A stretch of DNA of 52,961 bases from Sulfurovum sp. (GTDB lineage Bacteria > Campylobacterota > Campylobacteria > Campylobacterales > Sulfurovaceae). The first letter of the stretch is position 1. Each line of letters begins with the position of its first letter. Below, in pieces: positions 1 through 52,961 of this stretch. Where the stretch lies: NCBI GenBank assembly GCA_027029065.1, contig JALVGO010000262.1, forward strand, positions 1-52,961, read 5' to 3'. The notes beneath the pieces were generated by a model. That model was not told the origin of the DNA, ran no database searches, and saw only the letters and a list, made by a program, of their open reading frames with translations. A program made the translations under genes and the position numbers.

Positions 1-60
1 TCCTGTCTTTTTCCCGCCTTGGTCTGACATCGCGTAATCGAAGAAACTGGGTGTTGACAT
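1..60 (-). CDS. 5' end of an unidentified protein gene, cut by the window edge
   Basis: On the minus strand an ATG at 60 is preceded by a strong AGGAGGAG ribosome site (about 67-80) and opens a frame beginning MSTPSFFDYAMSDQGG that runs off the left edge. Only 20 codons are visible, so no family can be named. It is divergent from the ABC transporter gene to the right; the roughly 100 bases between them must hold both promoters. Confidence 0.6.
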   Translation of the reverse strand, partial: MSTPSFFDYAMSDQGGKKTG

Positions 61-175
61 CGTTTTTTCTCCTCCTCTTTTGTGTTAGGGTATTTTAGCA
101 TTTTTGCTTGGGTTTTTCAGAGGGCTCTATTTGCATTATTGAAAAGAGTATAGCAGGTTTTTGATACTCTTGCGA

Positions 176-181
176 TATAAT
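176..181 (+). promoter_or_regulatory. TATAAT -10 box for the ABC transporter gene
   Basis: A perfect TATAAT lies here with no clear -35, as is usual for sigma-70 promoters of Campylobacterota. The first possible ATG of the downstream frame (180) lies inside this hexamer, so it would not be in the transcript. This favours the next in-frame ATG at 207 as the real start. Confidence 0.5.
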
Positions 182-206
182 GCGCAAAACCAAACAGGCA
201 AAAGAG

Positions 207-1970
207 ATGACAAAGTGTACGATTAAGAGCATTGTCCGGCAGCTTATGCAGTACCGGAAAGAGTTGATATTTGGTAATATTATAGCCATTGCAGCTACGC
301 TTCTGATCGTTACCGTACCGCTTTTTATCCCGATACTTGTCGATGAACTGCTGCTTGGAAAAGACCACCATTTTATATCTTGGATCTCTCAGCATCTCTG
401 GCAGACAGATACCAAAGGGTATGTACTTGGCATACTGGGGCTTATTTTGCTGCTGCGTCTGCTCAGTACACTGCTGTCGATCTGGCAAACCAAGATATTT
501 GTTTTCATATCAAAAAATATTACTTATCGTCTGCGCACATCTCTGCTGGAGCACCTCAAAGGGGTTTCACTCAAAGCGTATGAGACCATGCGGGTAGGGG
601 CAGTTACCTCCAAGCTGGTAACAGACGTAGAGACGATAGACGGTTTTGTCGCTACCACCATCTCCAAACTGATCGTCTCTTCACTGATCCTGATCTTTTC
701 AGCGGTGATTTTGCTCTGGATACACTGGCAGCTGGCGCTCTTTATTTTACTGACCAATCCGGTGGTGGTACTCTTTACGGTCAAACTCTCACGCAACATC
801 GGAAAACTCAAAAAAGAGGAGAACAGGGCAGTTGAGCTGTTTCAGTCGAGTCTGAGTGAGACACTCGAACTCTTTCATCAGATAAAGGCAGCAAACAAAG
901 AGGCGTACTTTTTCAAAGAGAGTGAGAAAAAAGCCAAAGAGCTTCGTGAACATGCCCGAAACTACGGCTATAAGAGCGATGCTGCCATGAAGCTCTCCTA
1001 CCTTGTTTTTCTCTCCGGCTATGAGGTCTTCCGTGCAGTGAGCATTCTTGCCGTTGCCTACTCCGATCTCTCTGTAGGGCTGATGCTGGCGATCTTCTCC
1101 TACCTTTGGGTCATGGTTTCTCCAACACAGGATCTGATCAATTTTCAGTATGTACTCGCTACAGCCAAAGCGGCATGCGGGCGGATCAATACGATTTTTG
1201 AGATGGAGCGTGAACCTTCCGTAAAGGAGACGGTTAACCCGTTTTTACAGGCTGATGCTGTTGCGATCGAGGTGCAGGGACTAAGCTTCGCATACCAGAG
1301 CGGACAAAACTATATATTAGAAAATATCAATATGAAGATACCTGCCGGCTCCAAGGTGGCGATCGTGGGAGCCAGCGGCAGCGGTAAGACTACCCTGGCA
1401 AATATTCTGGTAGGATTTTACCCGTTTGATGAAGGGTGCATAACCTACAACGGTGTCTCACACAGTGCGCTTCCTCTCGCGTTGATACGGGAAAATATTT
1501 ATCTGATATTGCAACATCCTAAACTCTTTAATGATACAATGCGGTTTAATCTTACCCTTGGCAACACCTATAGCGATGCAGAGATTGCAGAAGCGATCCA
1601 TATTGCACAGCTTGGAGATGTCATAGCACGGTTGGATAACGAACTCGATACCATGGTTGGGAAAGAGGGGATCAAACTCAGCGGCGGTCAGCGCCAGCGT
1701 GTTGCCATCGCCCGTATGGTGTTGGCGAACCCCAAAGCGGTGATCTTTGACGAATCGACATCGGCACTCGATGTGCATACCGAAGCGAAGCTTTTTGAAG
1801 CGCTTCATACATTTTTGAAGGGTCGAACCGTTATCACCATTGCGCACAGGCTAAGTACCATCAAAAGTGCAGAGCTGATCTATGTGCTTGAAGAGGGACG
1901 CGTGGTTGACAGCGGATCACCCGAAGCGCTGCTTGCCAAGGATGAGAGTTACTTTAGCGGAATGATATAG
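207..1970 (+). CDS. ABC exporter with fused membrane and ATPase domains
   Basis: This is an inner-membrane ABC exporter half-transporter of the MsbA/multidrug type that should work as a homodimer. About 320 N-terminal residues carry the six-helix membrane domain. The C-terminal half is the ATPase: Walker A GASGSGKTT near residue 388, signature LSGGQRQR near 491, Walker B VIFDE near 513 and the switch histidine in IAHRLS. The length (587 residues) is normal. I chose the ATG at 207 because the upstream ATG at 180 overlaps the -10 box. The substrate cannot be read from sequence; uppP immediately downstream makes an envelope role possible but unproven. Confidence 0.9.
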   Translation: MTKCTIKSIVRQLMQYRKELIFGNIIAIAATLLIVTVPLFIPILVDELLLGKDHHFISWISQHLWQTDTKGYVLGILGLILLLRLLSTLLSIWQTKIFVFISKNITYRLRTSLLEHLKGVSLKAYETMRVGAVTSKLVTDVETIDGFVATTISKLIVSSLILIFSAVILLWIHWQLALFILLTNPVVVLFTVKLSRNIGKLKKEENRAVELFQSSLSETLELFHQIKAANKEAYFFKESEKKAKELREHARNYGYKSDAAMKLSYLVFLSGYEVFRAVSILAVAYSDLSVGLMLAIFSYLWVMVSPTQDLINFQYVLATAKAACGRINTIFEMEREPSVKETVNPFLQADAVAIEVQGLSFAYQSGQNYILENINMKIPAGSKVAIVGASGSGKTTLANILVGFYPFDEGCITYNGVSHSALPLALIRENIYLILQHPKLFNDTMRFNLTLGNTYSDAEIAEAIHIAQLGDVIARLDNELDTMVGKEGIKLSGGQRQRVAIARMVLANPKAVIFDESTSALDVHTEAKLFEALHTFLKGRTVITIAHRLSTIKSAELIYVLEEGRVVDSGSPEALLAKDESYFSGMI

Positions 1971-2029
1971 CAGCAAGAGCATAAAGATGCTTTTGGGTTT
2001 GGCTGTCTGGTTCCAAAGGAAATAGATAG

Positions 2030-2794
2030 ATGGATATTTTTCAGGCGGTGATCATTGGGGTCATCGAGGGGTTTACGGAGTTTTTGCCCATCTCTTCGAC
2101 TGGGCATATGATTGTCGCTTCCAAATTTTTGGGTGTAGCGGAAAATGATCTTACCAAGGCCTATGAAGTGATCATCCAGTTTGCCGCTATTTTGGCGGTA
2201 ATACTGATCTACCGTGACAAGATCAGCTTCAAAAAAATTGACTTGTGGAGCAAACTGCTTCTTGCCTTTCTGCCGCTTGCAATTGTAGGCTTCATCTTCA
2301 AAGATACCATCAAATCACTTTTTAATGTACAGACGGTGGCATGGATGTTCATTGTCGGCGGTATTGTGTTTCTTGTGGTCGAGTATTTCTACCGTGAAAA
2401 GCCGACCCATGTCAAGGATGTCGAGCAGACCACATGGCAGCAGGCACTCTGGATAGGTATTGCACAGATATTCTCTTTGGTTCCGGGTACCAGCCGTGCC
2501 GGTGCAACGATTGTCGGCGGACTGCTTGCCGGGCTGGACAGAAAAGCCTCTGCGGAGTTTAGCTTCCTGCTTGCCGTTCCGGTGATGGCGGCAGTCAGCG
2601 GCTATGATCTGCTCAAACACTACCATGAGTTTGCCTCGGCAAACTGGGGAGCATTTGCGGTAGGATTTGTAGTGGCATTTGTGGTAGCCTATGCAACGAT
2701 CAAACTCTTTTTGGCATTTTTGCAGCGCTTTACCTTTGTGCCGTTTGGTATCTACCGTATCGTCTTGGGGGTGGTACTGCTATTGATGCTGTAG
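2030..2794 (+). CDS. uppP: undecaprenyl-diphosphatase UppP (BacA family)
   Basis: This integral membrane enzyme removes a phosphate from undecaprenyl diphosphate, recycling the lipid carrier for peptidoglycan and other surface polymers. Both family signatures are present: [13 protein letters not shown] near residues 14-26 and [13 protein letters not shown] near 152-164, which contain the catalytic Glu, Ser, His and Arg region. The rest is a run of hydrophobic helices and the 254-residue length is typical. An AAGGA site lies 9 bases before the ATG. It follows the ABC exporter by about 60 bases in the same direction. Confidence 0.95.
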
Positions 2795-2892
2795 TGAGTG
2801 GATTTACCAAGTCTCCCATGGGAGCTTTGGATAAGTTCAAAACAACTTTTGAACGAAATTTTGCAGGGCAGACAACTGCCTAAAGGAAGACA

Positions 2893-4275
2893 ATGAAATT
2901 CAGTGAATTTAACTTTCACCGTGATCTTGCCAAAGGGGTGAAGATCGCAGGCTTCAGGGAACCCAGTCCCATTCAGGAGATGGCGATTCCTATCGTAGAA
3001 GAGGGCAGAGACCTTGTTGCACAGGCACATACGGGTACGGGGAAAACAGCGGCATTCGGATTGCCGATGATGGACAAGATCGCCAAAGGTGAGATTGAAC
3101 GTGCACTGGTCATTACCCCTACGCGTGAACTGGCGACACAGGTGAGTGACGAGTTGTACCACCTTGGGCGCTTTGCCGGCATCCGGACACTTACCGTGTA
3201 TGGCGGAGTAGGCTACGGACGGCAGATCGCGCTGATCCACAAAGGTGTGCAGATAGTGGTAGCGACACCGGGACGGCTGAAAGACCTTTACAAAAAAGGG
3301 AAGATCGATACCTTTAACCCTGAAATTGTGGTGCTCGATGAAGCGGATGAGATGCTCGATATGGGCTTTTTGGATGAGATCAAGGAGATATTTGACTATA
3401 TTCCCCAAAACCGTCAGACACTGCTCTTCTCTGCGACCATGCCAGAACCCATCAAAGAGCTTGCCAACCATATTCTCTACAATCCGGAGTTCATTTCGGT
3501 CATTGGTGAGGAGGAGACGACCAACAATGTCATCGAACAGCGCTACTATGTGATCAACGAATCGCAGCGTGATGAGGCGATCGTCAAACTGCTTGAGACA
3601 GAAGAGACCAACAAGTGTATCATCTTCTGCCGCATGAAGCGGGAGGTGGACAGACTGACTGAGCATCTTCAGGCACTTGGGTACAATGCTGCTGGACTGC
3701 ATGGTGACCTTGAGCAGCAGGATCGCGAAGTGATCATCAAATCCTACCGTAGAGGCGAGACCAAGATCATGGTAGCGACAGATGTTGCCGCCCGGGGACT
3801 CGATGTCAAGGATGTCACCCATGTCTTCAACTATCATATTCCATTTGATCCGCAAAGTTATGTACACCGCATCGGGCGTACGGGGCGTGCAGGTAAAAGC
3901 GGTCAGGCGATCACACTGGTGACGACTGAGGAGTTCAGGGAACTGCAGCGTATTCAAAAAGAGGTGGGTGCCCAGATGCGACTTGCCACCATTGAAGGCG
4001 GTGAAGGGCTTGATGAAGCAAGCATCGAATACCTTGTCGATCAGATCCGCTCGGTACCGGTACATACACAGGCACAGGAGGTGATTGCGGCGATATCAGA
4101 TATGGATAGGGAACTGCTGCTTGAGAAGCTGGTTTCTGCCTTTATTGAACGTGAAGATCATAATATCGGAAGTCAGATAGGGTTTGACCAGGCACAGGTT
4201 GATGCCATGCTTGAGAGCTATGAGAGTGAACAGAGAGCTACCCGAAATAACAATCGTCGAAAAAAGAGAAGATAA
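2893..4275 (+). CDS. DEAD-box ATP-dependent RNA helicase
   Basis: This is a cytoplasmic RNA helicase of the DEAD-box family, likely acting in ribosome assembly or mRNA turnover. All core motifs are visible: Walker A AHTGTGKT near residue 44, PTRELA, DEAD near 149, SATMP near 180, and in the second RecA domain ARGLD and HRIGRTGR near 325. After the core comes a roughly 90-residue extension ending in a basic Arg/Lys tail, as in DeaD/RhlE-type proteins. AAAGGAAG precedes the ATG. A second DEAD-box gene lies at 12284, so the two probably have separate RNA targets. Confidence 0.93.
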   Translation: MKFSEFNFHRDLAKGVKIAGFREPSPIQEMAIPIVEEGRDLVAQAHTGTGKTAAFGLPMMDKIAKGEIERALVITPTRELATQVSDELYHLGRFAGIRTLTVYGGVGYGRQIALIHKGVQIVVATPGRLKDLYKKGKIDTFNPEIVVLDEADEMLDMGFLDEIKEIFDYIPQNRQTLLFSATMPEPIKELANHILYNPEFISVIGEEETTNNVIEQRYYVINESQRDEAIVKLLETEETNKCIIFCRMKREVDRLTEHLQALGYNAAGLHGDLEQQDREVIIKSYRRGETKIMVATDVAARGLDVKDVTHVFNYHIPFDPQSYVHRIGRTGRAGKSGQAITLVTTEEFRELQRIQKEVGAQMRLATIEGGEGLDEASIEYLVDQIRSVPVHTQAQEVIAAISDMDRELLLEKLVSAFIEREDHNIGSQIGFDQAQVDAMLESYESEQRATRNNNRRKKRR

Positions 4276-4344
4276 TCGGTGCTTTTTAACTGCGCACAAG
4301 CAAAACTGTTTTAAAATTTGTAAACCAAATAATAAGGTGTCCAA

Positions 4345-4590
4345 ATGGAAATAAATATTGTGGGTGAAGCCCTAAAGTTCATGGTTCTTGGAATGCTGAT
4401 CGTTTTCGTGTTCCTGTTGGTCCTTGTCCAGGTGATGAAGCTTCAGGCAAAGCTGATCAACAAGTACTTCCCGGAAAAAGCACCGGAGGTACCAACTTCC
4501 ACTCCTTCTTCCAATGCAGCACAGGATGATGCGCATCATGTCGCTGCAATTGTTGCTGCAGTTGCAGAATTCCGTAAAAATAAATCGTAA
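4345..4590 (+). CDS. oadG: oxaloacetate decarboxylase gamma chain (OadG family)
   Basis: This 81-residue protein has one N-terminal membrane helix (residues about 8-30) followed by an Ala/Pro-rich linker and a His-His pair near residue 50. That is the layout of the small gamma subunit that holds the alpha and beta chains of Na+-translocating decarboxylases together. It directly precedes oadA (14-base gap) and oadB, so the three form one operon. The family is weakly conserved in sequence; the call rests on size, layout and neighbours. Confidence 0.85.
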   Translation: MEINIVGEALKFMVLGMLIVFVFLLVLVQVMKLQAKLINKYFPEKAPEVPTSTPSSNAAQDDAHHVAAIVAAVAEFRKNKS

Positions 4591-4604
4591 ACAAGGTTTG
4601 ATAG

Positions 4605-6398
4605 ATGGCTAAAAAATATATTGATGTAATGGATACGACCTTTAGAGACGGCTTCCAGTCTGTCTTTGGCGGTCGTGTACTGATGGATGATTTCTTTCCG
4701 GCAGTTGAAGCTGCCAAACAGGCGGGTATTACCCACTTCGAGTTTGGAGGCGGTGCGCGTTTTCAGTCGCTTTTCTTCTATTTGCAGGAGAATGCGTTTG
4801 AGATGATGGACGGATTCCGTGAGATCGTAGGACCTGAAGCGAACCTTCAGATACTTTCACGCGGTATCAACACGGTCATGCTTGATACCGGAAGCCGTGA
4901 GATGATCGACCTCTTTGCAAAGATGTTTGCAAAGCACGGCACAACGACGGTCAGAAACTTCGATGCACTCAATGATGTCAACAACCTCGAATACTCTGCC
5001 GAGTGTATCAAAAAACACGGCATGAACCACGAAGTGGTCGTAACGATGATGGATCTCCCTCCAGGATGCAAAGGGGCACACGATGTACCTTTCTATGAAA
5101 AGACACTGAGAAATATCCTTGACAGCGGCATCGAGTTTGATTCTGTCTGTTTCAAAGATGCTTCCGGTACGGCAAACCCGCACAAAGTCTATGAAACCAT
5201 CGCAATGGCACGTAAACTGCTTGGTGAGAGTGTCCACCTCAGACTCCATACCCATGAGACAGCCGGTGTATCTGTTGCTTCCTATCTTGCAGCGCTGGAA
5301 GCGGGTGCAAACGGTATCGATATGGCGGCAAGCCCTGTCAGCGGCGGTACCTCACAGCCTGACATCCTGACAATGCTGCATGCAACGAAGGGAACCAACT
5401 ACAACCTTGGTGATCTTAAGCTTGACAAGATTCTCAAGTATGAAGAGCGACTCAAAGAGTGCCTTGCTGACTATATGATCCCGCCTGAGGCAACACAGGT
5501 CAGTCCGCTTATTCCATTCTCACCAATGCCTGGCGGTGCGCTGACTGCCAATACGCAGATGATGAGAGACAATGGCGACCTCGACAAGTTTGATGAAGTG
5601 ATCAAAGCAATGAAAGAGGTGGTTGAACGCGGAGGTTACGGTACTTCTGTTACACCGGTCAGCCAGTTCTACTGGCAGCAGGCATATGCGAACGTCATGT
5701 TCGGACCATGGAAGCAGATCGCTCCGGGATACGGGAAAATGGTACTTGGCTACTTCGGCAAAACACCGGTCGAGCCGGATCGTGAGATCGTAGAGCTTGC
5801 AAGCCAGAAACTCAAGCTCGACCCAACAACAGAGAATCCGCTCGATATCGCTGACAGAGATGAGAACAAGTCTATTGCACACTGGAAAAAAGTACTTGAA
5901 GATGAAGGACTCGAGACAACGGAAGAGAATATCTTCATTGCAGCGGCATGTGATCAGAAGGGTATTGCGTTCCTCAAGGGTGAGTCACCGTTGATGGTAA
6001 GAAAAGGTAAAGAAAACAATTGTGGAGAAGGAAATATGGCAGGAAATTATACAGTAGTGGTTGATGGCAAGAAGTACAGTGTTCAGATAGCAGAGGGAGA
6101 TGCAGATATTCAGATTTCTGAAGCGGCACCGACAACGTCTGCACCGGCAGCAGCGGCAACACCAGCACCGGCAAACGGTGTAGGCAGTGTTGAGATCCAT
6201 TCGCAGACTCCGGGAAATGTCTGGAAAATCCTGAAAAATCCGGGAGATACTGTTGCAGAGGGTGATGTGATCATGATCCTTGAAGCGATGAAGATGGAGA
6301 TCGATATTGCGGCACCACAGGCGGGTACAATCAAGTCGATCAATGTCAATGTCAATGACGCGGTAGCAGACGGACAGCTTTTGGCAACAATGGAGTAA
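4605..6398 (+). CDS. oadA: oxaloacetate decarboxylase alpha / pyruvate carboxylase B-type biotin protein
   Basis: This biotin-dependent carboxyltransferase moves CO2 between oxaloacetate and biotin. The N-terminal TIM barrel opens with DTTFRDGFQ, and carries the metal-binding LHTHE (near residues 213-217) and the FKDASG lysine. The C-terminal end is a biotinyl domain with EAMKM, the biotinylated lysine being about residue 563; an Ala/Pro linker (about 505-530) joins the two. With oadB and oadG beside it, a Na+-pumping decarboxylase is the most direct reading. The related Campylobacter gene beside pckA is called pycB, so a pyruvate carboxylase role with a separate biotin carboxylase elsewhere cannot be excluded. 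Confidence 0.92.
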
Positions 6399-6400
6399 TC

Positions 6401-7753
6401 ATGAAGATCAAACATCTGTTACTCTCTATATTCTTTGTATTCGCATTTCTTGGCACTGCCTCTGCAGTTGCCTCAGAGCATGAAGGCGGTGTAAAGAAAT
6501 TTATGACGCAAGAGCAGTTGATCGCGCAGGAGAAGGCAACTTACCATCCTAAAAGCGTGACTGAACTTATCCAGAGTTTCTTCACAACTACCGGACTCTA
6601 TGCTATTCTGAACCCCAAAGAGGGCGTTAAGAATGGTCAGGGTGTAGAGATGAGCAAATTTGCACAGAGCTGGGGACGTGTGATCATGTTTATCATTGTC
6701 TTTATCCTCTTCTATCTGGCGATTGCAAAGGGATTCGAGCCGTTGCTGCTGCTTCCTATCGCTTTTGGAGGGCTGCTTGCGAATATTCCGGTCGCCAATA
6801 TGAGCGGTCCTCACGGGATGCTTGGAATCATTTACAATATGGGTATTGCCAATGAGTTCTTCCCGCTGTTGATCTTTATGGGTGTTGGTGCAATGACTGA
6901 CTTTGGTCCGCTGCTTGCCAATCCGAAAACTGCACTGCTTGGCGGTGCGGCACAGTTTGGGATATTTGGTTCACTAGTCGGTGCGGCGGCACTTTCCCAA
7001 TATACCGGTATGGTTGACTTTACACTGAAGCAGTGTTCAGCCATCTCTATTATCGGTGGTGCGGACGGCCCGACATCGATCTTCATTGCTTCAGCACTTG
7101 CACCGGAGATGCTTGGAGCCATTGCGGTTGCAGCATACTCCTATATGGCGCTTGTACCGGTGATTCAGCCTCCGATCATGAAGGCGCTGACAACGGAAGA
7201 AGAACGTAAAATCGTGATGAAAACAGGAAGAAAGGTACACAGACTTGAAAAACTTGTATTCCCTGTTGTTGTTATTATGATGATCGCACTGGTACTGCCT
7301 GATGCTGCACCACTGATGGGAGCATTTGCATTTGGTAACTTTGCCAAAGAGTCCGGTGTTGTGGACAGGCTCTCCAATGAGATGCAAAACTCACTGATCA
7401 ATGTGGTAACGATCTTCCTTGGTTTTGGTGTCGGTATGACGCTTCAGGCAGACAAGTTCCTTGTTGCCGAGACAATGGGAATCATGGTTATTGGACTACT
7501 GGCATTTGCTGCCGGTACGGCTGCGGGTGTACTGATGGCGAAACTTATGAACAAGTTCTCTGAAGAGCCTATCAACCCATTGATCGGTTCAGCCGGGGTT
7601 TCTGCTGTACCGATGGCGGCAAGGGTATCGAGCAAAGTCGGCTCAGATGCGAAGCCCGGTAATATTTTGCTGATGCATGCTATGGGGCCAAACGTGGCAG
7701 GGGTTATCGGTTCTGCGGTTGCAGCCGGTGTCCTGCTCTCAATATTTAAATAG
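6401..7753 (+). CDS. oadB: Na+-translocating decarboxylase beta chain (OadB family)
   Basis: This membrane subunit couples decarboxylation of carboxybiotin to Na+ export. It begins two bases after the oadA stop. The family signatures are visible: [17 protein letters not shown] near residue 160, [10 protein letters not shown] near 218 and the C-terminal [15 protein letters not shown]. It is somewhat longer at the N-terminus (450 residues) than many relatives, with a hydrophobic leader resembling a signal peptide (residues 1-25) before about 65 polar residues and the first core helix. That extension is common in Campylobacterota-like versions but I cannot assign it a role. Confidence 0.93.
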
Positions 7754-7760
7754 ATTTAAA

Positions 7761-7786
7761 GATAGAGTAAGGCTTCTTGCTCTATC
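7761..7786 (+). terminator. hairpin after oadB, possible terminator
   Basis: GATAGAGTAAG pairs with CTTGCTCTATC across a GCTT loop (11 pairs, one G-T wobble). No U-run follows, so termination efficiency is uncertain, but it sits just after the oadB stop. Confidence 0.5.
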
Positions 7787-7800
7787 ATTCGCCGCATAGA

Positions 7801-7836
7801 GTATAAGTCAAAAAAAGTACTTTTTCTGACTTATGC
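7801..7836 (+). terminator. long near-perfect inverted repeat upstream of pckA
   Basis: GTATAAGTCA and TGACTTATGC close a 36-base near-palindrome whose inner part is an A6/T5 stem (17 pairs, one wobble, one mismatch, 2-base loop). It could be a bidirectional terminator or a regulatory hairpin in the pckA 5' region, about 37 bases before the chosen start. Confidence 0.5.
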
Positions 7837-7873
7837 TTTAGGGCATACATTTTTGACATATAAAGAGGATACT

Positions 7874-9466
7874 ATGAGTACCAGAACGCCCAACGGACTT
7901 GACAAGCTGGGATTGAAAGATATCAAAGATATCTATTACAATTTGAGTTATGATGAGTTGCAAGCGCATGAGATCAACAGGGGTGAGTGCAAGATCTCTA
8001 CTTCAGGCACAGCAATGTGTGACACAGGGATATTTACAGGACGCAGTCCGAAAGACAAATACTTTGTCGATCAGTCGCCCTCAAATGAACACATCGCATG
8101 GGGTGACGTGAACAGACCGATCAAAAAAGAGATCTATGAAGAGCTTTTTGATCTGACTAAAAAACAGCTTTCTGGTAAAAATATTTATATTATGGATGTC
8201 TTTACAGGGGCAAGCAAAGCAAGCCGCCGTTCTATCCGCTTTGTTACAGAAGTAGCATGGCAGGCACACTTTGTTAAAAATATGTTTATCCGCCCTACCG
8301 AAGAGGAGCTTGAGAACTTTGAACCTGACTTTACTGTTTACAATGCCTGTAAAGCAGTAGATGAAAAATACAAAGAGCATGGACTCAACTCTGATGTGTT
8401 TGTAGTATTTAACATCGAAGACAATGTCTCTATTATCGGGGGTACATGGTACGGTGGTGAGATGAAAAAAGGTATCTTCTCCATGATGAACTATTGGCTT
8501 CCTCTGGAGGGTAAACTCTCTATGCACTGTTCTGCCAATGTCGGGAAAGAGGGGGATGTCTGTCTTTTCTTCGGACTCTCAGGAACAGGGAAAACCACAC
8601 TCTCTACCGATCCAAACCGTGCACTTATCGGTGATGATGAACATGGATGGGATGATAATGGTGTCTTCAACTTCGAAGGCGGCTGTTATGCAAAAGTGAT
8701 CAACCTTGATCCGAAATCCGAGCCTGAGATTTACGGTGCCATTACCAAAGACGCACTCCTTGAGAATGTCGTGGCTGACGAGAACGGCAATGTGGACTAT
8801 ACGGACGGTTCAAAAACGGAAAATACCCGTGTCTCCTACCCAATCGAGCATATCGAAAACCACAAGCCTGATCTTCAGGCTGGACATCCAAACAATATCA
8901 TTTTCCTTACTGCCGATGCATTCGGTGTACTGCCTCCGGTGAGCAAACTGACCAAAGAACAGGCAATGTACTACTTCCTAAGCGGATACACTGCAAAAGT
9001 TGCCGGTACAGAGCGTGGTATCACCGAACCGGTAGCGACCTTCTCCGCATGTTTTGGTGAAGCGTTCCTGCCGTTGCATCCGACTGTTTATGCCAAGCTG
9101 CTTGGTGAGAAGATCGATAAGCACAAGGTAAACGTCTATCTTGTCAATACAGGTTGGACTGGCGGACCGTACGGGGTAGGAAAACGTATGAGTATCAAAG
9201 ACACACGTGCGTGTATTGACGGTATTTTGAACGGTTCTATTAACGATGCAGAGTTTGAAATACTGCCTACCTTTAATCTTCAGATACCAAAATCACTTGA
9301 TGGTGTTCAGGACAACACTGTACTCAACCCAAGAAACACATGGGAAGATAAGGCTGAGTATGATGCAAGTCTTGCAAAACTTGCCAAAATGTTCAAGGAG
9401 AACTTCCACCGCTACGATGACAAAGGCGGTGAGTTTGACTTCGCTTCTGCAGGACCGCAACTCTAA
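7874..9466 (+). CDS. pckA: phosphoenolpyruvate carboxykinase (ATP)
   Basis: This cytosolic enzyme converts oxaloacetate plus ATP to PEP and CO2, the first committed step of gluconeogenesis. The P-loop [12 protein letters not shown] (residues about 234-245), the TGRSPKDK substrate loop near residue 55 and the [12 protein letters not shown] segment are all present; 530 residues is the normal length. I chose the ATG at 7874 because AAAGAGG lies 7 bases upstream; a TTG at 7853 in the same frame lacks such a site. Its position after oadGAB links both to interconversion of pyruvate, oxaloacetate and PEP. Confidence 0.96.
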
Positions 9467-9562
9467 AACATATGTTAAAATAGGAGCGATTAGCTCTTAT
9501 TTTATTCTAAGTATGATAGTGTATAGTTTCATCATAAAAATTACTACAGAAAAAGGTACAAT

Positions 9563-9766
9563 ATGGCTTTGAATTACAATAAAATACGCAGCTTTTGTCG
9601 TGTATTCAGAATTATTCTCGGAACAGCACTTATTATTGCAGCATTTGTTATTGAAGCAGGGTGGTCAAAGTGGCTCTATTTGGGTATTATCCCTCTTATT
9701 GCCGGGATCGCGAACTTCTGTCCGTTGTGTATGATTACCAAAAAGTGTGATATCCCTGAAAAATAG
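9563..9766 (+). CDS. small membrane protein, DUF2892/YgaP-like
   Basis: The 67-residue product has two hydrophobic segments (about 15-30 and 36-52) followed by NFCPLCMITKKC, the layout of the DUF2892 inner-membrane domain that is also found at the C-terminus of YgaP-type rhodanese proteins. The Cys-x-x-Cys near the end is typical. It has no rhodanese domain here. Function is unknown; a link to sulfur handling is only by family association. Confidence 0.75.
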   Translation: MALNYNKIRSFCRVFRIILGTALIIAAFVIEAGWSKWLYLGIIPLIAGIANFCPLCMITKKCDIPEK

Positions 9767-9778
9767 TACTGCAAACAG

Positions 9779-9801
9779 GAGACAAATGCTACTTTTGTCT
9801 C
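9779..9801 (+). terminator. intrinsic terminator between the DUF2892 gene and mgtE
   Basis: GAGACAAA pairs with TTTGTCTC around a 7-base loop, followed by TTTCTTTCTCTC on the plus strand. This is a standard Rho-independent layout after the DUF2892 stop. Confidence 0.65.
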
Positions 9802-9859
9802 TTTCTTTCTCTCTCAAATTCAAGTATAATGCGTCAAAAATTTTAAGAAGGATAGCGTG

Positions 9860-11188
9860 ATGGATAAGTTCATACACTATCTTCAGACACGTACGGAAGA
9901 GGAATTGCACCCCTCTGAAATTGCCAATCTTCTTAAAGATATGAGTGATGCCCATTTTGACGAGGCGGTACAGTCTATCCCCAAAGAGTTGATTGCCGAT
10001 GTTGCGCTGGAACTGCCTGACCGCTATTTTGGTGATGTGGTCGAGAACTTTACTCCTGAAGAGATTGCAGAGTCACTTTCGGAGATGGAATCAGATGACC
10101 AGACTGACTTTATCCGTGAGCTTGAAGAGCATGACGATTCCATAGCCAAAGAGGTATTCGACCAGCTGGACAAAGAGGATCAGCAGGATATTCTTCAGCT
10201 TAAGCAGTATGATGAGGATGAAGCGGGTGCTTACATGCAGGTGGAGGTCTACTCTGCCAAACTCGACCAGAAAGTCAAAGATGTCATCAAAGAGTTTGCA
10301 GAACTCAAACGTAAAGGTGAGCTTGAAAATATCAATTACCTTTTTGTTACGGATGAGGATGGCTACCTGCGCTACGGTGTAGGGCTTGATGATCTGATCG
10401 TGTTTGATATGGAGAGGACACTTCGTGAGAATATTCAGGAGAACCCTGAAAAGTTCAAACCGGTTATCGGACATGACCACGATGACATCAAAGAGATCGT
10501 ACAGAAGTTTCAGGAGTATGACCTCAACTCCATGCCGATCGTGGACGAATATGGCAAACTGCTGGGGCGTATTACCTCCGATGACATCTATGATCTCATC
10601 AGCGAACATGCAACAGATCAGATGTACCATCTGGCAGGGGTCAGTGACGATGCTGAAGAGGATGATGATCTGATCAAAGCGGGTAAAGCACGTGCGATCT
10701 GGCTTGGTATCAACCTGCTCACAGCGATAGCTGCTTCTTTGGTGATCGGACTCTTTGAGAGTACGCTTCAGAGTTATGTGGCACTTGCTGTTTTAATGCC
10801 GATTGTCGCTTCGATGGGAGGTAATGCCGGAACGCAGTCGCTTACTGTCGTTGTACGTCAGCTTGCGCTTGGTGAGATTGCCAAACACGATGCATTTAGA
10901 ACCATCAAAAAAGAGGTGCTTCTCTCACTTGCCAACGGACTTCTTTTTGCTATAATCATAGGAGTTATCGCATCGATATGGTTCGACAAGGGGATGCTTG
11001 GCGTTGTGATCGCATTGGCAATGGTGATCAATCTGCTCAGTGCAGGCTTTTTTGGCTCTGTCATCCCTCTGGCACTGAAAAAGTTCGGTATCGATCCGGC
11101 GATAGGCAGTACAGTGATCTTGACCACTGTGACTGATATCGTCGGATTTTTTGCATTTTTGGGTCTTGCGACCGTTATCTTACTCTAA
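9860..11188 (+). CDS. mgtE: magnesium transporter MgtE
   Basis: This is an inner-membrane Mg2+ channel of the MgtE family. In order it has an acidic helical N-domain (about 1-125), two CBS domains (about 130-250) that act as the Mg2+ sensor, a connecting helix and a five-helix pore domain (about 280-442) with the GGNAGTQS pore motif. At 443 residues it is full length. AAGAAGGA lies upstream; the ATG at 9860 is preferred over the GTG immediately before it. The next gene also carries CBS domains and may share a metal-related role. Confidence 0.94.
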   Translation: MDKFIHYLQTRTEEELHPSEIANLLKDMSDAHFDEAVQSIPKELIADVALELPDRYFGDVVENFTPEEIAESLSEMESDDQTDFIRELEEHDDSIAKEVFDQLDKEDQQDILQLKQYDEDEAGAYMQVEVYSAKLDQKVKDVIKEFAELKRKGELENINYLFVTDEDGYLRYGVGLDDLIVFDMERTLRENIQENPEKFKPVIGHDHDDIKEIVQKFQEYDLNSMPIVDEYGKLLGRITSDDIYDLISEHATDQMYHLAGVSDDAEEDDDLIKAGKARAIWLGINLLTAIAASLVIGLFESTLQSYVALAVLMPIVASMGGNAGTQSLTVVVRQLALGEIAKHDAFRTIKKEVLLSLANGLLFAIIIGVIASIWFDKGMLGVVIALAMVINLLSAGFFGSVIPLALKKFGIDPAIGSTVILTTVTDIVGFFAFLGLATVILL

Positions 11189-11205
11189 AAGGATTGTATA
11201 GCACT

Positions 11206-12258
11206 ATGGACTTGTTAGTCATCTATTTTCTCGGGGCGGTGATCGTCTCGTTCGTCTGTTCGGTACTGGAGTCGGTACTGCTCTCTGTAACCATGCCTTT
11301 TGTATCAGTACTTGAGAAAGAGAAACCAAAAGCAGGGGCGTTACTTAAACAGCATAAACACAATATTAACAAATCGATAGCCTCAATTCTCATACTCAAT
11401 ACTGTTGCCAATACAGTCGGAGCGGCGGCTGTCGGTGCACAGGCAGAACGTGTATTTGGTTCGGGAGCACTCTTCTGGGTCTCTGCCATCTTGACCTTTG
11501 CGATCCTCTTTTTCGGTGAGATCATTCCCAAAACGATTGGTGCAACCTACTGGAAACAGCTGGCACCGCTTGCCGCATATATGATTCGTTTCTTTATCTG
11601 GTTTACCTATCCTATTATTATTTTGACACTTTTTGTTACCAACCGCATTAAAAAAGGTGATGAAGGGCACAGCCTCAGTAAAGAAGAACTGCTTGAGAGC
11701 GCGCTGCTGAGTGAAGATGAAGGGGTACTGGATGAGCAGGAGTCGGATATCATCGAAAATATCCTCAAACTTGACGATATCAAAGTACATGATATCCTTA
11801 CCCCAAGAAGTGTTGTTTTTGCCTTGGAACACAACCGTACTATTGCCGATGTCATCAAAAATGAACCCGATATTTTCAAATACTCCCGAATACCGGTCTA
11901 TGAAGGCAATATTGAGAATGTCACCGGGATGATCCTGACAAAACAGCTTTTTGGTCAGGCATTGCAGGATGACAGCAAGTCTATTAAAGATATCGAAAAG
12001 GATATCTACCGTATCAATGAGCAGGTACCTGTTTCATGGGCACTTGATCTTTTTATTGAGAAGAAAGAGCATATGTTCCTTGTCCTTGACAAGTATGATC
12101 AGGTTGAGGGTATTGTGACGTTGGAAGATTGTGTCGAGACTATCTTGGGGGTGGAGATCGTTGATGAGAGTGATGCGCATGTGGATATGCGTGAATTGGC
12201 AAAACTGAAAATGCGTCTTCAGAGAAGACATCAGAAAAAAGATTTGAACCTGCATTAA
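11206..12258 (+). CDS. CNNM/HlyC-type membrane protein with CBS pair
   Basis: The N-terminal half has the DUF21 (CNNM) membrane domain with three to four helices and a conserved FFGEIIPKTIG motif near residue 105. A CBS pair follows (about 190-320). The C-terminal CorC_HlyC domain seen in many relatives is absent or reduced to a short Lys/Arg-rich tail. Such proteins are linked to Mg2+/Co2+ efflux or homeostasis, which fits mgtE just upstream (17-base gap). I prefer the ATG at 11206 to a TTG at 11194 because AAAAGGA lies about 12 bases before it. Confidence 0.85.
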   Translation: MDLLVIYFLGAVIVSFVCSVLESVLLSVTMPFVSVLEKEKPKAGALLKQHKHNINKSIASILILNTVANTVGAAAVGAQAERVFGSGALFWVSAILTFAILFFGEIIPKTIGATYWKQLAPLAAYMIRFFIWFTYPIIILTLFVTNRIKKGDEGHSLSKEELLESALLSEDEGVLDEQESDIIENILKLDDIKVHDILTPRSVVFALEHNRTIADVIKNEPDIFKYSRIPVYEGNIENVTGMILTKQLFGQALQDDSKSIKDIEKDIYRINEQVPVSWALDLFIEKKEHMFLVLDKYDQVEGIVTLEDCVETILGVEIVDESDAHVDMRELAKLKMRLQRRHQKKDLNLH

Positions 12259-12283
12259 GTATGGCAGTACAAAAGGAGTATGT

Positions 12284-13630
12284 GTGGCAAAGGTGACACA
12301 GGGCAGATCGTTTGCCGCACTGAAACTGAATGATATCCTTCTTGATATACTTGAGAAGCAGGGGTACCGTGAACCTACTCCCATACAGCATAGGCTTGTG
12401 CCTGCACTGCTTCAGGGAGCCAATGCTACAGTTTCGGCACAGACAGGGAGCGGAAAAACACTTGCTTTTCTGCTTCCTGCCTATGAAAAAATGATGCCTG
12501 CAACGATACCTCCCGCACACCACTACCCAAAACTCTTTGTGCTCTCTCCGACCAAAGAGCTTGCACAGCAGATCTATGAGGTGAGCAGACCATTCTCTGA
12601 AGCATTGGGAATGCGGGGTGTCCTGCTTCAGGGAGGCGGTAAGCGCCATGAAGAGACACGAAAGCTCAAACAGGGTGTGGATGTGATCATCGCTACGCCA
12701 CAGCGGGCACTGGAGCACATTGAAGCGAAACATATCGACATCAAGGCTGTCAGGCATTTTATTGTCGATGAGGCGGATATGATGTTTGATATGGGGTTTG
12801 TCAGTTATCTTGAAAAGATATTTGCTATTCTCTCCTCAGGAGCGCAAAAGGTGGTTGTCTCCGCAACCATTACGCCAAGGGTGGTGAAACTAGCAAAATC
12901 CTACATTCAGCCATTAAGACGTATTGAACTTGACCCTCCCGGCATGATCGCAGAGACGATCAGTCAGCATCTCTATCCGGTCGTAAAGAGCCAAAAAGAG
13001 GCACTGCTCAGCTGGCTTATCTCTACCCATGATATTAAAAAGGCTTTGGTATTTGTACGTAAAAAAGAGCTGGCGGACGGTGTTGCTCAGAGTCTTGAGT
13101 CGTGGGGGTACAAGGTCGGTATTTTGCACGGTGAACGCATGCATGGTGAGCGAAAACGGGCACTGCTTGCTTTTAGAGAAGGACGCATCTCGATGCTTGT
13201 TGCTACAGACATCGCAGCACGAGGATTGGACATTCCCGATCTGGATGTGGTCATCAACTACGATATTCCCCATCTCAAACATGACTTTATCCACCGTGTC
13301 GGACGTACAGGTAGAGCGGGTAAAGAGGGGGTAGCCATGACGCTGGTAAGCCCCGATGAGATTGAGCAGCTGCATGACCTTCACAAAGTACTTGGCAGCA
13401 AGATCAAAGAGGTAATACTATCCGATTTCGCCCCCAAAGAGGTGAAAGCAAGAGGCTACCTCATACAAGCGCCACAACGCCGAAGAGGATGTACAAAACC
13501 CAATGCAAAAAAGCACGACATCTCTCCTCTCAATAAGAAAGGGAAAAAACGCAAGACGACCAAGCGGGACGGGTTTAAAGTACTTGATGCGAAAAAACGT
13601 CAAGACACTAAGTCACGTAAGAGAAAATAG
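12284..13630 (+). CDS. DEAD-box RNA helicase (RhlE-like), GTG start
   Basis: This second DEAD-box helicase has a Q motif, Walker A AQTGSGKT near residue 50, PTKELA, DEAD near 162, a SATI variant of motif III, ARGLD and HRVGRTGRAG. The C-terminus is a short, strongly basic tail rich in Lys and Arg, likely for RNA binding. The GTG at 12284 is preceded by AAAGGAG at 7 bases, which decides the start. Its stop codon marks the left edge of the cassette island. Confidence 0.92.
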   Translation: MAKVTQGRSFAALKLNDILLDILEKQGYREPTPIQHRLVPALLQGANATVSAQTGSGKTLAFLLPAYEKMMPATIPPAHHYPKLFVLSPTKELAQQIYEVSRPFSEALGMRGVLLQGGGKRHEETRKLKQGVDVIIATPQRALEHIEAKHIDIKAVRHFIVDEADMMFDMGFVSYLEKIFAILSSGAQKVVVSATITPRVVKLAKSYIQPLRRIELDPPGMIAETISQHLYPVVKSQKEALLSWLISTHDIKKALVFVRKKELADGVAQSLESWGYKVGILHGERMHGERKRALLAFREGRISMLVATDIAARGLDIPDLDVVINYDIPHLKHDFIHRVGRTGRAGKEGVAMTLVSPDEIEQLHDLHKVLGSKIKEVILSDFAPKEVKARGYLIQAPQRRRGCTKPNAKKHDISPLNKKGKKRKTTKRDGFKVLDAKKRQDTKSRKRK

Positions 13631-13632
13631 TA

Positions 13633-13662
13633 TCCAGTCAAGGACTATACATTGTTCAATAA
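13633..13662 (+). pseudogene. remnant of the big-protein tail (cassette boundary 1)
   Basis: Directly after the helicase stop, a frame reads SSQGLYIVQ and a stop. It matches the last residues of the tail remnants further right (VSQGFVIVR, ASQGLVVVR) and, more distantly, the tail of the 1005-residue protein (AREGILVWR). The TTG start of the next gene lies inside it in another frame, with AAGGA 7 bases before. It has no start of its own. Confidence 0.7.
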
Positions 13663-14446
13663 AAAATATATTATTTTTCTTTTCATGGGTTATCTGAATA
13701 TACAAGCAGAAACGTTAGGCTCTGTGTATGTATTTTCTCAAAATTCTCAAAGTTTCTATGCCGGTGTTCACTATAAATTTAATGAACAGATTGTAAATAA
13801 ACAGTATCAAAAATGGAAAAAATATGATACAGGTCGCTATGTGTACATTTTAGATGGAAATGCGACAAACTATCCATTATCAAGGCTAAAAAGAAAACTT
13901 GTTTTTGTGGCTGATCACAGTTTGGAGTGGAGTGTTGATCTGGGCGATATTGAAGAAGGAAAAGAGCATATCCAAAAGCACTCTTATCATATCAAACAAA
14001 TAAAAAGTAAAAAATTGCTTTGTGGTATGTTTTTGCAAAGTCAAAAGTTTTCTAATCAACTTTTTTCATTGGATTATATGTTCCCGACAGTACGACAGTT
14101 AAGTAGAAGGCACACATGTAAAAAAATAAAATTTGCATATGAGTTTGATCCTCTGTATGGCTATGTAACTTTTGAAGAAAAAAAGTGTATGGGGATCCCT
14201 AATTATAATACTATTGTCAATTATGTGTATGGAGTACTTCTCTTGCCCGAAAATGAAGCGTATACCGATAAGGTTATGCATAAAATATTGTCCAAATACA
14301 AAAAAGCATTTGAGTGTGCAAAGAGAATAGAGCGGAGAAAAGTGAAAACTGATACCAATCTCACCAGACTGGAACAAGCTGTAGGCAAAGAAAGGCTGGA
14401 ATGTTTGGACAGATATTTGGTATGGGATGAAAATGTGTCGAAGTAG
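13652..14446 (+). CDS. small secreted cassette protein 1 (unknown family)
   Basis: The 264-residue product starts with a likely signal peptide (residues 1-18, ending near IQA-E). Family features are WKKYDTGRYVY near residue 55, a FDPLYGYV segment near 168, YTDKVMHKILSKYKKAFECAKR near the end, and the closing LECLDRYLVWDENVSK. Residues from about 49 onward are identical to cassette protein 3. The W...Y.Y and YD..YGY pattern recalls DUF6174, but this is by eye. The start is TTG inside the preceding tail remnant. Base composition is clearly more AT-rich than the flanking genes. Function unknown. Confidence 0.75.
   Translation: MFNKKYIIFLFMGYLNIQAETLGSVYVFSQNSQSFYAGVHYKFNEQIVNKQYQKWKKYDTGRYVYILDGNATNYPLSRLKRKLVFVADHSLEWSVDLGDIEEGKEHIQKHSYHIKQIKSKKLLCGMFLQSQKFSNQLFSLDYMFPTVRQLSRRHTCKKIKFAYEFDPLYGYVTFEEKKCMGIPNYNTIVNYVYGVLLLPENEAYTDKVMHKILSKYKKAFECAKRIERRKVKTDTNLTRLEQAVGKERLECLDRYLVWDENVSK
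13794..14430 (+). repeat. 637-bp direct repeat, copy 1
   Basis: This stretch, most of cassette gene 1, is identical by line-by-line reading to 15514-16150 (offset exactly 1720 bases). The identity starts inside the coding region and stops shortly before the stop codon. It indicates a very recent duplication or gene conversion. Confidence 0.93.
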
Positions 14447-15293
14447 TAGAAGGAATGTGGATATAGCATTAAAAGCCATATTGCCATATATGCTTGCTAC
14501 AGTTTTTTCTTTTAATGTATTGTATGCTGATACACATAGCAGATATATAGAAAAGACTATAATAAGTAGTGAGGAGAAAAAAGATATTAATACTGTATAT
14601 GAAATTAAACCATCAGATCTGGATTTTGACATATCTGAAGTAGAACAAGCATATAAAAAATGGAAGGTATTAAATACAGGTACGTATACGTATATATGTA
14701 GACCACATAGTATGATGGGGCGTAATGTTGAAGCAATTTTAGCCGTAAAAGATGATAAAATCGTGCTAAGAATGCTTTTAACAAAGCCGTACTCTAAAAT
14801 ATCTGTTTTACACCACACCTTTCATTCTGTTCAAAATTTCTCACCAAAAATGCGTAGAGATGGTAGCATTTTACGTGCACATTTAAATTGTAACATAGAT
14901 GATATTTTTAATAAGGTTTTACATGGATATTACAAAAAGAGTTTTTATGATAATTACAAAATCAATATAAAATATGATACAAAATATGGTTTTATCTCAG
15001 ACTTAGTAGCCAAAAAACTTTCTACAAAAGTACGCCTTTACACAGATTCATACTCTTGGGATATTCATATGTATAAACTTTTAATGATTCCTAAAAATGT
15101 TCAATACACAGATGAAACACTGAGACTTATTTTGGATAAATACAAGCAAACATGGGAATGCGAAAAAAGGTTATTGTCTTCTAAAAAAACGAATGATGAA
15201 CAAAATCTTACATTGTTGGAAAAAGCCGTCGGCAAAGAAAAACTGGAATGTTTAGACAGATATTTGGTATGGGATGAGAATGAGTCGAAGTAG
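14427..15293 (+). CDS. small secreted cassette protein 2 (unknown family)
   Basis: The product has a likely signal peptide ending near VLYA-D (about residue 36), then about 250 residues with the family marks WKVLNTGTYTYIC, IKYDTKYGF, a YTDETLRLILDKYKQTWEC helix and the closing LECLDRYLVWDENESK. The start is unsure: ATG 14427 and 14433 overlap the end of gene 1, while GTG 14457 next to GAAGGA gives a more standard signal peptide beginning MDIALKAILP. Unlike the other boundaries, I find no tail remnant before it. The middle differs strongly from proteins 1 and 3, the last 37 residues hardly differ from proteins 4 and 6. Confidence 0.72.
   Translation: MKMCRSSRRNVDIALKAILPYMLATVFSFNVLYADTHSRYIEKTIISSEEKKDINTVYEIKPSDLDFDISEVEQAYKKWKVLNTGTYTYICRPHSMMGRNVEAILAVKDDKIVLRMLLTKPYSKISVLHHTFHSVQNFSPKMRRDGSILRAHLNCNIDDIFNKVLHGYYKKSFYDNYKINIKYDTKYGFISDLVAKKLSTKVRLYTDSYSWDIHMYKLLMIPKNVQYTDETLRLILDKYKQTWECEKRLLSSKKTNDEQNLTLLEKAVGKEKLECLDRYLVWDENESK
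15180..15293 (+). repeat. conserved 3'-end repeat of the cassette genes (copy in gene 2)
   Basis: About 114 bases coding from SKKTNDEQN to the stop are nearly identical here, at 20210-20324 (gene 4) and at 22174-22290 (gene 6). Genes 1 and 3 carry a diverged form of the same end. Together with the tail repeat upstream, it gives each cassette a homologous segment at both ends. Confidence 0.88.
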
Positions 15294-15295
15294 TT

Positions 15296-15379
15296 TTCAG
15301 TCGTTTTACTATAGACGGATACAACGATTCCGATACACAACATATTATAGTGAGCCAAGGATTTGTAATTGTTAGGTAA
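15296..15379 (+). pseudogene. remnant of the big-protein tail (cassette boundary 2)
   Basis: This frame reads ...TIDGYNDSDTQHIIVSQG... and ends IVR-stop, matching IEGYNSSDTSRIIAREG... at the C-terminus of the 1005-residue protein. It begins directly after the stop of gene 2 and has no start codon. It supplies a CCAAGGA ribosome site and the TTG start (15369) of gene 3 in another frame. Confidence 0.85.
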
Positions 15380-16166
15380 AATAAAATATGTTGTCGTATT
15401 TTTTCTGCACTGTGTATATGTCCAAGCAGATACTTTAGCAACTTTTCAAGTGATAATGCCTAAATTTCCGTCTGTTTATTATGATGTTCATTATGAATTT
15501 AATGAATCTTTTTTAAATAAACAGTATCAAAAATGGAAAAAATATGATACAGGTCGCTATGTGTACATTTTAGATGGAAATGCGACAAACTATCCATTAT
15601 CAAGGCTAAAAAGAAAACTTGTTTTTGTGGCTGATCACAGTTTGGAGTGGAGTGTTGATCTGGGCGATATTGAAGAAGGAAAAGAGCATATCCAAAAGCA
15701 CTCTTATCATATCAAACAAATAAAAAGTAAAAAATTGCTTTGTGGTATGTTTTTGCAAAGTCAAAAGTTTTCTAATCAACTTTTTTCATTGGATTATATG
15801 TTCCCGACAGTACGACAGTTAAGTAGAAGGCACACATGTAAAAAAATAAAATTTGCATATGAGTTTGATCCTCTGTATGGCTATGTAACTTTTGAAGAAA
15901 AAAAGTGTATGGGGATCCCTAATTATAATACTATTGTCAATTATGTGTATGGAGTACTTCTCTTGCCCGAAAATGAAGCGTATACCGATAAGGTTATGCA
16001 TAAAATATTGTCCAAATACAAAAAAGCATTTGAGTGTGCAAAGAGAATAGAGCGGAGAAAAGTGAAAACTGATACCAATCTCACCAGACTGGAACAAGCT
16101 GTAGGCAAAGAAAGGCTGGAATGTTTGGACAGATATTTGGTATGGGATGAGAATGCGTCGAAGTAA
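15369..16166 (+). CDS. small secreted cassette protein 3 (duplicate of protein 1)
   Basis: The N-terminus differs from protein 1 (a different signal peptide, MLGKIKYVVVFFLHCVYVQA, followed by about 30 diverged residues), but from the NKQYQKWKKYDTG segment on the two proteins are identical except near the very end (ASK against VSK). The TTG start overlaps the preceding tail remnant. The new N-terminus with an identical body suggests the body was copied into a different cassette head by homologous recombination. Function unknown. Confidence 0.75.
   Translation: MLGKIKYVVVFFLHCVYVQADTLATFQVIMPKFPSVYYDVHYEFNESFLNKQYQKWKKYDTGRYVYILDGNATNYPLSRLKRKLVFVADHSLEWSVDLGDIEEGKEHIQKHSYHIKQIKSKKLLCGMFLQSQKFSNQLFSLDYMFPTVRQLSRRHTCKKIKFAYEFDPLYGYVTFEEKKCMGIPNYNTIVNYVYGVLLLPENEAYTDKVMHKILSKYKKAFECAKRIERRKVKTDTNLTRLEQAVGKERLECLDRYLVWDENASK
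15514..16150 (+). repeat. 637-bp direct repeat, copy 2
   Basis: Identical to 13794-14430. See that entry; the flanking bases on both sides differ between the copies. Confidence 0.93.
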
Positions 16167-16357
16167 TATTTACATGATATCTAACAGTAATCAAAGTTGC
16201 TTTACTAAACTTACAGAATGGCGATGTGCTTTTCTCTGCTCGCACTCGATCCGGTCTCTGTGACCATTAATGATCCAGAGTGTGTTTCAAAAACCTTCCC
16301 AAACTATTTTGACCTACTCAAAACAGTAAGCCTCTTCTAATTTAAAAAACTTATACT

Positions 16358-16363
16358 ATAATA
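16358..16363 (+). promoter_or_regulatory. TATAAT -10 box before the 1005-residue protein gene
   Basis: A perfect TATAAT in an AT-rich stretch, with no clear -35, 32 bases before an ATG (16395) that has an AGGGGA ribosome site. The rest of the 274-base gap 16167-16440 shows no convincing gene. Confidence 0.5.
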
Positions 16364-16394
16364 TTCCTATATCTCATTAAAAAAGGGGAAAATT

Positions 16395-16427
16395 ATGTTA
16401 GAAATGATTAGAGGGGGAGGCGATTAG
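16395..16427 (+). other. short leader frame, out of frame with the signal peptide by one G
   Basis: The ATG at 16395 has a good ribosome site (AGGGGAAAATT just upstream) but reads only MLEMIRGGGD before a TAG. If the run of five G at 16413-16417 had four, the frame would read MLEMIRGEAIRTLSFLVLFL and on into the signal peptide of the big protein. Either a base-call error, a frameshift mutation or slippage during expression would explain this. Confidence 0.6.
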
Positions 16428-16440
16428 AACTTTATCTTTC

Positions 16441-19400
16441 TTGGTTCTCTTTTTGTCCATAAACAGTTTTTCGTATGCAAATGATTGTCCAAAGTGGCTT
16501 CTTTTGCCGGCACTGGATGGTTTGGTTGTGGTTGTACCTATCTATGATGCAAATATTACAGAGCCTGATCTTGATTGTGACGGTATCATAGACAGTTTGG
16601 ATCCTGACATCGATGGAGACGGTGTACCAAATGAAGAAGATGCATTTCCGAGAGACAAAACAGAGTCTGTCGATACAGATGGTGACGGCATAGGCAACAA
16701 TGCTGACCTTGATGATGACAATGACGGGTATTCGGATGCTGATGAGATCGCTTACGGTTCTGATCCGTTGGATCCCAACAGTACCCCTGCACCGGTAAGC
16801 AATGAGGGGTTCAAGGTTTCACCGTTGACAGGTACAAGCAGTCAGGTTGCTTTTACCATAGCGCTAACACACAAACCCGACAGCAACGTAACGCTTCACT
16901 ACAGCAGTGAGGATGAAAGCGTAGCCAAACCGACCACCTCTACCATGACATTCACCCCGGATACCTGGTATAGGGAACAGATTGTCAGGGTAGATATATT
17001 CAACCCCAACAGCAGTACAGAAATAGTCTTTGACCCGACAATAAGCGATGATGGAAACTACAGCAACAGAAGACTCGAACCAGTACCCATAGTCTCCCAT
17101 CAGTTGCTTTTGTTCCCGCCTAAAGATACCATTGTCTATTCTGAATTTAATATGTCTATCCCTGTTACCATGGCATATGTGGGAGACCATGAACACAATA
17201 TCACCGTTACACTCGATACGGCACCAAACGGTATGACATTGGATGCAAAAAACGGCAGAGTGTTATGGAACCCGCCTGTATCTATGGAAGGACAGGATGT
17301 CACTGTGGGCATTACTGTAAGCGATACGCAAATAGAAAAAACACTTACCTTTGACCTTCATGTCGCACAACCTACATTGCTTGCTACCTCTGTCGTAAAC
17401 GATAAACTTGTTATTACCGACAACAATGCGTCTTTAAGAGGACTGCGTATCGAAGCACTGGATGGTGCGGTATTGACAGACTACAGGCTATACACACTTT
17501 CCCCGGCAGATACCCCTGCATTTTCACAGGGTGAGTCTGTGGTGGGTGAAGCCCTTCTTATAAAAGGAAACATTGGTAAAAAGGTGAAAGTTACCCTGCC
17601 GCTGCAAGGCTTGGTAGCTACAGACGAACTGCTCTCTTTCCATACCAAAAGCTATTTCGGTGCTGGGAACTGGAGACGGGTGGATTATGATTATAACTTT
17701 ACAGGAACACTGGATCAGCCGGTGTATGAGTTGAACAGTGAGGCATTTGCAGGGGTATTGGCATTTACCAAAACACCATCTGCACAGCAAGTACATAAGT
17801 CTAACAAACAAGCAAATCGCAAGCAGACAAGAACACTGGGGAGTAGCGTTACGTGTAGCCCTGTATCATACTATGATACGCTGACCGATTTAAACAACCA
17901 GACATGTACGTTTGATAATAAGCCTAGTTTTGTGCTTAAAATTTATGACTATTTAAAGTCAAATGTTAGCCCCGAACCTATTGAAAATATTGCATTGTGG
18001 GTTTATGAAGCTCAGATATCACTTGACGTTCTTCAAATGCCATATAGCAATCATTTATCCATAGTCTTTGGAGGAACCAACAATGCTGGAGAAGTAAAAT
18101 ATAATCCTTATTACTTATTTCATAGTGGGTATTTTGGCTTGTTTCAAGCCTTGACCGTTGTACCTACCGGTAGTCTTTTTCTCAATCTTAAACAATCATC
18201 TTTCGATACAAAAGGAACTTTGTTCCATGAATATTTTCATCATAGTCAATGGCTAAAAATGCATGATTCTCTTTTTAACGGTTTGAATAGTTGGTATACG
18301 GAAGCATCTGCTGTATGGTTTGAGGATTTTGTTAAAAATAATAGTTTTGATCCATATGAGTATTTTGAATCATATAACAACAATACTATACCACATATCT
18401 TGGTAGGAGGATTGTTATTGGATTCAAATATGGGAAAATATGAAGATTATGTCAATGGCTTATTTTTTGAAATGATGGAAGGGCATTGTACAAATTTTAT
18501 AGATAATTTTCAATACTATTTTGTTGACTATAATGGCTCTGATCCGACAGGGTTTATTAATTTTACAAATGTATCTTACCAGTTAGATTGTGATTTTGGG
18601 TCTCCTACCGGTGCCGGAAATGAAAGAAGAATTGAGACGAAGCTGTTGTATTATCAGTATGCAACAACCATTAAAAAAGATACACTTCTCATAAATAATC
18701 AAGCGCAAACCACACTTAACTTTAGAGATGCGAACCCGGTAATCAAAGCCAATACTTGGAGTGAAATTGAGCAAAATGTAACTTTAAACTGGAATTGGCA
18801 AAACAGTGCTGCTCAGACAATTCATGTAGAGAGAGCAAACGGATCAATTTCGCATTGCAAAGAGAGATATATTCATTTTGAATCCCAAAATAATATTATG
18901 GTCTCTATTGCCAGTACCGATACTGATTTCCCCGATACACCTTCTACAATGTTGGGTGATATGAAACAGCTCAATTTTACTATGAACGGGACATACGATT
19001 TCACCTATTTCTATGATCCTAATACCGGGAACCCTATTTATCCTGAGATGTACATTACTTTAGTTGATATCGTCGAAGATCCAAGTGATAACAACAGTTA
19101 TCAAGCAGTCGATATGAGGTACGGCATAAGAAGAAAAAATCTACTTAGCTACATAGATAACAAAGATGTGTGTACGCCGATGCCACCGATAACACAAACA
19201 ACCATTGAAGCAAAAGGCGATATTCCTTACCAGTATAGAGATAACAATAATCCTACCCGATATATTGATACTATTAAAATCACAGATATTAATAGTGGCA
19301 ATACCTATGTAGCTACAGTCCAAAGCGACGGTAATTGGGTAAAAACCATTACGTTTACTTTCAATAGTAATAATGAAGCCCCAATTCTAATAGAAGGCTA

Positions 19401-19458
19401 TAACAGTTCTGACACAAGCCGTATCATTGCCAGAGAAGGGATATTGGTGTGGCGTTAG
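16441..19458 (+). CDS. large secreted protein with Ca-binding repeats and HExxH metallopeptidase-like domain
   Basis: From the TTG at 16441 the frame gives 1005 residues: a signal peptide end (FSYA-ND), then acidic DxDGDG thrombospondin type-3-like Ca-binding repeats (about 38-98), two beta-rich parts (about 105-215 and 220-310, the second like a putative Ig domain with PNGMTLDAKNGRVLWNPP), and a central part with HEYFHH near residue 600 followed by WYTEASAVWFED, a gluzincin-like zinc site. The C-terminal 95 residues form an Ig-like tail with SDGNWVKTITF and end EGILVWR; this tail is duplicated at 21143. From about 17880 the DNA becomes more AT-rich, so the gene looks mosaic. No normal start codon exists in frame; see the leader frame at 16395. 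Likely surface-exposed or secreted; substrate unknown. Confidence 0.8.
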   Translation: MVLFLSINSFSYANDCPKWLLLPALDGLVVVVPIYDANITEPDLDCDGIIDSLDPDIDGDGVPNEEDAFPRDKTESVDTDGDGIGNNADLDDDNDGYSDADEIAYGSDPLDPNSTPAPVSNEGFKVSPLTGTSSQVAFTIALTHKPDSNVTLHYSSEDESVAKPTTSTMTFTPDTWYREQIVRVDIFNPNSSTEIVFDPTISDDGNYSNRRLEPVPIVSHQLLLFPPKDTIVYSEFNMSIPVTMAYVGDHEHNITVTLDTAPNGMTLDAKNGRVLWNPPVSMEGQDVTVGITVSDTQIEKTLTFDLHVAQPTLLATSVVNDKLVITDNNASLRGLRIEALDGAVLTDYRLYTLSPADTPAFSQGESVVGEALLIKGNIGKKVKVTLPLQGLVATDELLSFHTKSYFGAGNWRRVDYDYNFTGTLDQPVYELNSEAFAGVLAFTKTPSAQQVHKSNKQANRKQTRTLGSSVTCSPVSYYDTLTDLNNQTCTFDNKPSFVLKIYDYLKSNVSPEPIENIALWVYEAQISLDVLQMPYSNHLSIVFGGTNNAGEVKYNPYYLFHSGYFGLFQALTVVPTGSLFLNLKQSSFDTKGTLFHEYFHHSQWLKMHDSLFNGLNSWYTEASAVWFEDFVKNNSFDPYEYFESYNNNTIPHILVGGLLLDSNMGKYEDYVNGLFFEMMEGHCTNFIDNFQYYFVDYNGSDPTGFINFTNVSYQLDCDFGSPTGAGNERRIETKLLYYQYATTIKKDTLLINNQAQTTLNFRDANPVIKANTWSEIEQNVTLNWNWQNSAAQTIHVERANGSISHCKERYIHFESQNNIMVSIASTDTDFPDTPSTMLGDMKQLNFTMNGTYDFTYFYDPNTGNPIYPEMYITLVDIVEDPSDNNSYQAVDMRYGIRRKNLLSYIDNKDVCTPMPPITQTTIEAKGDIPYQYRDNNNPTRYIDTIKITDINSGNTYVATVQSDGNWVKTITFTFNSNNEAPILIEGYNSSDTSRIIAREGILVWR

Positions 19459-20324
19459 TAGATGTAATAAAATATATTATTATTTGCAATTTTTTTGCAA
19501 TAGGTCAGATATATGCTGAAGCTAAAAGCCCTTATAGTTTTTCTTCTATGATAAAGAGATATATGCCATCACAAGAGAAAAAAATACAAACAAGTGAGTA
19601 TGAAAAAGAAAAAAAGGAAATAATTGATTATGTGCCTTTAAAAATAAATTTTGATAAAAATGAAATGAATAAGGTATATACGAGATGGAAAAAATATAAT
19701 ACGGGAACATATGTATATATTTGCAATTCAACTACTCTAAGAAATTTAGAAGTTATAATATTTTGTTATGAACATAAAGTTGTTGGTTATGTACAGTTCA
19801 CTAAAATACAAAATAGAAAGTCCCATAAAATATATACAGATTTTAACTCAGAAAAAACTATATTAACAAGAAATAACAGATTTTTTCGTAGTGCACATAA
19901 TTTAGATTATTATTTAATAGATAGTAGATTTAAAGAGTTGTCAATAAAACCTGAAAATTTAAAACATTATGATTGTCGTATACTAGATGTATCATATAGT
20001 AAAAAAAACAATTATATTGCTGCAATAGAGTTTAAAAAAATTCGTAATTGTAAAGCTAGACCAAGACCTACTGATACTGCAAATGAATGGTATATATACT
20101 CTTACGGATTACTAATGCTACCAAAAGGGACAGTATATACAGAAAAAGTCATACAAGAGATACTTGATAGATATAAAAAAGCTTGGGAATGCGAAAAGAG
20201 ATTATTGGCTTCTAAAAAAACGAATGACGAACAAAATCTTACACTGTTGGAAAAAGCCGTCGGCAAAGAAAAACTGGAATGTTTGGACAGATATCTGGTA
20301 TGGGATGAAAATGGGTCGAAGTAG
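19449..20324 (+). CDS. small secreted cassette protein 4 (unknown family)
   Basis: GTG at 19449 lies inside the last codons of the big gene (10-base overlap), with AGAAGGG 8 bases upstream, so translation is probably coupled. The product (291 residues) has a likely signal peptide ending near IYAEA, a charged Lys/Glu stretch, the family marks WKKYNTGTYVYIC and MLPKGTVYTEKVIQEILDRY, and the closing LECLDRYLVWDENGSK. It shares the DYVPLKINFDKNE segment with protein 6. As the direct partner of the big protein it may bind, inhibit or chaperone it, but this is inference from position only. Confidence 0.78.
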   Translation: MALVDVIKYIIICNFFAIGQIYAEAKSPYSFSSMIKRYMPSQEKKIQTSEYEKEKKEIIDYVPLKINFDKNEMNKVYTRWKKYNTGTYVYICNSTTLRNLEVIIFCYEHKVVGYVQFTKIQNRKSHKIYTDFNSEKTILTRNNRFFRSAHNLDYYLIDSRFKELSIKPENLKHYDCRILDVSYSKKNNYIAAIEFKKIRNCKARPRPTDTANEWYIYSYGLLMLPKGTVYTEKVIQEILDRYKKAWECEKRLLASKKTNDEQNLTLLEKAVGKEKLECLDRYLVWDENGSK

Positions 20325-20326
20325 TT

Positions 20327-20410
20327 TCAAGTCGTTTTACTATAGAAGGGTACAACAATTCCGATACACAACATATCATAGCAAGCCAAGGGTTAGTCGT
20401 TGTTAGGTAA
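20327..20410 (+). pseudogene. remnant of the big-protein tail (cassette boundary 3)
   Basis: The frame reads TIEGYNNSDTQHIIASQG and ends VVVR-stop, the same length and register as the remnant at 15296-15379. It follows the stop of gene 4 and carries the TTG start (20400) of gene 5 in another frame. No start codon of its own. Confidence 0.85.
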
Positions 20411-21137
20411 ACTAAAAGTATTATTGAAAACAGTAGCTTCCTTTATAGTGCTTGCCGTGATACTTTTCGGTATCTATCGCAGAGAGTATCTCTCTCAAGC
20501 CATACCAGTGTATATACAGTATTTGCAAATGAAGCACAAGTGGAAAACAAATAATAGTGGTACCTATACCGTTATTTATGGAGATAGATGTTTGCCGCTT
20601 AGTTATTATTTTATAGAAGACAATAGATTAAAGTATATATTTAGAAATGGGAATCTTCCTGAATCCAAATATTTGATCAAAGGTGATAAAATCTTAGACT
20701 ACATTTCACACGGAGCATTTTGTACAGGTTTTAGAAATCCTAAAAAGATTTTGATAGAAGCAAGATTTGATGAGATATTGTTGATTTTATGGTCTAAATT
20801 ATGGGACAAAACATCATTTGAAAACAAGAACTTACAGTATCCTATAGAGATAGGTTATGATTCTATCTACGGTTATCCAAAAGGGATATTGATAGGCGGT
20901 GGAGGTTATGAAGGGTGTATCAGAATAGGAGAGGAAAAACCATATTTCAAGTTTATAAATTTTGGATTGATAATGTATAAAAAACATACAGTATTTTCAG
21001 AAAAAGATATAGACAAAACTTTATCTAACTTGCAATATATTTCTTATGCGTATAAAAACAATAATGACACATTTAAAAAGAAAAACATTGTCGGCGGTAA
21101 TATTATTAAAAGTTATATAATTAAAAAGAAGGATTGA
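20400..21137 (+). CDS. anchored cassette protein 5 (diverged member)
   Basis: This 245-residue product has an uncleaved-looking N-terminal helix (residues 8-26) and so is probably membrane-anchored. It keeps the core pattern WKTNNSGTYTVIY, ARFDEILLIL and IGYDSIYGYPKG, which resembles DUF6174 more than its neighbours do, and the FGLIMYKKHTVFSEKDI segment. It lacks the LECLDRYLVWDEN end shared by the others and ends in a Lys-rich stretch. TTG start inside the tail remnant, as in genes 1 and 3. Confidence 0.72.
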   Translation: MLGKLKVLLKTVASFIVLAVILFGIYRREYLSQAIPVYIQYLQMKHKWKTNNSGTYTVIYGDRCLPLSYYFIEDNRLKYIFRNGNLPESKYLIKGDKILDYISHGAFCTGFRNPKKILIEARFDEILLILWSKLWDKTSFENKNLQYPIEIGYDSIYGYPKGILIGGGGYEGCIRIGEEKPYFKFINFGLIMYKKHTVFSEKDIDKTLSNLQYISYAYKNNNDTFKKKNIVGGNIIKSYIIKKKD

Positions 21138-21142
21138 ATGAA

Positions 21143-21457
21143 ATGCGAATAAAAAGTATTTGTGTGTGCACGTCGATGCCTCCGATAACGCAAACAACTA
21201 TTGAAGAAAAAGGCGGCGATATTCCTTGCCAGTTTAGAGACAACAATACTCCTACCCGATATATTGATACTATTAAAATCACAGATATTAACAGTGGAAA
21301 TACTTATGTGGTTACAGTCCAAAGCGACGGTAATTGGGTAAAAACCATTACGTTTACTTTCAATAGTAATAATGAAGCCCCAATTTTGATAGAAGGTTAT
21401 AACAGTTCCGATACTAGTCGTATCATTGCTAGAGAAGGGATATTGGTGTGGCGATAG
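21143..21457 (+). CDS. orphan copy of the big-protein C-terminal tail
   Basis: About 105 codons match the last 95 residues of the big protein almost residue for residue from MPPITQTTIE to the EGILVWR end, with one codon inserted (KGGDI against KGDI) and few substitutions; the DNA is also nearly identical to 19170-19458. The ATG at 21143 has AAGAAGGA upstream, so it could be translated, but no signal peptide is present. It is best seen as a displaced 3' module left with its downstream partner (gene 6), similar in layout to orphan modules of polymorphic toxin loci. Confidence 0.8.
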   Translation: MRIKSICVCTSMPPITQTTIEEKGGDIPCQFRDNNTPTRYIDTIKITDINSGNTYVVTVQSDGNWVKTITFTFNSNNEAPILIEGYNSSDTSRIIAREGILVWR

Positions 21458-22290
21458 ATATAAAATATATTTTTTTCTTAATCTTTGTTTTGTGTTTTTT
21501 ATTTAATGAAGCATTAGCTATAGATAGTAAGCTTACTATAAAAAAGAACGAGGCGGTTGATTATGTTCCCCTAAAAGTAAACTTTGATAAAAATGAAGTT
21601 ATCAAAGTATATGCAAAATGGAAAGAATACAATACCGGTACATATGTTTGCATTGCCAAACCGACCTTTACAGATGATGACTATGCAATACATTTTATTA
21701 AAAACAATACAATTGTAAAATATTTGGCATTGGAAGACCCAAAATATATATCCCGATTTAATGTGAAAGATATAGATACTTTAGCACTAAAAAAAGATGT
21801 TTTTGATACACCTGTCACACCTAATTCCAGTTATTGCATTATTGACAATATATTCAAAAAAGCATTGGAAGATTTGCCAAATTCACCAGAGTACGACTGT
21901 CTTGAATATAATCTACAATTTGACAAAAATAATCGCTATATCAGAGTATTGAAGTTGGGAAGAGTAGAAAAAGTCGATACTATTCATCATAGAAAATATT
22001 ATGTACCCTGCAAAAGAAGAGTTCAGCCATTAATATTTTATGGTAAAAAAGAAGTACTTATACATATTGATGGCTTAATGATGTTACCACGAGGGACAAA
22101 ATATACAAATCAAGTAATAGAAAAAATACTTACCAAATATAAACAGGCAACGAAATGTGAAAAGATGCTGTTAGATTCTAAAAAAACGAATGATGAACAA
22201 AATCTTACACTGTTGGAAAAAGCCGTCGGCAAAGAAAAACTGGAATGTTTAGACAGATATTTGGTATGGGATGAGAATGGGTCGAAGTAA
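21448..22290 (+). CDS. small secreted cassette protein 6 (unknown family)
   Basis: GTG at 21448 overlaps the end of the orphan tail by 10 bases, exactly as gene 4 overlaps the big gene. The 280-residue product has a signal peptide ending near ALA-ID, DYVPLKVNFDKNE and WKEYNTGTYVCI as in protein 4, a variable middle, MLPRGTKYTNQVIEKILTKY and the closing LECLDRYLVWDENGSK. Function unknown. Confidence 0.78.
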   Translation: MAIDIKYIFFLIFVLCFLFNEALAIDSKLTIKKNEAVDYVPLKVNFDKNEVIKVYAKWKEYNTGTYVCIAKPTFTDDDYAIHFIKNNTIVKYLALEDPKYISRFNVKDIDTLALKKDVFDTPVTPNSSYCIIDNIFKKALEDLPNSPEYDCLEYNLQFDKNNRYIRVLKLGRVEKVDTIHHRKYYVPCKRRVQPLIFYGKKEVLIHIDGLMMLPRGTKYTNQVIEKILTKYKQATKCEKMLLDSKKTNDEQNLTLLEKAVGKEKLECLDRYLVWDENGSK

Positions 22291-22321
22291 TGTTTAGAGT
22301 AACAATTTCTTTGATATAAAA

Positions 22322-22399
22322 TGTAGCACAGCAAGCCAAGGATTAGGCGTTGTTAGATAAATTCAAAGTAGTGCTGAAGATTGTAACTGCCTTTATCTG
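22322..22399 (+). pseudogene. last tail remnant plus 5' stub of a seventh cassette gene
   Basis: A decayed tail frame ending ASQGLGVVR-stop (to 22360) is followed, from TTG 22350, by a stub reading MLDKFKVVLKIVTAFI, close to the start of protein 5 (MLGKLKVLLKTVASFI). The match stops where the eptA coding region begins, so the right end of the island cut a cassette. Confidence 0.75.
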
Positions 22400-23956
22400 C
22401 TACTTCGCCAACATATCCAACTTTTTGTCATACACTTCTGTCTTTACATTAAAAAGCCCAAGCAGGGTATGGAAGAGATTGTCCTGTGAGTAGCGGTCAC
22501 GATTGTGTGCCGCAAGATGGGCAATATGTGGATCGTCTTGCCATTGGCTGCCAAACCAGAAGAGGGCACCGATGTGCTTTTGGGCATCGGGTGCCATGAA
22601 GTAGGGCAGACCGTGCAGGTAGATGCCGTTTTCTCCAAGACTCTCCCCATGGTCGGACATGTAGAGCATAGCGGTGCGGTAGTTGCTGTCGTACTGTTTG
22701 AGGAAGGCAATGGTCTTGGCAAGAAAGTGGTCGGTGTAGCGCAGGGCATTGTCATAGGCATTGACGATCTCTTCTTGGGTACATGACTCCAACTGGCTGG
22801 TTTTGCACACCGGTGTGTAGCGTTCGTAGTCGTGTGTGTAGCGTTTGTAGTACGCAGGGCCATGGTTGCCCATCTGGTGCAGGACAATGAGTATATCTTT
22901 GTCTTTGTGTGCCTGAATGAACTGATCGAGTCCGACAAGCATACCGATATCTCTGCACTCACCTTCTACACAGACTGTGTTGTGTTCAGGGGTGCGGTAG
23001 TCTGTCTCTCCTATACGTTTGGCTACCCCTTTTGAGTCGGAGTTGTTGTCACGCCATGCAATGGCAACAGCACCGGTATGGTTGAGTACATCGAGCACAT
23101 TTTCTGTAGCAATGCCTTTTTTGTAGCTGTATTCGCTTCGCGGATAGACAGAGAACATACAGGGAACAGACTGTGCGGTAGCGGTACCGCAGGAGTACAT
23201 TTTGGGAAAATTGATGATGCGCTCACGGGAAAGTTTGGGGTTGGTATTGCGGCTGTAGCCGTTGAGTGAAAAGTGGTCTGCGCGTGCTGCTTCGCCGACA
23301 ACCATAACTACCAGTTTGTGTGCTTTGCCGTCAGGGATCACCTTGGCATCCGTACCGATGGGTTTGACAATAATCGGACCGCTATTGAGTGTTTTGTGGA
23401 TATATTTGCCTGTACTGTATACCCAGTACCACGGATTGACAGTAAAACGCAATGTTTTATGTTCTCTGAAAAAACTTGTATAGTATTTGCTAAAAGCAAA
23501 AAGAGTCACGCTCATAACCAGTATCATGATCAAAAGTGTTTTTGTTTTTGACCACAGCTCCACTTTCCACCCTCGATACTGCAAGGGTATGCGATAGACA
23601 AACCATGCGGGAAGGAGACCCAGCAGAAGGAGGTAGATAAAAAATTTTACTGTAAGAAGGTCACTTGATTCTGCGATGTTGGTCTGTACAACGTTACGGA
23701 TCATCCCGTTATCGATGACCACATGGTAACTGTCGACAAAGTAGGCGGTTAAAGAAGAGATAATCAGTGTCAGTATCAGAAGTGGTTTGTTTGTCCAGCG
23801 TGAACTTAAAAGGGTGAACATAAAAACGGTCACTGCAAAAAGAACAACTGCAATAGAGAGTACAAATCCACTGTTTTGTGTAAACGGATATACGTTTAAG
23901 AGATTGGTGAAAAAGGTATAGTTGTCAAACAGTACAAAAAAAAGGCTTACAAGCAA
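22400..23956 (-). CDS. eptA: phosphoethanolamine transferase, EptA family
   Basis: This inner-membrane enzyme transfers phosphoethanolamine to lipid A or another surface target, which alters charge and polymyxin resistance in relatives. Four to five N-terminal helices are followed by a periplasmic alkaline-phosphatase-like domain with GEAARADHFSLNGY, the nucleophile region CGTATAQSVPCMFS (about residue 257), and the zinc-site YMSDHGESLGENG and LHGLP motifs. The start is unclear: TTG 23956 is the only initiator-like codon, but the in-frame codons upstream (KTFTQIQPI) also look like family sequence and run back to a stop without an ATG. Confidence 0.88.
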   Translation of the reverse strand: MLVSLFFVLFDNYTFFTNLLNVYPFTQNSGFVLSIAVVLFAVTVFMFTLLSSRWTNKPLLILTLIISSLTAYFVDSYHVVIDNGMIRNVVQTNIAESSDLLTVKFFIYLLLLGLLPAWFVYRIPLQYRGWKVELWSKTKTLLIMILVMSVTLFAFSKYYTSFFREHKTLRFTVNPWYWVYSTGKYIHKTLNSGPIIVKPIGTDAKVIPDGKAHKLVVMVVGEAARADHFSLNGYSRNTNPKLSRERIINFPKMYSCGTATAQSVPCMFSVYPRSEYSYKKGIATENVLDVLNHTGAVAIAWRDNNSDSKGVAKRIGETDYRTPEHNTVCVEGECRDIGMLVGLDQFIQAHKDKDILIVLHQMGNHGPAYYKRYTHDYERYTPVCKTSQLESCTQEEIVNAYDNALRYTDHFLAKTIAFLKQYDSNYRTAMLYMSDHGESLGENGIYLHGLPYFMAPDAQKHIGALFWFGSQWQDDPHIAHLAAHNRDRYSQDNLFHTLLGLFNVKTEVYDKKLDMLAK

Positions 23957-24102
23957 TATGGGCTGTATCTGAGTGAACGTTTTGATGGGACTGCCTTTGA
24001 TGATTCTTGAAAAGCATCATAGCAAAAATAGTTTAATAAAGTTGCCATAGATTTAACTTATTTGTGTATAGTAGCAGCAAATAAAATAGTTGAGGAGCTG
24101 TT

Positions 24103-24270
24103 ATGGCAAAAGTACCTGAAAATGTAGGATGTGACAATATGGAGTGTGTCGAAGGACCAAACTGCCACCGTAAAGAGATTTACCAAAATAAAACAGCAGT
24201 GGAAGTAAAGACTTTCGGCGGTACCAAAGAGAAGGGATGTGGAAAGTTTATTCCCAAAAAAGAGAAGTAA
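24103..24270 (+). CDS. small Cys-rich protein, 55 residues
   Basis: ATG 24103 with GAGGAGC upstream opens a short frame beginning MAKVPENVGCDNMECV and ending FIPKKEK. It has four Cys (C-x4-C, then C and C) spaced as in small metal-binding proteins and no membrane segment. The strong ribosome site and the sensible codon use support expression. It converges with truD with only 3 bases between stops. I do not recognise the family. Confidence 0.65.
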   Translation: MAKVPENVGCDNMECVEGPNCHRKEIYQNKTAVEVKTFGGTKEKGCGKFIPKKEK

Positions 24271-24273
24271 CCG

Positions 24274-25365
24274 CTATATACCCTTGAGGGAATATTTTCC
24301 TATCTCTTCAAGGAAGGTTGTTGCGTAGGAACCTTTGGGAAGGTAAAAATCCACCCGCATGGTTTTTGAGGTATTATCGTAGGTTGTTTCCACCTCTTTG
24401 GGCCATATCCACGCAAACCGTCTGTCTCCACGAAGTGATGTGAGTTCATCGTCATCGTAGGATGCTTCGAGGTACCCTGCATCGTTTTTGGCACGCTCGG
24501 CACGTTCACCGCAGAGAAGTCCTGTTGGTGCCGCTTTGCCTGAGGCGAACGCTTCGGCAGCCTGCTGCATCTGGGTAACATACCACTTTTTCCCGTAGGG
24601 GTAGGGCATCATCACATCACCCTGAAAAAGTTTAAAAAACTGTGGCTGTTTGGCAAGTGCTTCGACAAGCGGTTTGGGGTATTTAAGTATTTTGGCAGCC
24701 TCTTGAAGATCTTTTGCGGCAATGGTGGCTGAGAGTGAGACACGCATGGAGAGCCACTGGTTGAAAAGGTGGCTCTGGTAGGCACTTACCAGCAGTTTCT
24801 CCCTGCTGCCCTTAAGACGTTTGCCTGAATGGGCGATCTCTTTGCCCTGCAGATAGCTCTTGGCATCCTCTCCGAAACGCTGGTATCCGTAGTAGTTTGG
24901 GATACCCTTTTTTTGCATCATCTTGGCAGTGGTATTGAAAAACTTGGCATCACCGGACTGCATGTTGTGCAGCAGAATGGAAAAGCGGTTGCCTTTAAGG
25001 TGTCCTATCTTGATGGGTGCTTTGTTGTAGGTCTTCTCCAATATCTCAACCCGTTCTGTAGTAAGGTTCTTTTCGATGGCTTTTTGCGCCTGTTTGGGAA
25101 CGGAGATGTATTGGATAGTTGTGGCACTCTTGTCCTTGAGACCGGCATAGCCGATGTCGCGTTCATTCAGCTCACCCGCTTTGGCAAGGACACTTAGCAG
25201 TTTGTGGGTACTCATATCGGTTTTTTTGATCTTGAGGATAAGAAAATTCCCTTTGCCTGTGAACGGGTAGAGGGGAATCTCTTCGACAAAAAAGCGTTCT
25301 ACGGTCTGTTTGAAATCAAAGGGTATCGGTTTGTGGGGATAGGCGTATGTTTTGGTATGGTTCAT
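24274..25365 (-). CDS. truD: tRNA pseudouridine(13) synthase TruD
   Basis: TruD makes pseudouridine at position 13 of tRNA-Glu. The catalytic Asp lies in GYAGLKDKSATTIQY near residue 80, and the family NYYGYQRFG segment is near residue 158. At 363 residues it is full length with the TRUD insertion domain in the middle. The neighbouring minus-strand gene starts 27 bases beyond its start, so the two may be co-transcribed. Confidence 0.93.
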   Translation of the reverse strand: MNHTKTYAYPHKPIPFDFKQTVERFFVEEIPLYPFTGKGNFLILKIKKTDMSTHKLLSVLAKAGELNERDIGYAGLKDKSATTIQYISVPKQAQKAIEKNLTTERVEILEKTYNKAPIKIGHLKGNRFSILLHNMQSGDAKFFNTTAKMMQKKGIPNYYGYQRFGEDAKSYLQGKEIAHSGKRLKGSREKLLVSAYQSHLFNQWLSMRVSLSATIAAKDLQEAAKILKYPKPLVEALAKQPQFFKLFQGDVMMPYPYGKKWYVTQMQQAAEAFASGKAAPTGLLCGERAERAKNDAGYLEASYDDDELTSLRGDRRFAWIWPKEVETTYDNTSKTMRVDFYLPKGSYATTFLEEIGKYSLKGI

Positions 25366-25392
25366 AAACGGAAGTATAGCGCAATGCGGCTA

Positions 25393-26166
25393 TCAGCCAC
25401 ATTTACCGGGGGCACACTTCATGCCGCCATATTTGTTGTCAGAACCTTTATAGTGCATACTGTCGAGCATCTTTTGCATCTCTTTTGGATGGGTGATAAA
25501 ATTGTATCCTTTATAGAGAATAAAGAGTCCGTAAAAGATCACCAGCATCGATGCCATCTTCATCATGGTACTGCGAAGTGATCCTTGCTGAAGAAACTTG
25601 GTGACGGTACCGAGGAAGAAGAGTGCCGGAATGGTTGCAAGCCCGAAGGTTGCCATGACGGCTGCACCCCATAATGGGCTTGCGGTACTGGCAGCAATGA
25701 TGGCAAAGGAGTAAACCAGACCGCAGGGAATGAGTCCGTTGAGCATACCGAGCATATAGAAACTTGGCAGCGAATGGTCATGGATCAGCTTTTTAAAGGC
25801 GCTTTGAAACCAGCCGTATTTGGAGACGGCAAACTCCGCGGAGTTGAGGAACTTGAAGTTGCCAAGCAAAGATGCCCCCGCTGCGACCATCAGCAGACCT
25901 GTCAGCACAAAGAGTACTCCTTTGGTTGTGGGGGTAAAGGCGATGACCTTTCCAAGCAGACCGAAAACAGCACCCAGTACGGTATAGGTGGTTACTCTTC
26001 CAAAGTTGTAGGTAAGGTGCGAGATGGTCTGTCTGCCCCATGAAGATTTCGGATCGATCTTTCCTGAACTGTAGGCAAGAACAATGCCTCCGCACATGCC
26101 GATGCAGTGACCGACACTGCCCAGAAATGCAGTAGTGAGGATAATGGCAAGATCGATGTTATTCAT
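25393..26166 (-). CDS. TauE/SafE-type membrane protein (cytochrome-oxidase-linked type)
   Basis: The 257-residue protein has about six membrane helices and the GSVGHCIGMCGGIVLAY motif near residue 15, typical of the sulfite exporter TauE/SafE-like family often found next to cbb3 oxidase assembly genes, where metal or sulfur handling is proposed. A Gly/Cys-containing tail (MKCAPGKCG) could bind metal. It lies directly upstream of truD in the same direction. Confidence 0.8.
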   Translation of the reverse strand: MNNIDLAIILTTAFLGSVGHCIGMCGGIVLAYSSGKIDPKSSWGRQTISHLTYNFGRVTTYTVLGAVFGLLGKVIAFTPTTKGVLFVLTGLLMVAAGASLLGNFKFLNSAEFAVSKYGWFQSAFKKLIHDHSLPSFYMLGMLNGLIPCGLVYSFAIIAASTASPLWGAAVMATFGLATIPALFFLGTVTKFLQQGSLRSTMMKMASMLVIFYGLFILYKGYNFITHPKEMQKMLDSMHYKGSDNKYGGMKCAPGKCG

Positions 26167-26251
26167 GTAATGCTGTCCTGTAAAGAATTTTGGTATAAAA
26201 CTATAGTATTATTTTGTTAAAATTGTGTTAATTCGTCCGAGAAGGAAAAAG

Positions 26252-26695
26252 ATGTTAAAGTCGCTAAAACGTACCATCATGAAAATGTTCAGAGAATTTC
26301 TGGTTTATCACCACAGTTCTCTGGAGTTTAGAGCCAAACTGTTAACGCTGATGGTATCGAGTAACGGTGAGATGTGTGAGTGTGAAAAACAGAAACTCAA
26401 AGAGATCGCCGATACGATCTACCATGATGATCCTGAGCGTGCGGCACTGCTTGTCGATATGGTTAAGGAGTTTCACAACAAGATCATTACCGATAACGGA
26501 TTGAACTTTGAGCACCTGATACAGCAGGTGGCAAGAGAGGTCAAAGAGGTCAAACGTTTTTGTAACAAGATCGATATTGATCTGCTAATGCAGCTGCATA
26601 CGTGTATGGATGATGAAGATGAGGATGAGAAGCTGTTTCAGATGCGTATTATAGAGTTTCTTCAGGCATTAAAATCTGAGTGTAAGGTAGCATGA
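26252..26695 (+). CDS. helical cytoplasmic protein, possibly TerB-like
   Basis: The 147-residue product is all-helical by pattern, with LTLMVSSNGEMCECEKQKLKEIAD, an arrangement that recalls the acidic helical TerB-like fold, and an acidic DDEDEDE stretch near the end. I choose ATG 26252 (after GAGAAGGAAA) rather than a TTG 27 bases upstream. It overlaps the acylphosphatase gene by 4 bases (ATGA), so the two are translationally coupled. Function unknown. Confidence 0.7.
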   Translation: MLKSLKRTIMKMFREFLVYHHSSLEFRAKLLTLMVSSNGEMCECEKQKLKEIADTIYHDDPERAALLVDMVKEFHNKIITDNGLNFEHLIQQVAREVKEVKRFCNKIDIDLLMQLHTCMDDEDEDEKLFQMRIIEFLQALKSECKVA

Positions 26696-26976
26696 TGGAG
26701 TGGTATCGATTTTTGGTTGAAGGAACAGTACAGCATGTTTTCTACCGCAAGTTTGTCTCTCAGGCGATGATGAGAGCGGGATTTAACGGCTATGTACGCA
26801 ACCTCGATGACGGAAGCGTGGAGTGTGTGGTATTCATCACCGATGAAGAGAATGAGATACCAAGGGTACTGCAGATTCTTGAAGAGGGCTCTCCTATGAG
26901 TGAGGTTAAGAAGATCGATTATGAAGTTGTCGATGATATCGCGATGGAAACAGACGGGTTTGAGATACGATATTGA
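26692..26976 (+). CDS. acylphosphatase-like protein
   Basis: Acylphosphatases hydrolyse carboxyl-phosphate bonds. The family opening V-x-G-x-V-Q-x-V-x-Y-R appears as VEGTVQHVFYRK (residues about 8-19) with the catalytic Arg, and the catalytic Asn lies in FNGYVRNLDDGSVE. The usual GV after VQ is replaced by HV. At 94 residues it fits the family. Start ATG overlaps the stop of the preceding gene. Confidence 0.85.
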   Translation: MMEWYRFLVEGTVQHVFYRKFVSQAMMRAGFNGYVRNLDDGSVECVVFITDEENEIPRVLQILEEGSPMSEVKKIDYEVVDDIAMETDGFEIRY

Positions 26977-27046
26977 TTGTCACAGCGTATATTGAAAAAT
27001 AATCGGTTTCACTTGATAATTAATAATCAAGAGAAGATAATGAAAC

Positions 27047-27072
27047 TTGTAGGGTGCGTATTCACGCATCAA
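27047..27072 (+). repeat. short repeat with GTAGGGTGCG core, copy 1
   Basis: TTGTAGGGTGCGTATTCACGCATC here has an inverted partner at 28511-28534. The motif contains an internal dyad (GGTGCGT with ACGCATC). Such GTAGGGTGCG/CGCACC elements are widely dispersed in bacterial genomes. Confidence 0.65.
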
Positions 27073-27096
27073 CTAACATAAAGTAAGGAGTAGTGT

Positions 27097-27297
27097 ATGG
27101 CAAGCGGATGGGGATGCCAGTTTCTTGGCAAAAACGGTGACATCAAAGACTGGTGTATGAAACTAAACCACCCATGCGATCCTGGATGCAGAGGGTGCAT
27201 TATTTATGGCAAAGTGGAGTTCAGTCAGCCTCAGATAGATGAAGAGCAGGAGAGAAAGGCAAAAAAGCGGAGTGACAATCCGTTGGGAGATAGATAA
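27097..27297 (+). CDS. small Cys-rich conserved-looking protein, 66 residues
   Basis: With TAAGGAG before the ATG, the frame opens MASGWGCQFLG and contains CDPGCRGCIIYG, a Cys-x3-Cys-x2-Cys cluster that could bind a metal or Fe-S centre, plus Cys 7 and Cys 21. The C-terminus is charged (EEQERKAKKRSD). It has no membrane segment. I do not recognise the family. Confidence 0.75.
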   Translation: MASGWGCQFLGKNGDIKDWCMKLNHPCDPGCRGCIIYGKVEFSQPQIDEEQERKAKKRSDNPLGDR

Positions 27298-27361
27298 TCG
27301 TTTGACAATATGATATAAAATAGTATATACTATAGAAAAACAATTATATAGAGGAATAACC

Positions 27362-27640
27362 ATGCACAGTATATCACAGCTTGAAAAGCAGCAGGTAGGA
27401 TTGAGGCTGCCGAAATATCTTATTGAGGAGATTGATGCCTTTACAGAGGAGTATGCGGTCAACCGTACCGATATTATCATGGAAGCTATTAAATCATATA
27501 TTCAAAGAGAGAAAGAGAATCGGGTTTACAAAAGTATTGAAGAAGGGTTTGCGCAAATAAGAGATATCCAGGAAGGTAAACTGGATGTCAATACACTCGG
27601 TACATTGGATGATCTGATCGATGAACTTGAAAATAGTTAA
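27362..27640 (+). CDS. ribbon-helix-helix antitoxin
   Basis: The N-terminus has the RHH strand QQVGLRLPKYLIEEIDAFTEEY followed by VNRTDIIMEAIKSYIQ, the CopG/Arc-type DNA-binding fold (residues about 10-50). The C-terminal part is acidic and probably neutralises the toxin. It overlaps the toxin gene by 20 bases. As in other such modules the protein likely represses its own promoter; AT-rich sequence with TATAAAAT lies just upstream (about 27311). Confidence 0.87.
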   Translation: MHSISQLEKQQVGLRLPKYLIEEIDAFTEEYAVNRTDIIMEAIKSYIQREKENRVYKSIEEGFAQIRDIQEGKLDVNTLGTLDDLIDELENS

Positions 27641-27953
27641 ACTCGATCCTTTTGTTGCAGGGGCTAAGAGACTTTATAAAAAATATAAAAGTTTGCCAAA
27701 GGATCTACAGAGGCTTTCACAAATTCTCAATGAGAATCCAAGAGCAGGCATTGATCTTGGAAATAACTGTTATAAAATACGATTGGCAAACAGTTCTGTA
27801 CCCACAGGAAAAAGTGGTGGTTTTCGCATAATCTACTATTATTATAGCGGTGAGGATAAACTTTTTTTGGTTACGATCTACTCCAAAAAGGATATGGAGA
27901 ACATCAGTGACAAAAAGATTGTTGAACTCAAAAAAAGATATGGATTAAAATAA
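27621..27953 (+). CDS. RelE/ParE-superfamily toxin
   Basis: The 110-residue basic protein has the order expected for RelE/HigB-type toxins: two N-terminal helices with KRLYKKYKSLPKDL, GNNCYKIRLANSS, the GGFRIIYYYY strand and LVTIYSKKDMENIS. Such toxins cleave mRNA at the ribosome or poison gyrase; which one cannot be told. The gene overlaps the RHH antitoxin gene, confirming a toxin-antitoxin pair. It converges with msrA. Confidence 0.88.
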   Translation: MNLKIVKLDPFVAGAKRLYKKYKSLPKDLQRLSQILNENPRAGIDLGNNCYKIRLANSSVPTGKSGGFRIIYYYYSGEDKLFLVTIYSKKDMENISDKKIVELKKRYGLK

Positions 27954-27964
27954 GAACAGAGGGA

Positions 27965-28495
27965 TCATTCTGCTATTTTATCTCCAAATTTCTCCATCAG
28001 CTTCGCGATCTTTGGCGGGATGACGGCGTTGCAGTAGCCCTGCAAGGGGTTTTGGCGGTAGTAGTCCTGATGGTAGTCTTCTGCCGGGTAGTAGTTTTTG
28101 AGCGGTTCAAGTGTGGTGACGATAGGATCGCTGTAGTCAGCTTGTGCTCTTTGTATGGCACGTTTGGCAGCTTCAAGCTCTTCGTCATTCTGGTAACAGA
28201 TGCAGCTTCTGTACTGTGTGCCCACATCCGCTCCTTGACGGTTGAGGGTAGTCGGGTTGTGTGTTGCGAAGAAGACATCAAGGAGAGTATCAAGGTTGAT
28301 CACTGCATCATCATAGGTGATTTTGATCACCTCTGCATATCCGGTAGTACCGCTGCATATATCACGGTAGGTAGGATTTGGGACTTCACCGTTAGCGTAT
28401 CCGCTCTCGACATCACTGACGCCTCTGAGTCTTTCAAATACCGCTTCGGTACACCAGAAACATCCACCGCCTACGATAAGCTCTTTTACTGCCAT
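27965..28495 (-). CDS. msrA: peptide methionine-S-sulfoxide reductase MsrA
   Basis: MsrA reduces methionine-S-sulfoxide in proteins. The catalytic Cys is in GGGCFWCTEAVFE (residues 9-21), the fold segments GYANGEVPNPTYRDICSG and TTLEPLKNYYPAEDYHQDYY follow. At 176 residues it is full length without an MsrB fusion. trxC lies divergently upstream, a sensible neighbour because thioredoxin regenerates MsrA. Confidence 0.96.
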   Translation of the reverse strand: MAVKELIVGGGCFWCTEAVFERLRGVSDVESGYANGEVPNPTYRDICSGTTGYAEVIKITYDDAVINLDTLLDVFFATHNPTTLNRQGADVGTQYRSCICYQNDEELEAAKRAIQRAQADYSDPIVTTLEPLKNYYPAEDYHQDYYRQNPLQGYCNAVIPPKIAKLMEKFGDKIAE

Positions 28496-28510
28496 TGTTC
28501 ATCCTTTTTT

Positions 28511-28536
28511 GGTGCGTGGTTACGCACCCTACAATT
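28511..28536 (-). repeat. short repeat with GTAGGGTGCG core, inverted copy 2
   Basis: Reverse complement of GGTGCGTGGTTACGCACCC matches the copy at 27047 in inverted order. The two copies flank the Cys-rich gene, the toxin-antitoxin pair and msrA. The dyad could also form a hairpin in the msrA 5' region. Confidence 0.65.
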
Positions 28537-28595
28537 ATCACCAGCAAAGCAGACAAAATGCAACCAAAGGTACATTCTGTCGCTTCATACTGTGC

Positions 28596-28601
28596 TATAA
28601 T
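28596..28601 (+). promoter_or_regulatory. TATAAT -10 box for trxC
   Basis: A perfect TATAAT about 50 bases upstream of the trxC start in an otherwise gene-free stretch; no clear -35. Confidence 0.5.
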
Positions 28602-28652
28602 ACTTACACTACATGAAAGAAGACTGAAATTCGTTTAACCCGGAGGTAAAAA

Positions 28653-29081
28653 ATGAGTGTGAATGTTGTATGTCCACACTGTCTGAAGGTAAACCGTATC
28701 CCTAAAAAAGACACCTATGCCAAAGCCAACTGCGGTAACTGTAAAAACTCACTGCTCGATGCCAAACCGGTAGAGGTAGATGCGGCAAAATTTGGTACGT
28801 TTGTCGCCAATTCTGACATTCCGGTAGTGGTGGATTTCTGGGCACCGTGGTGTGGTCCCTGCCGAATGATGGCACCTGCCTTTGAGGAGGCAGCGCGTTC
28901 ACTGCCGCTCAAAGCGCAGTTTCTCAAGGTCAATACCGAAGCCAATCCGCAGCTTGGCGGTCAGTATGGTATCAGAAGTATTCCGACAATGGTTCTCTTC
29001 AAAGGCGGAAGAGAAGTTGACCGAGTAAGCGGAGCGTTGAGTGCCGACCAGATACGACAGTGGGTTTTGCGTCATATGTAA
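28653..29081 (+). CDS. trxC: thioredoxin 2 (TrxC) with zinc ribbon
   Basis: The N-terminal 30 residues hold two CxxC pairs (CPHC and CGNC), the zinc ribbon that marks thioredoxin 2. The thioredoxin domain follows with the active site WAPWCGPCRMMAP near residue 68 and the cis-Pro loop SIPTMVLFKGG. It is a cytosolic dithiol reductant, often induced by oxidative stress. CGGAGG precedes the ATG. Confidence 0.95.
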   Translation: MSVNVVCPHCLKVNRIPKKDTYAKANCGNCKNSLLDAKPVEVDAAKFGTFVANSDIPVVVDFWAPWCGPCRMMAPAFEEAARSLPLKAQFLKVNTEANPQLGGQYGIRSIPTMVLFKGGREVDRVSGALSADQIRQWVLRHM

Positions 29082-29098
29082 CGCATTTTTGCTACACA

Positions 29099-29127
29099 GT
29101 ACATCAGGGGTGTGTGTCCCGATGTAC
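29099..29127 (+). terminator. hairpin after trxC
   Basis: GTACATC pairs with GATGTAC and an inner GGG with CCC, leaving a single bulged A. No U-run follows on the plus strand, so it may be a weak terminator or only a structured 3' end. Confidence 0.4.
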
Positions 29128-29211
29128 ACAAATACTGCTGCTATTCTCTCTTGCAATCTATATAAAAATACTATGTTACAATACAGCAATTAAAAGCATG
29201 GATGTACAGTG

Positions 29212-29886
29212 ATGAGAAAAAAAATACTTCTGCTTGAAGATGATACGACACTCAATGAAACAGTGACTGAATTTCTCGAAGAAAACGGCTATGAAGTTGT
29301 TTCTGTCTATGACGGATTCGAAGCGCAGGACAAGCTCTATGAGACAAAGTTTGATCTGCTGCTGCTGGATATCAATGTTCCCGGTATCGATGGACTGGAA
29401 CTTCTCAAAGAGAGCAGAGAGGAGGGAGTGGTTGCGCCGGCGATCTACATTACCTCAATGGACAGTGTCGATGACCTTGAACGGGGATTTGAAAGCGGAT
29501 GTGATGACTATATCCGTAAACCGTTTGCCCTGAAAGAGCTTTTGATCCGCATTGAAACACTTCTAAGACGCGGGTTTTTTCATGATACAAAAGAGATACT
29601 GCCTATCAGTGACAACATCTCCTACGACATCAAAAACAGTGAACTGGTCGTAGATGGAGAACATGTGATGCTGGGGAACAAAGAGTCCAAACTGATGCAG
29701 CTTTTTATGCGGCATCAGGGTGAAGTACTTTCGCACGAACGTATCTATCGGCACCTTTGGGACTTTGAAGAGGAGCCGAGTGATTCGGCATTGAGAACCT
29801 ATATCAAGAATCTTCGAAAGATTGTGGGGAAGGAAAAAATTGTCAGTATCAAAAAGCAGGGCTACAAGTTCGTTGCTCAAAAGTGA
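29212..29886 (+). CDS. OmpR-family response regulator
   Basis: The receiver domain (1-115) has the acidic pair EDD, the phosphoacceptor Asp in LLLLDINVPG near residue 53 and the Lys in DDYIRKPFAL. The winged-helix DNA-binding domain (about 130-224) shows SHERIYRHLWDF and LRTYIKNLRKIVG. The ATG at 29212 is preferred over the GTG just before it. The histidine kinase gene overlaps its 3' end, so the two form a two-component system; its targets are unknown. Confidence 0.93.
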   Translation: MRKKILLLEDDTTLNETVTEFLEENGYEVVSVYDGFEAQDKLYETKFDLLLLDINVPGIDGLELLKESREEGVVAPAIYITSMDSVDDLERGFESGCDDYIRKPFALKELLIRIETLLRRGFFHDTKEILPISDNISYDIKNSELVVDGEHVMLGNKESKLMQLFMRHQGEVLSHERIYRHLWDFEEEPSDSALRTYIKNLRKIVGKEKIVSIKKQGYKFVAQK

Positions 29887-31039
29887 GAAAGAGTCACTTT
29901 ACCGTTTTTTTACCCTTTATATCACCATGGTAATCTTCGGTATTACGGTACTCTCTATCTACTATTATGAGAGTCAGAAACAGCTGATGTTCTCCAGTCA
30001 GCGTGCGGAAATGAGTAAATATGCCTACATTCAGACAAAACGGCTGAAGGTACTGCATCACTTCTTTCCTGAGCGTACGAAGTATCCGCGTGATCCCCGG
30101 TTTACCTCTGCGATCTATGATATCGACTATCACAAAATTTTTTCTCTCAATAAAGTGGATGACACCCATTTTGATGAAGAGATCTACCTGACCGGCGGCT
30201 ACATACACTATGTCAAAAGTCTCGATACATTCTATCTTGGTGCCCGTTATTTGGTGATTGAACTGAAAGATGATGGTGTATGGCTTAGTGGAATCTGGAG
30301 ACATATCATAGTATATGGTATAATAACATTTATAATTTTTATGCTTTTTGGACTTTATCTGGCAAAACTCTTTCTTAAACCGATGCGTGATTCGATCATG
30401 CTGCTTGACCGTTTTATCAAAGATACGACACATGAACTCAATACACCGCTCTCTGCGATTTTGGCAAATATTGAGATGATGGATACCGATGTGATGGTGG
30501 AGAAGAACAGAAAAAAACTCGAACGTATCAATATCGCTGCAAAAACGGTTTCGGTACTCTACAAAGACCTTACCTACCTGATGCTGGAACAGGAGAAGCA
30601 AAATGAGAATGAAGTGCTGAACCTTAAAGAGATCATACGCAACAGGGTCGAGTATTTCGATGTGTTGGCAAAGTCGAAGGGGATTACTTTCAAACTCTTA
30701 CTCGGTGAGGCATATCTCTATATGGACAAACGCAAGTTTATTCGGGTCATAGACAACCTGATATCCAATGCGATCAAGTATAACAGACGAAACGGAAAGA
30801 TAGAGATCATACTTGAAAGCGGATGTCTTCAGATACGTGATACGGGCAGAGGGATAGAGGAGGAGAATATCCCGTTTATGTTTGACCGCTACATGCGTTT
30901 TGACAAAAGCGAAGGGGGGTTTGGGGTCGGTTTGAGTATTGTCAAAAAGATACTGGATGAGTACAAGATTGCCATCCATGCTGTTTCAGTACCCGGAAAA
31001 GGAACCACTATGATCATTGAATGGAAGGATACCCAATGA
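29873..31039 (+). CDS. membrane sensor histidine kinase
   Basis: Two membrane helices (about residues 10-35 and 143-168) frame a roughly 110-residue periplasmic sensor. Then come the dimerisation helix with the phosphoacceptor His in DTTHELNTPLSAILAN, an N-box DNLISNAIKYNRRNG, and DTGRGIEEENI and GGFGVGLSIVKKI of the ATPase domain. A TTG at 29873 inside the regulator gene is the best start in view; the frame stays open for 17 more codons upstream. The layout resembles ArsS-type sensors. It overlaps the cytochrome gene downstream (ATGA). Confidence 0.88.
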   Translation: MLKSEKESLYRFFTLYITMVIFGITVLSIYYYESQKQLMFSSQRAEMSKYAYIQTKRLKVLHHFFPERTKYPRDPRFTSAIYDIDYHKIFSLNKVDDTHFDEEIYLTGGYIHYVKSLDTFYLGARYLVIELKDDGVWLSGIWRHIIVYGIITFIIFMLFGLYLAKLFLKPMRDSIMLLDRFIKDTTHELNTPLSAILANIEMMDTDVMVEKNRKKLERINIAAKTVSVLYKDLTYLMLEQEKQNENEVLNLKEIIRNRVEYFDVLAKSKGITFKLLLGEAYLYMDKRKFIRVIDNLISNAIKYNRRNGKIEIILESGCLQIRDTGRGIEEENIPFMFDRYMRFDKSEGGFGVGLSIVKKILDEYKIAIHAVSVPGKGTTMIIEWKDTQ

Positions 31040-31368
31040 AAAAAGTCATACTCTCTTTGTTTACGGTAATGACACTGCTTTTCCCCTCTGATATCTTTGA
31101 ACAAAAATGCGTACCATGCCACAAAACACTGCCAACCTCTCTTGGAGAGATGTTCAAAAGCTACCTTCTTATCTACAGCAGTGAACGTTTTGTCAAGGCA
31201 GGGCTGAAACACTATCTGCACAATCCCTCCAAAAGTATCTCTGTGATGTCGGATCTTTTTATCGATACATACGGTATCAAAAAACCGACAACACTTTCAG
31301 ATAAAGAACTGGACGAAGCTATCGATATCTATTGGGAAAAGTTTAAGGTTTTTGATAAGTTGAAATAG
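31036..31368 (+). CDS. small periplasmic monohaem cytochrome-like protein
   Basis: ATG 31036 overlaps the kinase stop. The 110-residue product has a signal peptide (residues 1-18) and one haem-binding CVPCH near residue 27, then helices without a second CxxCH; a Met such as that in SVMSDLF could be the second ligand. Coupled translation with the kinase suggests it belongs to the same sensory or redox unit, perhaps as a signal input, but this is inference. Confidence 0.78.
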   Translation: MKKVILSLFTVMTLLFPSDIFEQKCVPCHKTLPTSLGEMFKSYLLIYSSERFVKAGLKHYLHNPSKSISVMSDLFIDTYGIKKPTTLSDKELDEAIDIYWEKFKVFDKLK

Positions 31369-31432
31369 CTATAATATTTCAATGCTGCAATATTATGTAA
31401 TAAGCATTTATTATGTTTAACAAGGGAAGTGA

Positions 31433-31759
31433 ATGAAAATGAAAAAGATGCTGACACTGTTGACTCTTTCGTTTTTTGTCATGTCGGCAATACCGACTGT
31501 AACCATGGCAAACCCGAAAAAGGGACAGAAGATCTTTAAGAAAAAGTTTCGTAAAAAGTGCGGTTTTTCTGGTGTAAGGTTTGCAAGAAACCATACGCAG
31601 GCCGAATGGGAAGATATCTGGGATGAGGGAAAATTCCAGGAGGAAGCGAAAAAGCTATGTCCGAGACTAAAGCTGAATAAGATCAAAAAGAAGTGGTGGA
31701 AGCATGTGTATGACTTCTCTTATAAGTATGCCAGTGACGGTGTTGTTCCCAAGTGTTGA
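31433..31759 (+). CDS. secreted cytochrome-like paralog without haem motif (A)
   Basis: After a signal peptide (cut near TMA-NP) the mature part opens NPKKGQKIFKKKFRKKCGFSG, which imitates the first helix of a class I cytochrome c, but CxxCH is absent. It keeps HTQAEWEDIWDEG, three or four Cys (CGF, LCP, terminal C) and DFSYKYASDG. It is a clear paralog of the gene at 31895. Cys may form disulfides or bind metal. A tandem duplication of an unknown periplasmic family. Confidence 0.75.
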   Translation: MKMKKMLTLLTLSFFVMSAIPTVTMANPKKGQKIFKKKFRKKCGFSGVRFARNHTQAEWEDIWDEGKFQEEAKKLCPRLKLNKIKKKWWKHVYDFSYKYASDGVVPKC

Positions 31760-31789
31760 GAAACTGGTAACAATTTCTGTAACTTCCTG

Positions 31790-31812
31790 AAGCAGTTTTA
31801 ACAAAACTGCTT
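31790..31812 (+). terminator. intrinsic terminator between the two paralogs
   Basis: AAGCAGTTTT pairs perfectly with AAAACTGCTT around a 3-base loop, followed by the T/C-rich TCTCTTTC. Confidence 0.65.
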
Positions 31813-31894
31813 TCTCTTTCACGTTTTTATTCACAATCTTTTCACAATTGCATGTTATGATTCCTACGTCTTAAAATTATTAAAAGGATAAAAA

Positions 31895-32224
31895 ATGACG
31901 AAACTGACAAAGCTGGCTCTTGCAGCACTGCTTGGTATGGCAGTACTCTCGACAACTGCATCTGCTAATGTTGAGAAGGGTAAGAAGATCTATATGAAAA
32001 AATTGAAAGCTTCTTGTGGTTTTTCCGGTGCAAAGTTTGCCACAAAACATACTCAGGATGAGTGGGAAAAGATAAAAGGTGCTGGGAAATTCAAAGACGA
32101 GATCGTAAAAATCTGTCCTAAAGCTTCTAAAGCAGCAGGTAAGCTTAAAGACAAATACATCAATGATCTTTATGATTTCTCATATGAGTATGCATCTGAT
32201 TCAGGTAACGTGCCATCTTGCTAA
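31895..32224 (+). CDS. secreted cytochrome-like paralog without haem motif (B)
   Basis: This 109-residue protein has a signal peptide ending ASA-NV, then VEKGKKIYMKKLKASCGFSG, HTQDEWEKIKGAG, KICPKASK and YDFSYEYASDSGNVPSC. Comparison with paralog A shows the conserved Cys at CGFSG, CP and the last residue, and the conserved HTQ-EW motif. It is less basic than A. It has its own terminator and an AAAAGGA ribosome site, so it is probably a separate transcript. Confidence 0.77.
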   Translation: MTKLTKLALAALLGMAVLSTTASANVEKGKKIYMKKLKASCGFSGAKFATKHTQDEWEKIKGAGKFKDEIVKICPKASKAAGKLKDKYINDLYDFSYEYASDSGNVPSC

Positions 32225-32239
32225 GTTCTCTTTGCAAGT

Positions 32240-32261
32240 GAGGCGCAGAGCCTCTTTTTTT
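32240..32261 (+). terminator. intrinsic terminator
   Basis: GAGGC-GCAGA-GCCTC followed by seven T, directly after paralog B. Confidence 0.8.
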
Positions 32262-32334
32262 ATGAGACATTTTGTCTCTTAATTTAAATTATACATGATA
32301 CAATTTCACGCAATTTCAAAATAAAGGATAAACA

Positions 32335-32631
32335 ATGAAAAAAATCGCAATCGCAATGTTGTTCGCAGGTTCTACACTTCTTATGGCTGATGGCGCAGCT
32401 CTGTACGCTAAGTGTGCAGGATGCCACGGACAAAAAGGTGAAAAAGCGGCACTTGGTAAATCTGCAGTGATCCAGGGAATGGATGCAGCTAAACTTGAAG
32501 AACTGATCAAAGGTTACAAAGCAGGTACACTGAACCAGCACGGTATGGGTACACTGATGAACGGTCAGGTTAAATCTATGAGCGATGAAGATATCAAAGC
32601 TGTATCTGAGTACATTGCTGGTCTGAAGTAA
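32335..32631 (+). CDS. periplasmic cytochrome c (c553-like)
   Basis: The 98-residue precursor has a signal peptide (cut near LMA-DG), the haem motif CAGCHG near residue 27, and a distal Met in MGTLMNGQVKSMSDEDI followed by the closing helix YIAGLK. It is a small soluble electron carrier of the type that feeds cbb3 oxidase in this phylum. It follows two cytochrome-like paralogs without a haem motif. Confidence 0.9.
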   Translation: MKKIAIAMLFAGSTLLMADGAALYAKCAGCHGQKGEKAALGKSAVIQGMDAAKLEELIKGYKAGTLNQHGMGTLMNGQVKSMSDEDIKAVSEYIAGLK

Positions 32632-32639
32632 GACCTTCT

Positions 32640-32659
32640 CAAAAGCCCCCGGGCTTTTG
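32640..32659 (+). terminator. hairpin after the cytochrome c gene
   Basis: CAAAAGCCC pairs with GGGCTTTTG around two bases. No U-run follows, but the short stem-loop sits 9 bases after the stop. Confidence 0.45.
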
Positions 32660-32808
32660 AACTCTCTTGACAAAACTCCCCCAAAAACTAAGATTTCTAA
32701 TAATTCTAAATCTACGCTGATAACCTGTAATAGCTCTGTTATAGAGGATTCTGTGGCTCATAGACCTTCTACAGGACAGATCAAGGATTACTGCCAAATC
32801 AGACACTT

Positions 32809-33051
32809 GAGTGCGGTACGCCTGAACGTGCATTCAGACTGCTTGACAACCTCAAGCTTGCCACACTCACCGCCAACATCGGTGACAACCGTACCTTGGC
32901 ACTCCATATGCAGAGTACCATCTACAGCGACTTTGATGAGGATGCACGCCGTTTCAACGGCGTAACTGAAGGGCTTATCTGTGTATCGATAGGGCTTGAA
33001 GGTCCAGAGGCTATCGCAGAAGATTTCCTGCAGGCGGCAGAGGCGGTTTAG
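32809..33051 (+). pseudogene. 3' remnant of O-acetylhomoserine sulfhydrylase (metY-like)
   Basis: An open frame without start codon reads GTPERAFRLLDNLKLATLTA, then NIGDNRTLALHMQSTIYSDF and GVTEGLICVSIGLEGPEAIA to a stop. This is the C-terminal end of the MetY/cystathionine gamma-synthase family (the RTL-H and SVGLE region). The PLP-binding core is absent: upstream (32660-32808) no related frame is visible. Only about 80 of some 420 codons remain, so it is a deletion remnant. It converges with sppA and overlaps its stop. Confidence 0.8.
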
Positions 33052-33908
33052 TACGGGAGTGCTGCCTTCAGCCCGTAAAAGTAGCTCTGCATCTGAAATA
33101 TCGCCTGAGATGTGAGCTTCTCCATGAACGACTCCAGTTTGTCCTTTTGCTTCCAGACAGCCTTTTTGACACCAGATGTTTTTGCCAGTTCTGTTTTTGC
33201 ATCACTGAGTGTACCCACCTCATCGATGAGTCCTGCATCTTTGGCACGTGAGGCAAGGAAGATATGGGCGTTGGCGTAGTTTTCTGAAGCGTTGATGTCG
33301 AGGTGGCGTGCTTTGGCGACGTCACTGACGAAGAGTTTGTAGGTATCTTTGGTCAGACGCTCGAGTTCGGCACGCTCTTCGGGTGTCCATTTTCTGGTCG
33401 GTGTACCAGCCTCTTTATATTTCCCCTCTTTGACGATCTGCGGTTTTACCCCTATCTTGTTGAGTAGTTCCTCGATGTCTGCACTCTCCATGATCACTCC
33501 GATGGAGCCTACGATCGCACCGGGGTTGGCAATGATCTTGCCGGCAAAGATGGAACTGTAGTAGCTGCCGCTTGCCATGATGCCTGAAGCGTAGGCGATG
33601 ACGGGCTTCTTCTTTTGCAGATTGCGGATCGCGTAGCTGATCTCGATGGAGGGCGGCACGGCACCGCCGGGGGAGTTGACATTGAGCAGTACCCCCTTGA
33701 TATTTGGGTCTTTCCGGACATCTTCTATCTGTTTGACGATCTTCTCCGCATCCATAATGGGACCAAAGAGTTTGATCTCCTGCAGATTCGGCTTTTTCAG
33801 CGGCGCTTCGGCTGAGGGCATGAGAATGATGAAAACAATAAGCAGAAAGAGCAACCCTTTAAAGTGCTCACCGATCCATTTGATAGTATTGCTGAGTTTT
33901 TTAAACAT
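33048..33908 (-). CDS. sppA: signal peptide peptidase SppA (short type)
   Basis: SppA is a membrane-anchored serine protease that degrades leftover signal peptides. One N-terminal helix (residues about 18-34) is followed by the protease domain: NSPGGAVPPSIEI, the nucleophile Ser in ASGSYYSS near residue 125, and the Lys in EGKYKEAGTPTRKWT. At 286 residues it is the short single-domain form. The ATG at 33908 overlaps the stop of the upstream deaminase gene by 8 bases and has GAAGGAGAA before it; a longer frame upstream is a shadow. Confidence 0.92.
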   Translation of the reverse strand: MFKKLSNTIKWIGEHFKGLLFLLIVFIILMPSAEAPLKKPNLQEIKLFGPIMDAEKIVKQIEDVRKDPNIKGVLLNVNSPGGAVPPSIEISYAIRNLQKKKPVIAYASGIMASGSYYSSIFAGKIIANPGAIVGSIGVIMESADIEELLNKIGVKPQIVKEGKYKEAGTPTRKWTPEERAELERLTKDTYKLFVSDVAKARHLDINASENYANAHIFLASRAKDAGLIDEVGTLSDAKTELAKTSGVKKAVWKQKDKLESFMEKLTSQAIFQMQSYFYGLKAALPY

Positions 33909-35124
33909 ACTGTTCTCCTTCAATATAAACGGCATCCGCCTCTTTGGTGTGCAGCAGCGTCCAAAGCGCGATCTCTTCGGGGCGTTTGGGCAGTTCAGGC
34001 AGGGTGATGAGGGCAAAATCCGCATCTTTGCCGACCTTGAGTGAGCCGTTGTTGAGCCCCAGTGCCTTGGCAGCATCTTCTGTTGAGGCTTTGATGAGTC
34101 TGCGTGCAAGCAGATCGACAGGGGCTTTGTGGTGCAGCATCAGCGCTGCTCTGAACTCGTCGAAGATGTTGAGTGAGTCATTGGAGCTGAGCCCGTCGGT
34201 AGCAACGGTGTAGGGAAGCTCCAATGTTTCAAGGCTCTCCAGTGCCAGCCGTCCGCAACCAAGGTAGCGGTTGGAGCGCGGGCAGTGGGCGACGGTGTGG
34301 CCTTTGGCTTTGAGGTGGGCAAGCTCCGCTTCGTTTGCCTGTACACAGTGGACAAAGTGGGTAGGGTAGGTATCGAAGGCGTGGAGAAACTCCTCGATGG
34401 TCGTTACCGGAGTAGAGGTGTTGAAGAATTTTTCAAAGAACACTTTGAAGTCTCCGCTGCCTTTTTCAAGCCACTCTCTCTCTGCCTGAGACTCCAGAAA
34501 GTGTGTCGTCAGCGGCATGGTATGCTGTTTTGCCAGTGTGACGGCACGCTGCAATATCACAGGGTGTACCGAGTAGGGGGAGTGGATGGCGATACCGGGG
34601 GTAATGCGGCTCTGCATGTTGCAGCTCTGAGAGGCTTTGACACGTTCAAGAAAGTCGTTGTAGAGCATGTCCGCATACTGGGCATTGGAGCCGATGAGTT
34701 CGTTGAAAAAGACCACGCGCTGCGGTGTGCTCTCACACACTTCCAGTTCGGTGCCGAAGCTGGAGATGGCACCAAAACAGGTGATGCCCGAACGGAGCAT
34801 CTGATTGCACTCTTTGGTCATCATCTCATTGTCACACGCCTGCAGCAGATCGTCACGGTGTTCGATGACCGAGTCAAGCCAGGGCATAAAGTCACCGTAT
34901 CTGAGTGAAGTACGGTTGGCGGAGAACTCCAGATGCACATGGGTATTGATAAATCCGGGGTAAATGACCGTGTAGGGTTTGGCACGGATCAGCTCTGCTT
35001 CGGGGTAGCGTGCAAGCAGTTTTTCGGGCAGGTCTACCGCCTCAATACGGCTTTCAAAGGCAATGGCGAGGTTCTCAACAAAGTTTCCGTCGATATATAA
35101 ATAATCGGCAATAATAATTTTCAT
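33901..35124 (-). CDS. mqnX: amidohydrolase, probable aminofutalosine deaminase
   Basis: This 407-residue metal-dependent hydrolase has the THVHLEF metal site near residue 60, HFLESQAERE near 195, HCVQAN near 252 and TDGLSSNDSLNIFDE near 305. These are the signatures of the adenosine/aminofutalosine deaminase branch. Relatives from Campylobacterota act in the futalosine route to menaquinone, which is the basis of the call. A chlorohydrolase-like activity on another aminated substrate is the main alternative. sppA follows in the same operon. Confidence 0.78.
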   Translation of the reverse strand: MKIIIADYLYIDGNFVENLAIAFESRIEAVDLPEKLLARYPEAELIRAKPYTVIYPGFINTHVHLEFSANRTSLRYGDFMPWLDSVIEHRDDLLQACDNEMMTKECNQMLRSGITCFGAISSFGTELEVCESTPQRVVFFNELIGSNAQYADMLYNDFLERVKASQSCNMQSRITPGIAIHSPYSVHPVILQRAVTLAKQHTMPLTTHFLESQAEREWLEKGSGDFKVFFEKFFNTSTPVTTIEEFLHAFDTYPTHFVHCVQANEAELAHLKAKGHTVAHCPRSNRYLGCGRLALESLETLELPYTVATDGLSSNDSLNIFDEFRAALMLHHKAPVDLLARRLIKASTEDAAKALGLNNGSLKVGKDADFALITLPELPKRPEEIALWTLLHTKEADAVYIEGEQYV

Positions 35125-35211
35125 CTATAAAGTTCCTATACGTAAAGTACTTGGGTTTAAACCTATTTGGATAAAATAATACCCTAAATTATACATGAAG
35201 AAGGTAGTAAA

Positions 35212-35685
35212 ATGAAAATAGTCGTTATTCAAGGACCAAATCTCAATATGCTCGGTGTTCGTGACCAGAACATCTACGGTCCTATGAAGCTTGAAGATAT
35301 CCATGCGCAGATGAAGGCGTTTGCAGAGCAAAACAATCTGGAGATCGAATTTTTCCAGAGCAACCTCGAAGGTGAGATCGTTGACCGCATTCAGGAGTGT
35401 ATGGGAGATGCGGACGGTATCATCATCAATCCGGCTGCATACACACATACCTCCATCGCGATCCGTGACGCGCTTGCGGCAGTGAAGATCCCTGCGATCG
35501 AAGTACACCTGAGCAACATCCACGCCAGAGAAGAGTTTAGACACACCTCTCTGACTGCTCCGGTATGTGCAGGACAGATCGTGGGTATGGGACCGTTCGG
35601 GTATCACCTTGCCATGGTAGGTATGGCGCAGATCCTCAATGAGGTCGCTGCCATGAAAAAAGCACAGCAGGCACAACAGCAGTAA
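35212..35685 (+). CDS. aroQ: type II 3-dehydroquinate dehydratase
   Basis: AroQ carries out the third step of the shikimate pathway. The family opening [13 protein letters not shown] (with the catalytic Tyr a few residues later in IYG), the NPAAYTHTS substrate loop and [15 protein letters not shown] with the catalytic His are all present. The 157 residues include a short Gln-rich tail. It starts an apparent run of genes with pepP, folK, flhF and mnmA. Confidence 0.96.
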
Positions 35686-35758
35686 GCTCCTCCCCCTTTG
35701 TGCAACAGGTACACAGCTGTGTACCGTTGTACCGCATCCACCCGCAAAAGGCTAACCC

Positions 35759-36778
35759 ATGAACTATATGCTTAAAGATGAAAACGCTATCTATTATGAG
35801 TGCGGCTACAGCTGCGACAATGCACTCTATCTGCAGTTTGGCAAAGAGGCATACTTCATCACAGACGGACGTTATACGGTCGATGCCAAAGAGCATGTAA
35901 AAGGGGCAGAGGTGGTGATCGCTGCCGATCTTTACGCAGAAGCGGCAAAGCTGATCAAAAAGCAGAAGATCAAAAAGATCATCTATGACCCAAAAGAGTG
36001 GACAGTGTTCGGGTTTGAGCGTATCGCTTCGGCGGTCAAGTGCAGGCTGGTAGCAGAGCCTGATTTTTCACACAAAAAGCGCATTATCAAAAGTGATGCG
36101 GAACTCAAGATACTTGCCAAAGCGGCAAAGCTTGGACGCAAAGCCTTCAAACAGCTTGCCAAAGAGATCACTGCCAACGGTTTTGGCAAAGATGAGTACG
36201 CGCTGACTTATATGGCAAAGGGGGTACTGAGCGACTACGGCAGGTATGACCTGAGCTTCGATCCGATCGTTGCTGTCAATGCCAATGCCGCCAAACCCCA
36301 TGCTACACCGACAAAGACGGTGCTGCAAAAGTATGACCTGCTGCTTGTCGATGCGGGACTGAAGTACAAGCGCTACTGTTCGGACAGGACACGCACGGTC
36401 TATGCGGACAGGGAGTTTGCATTCGGTACTGCGCAGCAGTTTGGTAAAAAGAAGATACAAAAAGCGTACGATACTGTACTCAAAGCCCACGACCACGCCA
36501 TTGCCAAAGCCCGCAGCGGCATGAAGGCAAAAGAGGTCGATGCATTGACGCGTGACCTCATTGAAAAAACGGGGCTTGGAAAGTACTATGTCCACTCGAC
36601 CGGACACGGCGTAGGGCTTGACATCCATGAGATGCCCTACATCGCTTCCAAATCCGACACACTCATCGAAGACGGCATGGTCTTTACCATCGAGCCGGGT
36701 ATCTACATCCCCGGGGAGTTTGGTATCCGCATCGAAGATATGGTGGCGATGGTCAACGGAAAACCGAAGGTGCTGTGA
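35759..36778 (+). CDS. pepP: M24 aminopeptidase (Xaa-Pro type)
   Basis: The N-terminal creatinase-like domain (1-115) precedes the pita-bread catalytic domain. Metal ligands can be seen as Asp in LLVDAGLKYKRY and CSDRTRTVY, His in HSTGHGVGLDIHE, Glu in TIEPGIY and Glu in GIRIEDMV. The enzyme removes an N-terminal residue preceding proline. At 339 residues it is a short form. Confidence 0.92.
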   Translation: MNYMLKDENAIYYECGYSCDNALYLQFGKEAYFITDGRYTVDAKEHVKGAEVVIAADLYAEAAKLIKKQKIKKIIYDPKEWTVFGFERIASAVKCRLVAEPDFSHKKRIIKSDAELKILAKAAKLGRKAFKQLAKEITANGFGKDEYALTYMAKGVLSDYGRYDLSFDPIVAVNANAAKPHATPTKTVLQKYDLLLVDAGLKYKRYCSDRTRTVYADREFAFGTAQQFGKKKIQKAYDTVLKAHDHAIAKARSGMKAKEVDALTRDLIEKTGLGKYYVHSTGHGVGLDIHEMPYIASKSDTLIEDGMVFTIEPGIYIPGEFGIRIEDMVAMVNGKPKVL

Positions 36779-36875
36779 GAATTAAGAGTGAATAGTGAAT
36801 AGTGAATAGTTGTGGTATGCTTTTCTATCGAAAAGCTTTGTTTTGTTTTGTTTATTAGGATTCAGGTAGGGAAAG

Positions 36876-37370
36876 ATGGTAAAAAGAAAAAAGCTAAATG
36901 ATGCATTAACATTGATTTTTACCCCGCATTTTCCCTATAATGCAAAAAAAGAGTCCAAAAAGCGTCACAAAGTACTTTTGGGCATAGGCGGAAACATCGG
37001 TGATGTGGTACGGCGTTTTGAGCGTCTCTTTGTGGTCTGGCAAAAGAGCGGGTTTGTGGAGATGCTTGAAACATCGCCCATACTGCGCAATCCGCCGTTT
37101 GGCTATGCAGAGCAGCCGGACTTTTACAACGCGGTGGTACTGGTGGCAACAGACCTGACACCTGCGCAGATGCTGGCGTATGCACTGCGCACAGAGAAGC
37201 GTTTTGGCAGAAAACGGCTCTTTAAAGATGGGCCGAGAACACTCGATATCGATCTGATATTTTATGATGATATAACCATGCAGAGCAAACGACTGACACT
37301 GCCGCATCCGGGATGGCATGTGCGCAGTTCGGTACTCATACCGCTCTCGATGATGAAAAAGGCAGGATGA
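36876..37370 (+). CDS. folK: HPPK, folate pathway pyrophosphokinase
   Basis: FolK transfers pyrophosphate to 6-hydroxymethyl-dihydropterin. The core shows LGIGGNIGDV, ETSPILRNPPFG, the GPRTLDIDLIFYDD signature with the two metal-binding Asp, and LPHPGWHVRSSVLIPL. About 28 basic residues precede the core, an extension also usual in Campylobacterota. The stop overlaps the flhF start by 4 bases. Confidence 0.95.
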   Translation: MVKRKKLNDALTLIFTPHFPYNAKKESKKRHKVLLGIGGNIGDVVRRFERLFVVWQKSGFVEMLETSPILRNPPFGYAEQPDFYNAVVLVATDLTPAQMLAYALRTEKRFGRKRLFKDGPRTLDIDLIFYDDITMQSKRLTLPHPGWHVRSSVLIPLSMMKKAG

Positions 37371-38461
37371 TGATCAACGAAACATTTGTGGCTTCAAGTC
37401 CCAAAGAGGCATTTGCACAGGCAGTAGAGAAGTACGGGACGGACGATCTTGAGATCGTTTCGGCAAAACAGCTTAGGTATGATGACGGACAGATCCGTGC
37501 CGAAGTGGTCATTGCTGTGGACAAAGAGCTCTTTCGGGAAAAATCATTCGGCATAGAGAACTTTCAGCCAAAGTCCGCTTCTGAGGAGGCACAGATGCTT
37601 GGTGAGATCGGTGCGCTCAAAACAGAGATTGACCGTATGAAAGATGAACTTACCGATGAGCTTCTCAAAGAGGAGAATGCCGCACAGAAGATCAGAGATC
37701 TTTTTGTTAAAAAAGGCATTGCCCCCAAGTGGATCGACGGCATACTTGCTACACTGGTAGGAACCCCCATTATTGCTGACGAGTCACTGCTTGTCTCCTA
37801 CCTTCTCGAAGAGATAGATGAGACCCTGCAGACAAAAGAGGAGGATCTCTCCTCACCCAAGATTGTGATGCTGGTAGGACCAACCGGTGTCGGAAAAACC
37901 ACCACCATCGCAAAACTTGCCGCGCGGTATGCCTATCTGCTCGATCGTCCCTACAAGGTAGCCCTCATCAACCTCGACAGCTACAAGGTCGGAGCGATCG
38001 AACAGCTTTCACACTACGCGCAGATCATGCAGATAGAGCATTTTGCCGTACCCAACCCTGAATCTTTTCAGGAGCATATTGAGGCACTGGAAGGGTATGA
38101 CATTATATTGGTTGATACAGCAGGAATGTCCCCGTACGATACCAGCAAGTTTGTCAAAACCATAGCGTTTGTTACCTCAGAGACGCCAAGGGTACTGGAG
38201 GTCAATCTTGTGCTGCCTGCAACGATCAAGTATGAGGATATGGACGATATCTACCAAAACTTCTCATTCCTCAACCTTGACTCGGTGATTATCAGCAAGT
38301 TTGACGAGACACGCCATTTTGGTACGCTGCTGAACTTTATGCTGCTCTACAAACTTCCTATGAGCTACTTCTCCATCGGGCAGGAGGTGCCTGACGATCT
38401 GCTGGTCGCAAGCAAAGAGTATCTGCTTGAAAAATTTATCGGGGATGTCAATGAAGGATAA
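37367..38461 (+). CDS. flhF: flagellar GTPase FlhF
   Basis: FlhF is an SRP-type GTPase that sets the number and polar place of flagella. The N-terminal basic/acidic B domain (1-100) is followed by the N and G domains: P-loop [11 protein letters not shown] near residue 170, [17 protein letters not shown] and SKFDE. At 364 residues it is shorter than many relatives. The ATG at 37367 overlaps the folK stop. The usual flhG partner is not next; mnmA is, so the flagellar cluster is broken or dispersed here. Confidence 0.93.
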
Positions 38462-39482
38462 TCCAAAAGGCAAAGTGCTTGTAGGCATGAGCGGCGGTGT
38501 AGACTCGACCGTAACGGCAGTTTTGCTGCAAAAAGAGGGCTATGAGGTTGAAGGTGTCTATATGAAGCTGCATGATAAACCCGGATACCACGAAGAGAAC
38601 TGGCGAAAAGTGCAGAAGGTGGGAGAGTATCTTGGCATCAAAGTCCATTTTCATGACCTGAGCAGCGTTTTCAATGAAAATGTCTACAACTATTTTGTCG
38701 AAAGCTACAAACAGGGGCTGACACCCAACCCGTGTGTGATGTGTAACCGTACCATTAAGTTTGGTGAAATGATCGCATTTGCAGACAGTATAGGTATTGA
38801 GAAGGTTGCTACGGGACACTATTTAATGTGTGATGGTGCGTTTATCTATGCTGCAGAAGATGATAGTAAAGACCAGAGTTATTTTCTGTGTGAAGTTAAA
38901 AAAGAGGTACTTCCCCGTCTTCTTTTCCCACTTGGTACATGGGTAAAAGAGGATGTCAAGGTGTTTGCCGCGAACATTGAAGCGCTCAAAGAGTTCGCTA
39001 CCCAGCCGGAGAGCAGCGAAATATGTTTTGTGGAAAACACTTATGACGAGGTACTCGCACACCATATGAACATCGACCAACCGGGCGAGACGGTCGATAC
39101 CGAGGGCAATGTAGTAGGTACACATAAAGGCTATATGCACTACACCATCGGAAAGCGCCGTGGCTTTTTTGTCAACGGTGCGCACGACCCGCATTTTGTC
39201 CTTGATATCAAACCCGAAAAGAATCAGATCGTTGTGGGAACCCGTGAGAAGCTGGAAGTACACGACTTCAAGATCAAACAGGTCAACCTCTTTGAAGAGC
39301 TGACAGAGTTTGACTGCATGGTCAAAGTACGCTACCGTACCACGGCAGTACCCTGCCATATCACCATAGACGGTGATAGCGGCACTGTTACCCTCAAAGC
39401 ACCGGTCTTTGGACTTGCCAAAGGACAGGCCGCCGCCTTTTACGATGGTGATCGCCTGCTTGGAGGCGGGATCATCGTTTAG
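38451..39482 (+). CDS. mnmA: tRNA 2-thiouridylase MnmA
   Basis: MnmA adds sulfur to U34 of Lys, Glu and Gln tRNAs. The ATP-pyrophosphatase P-loop [10 protein letters not shown] is near residue 12, the first catalytic Cys in [13 protein letters not shown] near 100, and the second in SSEICFV near 190. At 343 residues it is full length. I take ATG 38451, which overlaps flhF by 11 bases; ATGs at 38427 and 38445 are alternatives. Confidence 0.95.
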
Positions 39483-39608
39483 AGGCACTCTTTCGTCTTT
39501 CGTGGACTGATGTTCCTCTTTGACTTTTTCTCGACAGGATCTGTCATCTTCCCCAGCTATCATTAAGTGCGTAAAAGATAGAATTTTTCAGGAAGGAAGA
39601 ATGATGCT

Positions 39609-40442
39609 ATGTACTATACCAAGATAACACTCCGTTTTACTGCCCCTTTCGATACACCATATTTTATTGGCTCACAAATCAGGGGAGCACTTGGATATAC
39701 ACTCAAAAAGGTTGTTTGTATTAACCCTGCCTATGAGTGTAAGGAGTGTTTTGCTGCACACAACTGTCTCTACTACGATTTCTATGAGGCTAAAAATGGA
39801 TATCATCCATACCGGCTGGACTTTGAGCTTGGTAAAAGTTATTATGATGTTTCACTCTATCTCTTTGAGAAGGCGATGGACAAACTCCCATTTATTGTCT
39901 CGGCACTTCATATGATGTTGACAAAAAATGGGCTTGGAAAAGAGCGTACAAAAATCTCTGAGTATCGACTCTCTGTCAATGATATACCTGTTGTCAAAGA
40001 GGAGAAGATCCTTCTTCCCAAAACACCTGTAATGGTATATCAGCCTCCACAGAAAAGTGTGTCTACTATAACCCTAAAATTCCTCACACCGCTTCGTATC
40101 AAACAAAACAACCGCTTTGTCCGAAACGCGGAGCATCTCGATCTACGAAGCCTTATCAACTCACTTTATCAACGCAAAGAGATGCTGGAGGGTAGAGGAC
40201 GTGCACGCCTACCGTTTGAAGTACAGGGTAGGATAGTGGATAATTTTGTTCATTTCAAAGACCTTACGAGATATAGCGGACGACAAAAAGGTAGACTGAA
40301 AATCGGCGGTATGTTAGGAGAGATGACTCTTGCAGGAGTCGATACGGAGAGTTACCGACTGCTAAAACTCGGCGAATTGATCGGTGTGGGGAAGCAGACG
40401 GTGTTTGGATTGGGAAAAATTGAAGTAGTAGACAAAATATGA
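39609..40442 (+). CDS. cas6: CRISPR precursor RNA endoribonuclease Cas6
   Basis: Cas6 cuts the CRISPR transcript in each repeat to release crRNAs. The 277-residue protein has the two-domain RAMP layout: an N-terminal part with a Cys cluster (CINPAYECKECFAAHNC) and a C-terminal part ending in the Gly-rich loop GVGKQTVFGLGKIEV. Candidate catalytic His/Tyr residues are several and cannot be picked by eye. AGGAAGGAAG precedes the ATG. It begins the type III-A operon; the array it serves lies at 51671. Confidence 0.9.
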   Translation: MYYTKITLRFTAPFDTPYFIGSQIRGALGYTLKKVVCINPAYECKECFAAHNCLYYDFYEAKNGYHPYRLDFELGKSYYDVSLYLFEKAMDKLPFIVSALHMMLTKNGLGKERTKISEYRLSVNDIPVVKEEKILLPKTPVMVYQPPQKSVSTITLKFLTPLRIKQNNRFVRNAEHLDLRSLINSLYQRKEMLEGRGRARLPFEVQGRIVDNFVHFKDLTRYSGRQKGRLKIGGMLGEMTLAGVDTESYRLLKLGELIGVGKQTVFGLGKIEVVDKI

Positions 40443-40488
40443 CGAAAAAAAGTGCTACTATAACATGTGAGTACAAAAAGCGAAAGGG

Positions 40489-42780
40489 ATGATGTCAATG
40501 AGAGAAGTGGATTTGGTAGCGTTGGCAGGGTTGCTACACGATATTGGAAAGTTTGGACAGAGGGCAGAGAGCTATGCTTTGCGGGAGGGGGCATACCCAA
40601 TCCGTGAATATCGCTACAGACATGCTGCCTATACGGCACAAATCTTGGAAGAGATGGCATTTAATCTCGGAGATGAGATGAGTGATGCCGCTGCAATGCA
40701 CCACAACCCCCAAAACGACCTGCACTGGGTTATCGCCGCAGCTGACAGGATGGCGAGTGGTTTTGAGAGAGAAAAGTTTGATGCCTATAATGCTCAGTAT
40801 GATAAAGAGGATTTTCGCAAGCAACGCCTATGGCATCTCTTTGATGAAGCCAGACGCTTCAAGATAGCTCCGCTTTCTCCTGAGAATATCTTTGCGGTAG
40901 AGGGGAGTGCTGAGGCAGATGAGTATGATAGGCTTTGGGAGGCATTTGCCAACGATTTGGAGGAGATAAAGCAGTATGGTAACAGTATGAGCGACAGTTT
41001 CACGATCGACTATCTGCTCAAAAAGTTTACGACATTTATCCCCTCATCAACAACTTTCAAACAAGGAGCATACGATCCTGTCAAAGCCAATATCCCGCTC
41101 TATGACCACAGTAGAGCCACGGCGATCTTTGCTTCCGCAATCTACTTGTTGCAACAGCAAGGCAATACCAATATTCTCGACTACTACCAAGGCAAGCCGT
41201 GCGATACCGAAGCCCAGGAACTACTCTACATTGCAGGGGATTTTTTCGGTATTCAGCAGTTTATCTTTGGTGATCTGCCCACTGCCAAAGCAGCCAAACT
41301 CCTGCGTGCCAAGTCTGCCTATGTGCAACTTATCAACCATATTGTGGCACTCTATGTGGTGGAGCGATTGGGGCTAAGCTATCAGAGTATCATCTCAACA
41401 CACGCCGGAAAGTTTGAGATACTCGGTATCCATACCCCTGAAGTGGTCGCTACACTTGCCAAGATACAAGCAGAGCTCAACGACTTCTTTGTCACAGAGC
41501 ATTTTGCTTTGACTGGCATGGGGTTGAGCGGTGTACCGTGTGCGTTGGCAGACTTTATCGAGCCGGGACGGTACAAAAATACTCTTCGCAAACGCATCGC
41601 CCAAGCGGTAGAGGTACAGAAGTACCACAAGTTTGACCTGCCTCGTCGTGATCCGAGACTTGCGATCGATGAGGGTTTGACCAACCAAAACCAATGCAGA
41701 TTCTGCTCAAGACGCAAAGGGGTAGAGCGAAGTTACGGTGATACAGCGTGCGATCAGTGTCATAGTTTTGTGCGTATCGGTGAGCAGTTGGCAAAGTCGC
41801 ACTACCTTACCATCTCCAAAGGGAGCGGACAGATACCGATCTTTGGAGAGTTTTGTCTCAACTTTTCCCAAGAGCCCAAACGCTTTGACAATGCCGTAGC
41901 CATCTACGATATCTCCAAAGAGGCGGACTTCAACGGCTATGCCAAGTGGGAACTCTCCAGTTATGTCAGCACCAAAGGGAGTGATATCGTTACCCTTGAA
42001 GCGCTTGCCAAAGAGAGTGTAGCCCAGGGCAGTAGCGAGACGGGGCGGGAACACGGAGTAGAGGCGCTGATGGCACTCAAAGGCGATGTAGACAATATGG
42101 GGCGTTTTATACTTGACCCGGAGAATGAAGTGACAGCCTCATTTGCACGCTTTAACTTCTTTGCCCGTATGACAGACTACTTCTTTAGCGTCTGCACCGC
42201 AACTTTGATGGAGGGCAAACCGCTCTATACCGTCTTTGCAGGCGGGGATGACCTCTTTGTACTGGGTGCGTGGGATGAGACGCTCGCGTTTAGCAAAGTA
42301 TTGAGAGAGGAGTTTATACGGTTTGCCGAGGGGAGTCCGCTTACTCTCTCCGTGGGTATGGTAATGGTCAAACCCTCCAAGCCGATCAACTTTGTGGCAC
42401 ATACCGCTGAGGAGGCACTGGAGAATGCCAAGGCGATCGATGGGAAAGATGCGATCACTCTTTTTGGTGAAACGACACAATGGGACGACTATTTGGATGA
42501 TCTTGGTCTTTCTGATGAGCTCAATAAGGTAGATAAAGAGATCATTGATACGGCATTTTTGTATCGTGTGCTAGAGTTCGTGGAGATGAGCAAACGGGTG
42601 AAAAACGGCAGTATTGAAGATACTATCTGGAAATCGAAATTTGCCTATACGATCCGACGCAACTATGAGAAGTTGCCTGAGACACTTATTAATACACTGG
42701 ATGAGATGATCGAAAAGTACCCAAAGGAGACGAAAATGGTGTTGAGTGAGTATATTTATAAAAGGAGGCAGCATGGCTAA
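40489..42780 (+). CDS. cas10: type III-A signature protein Cas10/Csm1
   Basis: This is the large subunit of the Csm complex. The N-terminal HD nuclease motif is LLHDIGKFGQRAE near residue 15; a Zn-binding part with CRFCSRRKG and CDQC lies near residues 404-425; and the palm domain has FAGGDDLF with GGDD at 585-588, the active site that makes cyclic oligoadenylate. At 763 residues it is full length. So both DNA cutting and second-messenger synthesis should be intact. ATGs at 40489, 40492 and 40498 compete; the last has the best distance from AAAGGG. Confidence 0.94.
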   Translation: MMSMREVDLVALAGLLHDIGKFGQRAESYALREGAYPIREYRYRHAAYTAQILEEMAFNLGDEMSDAAAMHHNPQNDLHWVIAAADRMASGFEREKFDAYNAQYDKEDFRKQRLWHLFDEARRFKIAPLSPENIFAVEGSAEADEYDRLWEAFANDLEEIKQYGNSMSDSFTIDYLLKKFTTFIPSSTTFKQGAYDPVKANIPLYDHSRATAIFASAIYLLQQQGNTNILDYYQGKPCDTEAQELLYIAGDFFGIQQFIFGDLPTAKAAKLLRAKSAYVQLINHIVALYVVERLGLSYQSIISTHAGKFEILGIHTPEVVATLAKIQAELNDFFVTEHFALTGMGLSGVPCALADFIEPGRYKNTLRKRIAQAVEVQKYHKFDLPRRDPRLAIDEGLTNQNQCRFCSRRKGVERSYGDTACDQCHSFVRIGEQLAKSHYLTISKGSGQIPIFGEFCLNFSQEPKRFDNAVAIYDISKEADFNGYAKWELSSYVSTKGSDIVTLEALAKESVAQGSSETGREHGVEALMALKGDVDNMGRFILDPENEVTASFARFNFFARMTDYFFSVCTATLMEGKPLYTVFAGGDDLFVLGAWDETLAFSKVLREEFIRFAEGSPLTLSVGMVMVKPSKPINFVAHTAEEALENAKAIDGKDAITLFGETTQWDDYLDDLGLSDELNKVDKEIIDTAFLYRVLEFVEMSKRVKNGSIEDTIWKSKFAYTIRRNYEKLPETLINTLDEMIEKYPKETKMVLSEYIYKRRQHG

Positions 42781-43135
42781 GCGTATTGTTTTGGATTTGC
42801 AACAGGATAAAGAGTTGCTTAACACAACAGCAAAAGAGTGGGCAGAGGCGATCGACCGCACTAAAAAGACACAAATACGTAACTTTTATGAGCGGGTGCT
42901 TGAGTTGCAGGAGGAGAGTGAAAGGGAGGGGTTTGAAAATACCTACCCTTTTATCAAGATGCTTAACTCCAAGGTGGCATATGGTGTTAACAGAAGAGTG
43001 GTCAGCAGAGAATTCCAGGAGATGATGGAGCAGTCTCTTGAGCAGATTACGCCCGATGAAGAGGGAAAGAAGCGGTTTGAGGTATTTAAACTCTTTTTTG
43101 AGGCAGTGATTGGATTTTTTAAAGGGAGAGACTAA
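42773..43135 (+). CDS. csm2: Csm2 small subunit
   Basis: This 120-residue all-helical protein overlaps cas10 by 8 bases and csm3 by 1. Its pattern (KTQIRNFYERVLELQ, FIKMLNSKVAYGVNR, FEAVIGFFKGRD) matches the Csm2 family, the small subunit that lines the crRNA-target duplex. AGGAGG just upstream sets the ATG at 42773; a longer frame from 42746 has no such site. Confidence 0.9.
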   Translation: MAKRIVLDLQQDKELLNTTAKEWAEAIDRTKKTQIRNFYERVLELQEESEREGFENTYPFIKMLNSKVAYGVNRRVVSREFQEMMEQSLEQITPDEEGKKRFEVFKLFFEAVIGFFKGRD

Positions 43136-43800
43136 TGAAGATAGAGAAAATTACAGGAAAGATCAGACTTTTGAGCGGACTCCATATCGGTGGTAGTGAT
43201 GATACAATGAAGATCGGAGGTATTGACAACCAGGTTATTAAACACCTCAATACAGGTGAGCCATATATTCCCGGCAGTTCCATAAAAGGCAAAATGCGAT
43301 CGCTCCTGGAGTGGCATTTTGGACTTGTAAACCTCTCTCGTCCCAAGGGAGAAGAGGGAAAACCCTTCTCATCGAAGTATATGGATGATGAGGTAGCCTT
43401 CTCGGATGAGACCCTCAGGGACAATGCTGTCAATCTTTTGAAGTTGTTTGGTGATCCTAACCCCAATACCCCATATGGTATAACGCGCATGAGTGTGGGG
43501 GATTGCTTTATCACAGAAGAGATGCGACAAAAACACCACGCAAAAGTCCTCTCTCTTTCAGAAGCAAAATTTGAAAATGTCATTGATAGGTGTTCAGGAA
43601 CAGCAAATAACCCGCGACAAACAGAGCGGGTACCCGCTGGAGTGGAGTTTGCATTTGATATTCGCTATAAAGTACTGCCCGATGATGATGAGGGAGCATT
43701 TATCCACATTATAGAGACAGGTATGGATCTTCTGGAGAAAGACTATTTGGGTGGCAGTGGCAGTCGTGGCTACGGTAGAATCGAATTTAAGTTGGGGTAA
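43135..43800 (+). CDS. csm3: Csm3, Cas7-type backbone and target RNase
   Basis: Csm3 subunits form the backbone filament and cut target RNA every 6 bases. The N-terminal RRM carries LLSGLHIGGSDD, GGIDNQVIK with the catalytic Asp (residue 31), and the G-loop IPGSSIKGKMRSLLEW. The Gly-rich GGSGSRGYGRIEF ends the protein. All key parts are present, so target RNA cleavage should be active. Confidence 0.95.
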   Translation: MKIEKITGKIRLLSGLHIGGSDDTMKIGGIDNQVIKHLNTGEPYIPGSSIKGKMRSLLEWHFGLVNLSRPKGEEGKPFSSKYMDDEVAFSDETLRDNAVNLLKLFGDPNPNTPYGITRMSVGDCFITEEMRQKHHAKVLSLSEAKFENVIDRCSGTANNPRQTERVPAGVEFAFDIRYKVLPDDDEGAFIHIIETGMDLLEKDYLGGSGSRGYGRIEFKLG

Positions 43801-43806
43801 ATAACC

Positions 43807-44736
43807 ATGAAATGCTACAAAGGCACCCTAAAGCCCCTTTCAGCGTTTGGTACGCCACTGAAAGGCGATACACTCTGGGGGCATCTATGCTGGATGATAC
43901 GGTATCGATACGGCAACGATAGGCTTGAAACCCTTTTGGAGCGCTATCGAGAGGGTACTCCTTTTTTGATTGTCTCTGATGCCTTTTATGACGGGTATCT
44001 TCCTAAACCCAAAATTCCTTCTGCTTGTTTGGGAGAAGAATCAACAGAAAAGAAGGAGAACCGCAAGCGTCTCTGGCTTACACCTGAAGATTTGCAACAT
44101 GCCCGCTATGGGCATGCTAAAAAAGAGTCTGAAGTGACAAGCAAAGTAGATCAATCAGAAGTTGTCGTAAAAAACAGTATCAATTATGAGACATTTGGTA
44201 CCGGTGAAGGGGTATTTGCACCGTATGGTAGCAATGAGTATTTTTTTAATACACCAAAAAATATCTATTTTTTGCTCGATGAGAGACAACTCTCTTATGA
44301 GGAGCTTATCGAACTGCTTCGGCTCTTTTCAGAACATGGGTACGGCAAAGATATATCGACAGGCAAAGGACGATTTGAGATAACCAAACCGGAGTTGGTA
44401 TCTTGGAAAAATAAGAGCCGTGCCTATATGACACTCTCCCCGTCAATGCTCAAACAGGATGAAACCATAGAGCGTATCTACTATGAACCGTTTGTTCGTT
44501 TTGGTAAATTTGGTGGTAGCTTAGCCAAACCCAATCCATTCAAGCGTCCGCTACTGCTTATGGAGACAGGATCGGTTATTGTCTATCGTGACACACAAGT
44601 GCGCTACTTCGCAGGCAAATCCATAGATGGCTTGGTCTTGCAGACAGATCCCAATGATGAGAGGGGAAAAAGTCTGCATCAAGGCTATGCTATTCTCTTT
44701 CCTATCAAGGAGCCTTCATGCAATCCACAAGAGTAA
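43807..44736 (+). CDS. csm4: Csm4, Cas5-type subunit
   Basis: Csm4 caps the 5' tag end of the crRNA and binds Cas10. The opening KGTLKPLSAFGTPLKGDTLWGHL is characteristic of the family; a Gly-rich FSEHGYGKDISTGKGRFEI lies near residue 180. At 309 residues the length is normal. Its 3' end overlaps csm5 by 19 bases. Confidence 0.92.
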   Translation: MKCYKGTLKPLSAFGTPLKGDTLWGHLCWMIRYRYGNDRLETLLERYREGTPFLIVSDAFYDGYLPKPKIPSACLGEESTEKKENRKRLWLTPEDLQHARYGHAKKESEVTSKVDQSEVVVKNSINYETFGTGEGVFAPYGSNEYFFNTPKNIYFLLDERQLSYEELIELLRLFSEHGYGKDISTGKGRFEITKPELVSWKNKSRAYMTLSPSMLKQDETIERIYYEPFVRFGKFGGSLAKPNPFKRPLLLMETGSVIVYRDTQVRYFAGKSIDGLVLQTDPNDERGKSLHQGYAILFPIKEPSCNPQE

Positions 44737-45842
44737 AACTTACAGCATTGACACCGTTGCACATCGGTACTGGTGAACATTATGATCCGACCAATTTTGT
44801 CATCGATGGCAAGTATCTGTATGAGTTTGATGAACTGAATTTTTACAAAAGATTGGAGAAAACACAACAAGCAGAATTTCTTCACGCAGTCGAATCAAAG
44901 TCATACGAATCGCTCTTTGCCGTACATCGTGTCATCAAACACTACAAAAAGATGGCGATAGAGGCATCTTCGCACAAGGTACAAGTCACCAAAGGTATCG
45001 CCAACGCATACCAAAATAAAATCGGAAGAGCTGTACAACAAGAGGGAGGAAAAAGAAAACCACCTTCTAAAGTCTTTAACAATTTTCTGATTGCACGAAC
45101 TATCCGACTTGGCAATACGCACAGAGCCTATATCCCGGGAAGTTCTCTAAAAGGGGCTATCTCGACAGCACTTCAGGAGTATATTTTCAAGCATGACCCA
45201 AAACAGTACCAAAAGCTCCTTAAGGAGTCTCATCCGGGTATGGGGTTCATGAAGACATTGAGTGTTGCCGACACAACACCAAAGAGAGTCTATGAGATGG
45301 TAGGGTATGCACTCAATAAAGAGCGGTTTGAAGATGATGAGTTTGGACCAAACACGCTATTGGAAACTATCTATTCAGATGCTACTTACCAGAGTGAATT
45401 TGAAACAACACTGACTTTTAAAGACGAGTATTGTCGATTGCCTTATGGTACCAATATGGTGGAACTGCAAAAAGCAGCCAATGCACACTATCTTCCTATT
45501 TTTCAACAGATGTTCAAACCGTATGCTACTTTTAAAGGCAGTCATATGGATGACTTTACCAATGAGTATTTTAGCGACAGTTTTTATGAGAAATATAAAG
45601 ATTTCGAGCTCAAAGAGAATCAGTTTTTATTGAGAGTCGGCAAATATTCACAAGCCAGAGCCGTAACGATTGATGGGCTGAGACAAGTAAAGGTCAAGAT
45701 TAGCGGAGGTGGTCCCAAACGAAAACCCAACAAATGGGAAACAGCGGATCAGGAGACCACGACATGGATGTTTGGTACAGAAGAGAGGGCTGTGAGCAAC
45801 CTTATACCCTTTGGCTGGGTGCTCTGTGAGATAGTTGAGTAA
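44718..45842 (+). CDS. csm5: Csm5, Cas7-type end subunit
   Basis: Csm5 caps the 3' end of the crRNA filament and takes part in its trimming. The opening LTALTPLHIGTGEHYDPTNF and the G-loop YIPGSSLKGAISTAL near residue 141 are standard. The end carries a less usual Lys-rich GGGPKRKPNKWET segment before the closing strand. With csm1-4 this gives a full Csm complex. Confidence 0.92.
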   Translation: MQSTRVKLTALTPLHIGTGEHYDPTNFVIDGKYLYEFDELNFYKRLEKTQQAEFLHAVESKSYESLFAVHRVIKHYKKMAIEASSHKVQVTKGIANAYQNKIGRAVQQEGGKRKPPSKVFNNFLIARTIRLGNTHRAYIPGSSLKGAISTALQEYIFKHDPKQYQKLLKESHPGMGFMKTLSVADTTPKRVYEMVGYALNKERFEDDEFGPNTLLETIYSDATYQSEFETTLTFKDEYCRLPYGTNMVELQKAANAHYLPIFQQMFKPYATFKGSHMDDFTNEYFSDSFYEKYKDFELKENQFLLRVGKYSQARAVTIDGLRQVKVKISGGGPKRKPNKWETADQETTTWMFGTEERAVSNLIPFGWVLCEIVE

Positions 45843-45857
45843 AACTACAGGAGCAAT

Positions 45858-46036
45858 ATGGTGAGATTAAACGACAAAGAGCGCAAGATCATTAAAGCTA
45901 CGGTATCTCGGTTTTTCGGGGACGAGACGATCTATCTTTCGGTAGTAGACTTAATGAGAGCAAAAAAGGCGGTGGTATCGATCCGTATGTGGTTCCAAAG
46001 AACAAAGAGTACTATAAATTATGCTATAATACATAA
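45858..46036 (+). pseudogene. decayed MNT-type nucleotidyltransferase
   Basis: The frame from GTG/ATG 45858 starts RLNDKERKIIKATVSRFFGDETIYL like minimal nucleotidyltransferases, then loses the fold. Shifting one base near 45936-45941 restores GSRLNESKKGG and GIDPYVVPKNKE, so one T appears to be missing before GGTAGT. In addition the motif GGDID has become GGGID, removing a catalytic Asp. The restored frame stops at 46036, only about 60 codons in all. It is therefore an inactive remnant of an MNT antitoxin-like gene. Confidence 0.82.
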
Positions 46037-46059
46037 CAAAGTCAAACAAAGGATCCAAA

Positions 46060-46344
46060 ATGGTTGAATATAGAGTCAAAAAGCTTATAACAACTCCGAC
46101 ACTACTCACTCAAAGCAATGAGATAGTGAGGGTTGTGGATGGCAGAAGCAAGTTAACCAAAGCCTTTGTAGTACCTGCACACTATGAAAAACTGATGCAA
46201 AAATTGATCAAAGAGATTGAGTATGAAAAGTGGGCAAAAGAGAAAAAGAGACTTCTTGAAAAACAAACAAATCTATCGGAGGATGAGATAGAAGCATTCT
46301 CTGAAGCAGGTATTCACTCTGTTGATGAGTATCTCAATGATTAG
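46060..46344 (+). CDS. antitoxin partner of the MazF-type toxin
   Basis: The 94-residue product has a short beta-rich start (RVKKLITTPTLLTQSNEIVRVV) followed by a charged helix EYEKWAKEKKRLLEKQ and an acidic end with SEDEIEAFSEAGI. It overlaps the toxin gene by 8 bases. The family is not one I can name; size, charge and position make it the antitoxin. It lies in the middle of the cas operon. Confidence 0.7.
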   Translation: MVEYRVKKLITTPTLLTQSNEIVRVVDGRSKLTKAFVVPAHYEKLMQKLIKEIEYEKWAKEKKRLLEKQTNLSEDEIEAFSEAGIHSVDEYLND

Positions 46345-46708
46345 AAAAGGGGATATCTATCTTGCCGACTTTGGCAAGAGTCGAGATAGTTTTGCCTTTG
46401 GCAAAAAACGTCCGGTGCTTATCTTTCAGACCGATAAGCTCAACTTTGCCATCAAAGAGAGTATCTATAGCCATGTCATCGTGATACCGATCTCAACCAA
46501 AGAGGATAAGCTTACCGAAGAGTTTAGATATAAGATCACCAAACGAGATATGCTCGAAGAGGACTCTTTTGTCGTGTGCAATGCGCTTTGTTTTTTGGAC
46601 ACCAAATATCTCTTGCGCAAAATCGCTTCACTTGATGATGAAGAGATCGAAGATATCGCATCGATCTTATTGGATGTGTTGGATATTTCCAATACAATGA
46701 AACTTTGA
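46337..46708 (+). CDS. MazF/PemK-family endoribonuclease toxin
   Basis: The start MIRKGDIYLADFGKSRDSF and the strand KKRPVLIFQTD, VIVIPISTK and VCNALCFLDTKYL follow the MazF/PemK order; the catalytic Arg (KKRPVL) and Thr/Ser (PISTK) are kept. The protein should cut mRNA when free of its antitoxin. I use ATG 46337 inside the antitoxin gene; TTG 46322 and ATG 46325 are alternatives. Confidence 0.88.
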   Translation: MIRKGDIYLADFGKSRDSFAFGKKRPVLIFQTDKLNFAIKESIYSHVIVIPISTKEDKLTEEFRYKITKRDMLEEDSFVVCNALCFLDTKYLLRKIASLDDEEIEDIASILLDVLDISNTMKL

Positions 46709-46731
46709 GATATTTGAGGAGTTGTAAGAGA

Positions 46732-47937
46732 ATGGCAAAAATACTCATCACCTCCATCGGTACAGGCGACATTCGAAAAGATAGTGATAGTGACTATGTC
46801 GAAACACGCTACACGCTTGAAGGTGAGGAGTACCAAAATACCCTTACTTCTCAAGTGATTGTTGAACACTATGGTATTGATAAAATTATTTTTATCGGAA
46901 CAAGTGGTTCGATGTGGGATAACCTCTATTTTAAGTATGGTGGTGAAGATGAAGCCTATATGGACAGACTTACGGTGCTGAAAAAAGAGGGGAGACTAGT
47001 CTATGAGGATCTGACCCCTTTTTTAGCCCAGATCAATACCTATCTTGGCAGAGAAGGGAGTCAACTGTTTTTACTTGACTATAATAGTTCCGACAAGAGT
47101 GAAGAGATATGGGATAACTTTGAACTGCTTTTGCAGATAAAAGAGTATATTAAGGAGGGTGATGAGATCTATCTCGATATGACACATGGTTTTCGTTATT
47201 TGCCGATACTCAATATCTTTATGCTTGAATCTCTCAAATCGCTACAACCGGACAGATTTACTATCAAAGCGATTTTGTATGGACTCTTTGCCGGAGATAG
47301 ATCGGAGATTATCGATTTTAAAATCTTTTTTGATCTGTTAGAGTGGATCAAGGCGATTAATCACTTCAATCACTATGCTGACGGTTGGTTACTTGCTGCA
47401 CTTTTGGATCAAGAGGATAGAGATACTTCCAATGTCCTTGTGCAGTTTAGCAATACCTTTCGCATCGCGAATATGCACGCCTTGTGGGGCTTTATGAAAG
47501 ATATCAACAGCAAACTTAAAAAACTTCAAAAAACCGACAATAAAATTGTGCGGCTACTCTCAGATGAGTTTGAAGTATTAGCCAAACGGTTTGATCAGGA
47601 GAGACAGTCTGATTTTCAGTTCGAGCTTGCCAAATGGCTCTATGAGAGTAAGAATTACGCACTCTCTTATATTGCGCTATATGAGGCGATCATTACCAAG
47701 TCATGTGAACTCTCCAAATTGAAGGATTGTAATAATCATGCTGCTAGAGAAGAGGCAAAGCGATCGATCGGAGATGATAAGTATGGTAAATTTTTCTATA
47801 CAAAATATGATGACTCTATCTCACAGATACGTAACTCTATCGTGCATCAAAATAGTGACAGAAAAGAGAAGTATCAGCAAGATATTGAGAGGCTTGGGAG
47901 ATTTTTGGAGTATTTTGAGGGGTATTTTGCGATATGA
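46732..47937 (+). CDS. csx2: CARF-HEPN CRISPR effector, TM1812/Csx1-like
   Basis: This protein is a likely cyclic-oligoadenylate-activated RNase. The N-terminal CARF-type Rossmann part has LITSIGTGDIRKD, IIFIGTSGSMWDN and YLDMTHGFRYLPILN (the TM1812 signature). The C-terminal HEPN domain has the RNSIVH (R-x4-H) active site at about residues 367-372. At 401 residues it is full length. Cas10 with an intact GGDD palm would supply the ligand. The ATG at 46732 follows GGAG; a longer frame starts inside the toxin gene. Confidence 0.9.
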   Translation: MAKILITSIGTGDIRKDSDSDYVETRYTLEGEEYQNTLTSQVIVEHYGIDKIIFIGTSGSMWDNLYFKYGGEDEAYMDRLTVLKKEGRLVYEDLTPFLAQINTYLGREGSQLFLLDYNSSDKSEEIWDNFELLLQIKEYIKEGDEIYLDMTHGFRYLPILNIFMLESLKSLQPDRFTIKAILYGLFAGDRSEIIDFKIFFDLLEWIKAINHFNHYADGWLLAALLDQEDRDTSNVLVQFSNTFRIANMHALWGFMKDINSKLKKLQKTDNKIVRLLSDEFEVLAKRFDQERQSDFQFELAKWLYESKNYALSYIALYEAIITKSCELSKLKDCNNHAAREEAKRSIGDDKYGKFFYTKYDDSISQIRNSIVHQNSDRKEKYQQDIERLGRFLEYFEGYFAI

Positions 47938-48317
47938 AACGGATGTTTATGCTCTTCAACCATACCCTTACACTGGTACAAAAATCGGATGCCATGAAAC
48001 GGTTTGGTGTAGATAGATTTGTATCGCTTCCCGACGAGCTACAATATATTTGGTCGCAGATACCCGCAGAGGAGGAATCTCTTGAGGAGAGACTTGCACC
48101 GCTTTGGGAATGGTTGGTATCAAATGTAAAAGAGGGTGATGTAGCACTGGTGCAAGGTGACTTTGGTGCGACCTGTTTGGCAGTTCGTAGACTAAAGGCG
48201 TTGGGAGTGGCGTGTTGTTATGCGACAACGATACGTAAAGCAATAGAGCGACAAAGAGATGATAAAGTTTTCAAAGAGTCAGTCTTTGAACATATACGTT
48301 TTAGACTCTATGAATAG
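47934..48317 (+). CDS. csx20: CRISPR-associated Csx20
   Basis: The 127-residue protein opens MLFNHTLTLVQKSDAMKRFG and holds LPDELQYIWSQIP, VQGDFGATCLAV, CYATTIRKAIE and a closing HIRFRLYE, which I recognise as the Csx20 pattern. Csx20, like Csx15 and Csx16, has been proposed to be a ring nuclease that degrades cyclic oligoadenylate, which would switch off the CARF effector next to it (4-base overlap). The activity itself is not visible from sequence. Confidence 0.85.
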   Translation: MKRMFMLFNHTLTLVQKSDAMKRFGVDRFVSLPDELQYIWSQIPAEEESLEERLAPLWEWLVSNVKEGDVALVQGDFGATCLAVRRLKALGVACCYATTIRKAIERQRDDKVFKESVFEHIRFRLYE

Positions 48318-48326
48318 GAGGGTGTG

Positions 48327-48821
48327 ATGCAAAAATGGTTTGAAGGGTCGAAGCTCTATTTGACAATTTTTCTTCTATTAACGATCGGTGGCTTATCGAT
48401 TCGCTATCTATTGGGAGAGCAAAGTATATTGTGGGGTATTTGGTCCTCTGTGGATGTGGCTTTTGCTGTCTCTCTTGGTGTTCTGGCATTTTTTGCATAT
48501 CGTGAGATGTTGAGCGAAGAGGATGCGATAGCACTCTCTTTTGATATTGTCGATGAGCCTAACGAGGCATCGATACCGCTTGGTATATCTGTTTTGCGTA
48601 AAGAGTGTACGCGAAGCGAGATATTGGGGATACTCGGTATGATTCAGCAAAAAAGTACAGAGCGGTTTAACTATGAAACCACACTACTCAAACCGTTGCT
48701 TGAAGAGATAGCCACCGTACAGACCGATAGATCGAAAATGTGCTGTATCGTTCCTATACGTCGAAGAGATTATGAAAATCATTTTGCCGATGCCTTATCG
48801 GAACTTACAGTGAAAGATTGA
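48327..48821 (+). CDS. unknown two-helix membrane protein of the type III locus
   Basis: The 164-residue product has two membrane helices (about 8-28 and 33-58) followed by a soluble domain of about 105 residues with SFDIVDEP, LGISVLRKECTRSEILGIL and MCCIVPIRRRDYENHF. It follows csx20 by 9 bases with GGAGGG, so it belongs to the same transcript. It has no CARF or known nuclease motif. The 3' end overlaps the convergent WYL gene by 43 bases. I do not recognise the family; a membrane-acting accessory of the CRISPR response is a reasonable guess. Confidence 0.75.
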   Translation: MQKWFEGSKLYLTIFLLLTIGGLSIRYLLGEQSILWGIWSSVDVAFAVSLGVLAFFAYREMLSEEDAIALSFDIVDEPNEASIPLGISVLRKECTRSEILGILGMIQQKSTERFNYETTLLKPLLEEIATVQTDRSKMCCIVPIRRRDYENHFADALSELTVKD

Positions 48822-49750
48822 TTTTTTAACGCTTCCTCCAATTTTTTTCTATACGCCTTTTTCAACTCCCCCGGTTTGACGATCAGCAGGTCAGGCATCC
48901 ATCGCTGTACAAAGGGGAGTATCTCCATCTCTTGCGTATAGCTTACCTCAAAATAGACACCGCCTTTTTCATCTTTTTCAACGAACCGTTGGGATCTAAA
49001 AAACTGTTTCATCCCCTCTTCGAAGTAGTGGGCAATATTGGGTTTGGCATATAGCAGTGCCTTTTGCGGTGAGATACCATAACGGGAGAAACTGTTTTGA
49101 AATGTCTTATTAAGCCATGAGAGATAGGGGCTTATGCTTTTTGGTTGGTAGCTGTTTTTGTGACTATATTTCACTTGCGCAATAAAGCTGATACGACTGA
49201 TACGAAGAGTCTCTTTGTCGATATAGGCGATATACCAGTTGCCTTCGCTAAAGAGGAGTTTGATGGGTTTGATATCTTCAAACTGTTTGGCATCTTTGCC
49301 TTTGAGCGTGATGGTACGATATTCGTGGCGTTCAATAGCATTTTTGAGACTTTGGAAATTGCCGTCTTGCTCCAGTTGTTTGATATCTTCATAGGGCATA
49401 TTGAAAAAGAGATAGGGCTTTTGCTCTTTTTGAGCAGATCGGTTCCAACCTTGTAACATCTCATCCATCGCCTCCTCTGCCATTTCAAAGAGGATCCCCA
49501 ACTCAAGATCATTGCGGAAGGCTTCGAGTAATATATCCTCTTTTTTGGGAAGCATATAGGCTTTACGTTTGCCCTTTTTAGTTTCGACGATCACATCAAA
49601 AGATGCTACAAATGTCTCAAGATCCCTTGCGAGTTGGCGTTGTCCTACCTCTAGTAGTTGTTGTAGTGTTTCATTGTAGCTATCTATTATTTCACCTTGA
49701 TGGTGCTGAAAGAAGTGTTGCAGTTTGAGTGATTTGGCAAAGTCGTTCAT
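48779..49750 (-). CDS. WYL-domain transcriptional regulator
   Basis: The 323-residue protein has an N-terminal helical part that would be the DNA-binding region, a WYL domain around residue 160-200 (GNWYIAYIDKETLRISRISFI, matching the W-Y-L ligand pocket) and a WCX-like C-terminal part. WYL regulators control several CRISPR and defence loci. It is divergent from cas2, so it probably acts on the 78-base region between them. ATG 49750 lies only 7 bases after a TATAAT, so the mRNA may be nearly leaderless. Confidence 0.85.
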   Translation of the reverse strand: MNDFAKSLKLQHFFQHHQGEIIDSYNETLQQLLEVGQRQLARDLETFVASFDVIVETKKGKRKAYMLPKKEDILLEAFRNDLELGILFEMAEEAMDEMLQGWNRSAQKEQKPYLFFNMPYEDIKQLEQDGNFQSLKNAIERHEYRTITLKGKDAKQFEDIKPIKLLFSEGNWYIAYIDKETLRISRISFIAQVKYSHKNSYQPKSISPYLSWLNKTFQNSFSRYGISPQKALLYAKPNIAHYFEEGMKQFFRSQRFVEKDEKGGVYFEVSYTQEMEILPFVQRWMPDLLIVKPGELKKAYRKKLEEALKNQSFTVSSDKASAK

Positions 49751-49828
49751 AGTGCAATTATAGCCATTATTGACATGATATGACAAGGTAAAGGGCTAAC
49801 ATATGATAAATGATCTCAGGATGGAAGT
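49751..49828 (+). promoter_or_regulatory. divergent control region between WYL regulator and cas2
   Basis: On the minus strand TATAAT (49758-49763) is placed for the WYL gene. The imperfect dyad TTGACATGATATGACAA (49771-49787) lies next to it and could be the regulator's operator. On the plus strand GGATGGAAG is the cas2 ribosome site. Confidence 0.45.
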
Positions 49829-50098
49829 ATGAAAGATTTTTTGATCTGTTACGATATCGCACAACCAAAACGACTCAAAAAAGTAGCCAAGTTTCTCTAT
49901 GGCTATGCAATCGGTGGGCAGAAGAGTGCACTCGATGTGCCTGCAGATACCAAGGAGATTGAGCAGATTGTAAACAAACTCGAGGAGATGATAAAACCCA
50001 AAGTTGACAGGGTATTGATCGTGGAAGTGGTAGGGGAGCCTATGGTGTTGGGGCGGGCAAACTTTGTAGAGTATGACGAAGGGGTAATAGTGGTATGA
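49829..50098 (+). CDS. cas2: Cas2 family protein, diverged copy
   Basis: The first strand FLICYDIAQPKRLKKVAKFL has the usual Cas2 Asp, but the RVQYS-type second segment is replaced by GGQKSALDVPAD, and the dimer-forming end (FVEYDEGVIVV) is kept. At 89 residues it is normal. It overlaps cas1 by 4 bases. A second, more standard cas2 lies at 51200. The two could form a mixed dimer in the spacer integration complex. Confidence 0.85.
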   Translation: MKDFLICYDIAQPKRLKKVAKFLYGYAIGGQKSALDVPADTKEIEQIVNKLEEMIKPKVDRVLIVEVVGEPMVLGRANFVEYDEGVIVV

Positions 50099-50973
50099 AG
50101 ATTGTGATATTGGATAAAAAGGGACTTCAGATTGAGGTAAAAAACAACATTTTGTATATAGGTTTGCAGAAGATTCCGCTCCATTTGGTAGATGTATTGA
50201 TGCTATTTCGCAGTGATACGTTACTCTCTGCTAAGGTGTTGACTGCACTTGCCAAAACCAATATTTTTGTGATGGTAGTCAGCAGACAATATAGTGTGGC
50301 ATTGTCCCATAGTCACCAGGCACATAACGCAGAGCTCAAACTGGCACAGTACCAAAGTGCACTCAACCCTTTGCCTATGGCACGATACTTTTTGAAAGAG
50401 AAAATACTCTCTCATATACGGCAGTTGGAAGAACATGATGTGATGCTTGAGAGCGATGCTCTCATCGAGCAGATAGAGGATGCCAAAGATGTGGCACAAC
50501 TTCTTGGGATAGAGGGTGCCTTCTCCCGTACCTATTTTCAGTATTACTTTAAGCTCTTTCCCAAGGGGATACACCGTAACAAGCGCACCAGACAACCACC
50601 TAAAGACCCGATAAATGCCATGCTCTCCTACTACTATATGCTGTTGTATCATCTCATAGCTATTCGTCTCTATACCTTTGGATTTGAGCCCTCCATAGGA
50701 TTTTTGCATAAGCCGTTTCGATCGCATTTTGCATTGGCATCTGACATGATGGAGCTTTTTAGAGCAGAGGTCAATGAGGAGGTTTTTCGACTTTTTCATG
50801 AAAATGTAGTAGAGAAAAAAGATTTTGCAAAAAAGGGTGAGGGTGTTTATCTGCGCTATGAGAAGCGCGTAGAGATTTATAAACAGTTTAAACTTTTTTA
50901 TCATCAGTTGGAGACCCGACTCGATAAAGAGATTGCCAATATTCGGAGTCAGTTATGTCAAAGCGACGTTTGA
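50095..50973 (+). CDS. cas1: Cas1 integrase
   Basis: Cas1 inserts new spacers at the leader end of the array. The N-terminal beta domain (1-75) precedes the helical catalytic domain with Glu in GIEGAFSRTYF near residue 140, His in GFLHKPFRSHFALASD near 205, and Asp/Glu in ASDMMELFRAE. All metal ligands are kept at the 292-residue length. No reverse transcriptase is fused or adjacent. Confidence 0.94.
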   Translation: MKIVILDKKGLQIEVKNNILYIGLQKIPLHLVDVLMLFRSDTLLSAKVLTALAKTNIFVMVVSRQYSVALSHSHQAHNAELKLAQYQSALNPLPMARYFLKEKILSHIRQLEEHDVMLESDALIEQIEDAKDVAQLLGIEGAFSRTYFQYYFKLFPKGIHRNKRTRQPPKDPINAMLSYYYMLLYHLIAIRLYTFGFEPSIGFLHKPFRSHFALASDMMELFRAEVNEEVFRLFHENVVEKKDFAKKGEGVYLRYEKRVEIYKQFKLFYHQLETRLDKEIANIRSQLCQSDV

Positions 50974-51203
50974 TACTGAAGCACAAAGGGGTGAAGCTTT
51001 ATCCCCACAAAAAATTTTTGGAGTTTGGAATAGAGGGGAGACGGTATACGATCGCCTATAGACATCTTGAAGCACTTTATCTTGCTACATCTATAAAGGT
51101 GAGCCTCTCAGACCTTCTCAAGATTGCAAAGCAAACGCCACTCTATCTTATCGATCATCATGGCTACATCCAGGCAGAGATTGTTTTGGAGAAGAAGAGA
51201 TGA
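50955..51203 (+). CDS. stand-alone Cas1 N-terminal-domain-like protein
   Basis: The 82-residue product (ATG 50955, overlapping cas1 by 19 bases and the second cas2 by 4) follows the pattern of the Cas1 beta domain: FLEFGIEGRRYTIAYRHLEALYL, SLSDLLKIAKQTPLYLIDHHG lines up with LVDVLMLF, AKVLTALAKTNIFVMVVSRQ of Cas1. No catalytic helical domain is present. It may replace or decorate the Cas1 N-domain in the integration complex. A diverged duplicate is the other option. The match is by eye. Confidence 0.7.
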   Translation: MSKRRLILKHKGVKLYPHKKFLEFGIEGRRYTIAYRHLEALYLATSIKVSLSDLLKIAKQTPLYLIDHHGYIQAEIVLEKKR

Positions 51204-51469
51204 AAAAGCATGACTATCTCATCTGTTATGATATTGCCAATCCCAAACGGTTGGCAAAAGTTGCCAAATTGCTTGAGCATGCAGCAATACGGGTGCAGTA
51301 CTCAATATTTTGGTGTCAACTCTCCAAAGAGCAGATAGCAAAAATTGTAGCAGATATTGAAGAGGAGATAGAGAGGGAGGAAGATGATGTACGTATTTAT
51401 TGCATCAAATCACCGGGTATTACACTCGGATGCGGTATTGATTTGAGTGACCCTTTTATGATTGTGTAA
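51200..51469 (+). CDS. cas2: Cas2 family protein, standard copy
   Basis: The opening DYLICYDIANPKRLAKVAKLLE with the Asp, AIRVQYSIFWCQLS and DDVRIYCI are regular Cas2 features. At 89 residues it is normal. It is the last gene before the leader. Its sequence is clearly different from the first cas2 after the shared first helix, so this is not a recent copy. Confidence 0.92.
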   Translation: MKKHDYLICYDIANPKRLAKVAKLLEHAAIRVQYSIFWCQLSKEQIAKIVADIEEEIEREEDDVRIYCIKSPGITLGCGIDLSDPFMIV

Positions 51470-51670
51470 AGAGGGGTAGGGTATAATAGAAAAGCTCTTT
51501 AACTTATCGAAAACTTTAAAGGTTTGTTTAAGATTTTACTGATGTGAAGGAAGCCTTTTTCAGGAGTATTACTTTTAGAGAAATCTTAATGACAACAATC
51601 AAAGTTTTATTTAAGTTTTTACTGTGAAAACAATATCCGATAGCTTGGGGTATTGTGGAGAAGAGGAGCT
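51470..51670 (+). promoter_or_regulatory. CRISPR leader with promoter and internal direct repeats
   Basis: This AT-rich, gene-free stretch has a TATAAT at 51482-51487 and two imperfect direct repeats, 51518-51547 and 51601-51628, both of the form AAAG-TTT-TTTAAG-TTTTACTG-TGAA. It ends at the first repeat (51671). It should drive array transcription and guide spacer integration. Cas genes and array run in the same direction. Confidence 0.75.
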
Positions 51671-52930
51671 ATTACAACATGACCCGATTTGAAGGGGATT
51701 GAGACATTTTCCATTTTGTAATTTCCGCTTGTTGTTTCATTACAACATGACCCGATTTGAAGGGGATTGAGACTTTTAGGCTTTTTTACCATTCGGTTAA
51801 AAAATGCGAATTACAACATGACCCGATTTGAAGGGGATTGAGACTAAAACTTTTAATAAAGAAATCACTTGGTTTCATTACAACATGACCCGATTTGAAG
51901 GGGATTGAGACCTAAATTTTTTGTCCTGTAATCAATTTTGTTAAATATTACAACATGACCCGATTTGAAGGGGATTGAGACCATCTCCGTGAGCGGCTTT
52001 TGCGCCATAGGAGATTACAACATGACCCGATTTGAAGGGGATTGAGACATTTAATCAAATGGGGTATAAAAGTGAATTTCTAAATTACAACATGACCCGA
52101 TTTGAAGGGGATTGAGACTAGCTGAAATGGCAATTATGGATTTTGCCGAAATTACAACATGACCCGATTTGAAGGGGATTGAGACTTGGATCTTAATGGA
52201 AAAAGGTCTTTTTTAGTTTATTACAACATGACCCGATTTGAAGGGGATTGAGACTCTGCACTTCTCTCACGACTTCTCCACAACCTGCATTACAACATGA
52301 CCCGATTTGAAGGGGATTGAGACATACACAAAATCAATTTTGTCTTTTTTCGCCAATTACAACATGACCCGATTTGAAGGGGATTGAGACATACGGCAAG
52401 AGGCATAATTGTTTTTTTATCTTTATTACAACATGACCCGATTTGAAGGGGATTGAGACCCGATGCTGATGAAATATAAATTTCGCAATAAATTACAACA
52501 TGACCCGATTTGAAGGGGATTGAGACATTGCTGTCCCAGTCTTTCTATGCGTTGCGCTAACGATTACAACATGACCCGATTTGAAGGGGATTGAGACCAC
52601 CATTTTGGGCTTTTTCACCATTCTGTTAAAAATTACAACATGACCCGATTTGAAGGGGATTGAGACTTGATGCATCATTCAGCTTTGTGGCTGTTCCAAC
52701 ATTACAACATGACCCGATTTGAAGGGGATTGAGACTTAATTTTTAGGTTTTTAAATTTCTCTTACCAATTACAACATGACCCGATTTGAAGGGGATTGAG
52801 ACTTTCATTTTGTTTCTCCTTAATTGTTAAGTTTATTACAACATGACCCGATTTGAAGGGGATTGAGACAAACACCAATCTATATCTATGGAGTTTCCTT
52901 TATGTATTACAACATGACCCGATTTGAAGG
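51671..52930 (+). CRISPR. CRISPR array: 18 intact 35-base repeats, broken 19th, 18 spacers
   Basis: The repeat runs from ATTACAACATGACCCG to GAAGGGGATTGAGAC (35 bases) and is identical in 18 copies from 51671-51705 to 52835-52869. Spacers are 32-36 bases. Copy 19 (52906) matches for 25 bases, to GATTTGAAGG, and then departs, which marks the distal end and puts the leader on the left. The repeat ends in ATTGAGAC, similar to the ATTGAAAC end typical of Cas6-processed type III/I arrays. Spacers as transcribed are mostly T-rich, so their targets are A-rich. Confidence 0.98.
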
Positions 52931-52961
52931 AGGGGAGGTGGAGATTCATCTCTGTATTGGT

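What the first reader, a model, noticed from the sequence alone, without database searches (positions are those of the whole stretch)
13631..22399. Cassette island: variable small secreted proteins each coupled to a copy of the big-protein tail
Six related small-protein genes flank one 1005-residue secreted protein. Before genes 1, 3, 4, 5 and 6, and before a seventh stub, lies the 3' end of the big gene in full or remnant form (13633, 15296, 19170, 20327, 21143, 22322). Most small genes also end in a nearly identical 110-base segment. Each unit thus has homologous ends and a variable middle, which would let recombination swap partners. The layout resembles orphan modules of polymorphic toxin or contact-inhibition loci, yet the repeated part is the C-terminal tail, not a variable toxin domain. 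I do not know a described system of this form.
Basis: partly seen in the sequence, partly recalled or inferred. Interest (0 to 1): 0.92.

Follow-up and report, generated by a model that had tools for sequence, protein, structure and literature searches.

The report
Shuffled protease–partner cassettes in bacterial island
An 8.8-kb island in a Sulfurovum-like bacterium holds one secreted zinc-protease-like gene whose working part is swapped between relatives, and six intact partner genes that look like antidotes, most of them still carrying the tail end of a protease gene, probably because that tail contains the partner gene's start signal.

Summary
The island (13631-22399, 8,769 bp) lies exactly between the stop codons of a DEAD-box gene and eptA; in six relatives these stops are 0-3 bp apart. 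It holds five family-A small genes, one family-B small gene, a B stub, one big gene and remnants of big-gene 3' ends.

New here: (1) The big protein is modular: TSP3/Ig front, an internal HExxH domain whose model has the fold of the M30 peptidase lugdulysin, an Ig-like tail. A homologue 95-100% identical up to about residue 426 has a different back half; its tail matches the remnant before gene 5 at 25 of 26 residues. Another differs mainly inside the peptidase. (2) The tail's last codons hold a ribosome-binding site and start of the small gene in 10 of 12 junctions, explaining why tails persist. (3) The big gene begins in a G-run, out of frame in three of three DNA copies, in frame in four protein records: possibly phase-variable. 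(4) A 3' piece of aroA precedes the big gene; in a relative the big gene follows intact aroA.

Best reading (0.6): a polymorphic protease toxin with immunity cassettes, comparable to Neisseria MafB/MafI but with an internal variable domain. Toxicity and inhibition are untested.

The parts
13631..22399 (.). Whole island, between the stop codons of a DEAD-box helicase gene (+) and eptA (-)
   Evidence: Empty site with 0,0,0,0,2,3 bp between the two stops in six relatives
13633..13662 (+). 9-codon remnant (and stop) of a big-gene 3' end, holding the Shine-Dalgarno-like site and start of g1
   Evidence: reads SSQGLYIVQ-stop; AAGGA 12 nt before TTG
13652..14446 (+). g1, small protein with signal-like N-terminus, family A1 (putative inhibitor/immunity)
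14427..15293 (+). g2, family A2; overlaps the end of g1, no tail or clear RBS before it, true start uncertain
15299..15379 (+). 26-codon big-gene tail remnant, type B, before g3
   Evidence: 22 of 26 residues as P0004
15369..16166 (+). g3, family A1; body shared with g1 (684 nt 98.5%), 5' end different
16218..16340 (+). 3' fragment (40 codons and stop) of aroA lying before the big gene
   Evidence: same end as intact aroA next to the big gene in L023; 72% DNA identity over 273 nt
16350..16366 (+). Promoter-like CTTATACTATAATATTC, identical before the big gene in window, L001 and L023
16395..16427 (+). Likely true ATG and interrupted G-run of the big gene; this frame meets a stop directly after the run in this assembly
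16441..19458 (+). Big gene: TSP3 and Ig-like front, internal HExxH peptidase-like domain, Ig-like tail
17851..18915 (+). M30-like zincin domain, residues 471-825; HEYFHH at residues 596-601 (18226-18243)
17944..18483 (+). Residues 502-681, where the window protein and P0002 are only 27-67% identical (15-residue bins) between well-matching flanks
19132..19458 (+). Ig-like tail domain, residues 898-1005
19449..20324 (+). g4, family A2; starts inside the big gene's last codons
20330..20410 (+). 26-codon tail remnant, type B, before g5
   Evidence: 25 of 26 residues as P0004
20400..21137 (+). g5, small protein with N-terminal membrane-anchor-like segment, family B
   Evidence: 95% identical to P0127
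21134..21457 (+). Orphan tail ORF (107 aa), type A2
   Evidence: last 26 residues identical to the big protein's
21448..22290 (+). g6, family A2
22331..22397 (+). 9-codon tail remnant and first 16 codons of a seventh, family-B-like small gene, truncated at the island edge

Best explanation
A polymorphic-toxin-like locus. The big gene makes a Sec-exported surface or released protein (TSP3, Ig domains) whose internal M30-like zinc peptidase attacks envelope proteins of neighbouring cells; the overlapping small gene makes a periplasmic (family A) or inner-membrane-anchored (family B) inhibitor that protects the producer and kin. Recombination through the conserved front of the big gene and through the conserved tail and gene ends replaces the peptidase-tail-inhibitor module; a displaced module loses its toxin part but keeps its inhibitor, together with at least the last 8-9 codons of the tail, because these contain the inhibitor's ribosome-binding site and start. 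The result is one toxin slot and a bank of old inhibitors. A G-run at the start of the big gene may switch the toxin off while the inhibitors stay translatable. Shown: architecture, exchanged back halves, copied gene ends, empty site, out-of-frame start, RBS-like site in the tail. Inferred: toxicity, target, inhibition, export, location of the partners (read by eye from their N-termini), switching, and the order of events.
Against: No toxicity or binding shown. No orphan piece contains a peptidase domain: the longest is 193 aa (L022), so orphans cannot donate an alternative toxin. The tail before g3 is type B (22 of 26 to P0004) but g3 is family A1, so tail and small gene are not strictly linked. 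No secretion gene was recognised among the window proteins scanned. The small proteins match no known immunity family in the scans made. Three small genes lie upstream of the big gene, which simple displacement does not give. In the window the G-run is interrupted, so switching there is doubtful, and homopolymer frames can be assembly errors. In the plain Foldseek ranking of the big module five glycoside-hydrolase chains stand above lugdulysin (rank 6, E 5.5e-5), with TM-scores of 0.11-0.14 against 0.29-0.46.
Confidence: 0.6

Rival explanations
1. A secreted feeding or matrix-remodelling protease with dedicated periplasmic inhibitors or folding helpers (working like serralysin and its periplasmic inhibitor, recalled); the extra small genes are duplications kept by drift or dosage.
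Against: Does not explain a near-identical front with exchanged back halves, the variable middles with copied ends, or retention of six different open small genes.
Confidence: 0.22
2. Antigenic or phase-variation locus: a phase-variable surface protein, with silent cassettes that donate variation.
For: G-run at the start; tandem partial copies.
Against: The copied part is the conserved part, so it would donate little variation; the variable genes are complete small ORFs, most with an RBS-like site.
Confidence: 0.08
3. The small proteins are the effectors and the big protein is their carrier or processing protease.
For: Small proteins look exported, are diversified, and outnumber the big gene.
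Against: Family B has an N-terminal anchor-like segment; catalytic protein first, overlapping small protein second is the usual toxin-immunity order; a lone small gene exists without a big gene on its 6-kb contig.
Confidence: 0.05
4. The pattern is neutral: a recombination-prone region with no selected function for the arrays.
For: Tails are decayed; the seventh gene is truncated.
Against: Six of six remaining small ORFs are open, and five of the six have an RBS-like site.
Confidence: 0.05

Closest known systems
MafB/MafI islands of Neisseria (PMC4287609, passages read)
   Same: Signal peptide on the toxin, constant front and variable back half, orphan toxin 3' pieces each followed by an immunity gene, some without start codon
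   Different: No sequence comparison was made; here the variable domain is internal and followed by a conserved Ig-like tail, orphan pieces hold tail only, the partners look exported, there is a G-run at the start, and no MafA-like partner was seen
Polymorphic toxin systems with metallopeptidase domains (Tox-MPTase; Zhang et al. 2012, PMC3482391, passages read)
   Same: HExxH domain in a modular secreted protein, small gene directly downstream
   Different: Peptidase not at the C-terminus; best fold match is M30; small proteins matched no immunity family in our scans
Polyimmunity loci (same paper)
   Same: Tandem paralogous small genes on one strand
   Different: The paper states they are never interrupted by toxin genes or cassettes; here the big gene and tail pieces stand between the small genes, except between g1 and g2
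M30 peptidase lugdulysin (PDB 7bb8)
   Different: 11% identity; secreted protease of Staphylococcus lugdunensis without such partner genes (its biology recalled)
Contingency genes with G-runs in Campylobacterota (recalled)
   Same: G-run in the first codons, frames differing among relatives
   Different: Here joined to a toxin-like gene; no switching measured

Membership tests
Polymorphic toxin system | Constant front, exchangeable back half in otherwise near-identical proteins | tested here: met
   P0004 and P0002 against the window protein
Polymorphic toxin system | Small partner gene immediately downstream | tested here: met
   window, L001, L023, overlapping starts
Polymorphic toxin system | Variable toxin domain at the extreme C-terminus | tested here: not met
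   Peptidase-like domain at 471-825 of 1005, conserved Ig-like tail after it
Polymorphic toxin system | Orphan cassettes encode alternative toxin domains | tested here: not met
   Orphan pieces in window, L022 and L047 are 8-193 codons of tail
Polymorphic toxin system | Toxicity, and neutralisation by the partner | not testable with these tools
   needs bench work
Polyimmunity locus | Immunity genes not interrupted by toxin genes or cassettes | tested here: not met
   against the definition in PMC3482391
M30 metallopeptidase | Fold of the catalytic domain | tested here: met
M30 metallopeptidase | Sequence-family match | tested here: inconclusive
   no peptidase model in the Pfam scan of the big protein at E<=1; the A5 profile listed no lugdulysin in PDB by sequence at E<=1
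MXAN_6640 family putative metalloprotease (NF045524) | Score above curated cut-off | tested here: not met
   25 bits against 140
Phase-variable contingency gene | Homopolymeric run in the 5' coding part, frames differing among relatives | tested here: met
   L001 G8, L023 G9, window run interrupted; out of frame in 3 of 3 DNA loci; records P0004, P0008, P0009, P0011 begin with the leader in frame
Phase-variable contingency gene | Switching within one population | not testable with these tools
   needs reads or culture
LolA/LolB-like fold (small proteins) | Fold match above noise | tested here: inconclusive
DUF6174 (small proteins) | Score above Pfam gathering cut-off | tested here: inconclusive
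   5 of 39 members match at E<=0.01, best E 2e-5; the one score seen, P0169, 17.5 bits, is below the 23.8 cut-off

The most novel reading that the evidence does not exclude
A new layout of toxin-immunity locus, in Campylobacterota: a phase-variable secreted M30-like protease whose exchangeable part is internal, with inhibitor genes whose ribosome-binding site sits inside the toxin's conserved 3' end. This tethers each antidote to a scrap of its toxin, so toxin genes can erode while the antidote stays expressed, and it gives every cassette ready-made homology for recombination at both ends. Antidotes and toxins can then be re-paired independently (g3 behind a type-B tail).
Probability: 0.45. 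Interest if true: 0.8.

Novelty: new variant of a known kind. Interest (0 to 1): 0.66.

Why it matters
It would add a competition system to Sulfurovum and its relatives. Two literature searches found none named there: ('Sulfurovum' with 'polymorphic toxin') gave 0 papers; one search listed 8 of 1,628 papers holding two of three terms, none of the 8 containing 'Sulfurovum', the rest not viewed. It offers a simple, testable reason why toxin remnants persist in front of orphan immunity genes: the antidote's start signal lies in the toxin gene. It also brings an unnamed family of putative protease inhibitors (P0121-P0172 and the window's six).

Tried and rejected
Known families: Pfam, NCBIfam and PADLOC scans of the small proteins gave nothing above a cut-off that was shown (for the 39-member scans, only E-values were shown, best 2e-5 for DUF6174). 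No PDB sequence match for the small profile at E<=1. Foldseek for the small model gave 0 matches at E<=0.001; fold families absent are not excluded. Plasmids (big protein) and phages (g5): no match; the other combinations were not searched. Strict tail-to-small-gene linkage: rejected because the remnant before g3 is type B while g3 is family A1. Tandem big genes in L038 looked like a second system but have no small gene between them. Antigenic variation rejected as main reading because the copied part is the conserved one. No tRNA was found in the window and no recombinase among the window proteins scanned with Pfam, 9 and 20; not every window ORF was scanned, and how the island entered the site is unexplained. 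The last 26 residues alone separate type A1 from type B tails poorly (P0004 shares 16-17 of 26 with the two A1 tails and 17-18 with the B tails of L023 and L022); one search repeated the typing on 170 residues and separated them. Literature searches on phase-variable toxins and on orphan immunity with metalloproteases gave 0, 1 and 1 papers, seen as listings only; searches likewise listings only.
Full report
Observation. The island holds six small ORFs and one 1005-codon ORF at the stated places. Twelve self-repeats at E<=1e-3 occur on the + strand of the island and 0 of 50 first-order Markov resamplings had any. The largest are 684 nt at 98.5% (g1/g3), 344 nt at 77% (end of g4 to start of g5 against the end of g6 and the stub), 318 nt at 89% (big tail and orphan tail with the following gene start) and 252 nt at 89% (end of g2, remnant, start of g3 against the same of g4/g5).

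Host. No whole genome is held for the window. The DEAD-box protein beside the island is 88% identical to one in G064, a genome of the same GTDB family as the Sulfurovum MAG of L001, so I call the host Sulfurovum-like.

The island is an insertion. 170 of 175 family genomes have a DEAD-box match at E<=1e-60, paralogues included; 30 loci were fetched, of which L048-L064 (17) are 67-88% identical and the rest about 43-45%. I read the first 20. In six of the 17 (L049-L054) eptA follows tail to tail with 0,0,0,0,2,3 bp between the stop codons. In the window 8,769 bp lie exactly between these stops. Of the other 11, five have truD in the locus (L048, the closest, and L055, L058, L061, L064) and six show neither eptA nor truD within about 1.5 kb. 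So either the island was inserted at this junction or six lineages lost it cleanly; insertion is simpler.

Module exchange. Of 512 database hits (120 listed) I compared P0001-P0018, P0001 being the window protein itself. P0004 is 95-100% identical up to residue 426 and 0-75% in the bins after it. P0002 is 85-100% in 40-residue bins of the front (one 15-residue bin at 60%), 27-67% in 502-681 and 93-100% behind. These look like alleles with exchanged peptidases.

Tail types and small families. Over the last 170 residues tails form type A2 (window big, L001/P0003, P0002, P0005, P0013; orphan at 21134 by its 107 aa), type A1 (P0006, P0012, L022 177-aa orphan; 70-84%) and type B (P0004, P0008-P0011, P0016, L023, L022 193-aa orphan; 63-85%), with at most 59% between types; P0007, P0015 and P0017 fit none cleanly, and P0014 (truncated) and P0018 were left out. 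The short remnants before g3 and g5 are type B (22 and 25 of 26 to P0004). Small proteins fall into A1 (g1, g3, P0121-P0126), A2 (g2, g4, g6, L001) and B (g5, P0127-P0172) (not each B hit inspected). A profile of B also finds the A genes in G036 and G001 (E 5e-10 and 1e-7), so A and B are related. Matching of tail type to small family: 6 of 6 at full-length or long orphan tails; at the two typable short remnants 1 of 2 (g5 yes, g3 no). By equal contig length and a shared source only (inferred), P0004 with P0127/P0141, P0006 with P0124 and P0009 with P0154 also match. Junctions at g1, g2, the stub and L047 were not typed.

Exchange inside the array. g2, g4 and g6 are 94-96% identical over the last 117 nt, third codon positions included (0.90-0.97), while most of the rest aligns at 33-78%. 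g1 and g3 are 57-62% identical in the first 120 nt, 88% in the next 60, 100% in each further bin, 84% in the last, short one. Identity at silent positions points to recent copying, not only to constraint on the protein.

Why the tail is kept. In 10 of 12 junctions (window g1, g3, g4, g5, g6, stub; L001; L022 twice; L047) an AAGG core lies 12-13 nt before the small gene's TTG or GTG start, inside the last codons of the tail; exceptions are g2 and L023 (AAAGA). Random positions in the island pass the same test in 6% of 5,000 draws. The junctions are homologous to each other, so these are not 12 independent trials. The shortest remnants (g1, L047) keep little beyond this element.

Mobility of the big gene. 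Bases 16218-16340 are the last 40 codons and stop of aroA, in the same relation to the big gene as the intact aroA of L023. So the big gene, with its promoter-like stretch, probably came from an aroA-linked place. L001 shows no aroA end there: its match begins after the aroA part. Whether an aroA-linked copy still exists in this genome cannot be checked.

Start of the big gene. The conserved ATG (16395) is followed by GGGGGAGG in the window, G8 in L001 and G9 in L023; in all three the ATG frame stops directly after the run. Of P0001-P0012, four records begin with the leader in frame (P0004, P0008, P0009, P0011), five begin after it (P0001, P0002, P0003, P0006, P0010), and P0005, P0007 and P0012 have other beginnings. 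The window run is interrupted, so only L001 and L023 have a long unbroken run.

Relatives. Matches to the back half are rare: 8 of 175 family genomes at E<=1e-5, several of them distant; B-type or related small genes in 4 of 175. In the genus search 9 of 78 genomes matched at E<=1e-15; three of these (G001, G036, G045) match in the back half, the other six by the front, mostly its first 125 residues. L022 shows two tail-small units in tandem without a peptidase domain; L047 a lone B gene with eight tail codons.

Mechanism and rank. Exchanged catalytic domains in a constant frame, an overlapping partner with an export-like N-terminus, retention of open partners while toxin parts decay, and a lone partner elsewhere are what a toxin-immunity system predicts; I give it 0.6. 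A protease with a non-competitive role and periplasmic inhibitors is the main rival (0.22). Serralysin/inhibitor details are recalled; one search gave a listing only. The MafB comparison rests on passages of PMC4287609, the polymorphic and polyimmunity definitions on passages of PMC3482391.

Noticed in passing
L038 (G091:C127) 84-3503 and 3528-7040: Two tandem big genes with HExxH: first 320 residues 40-92% alike in 40-residue bins, middles mostly 15-40%, last ~170 residues 92-100% identical; same conserved-ends, variable-peptidase layout with another tail and no small gene between.
   Followed up: partly
window 40489-47934: Type III CRISPR genes (Cas10/Csm1 palm, RAMP, Csx1-like CARF) by Pfam.
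   Followed up: no
L040 (G168:C17) 728: Run of nine C just beyond the stop end of an 1832-aa gene on the minus strand (740-6238) that matches the peptidase module at E 4e-39.
   Followed up: no
L024, L025, L026 and other loci: The first ~125 residues (signal-like stretch, TSP3) of the big protein also front other proteins of the group with different C-terminal parts: a shared export or surface module. L026 is another HExxH protein, cut by its contig end.
   Followed up: partly
L022 1594-2691 and 5701-7068 (minus): The two-cassette array is flanked by proteins with ILWRKGSSNYLWYM repeats; P0017 carries similar repeats fused to the big protein's Ig part, so the front may be exchanged too.
   Followed up: no
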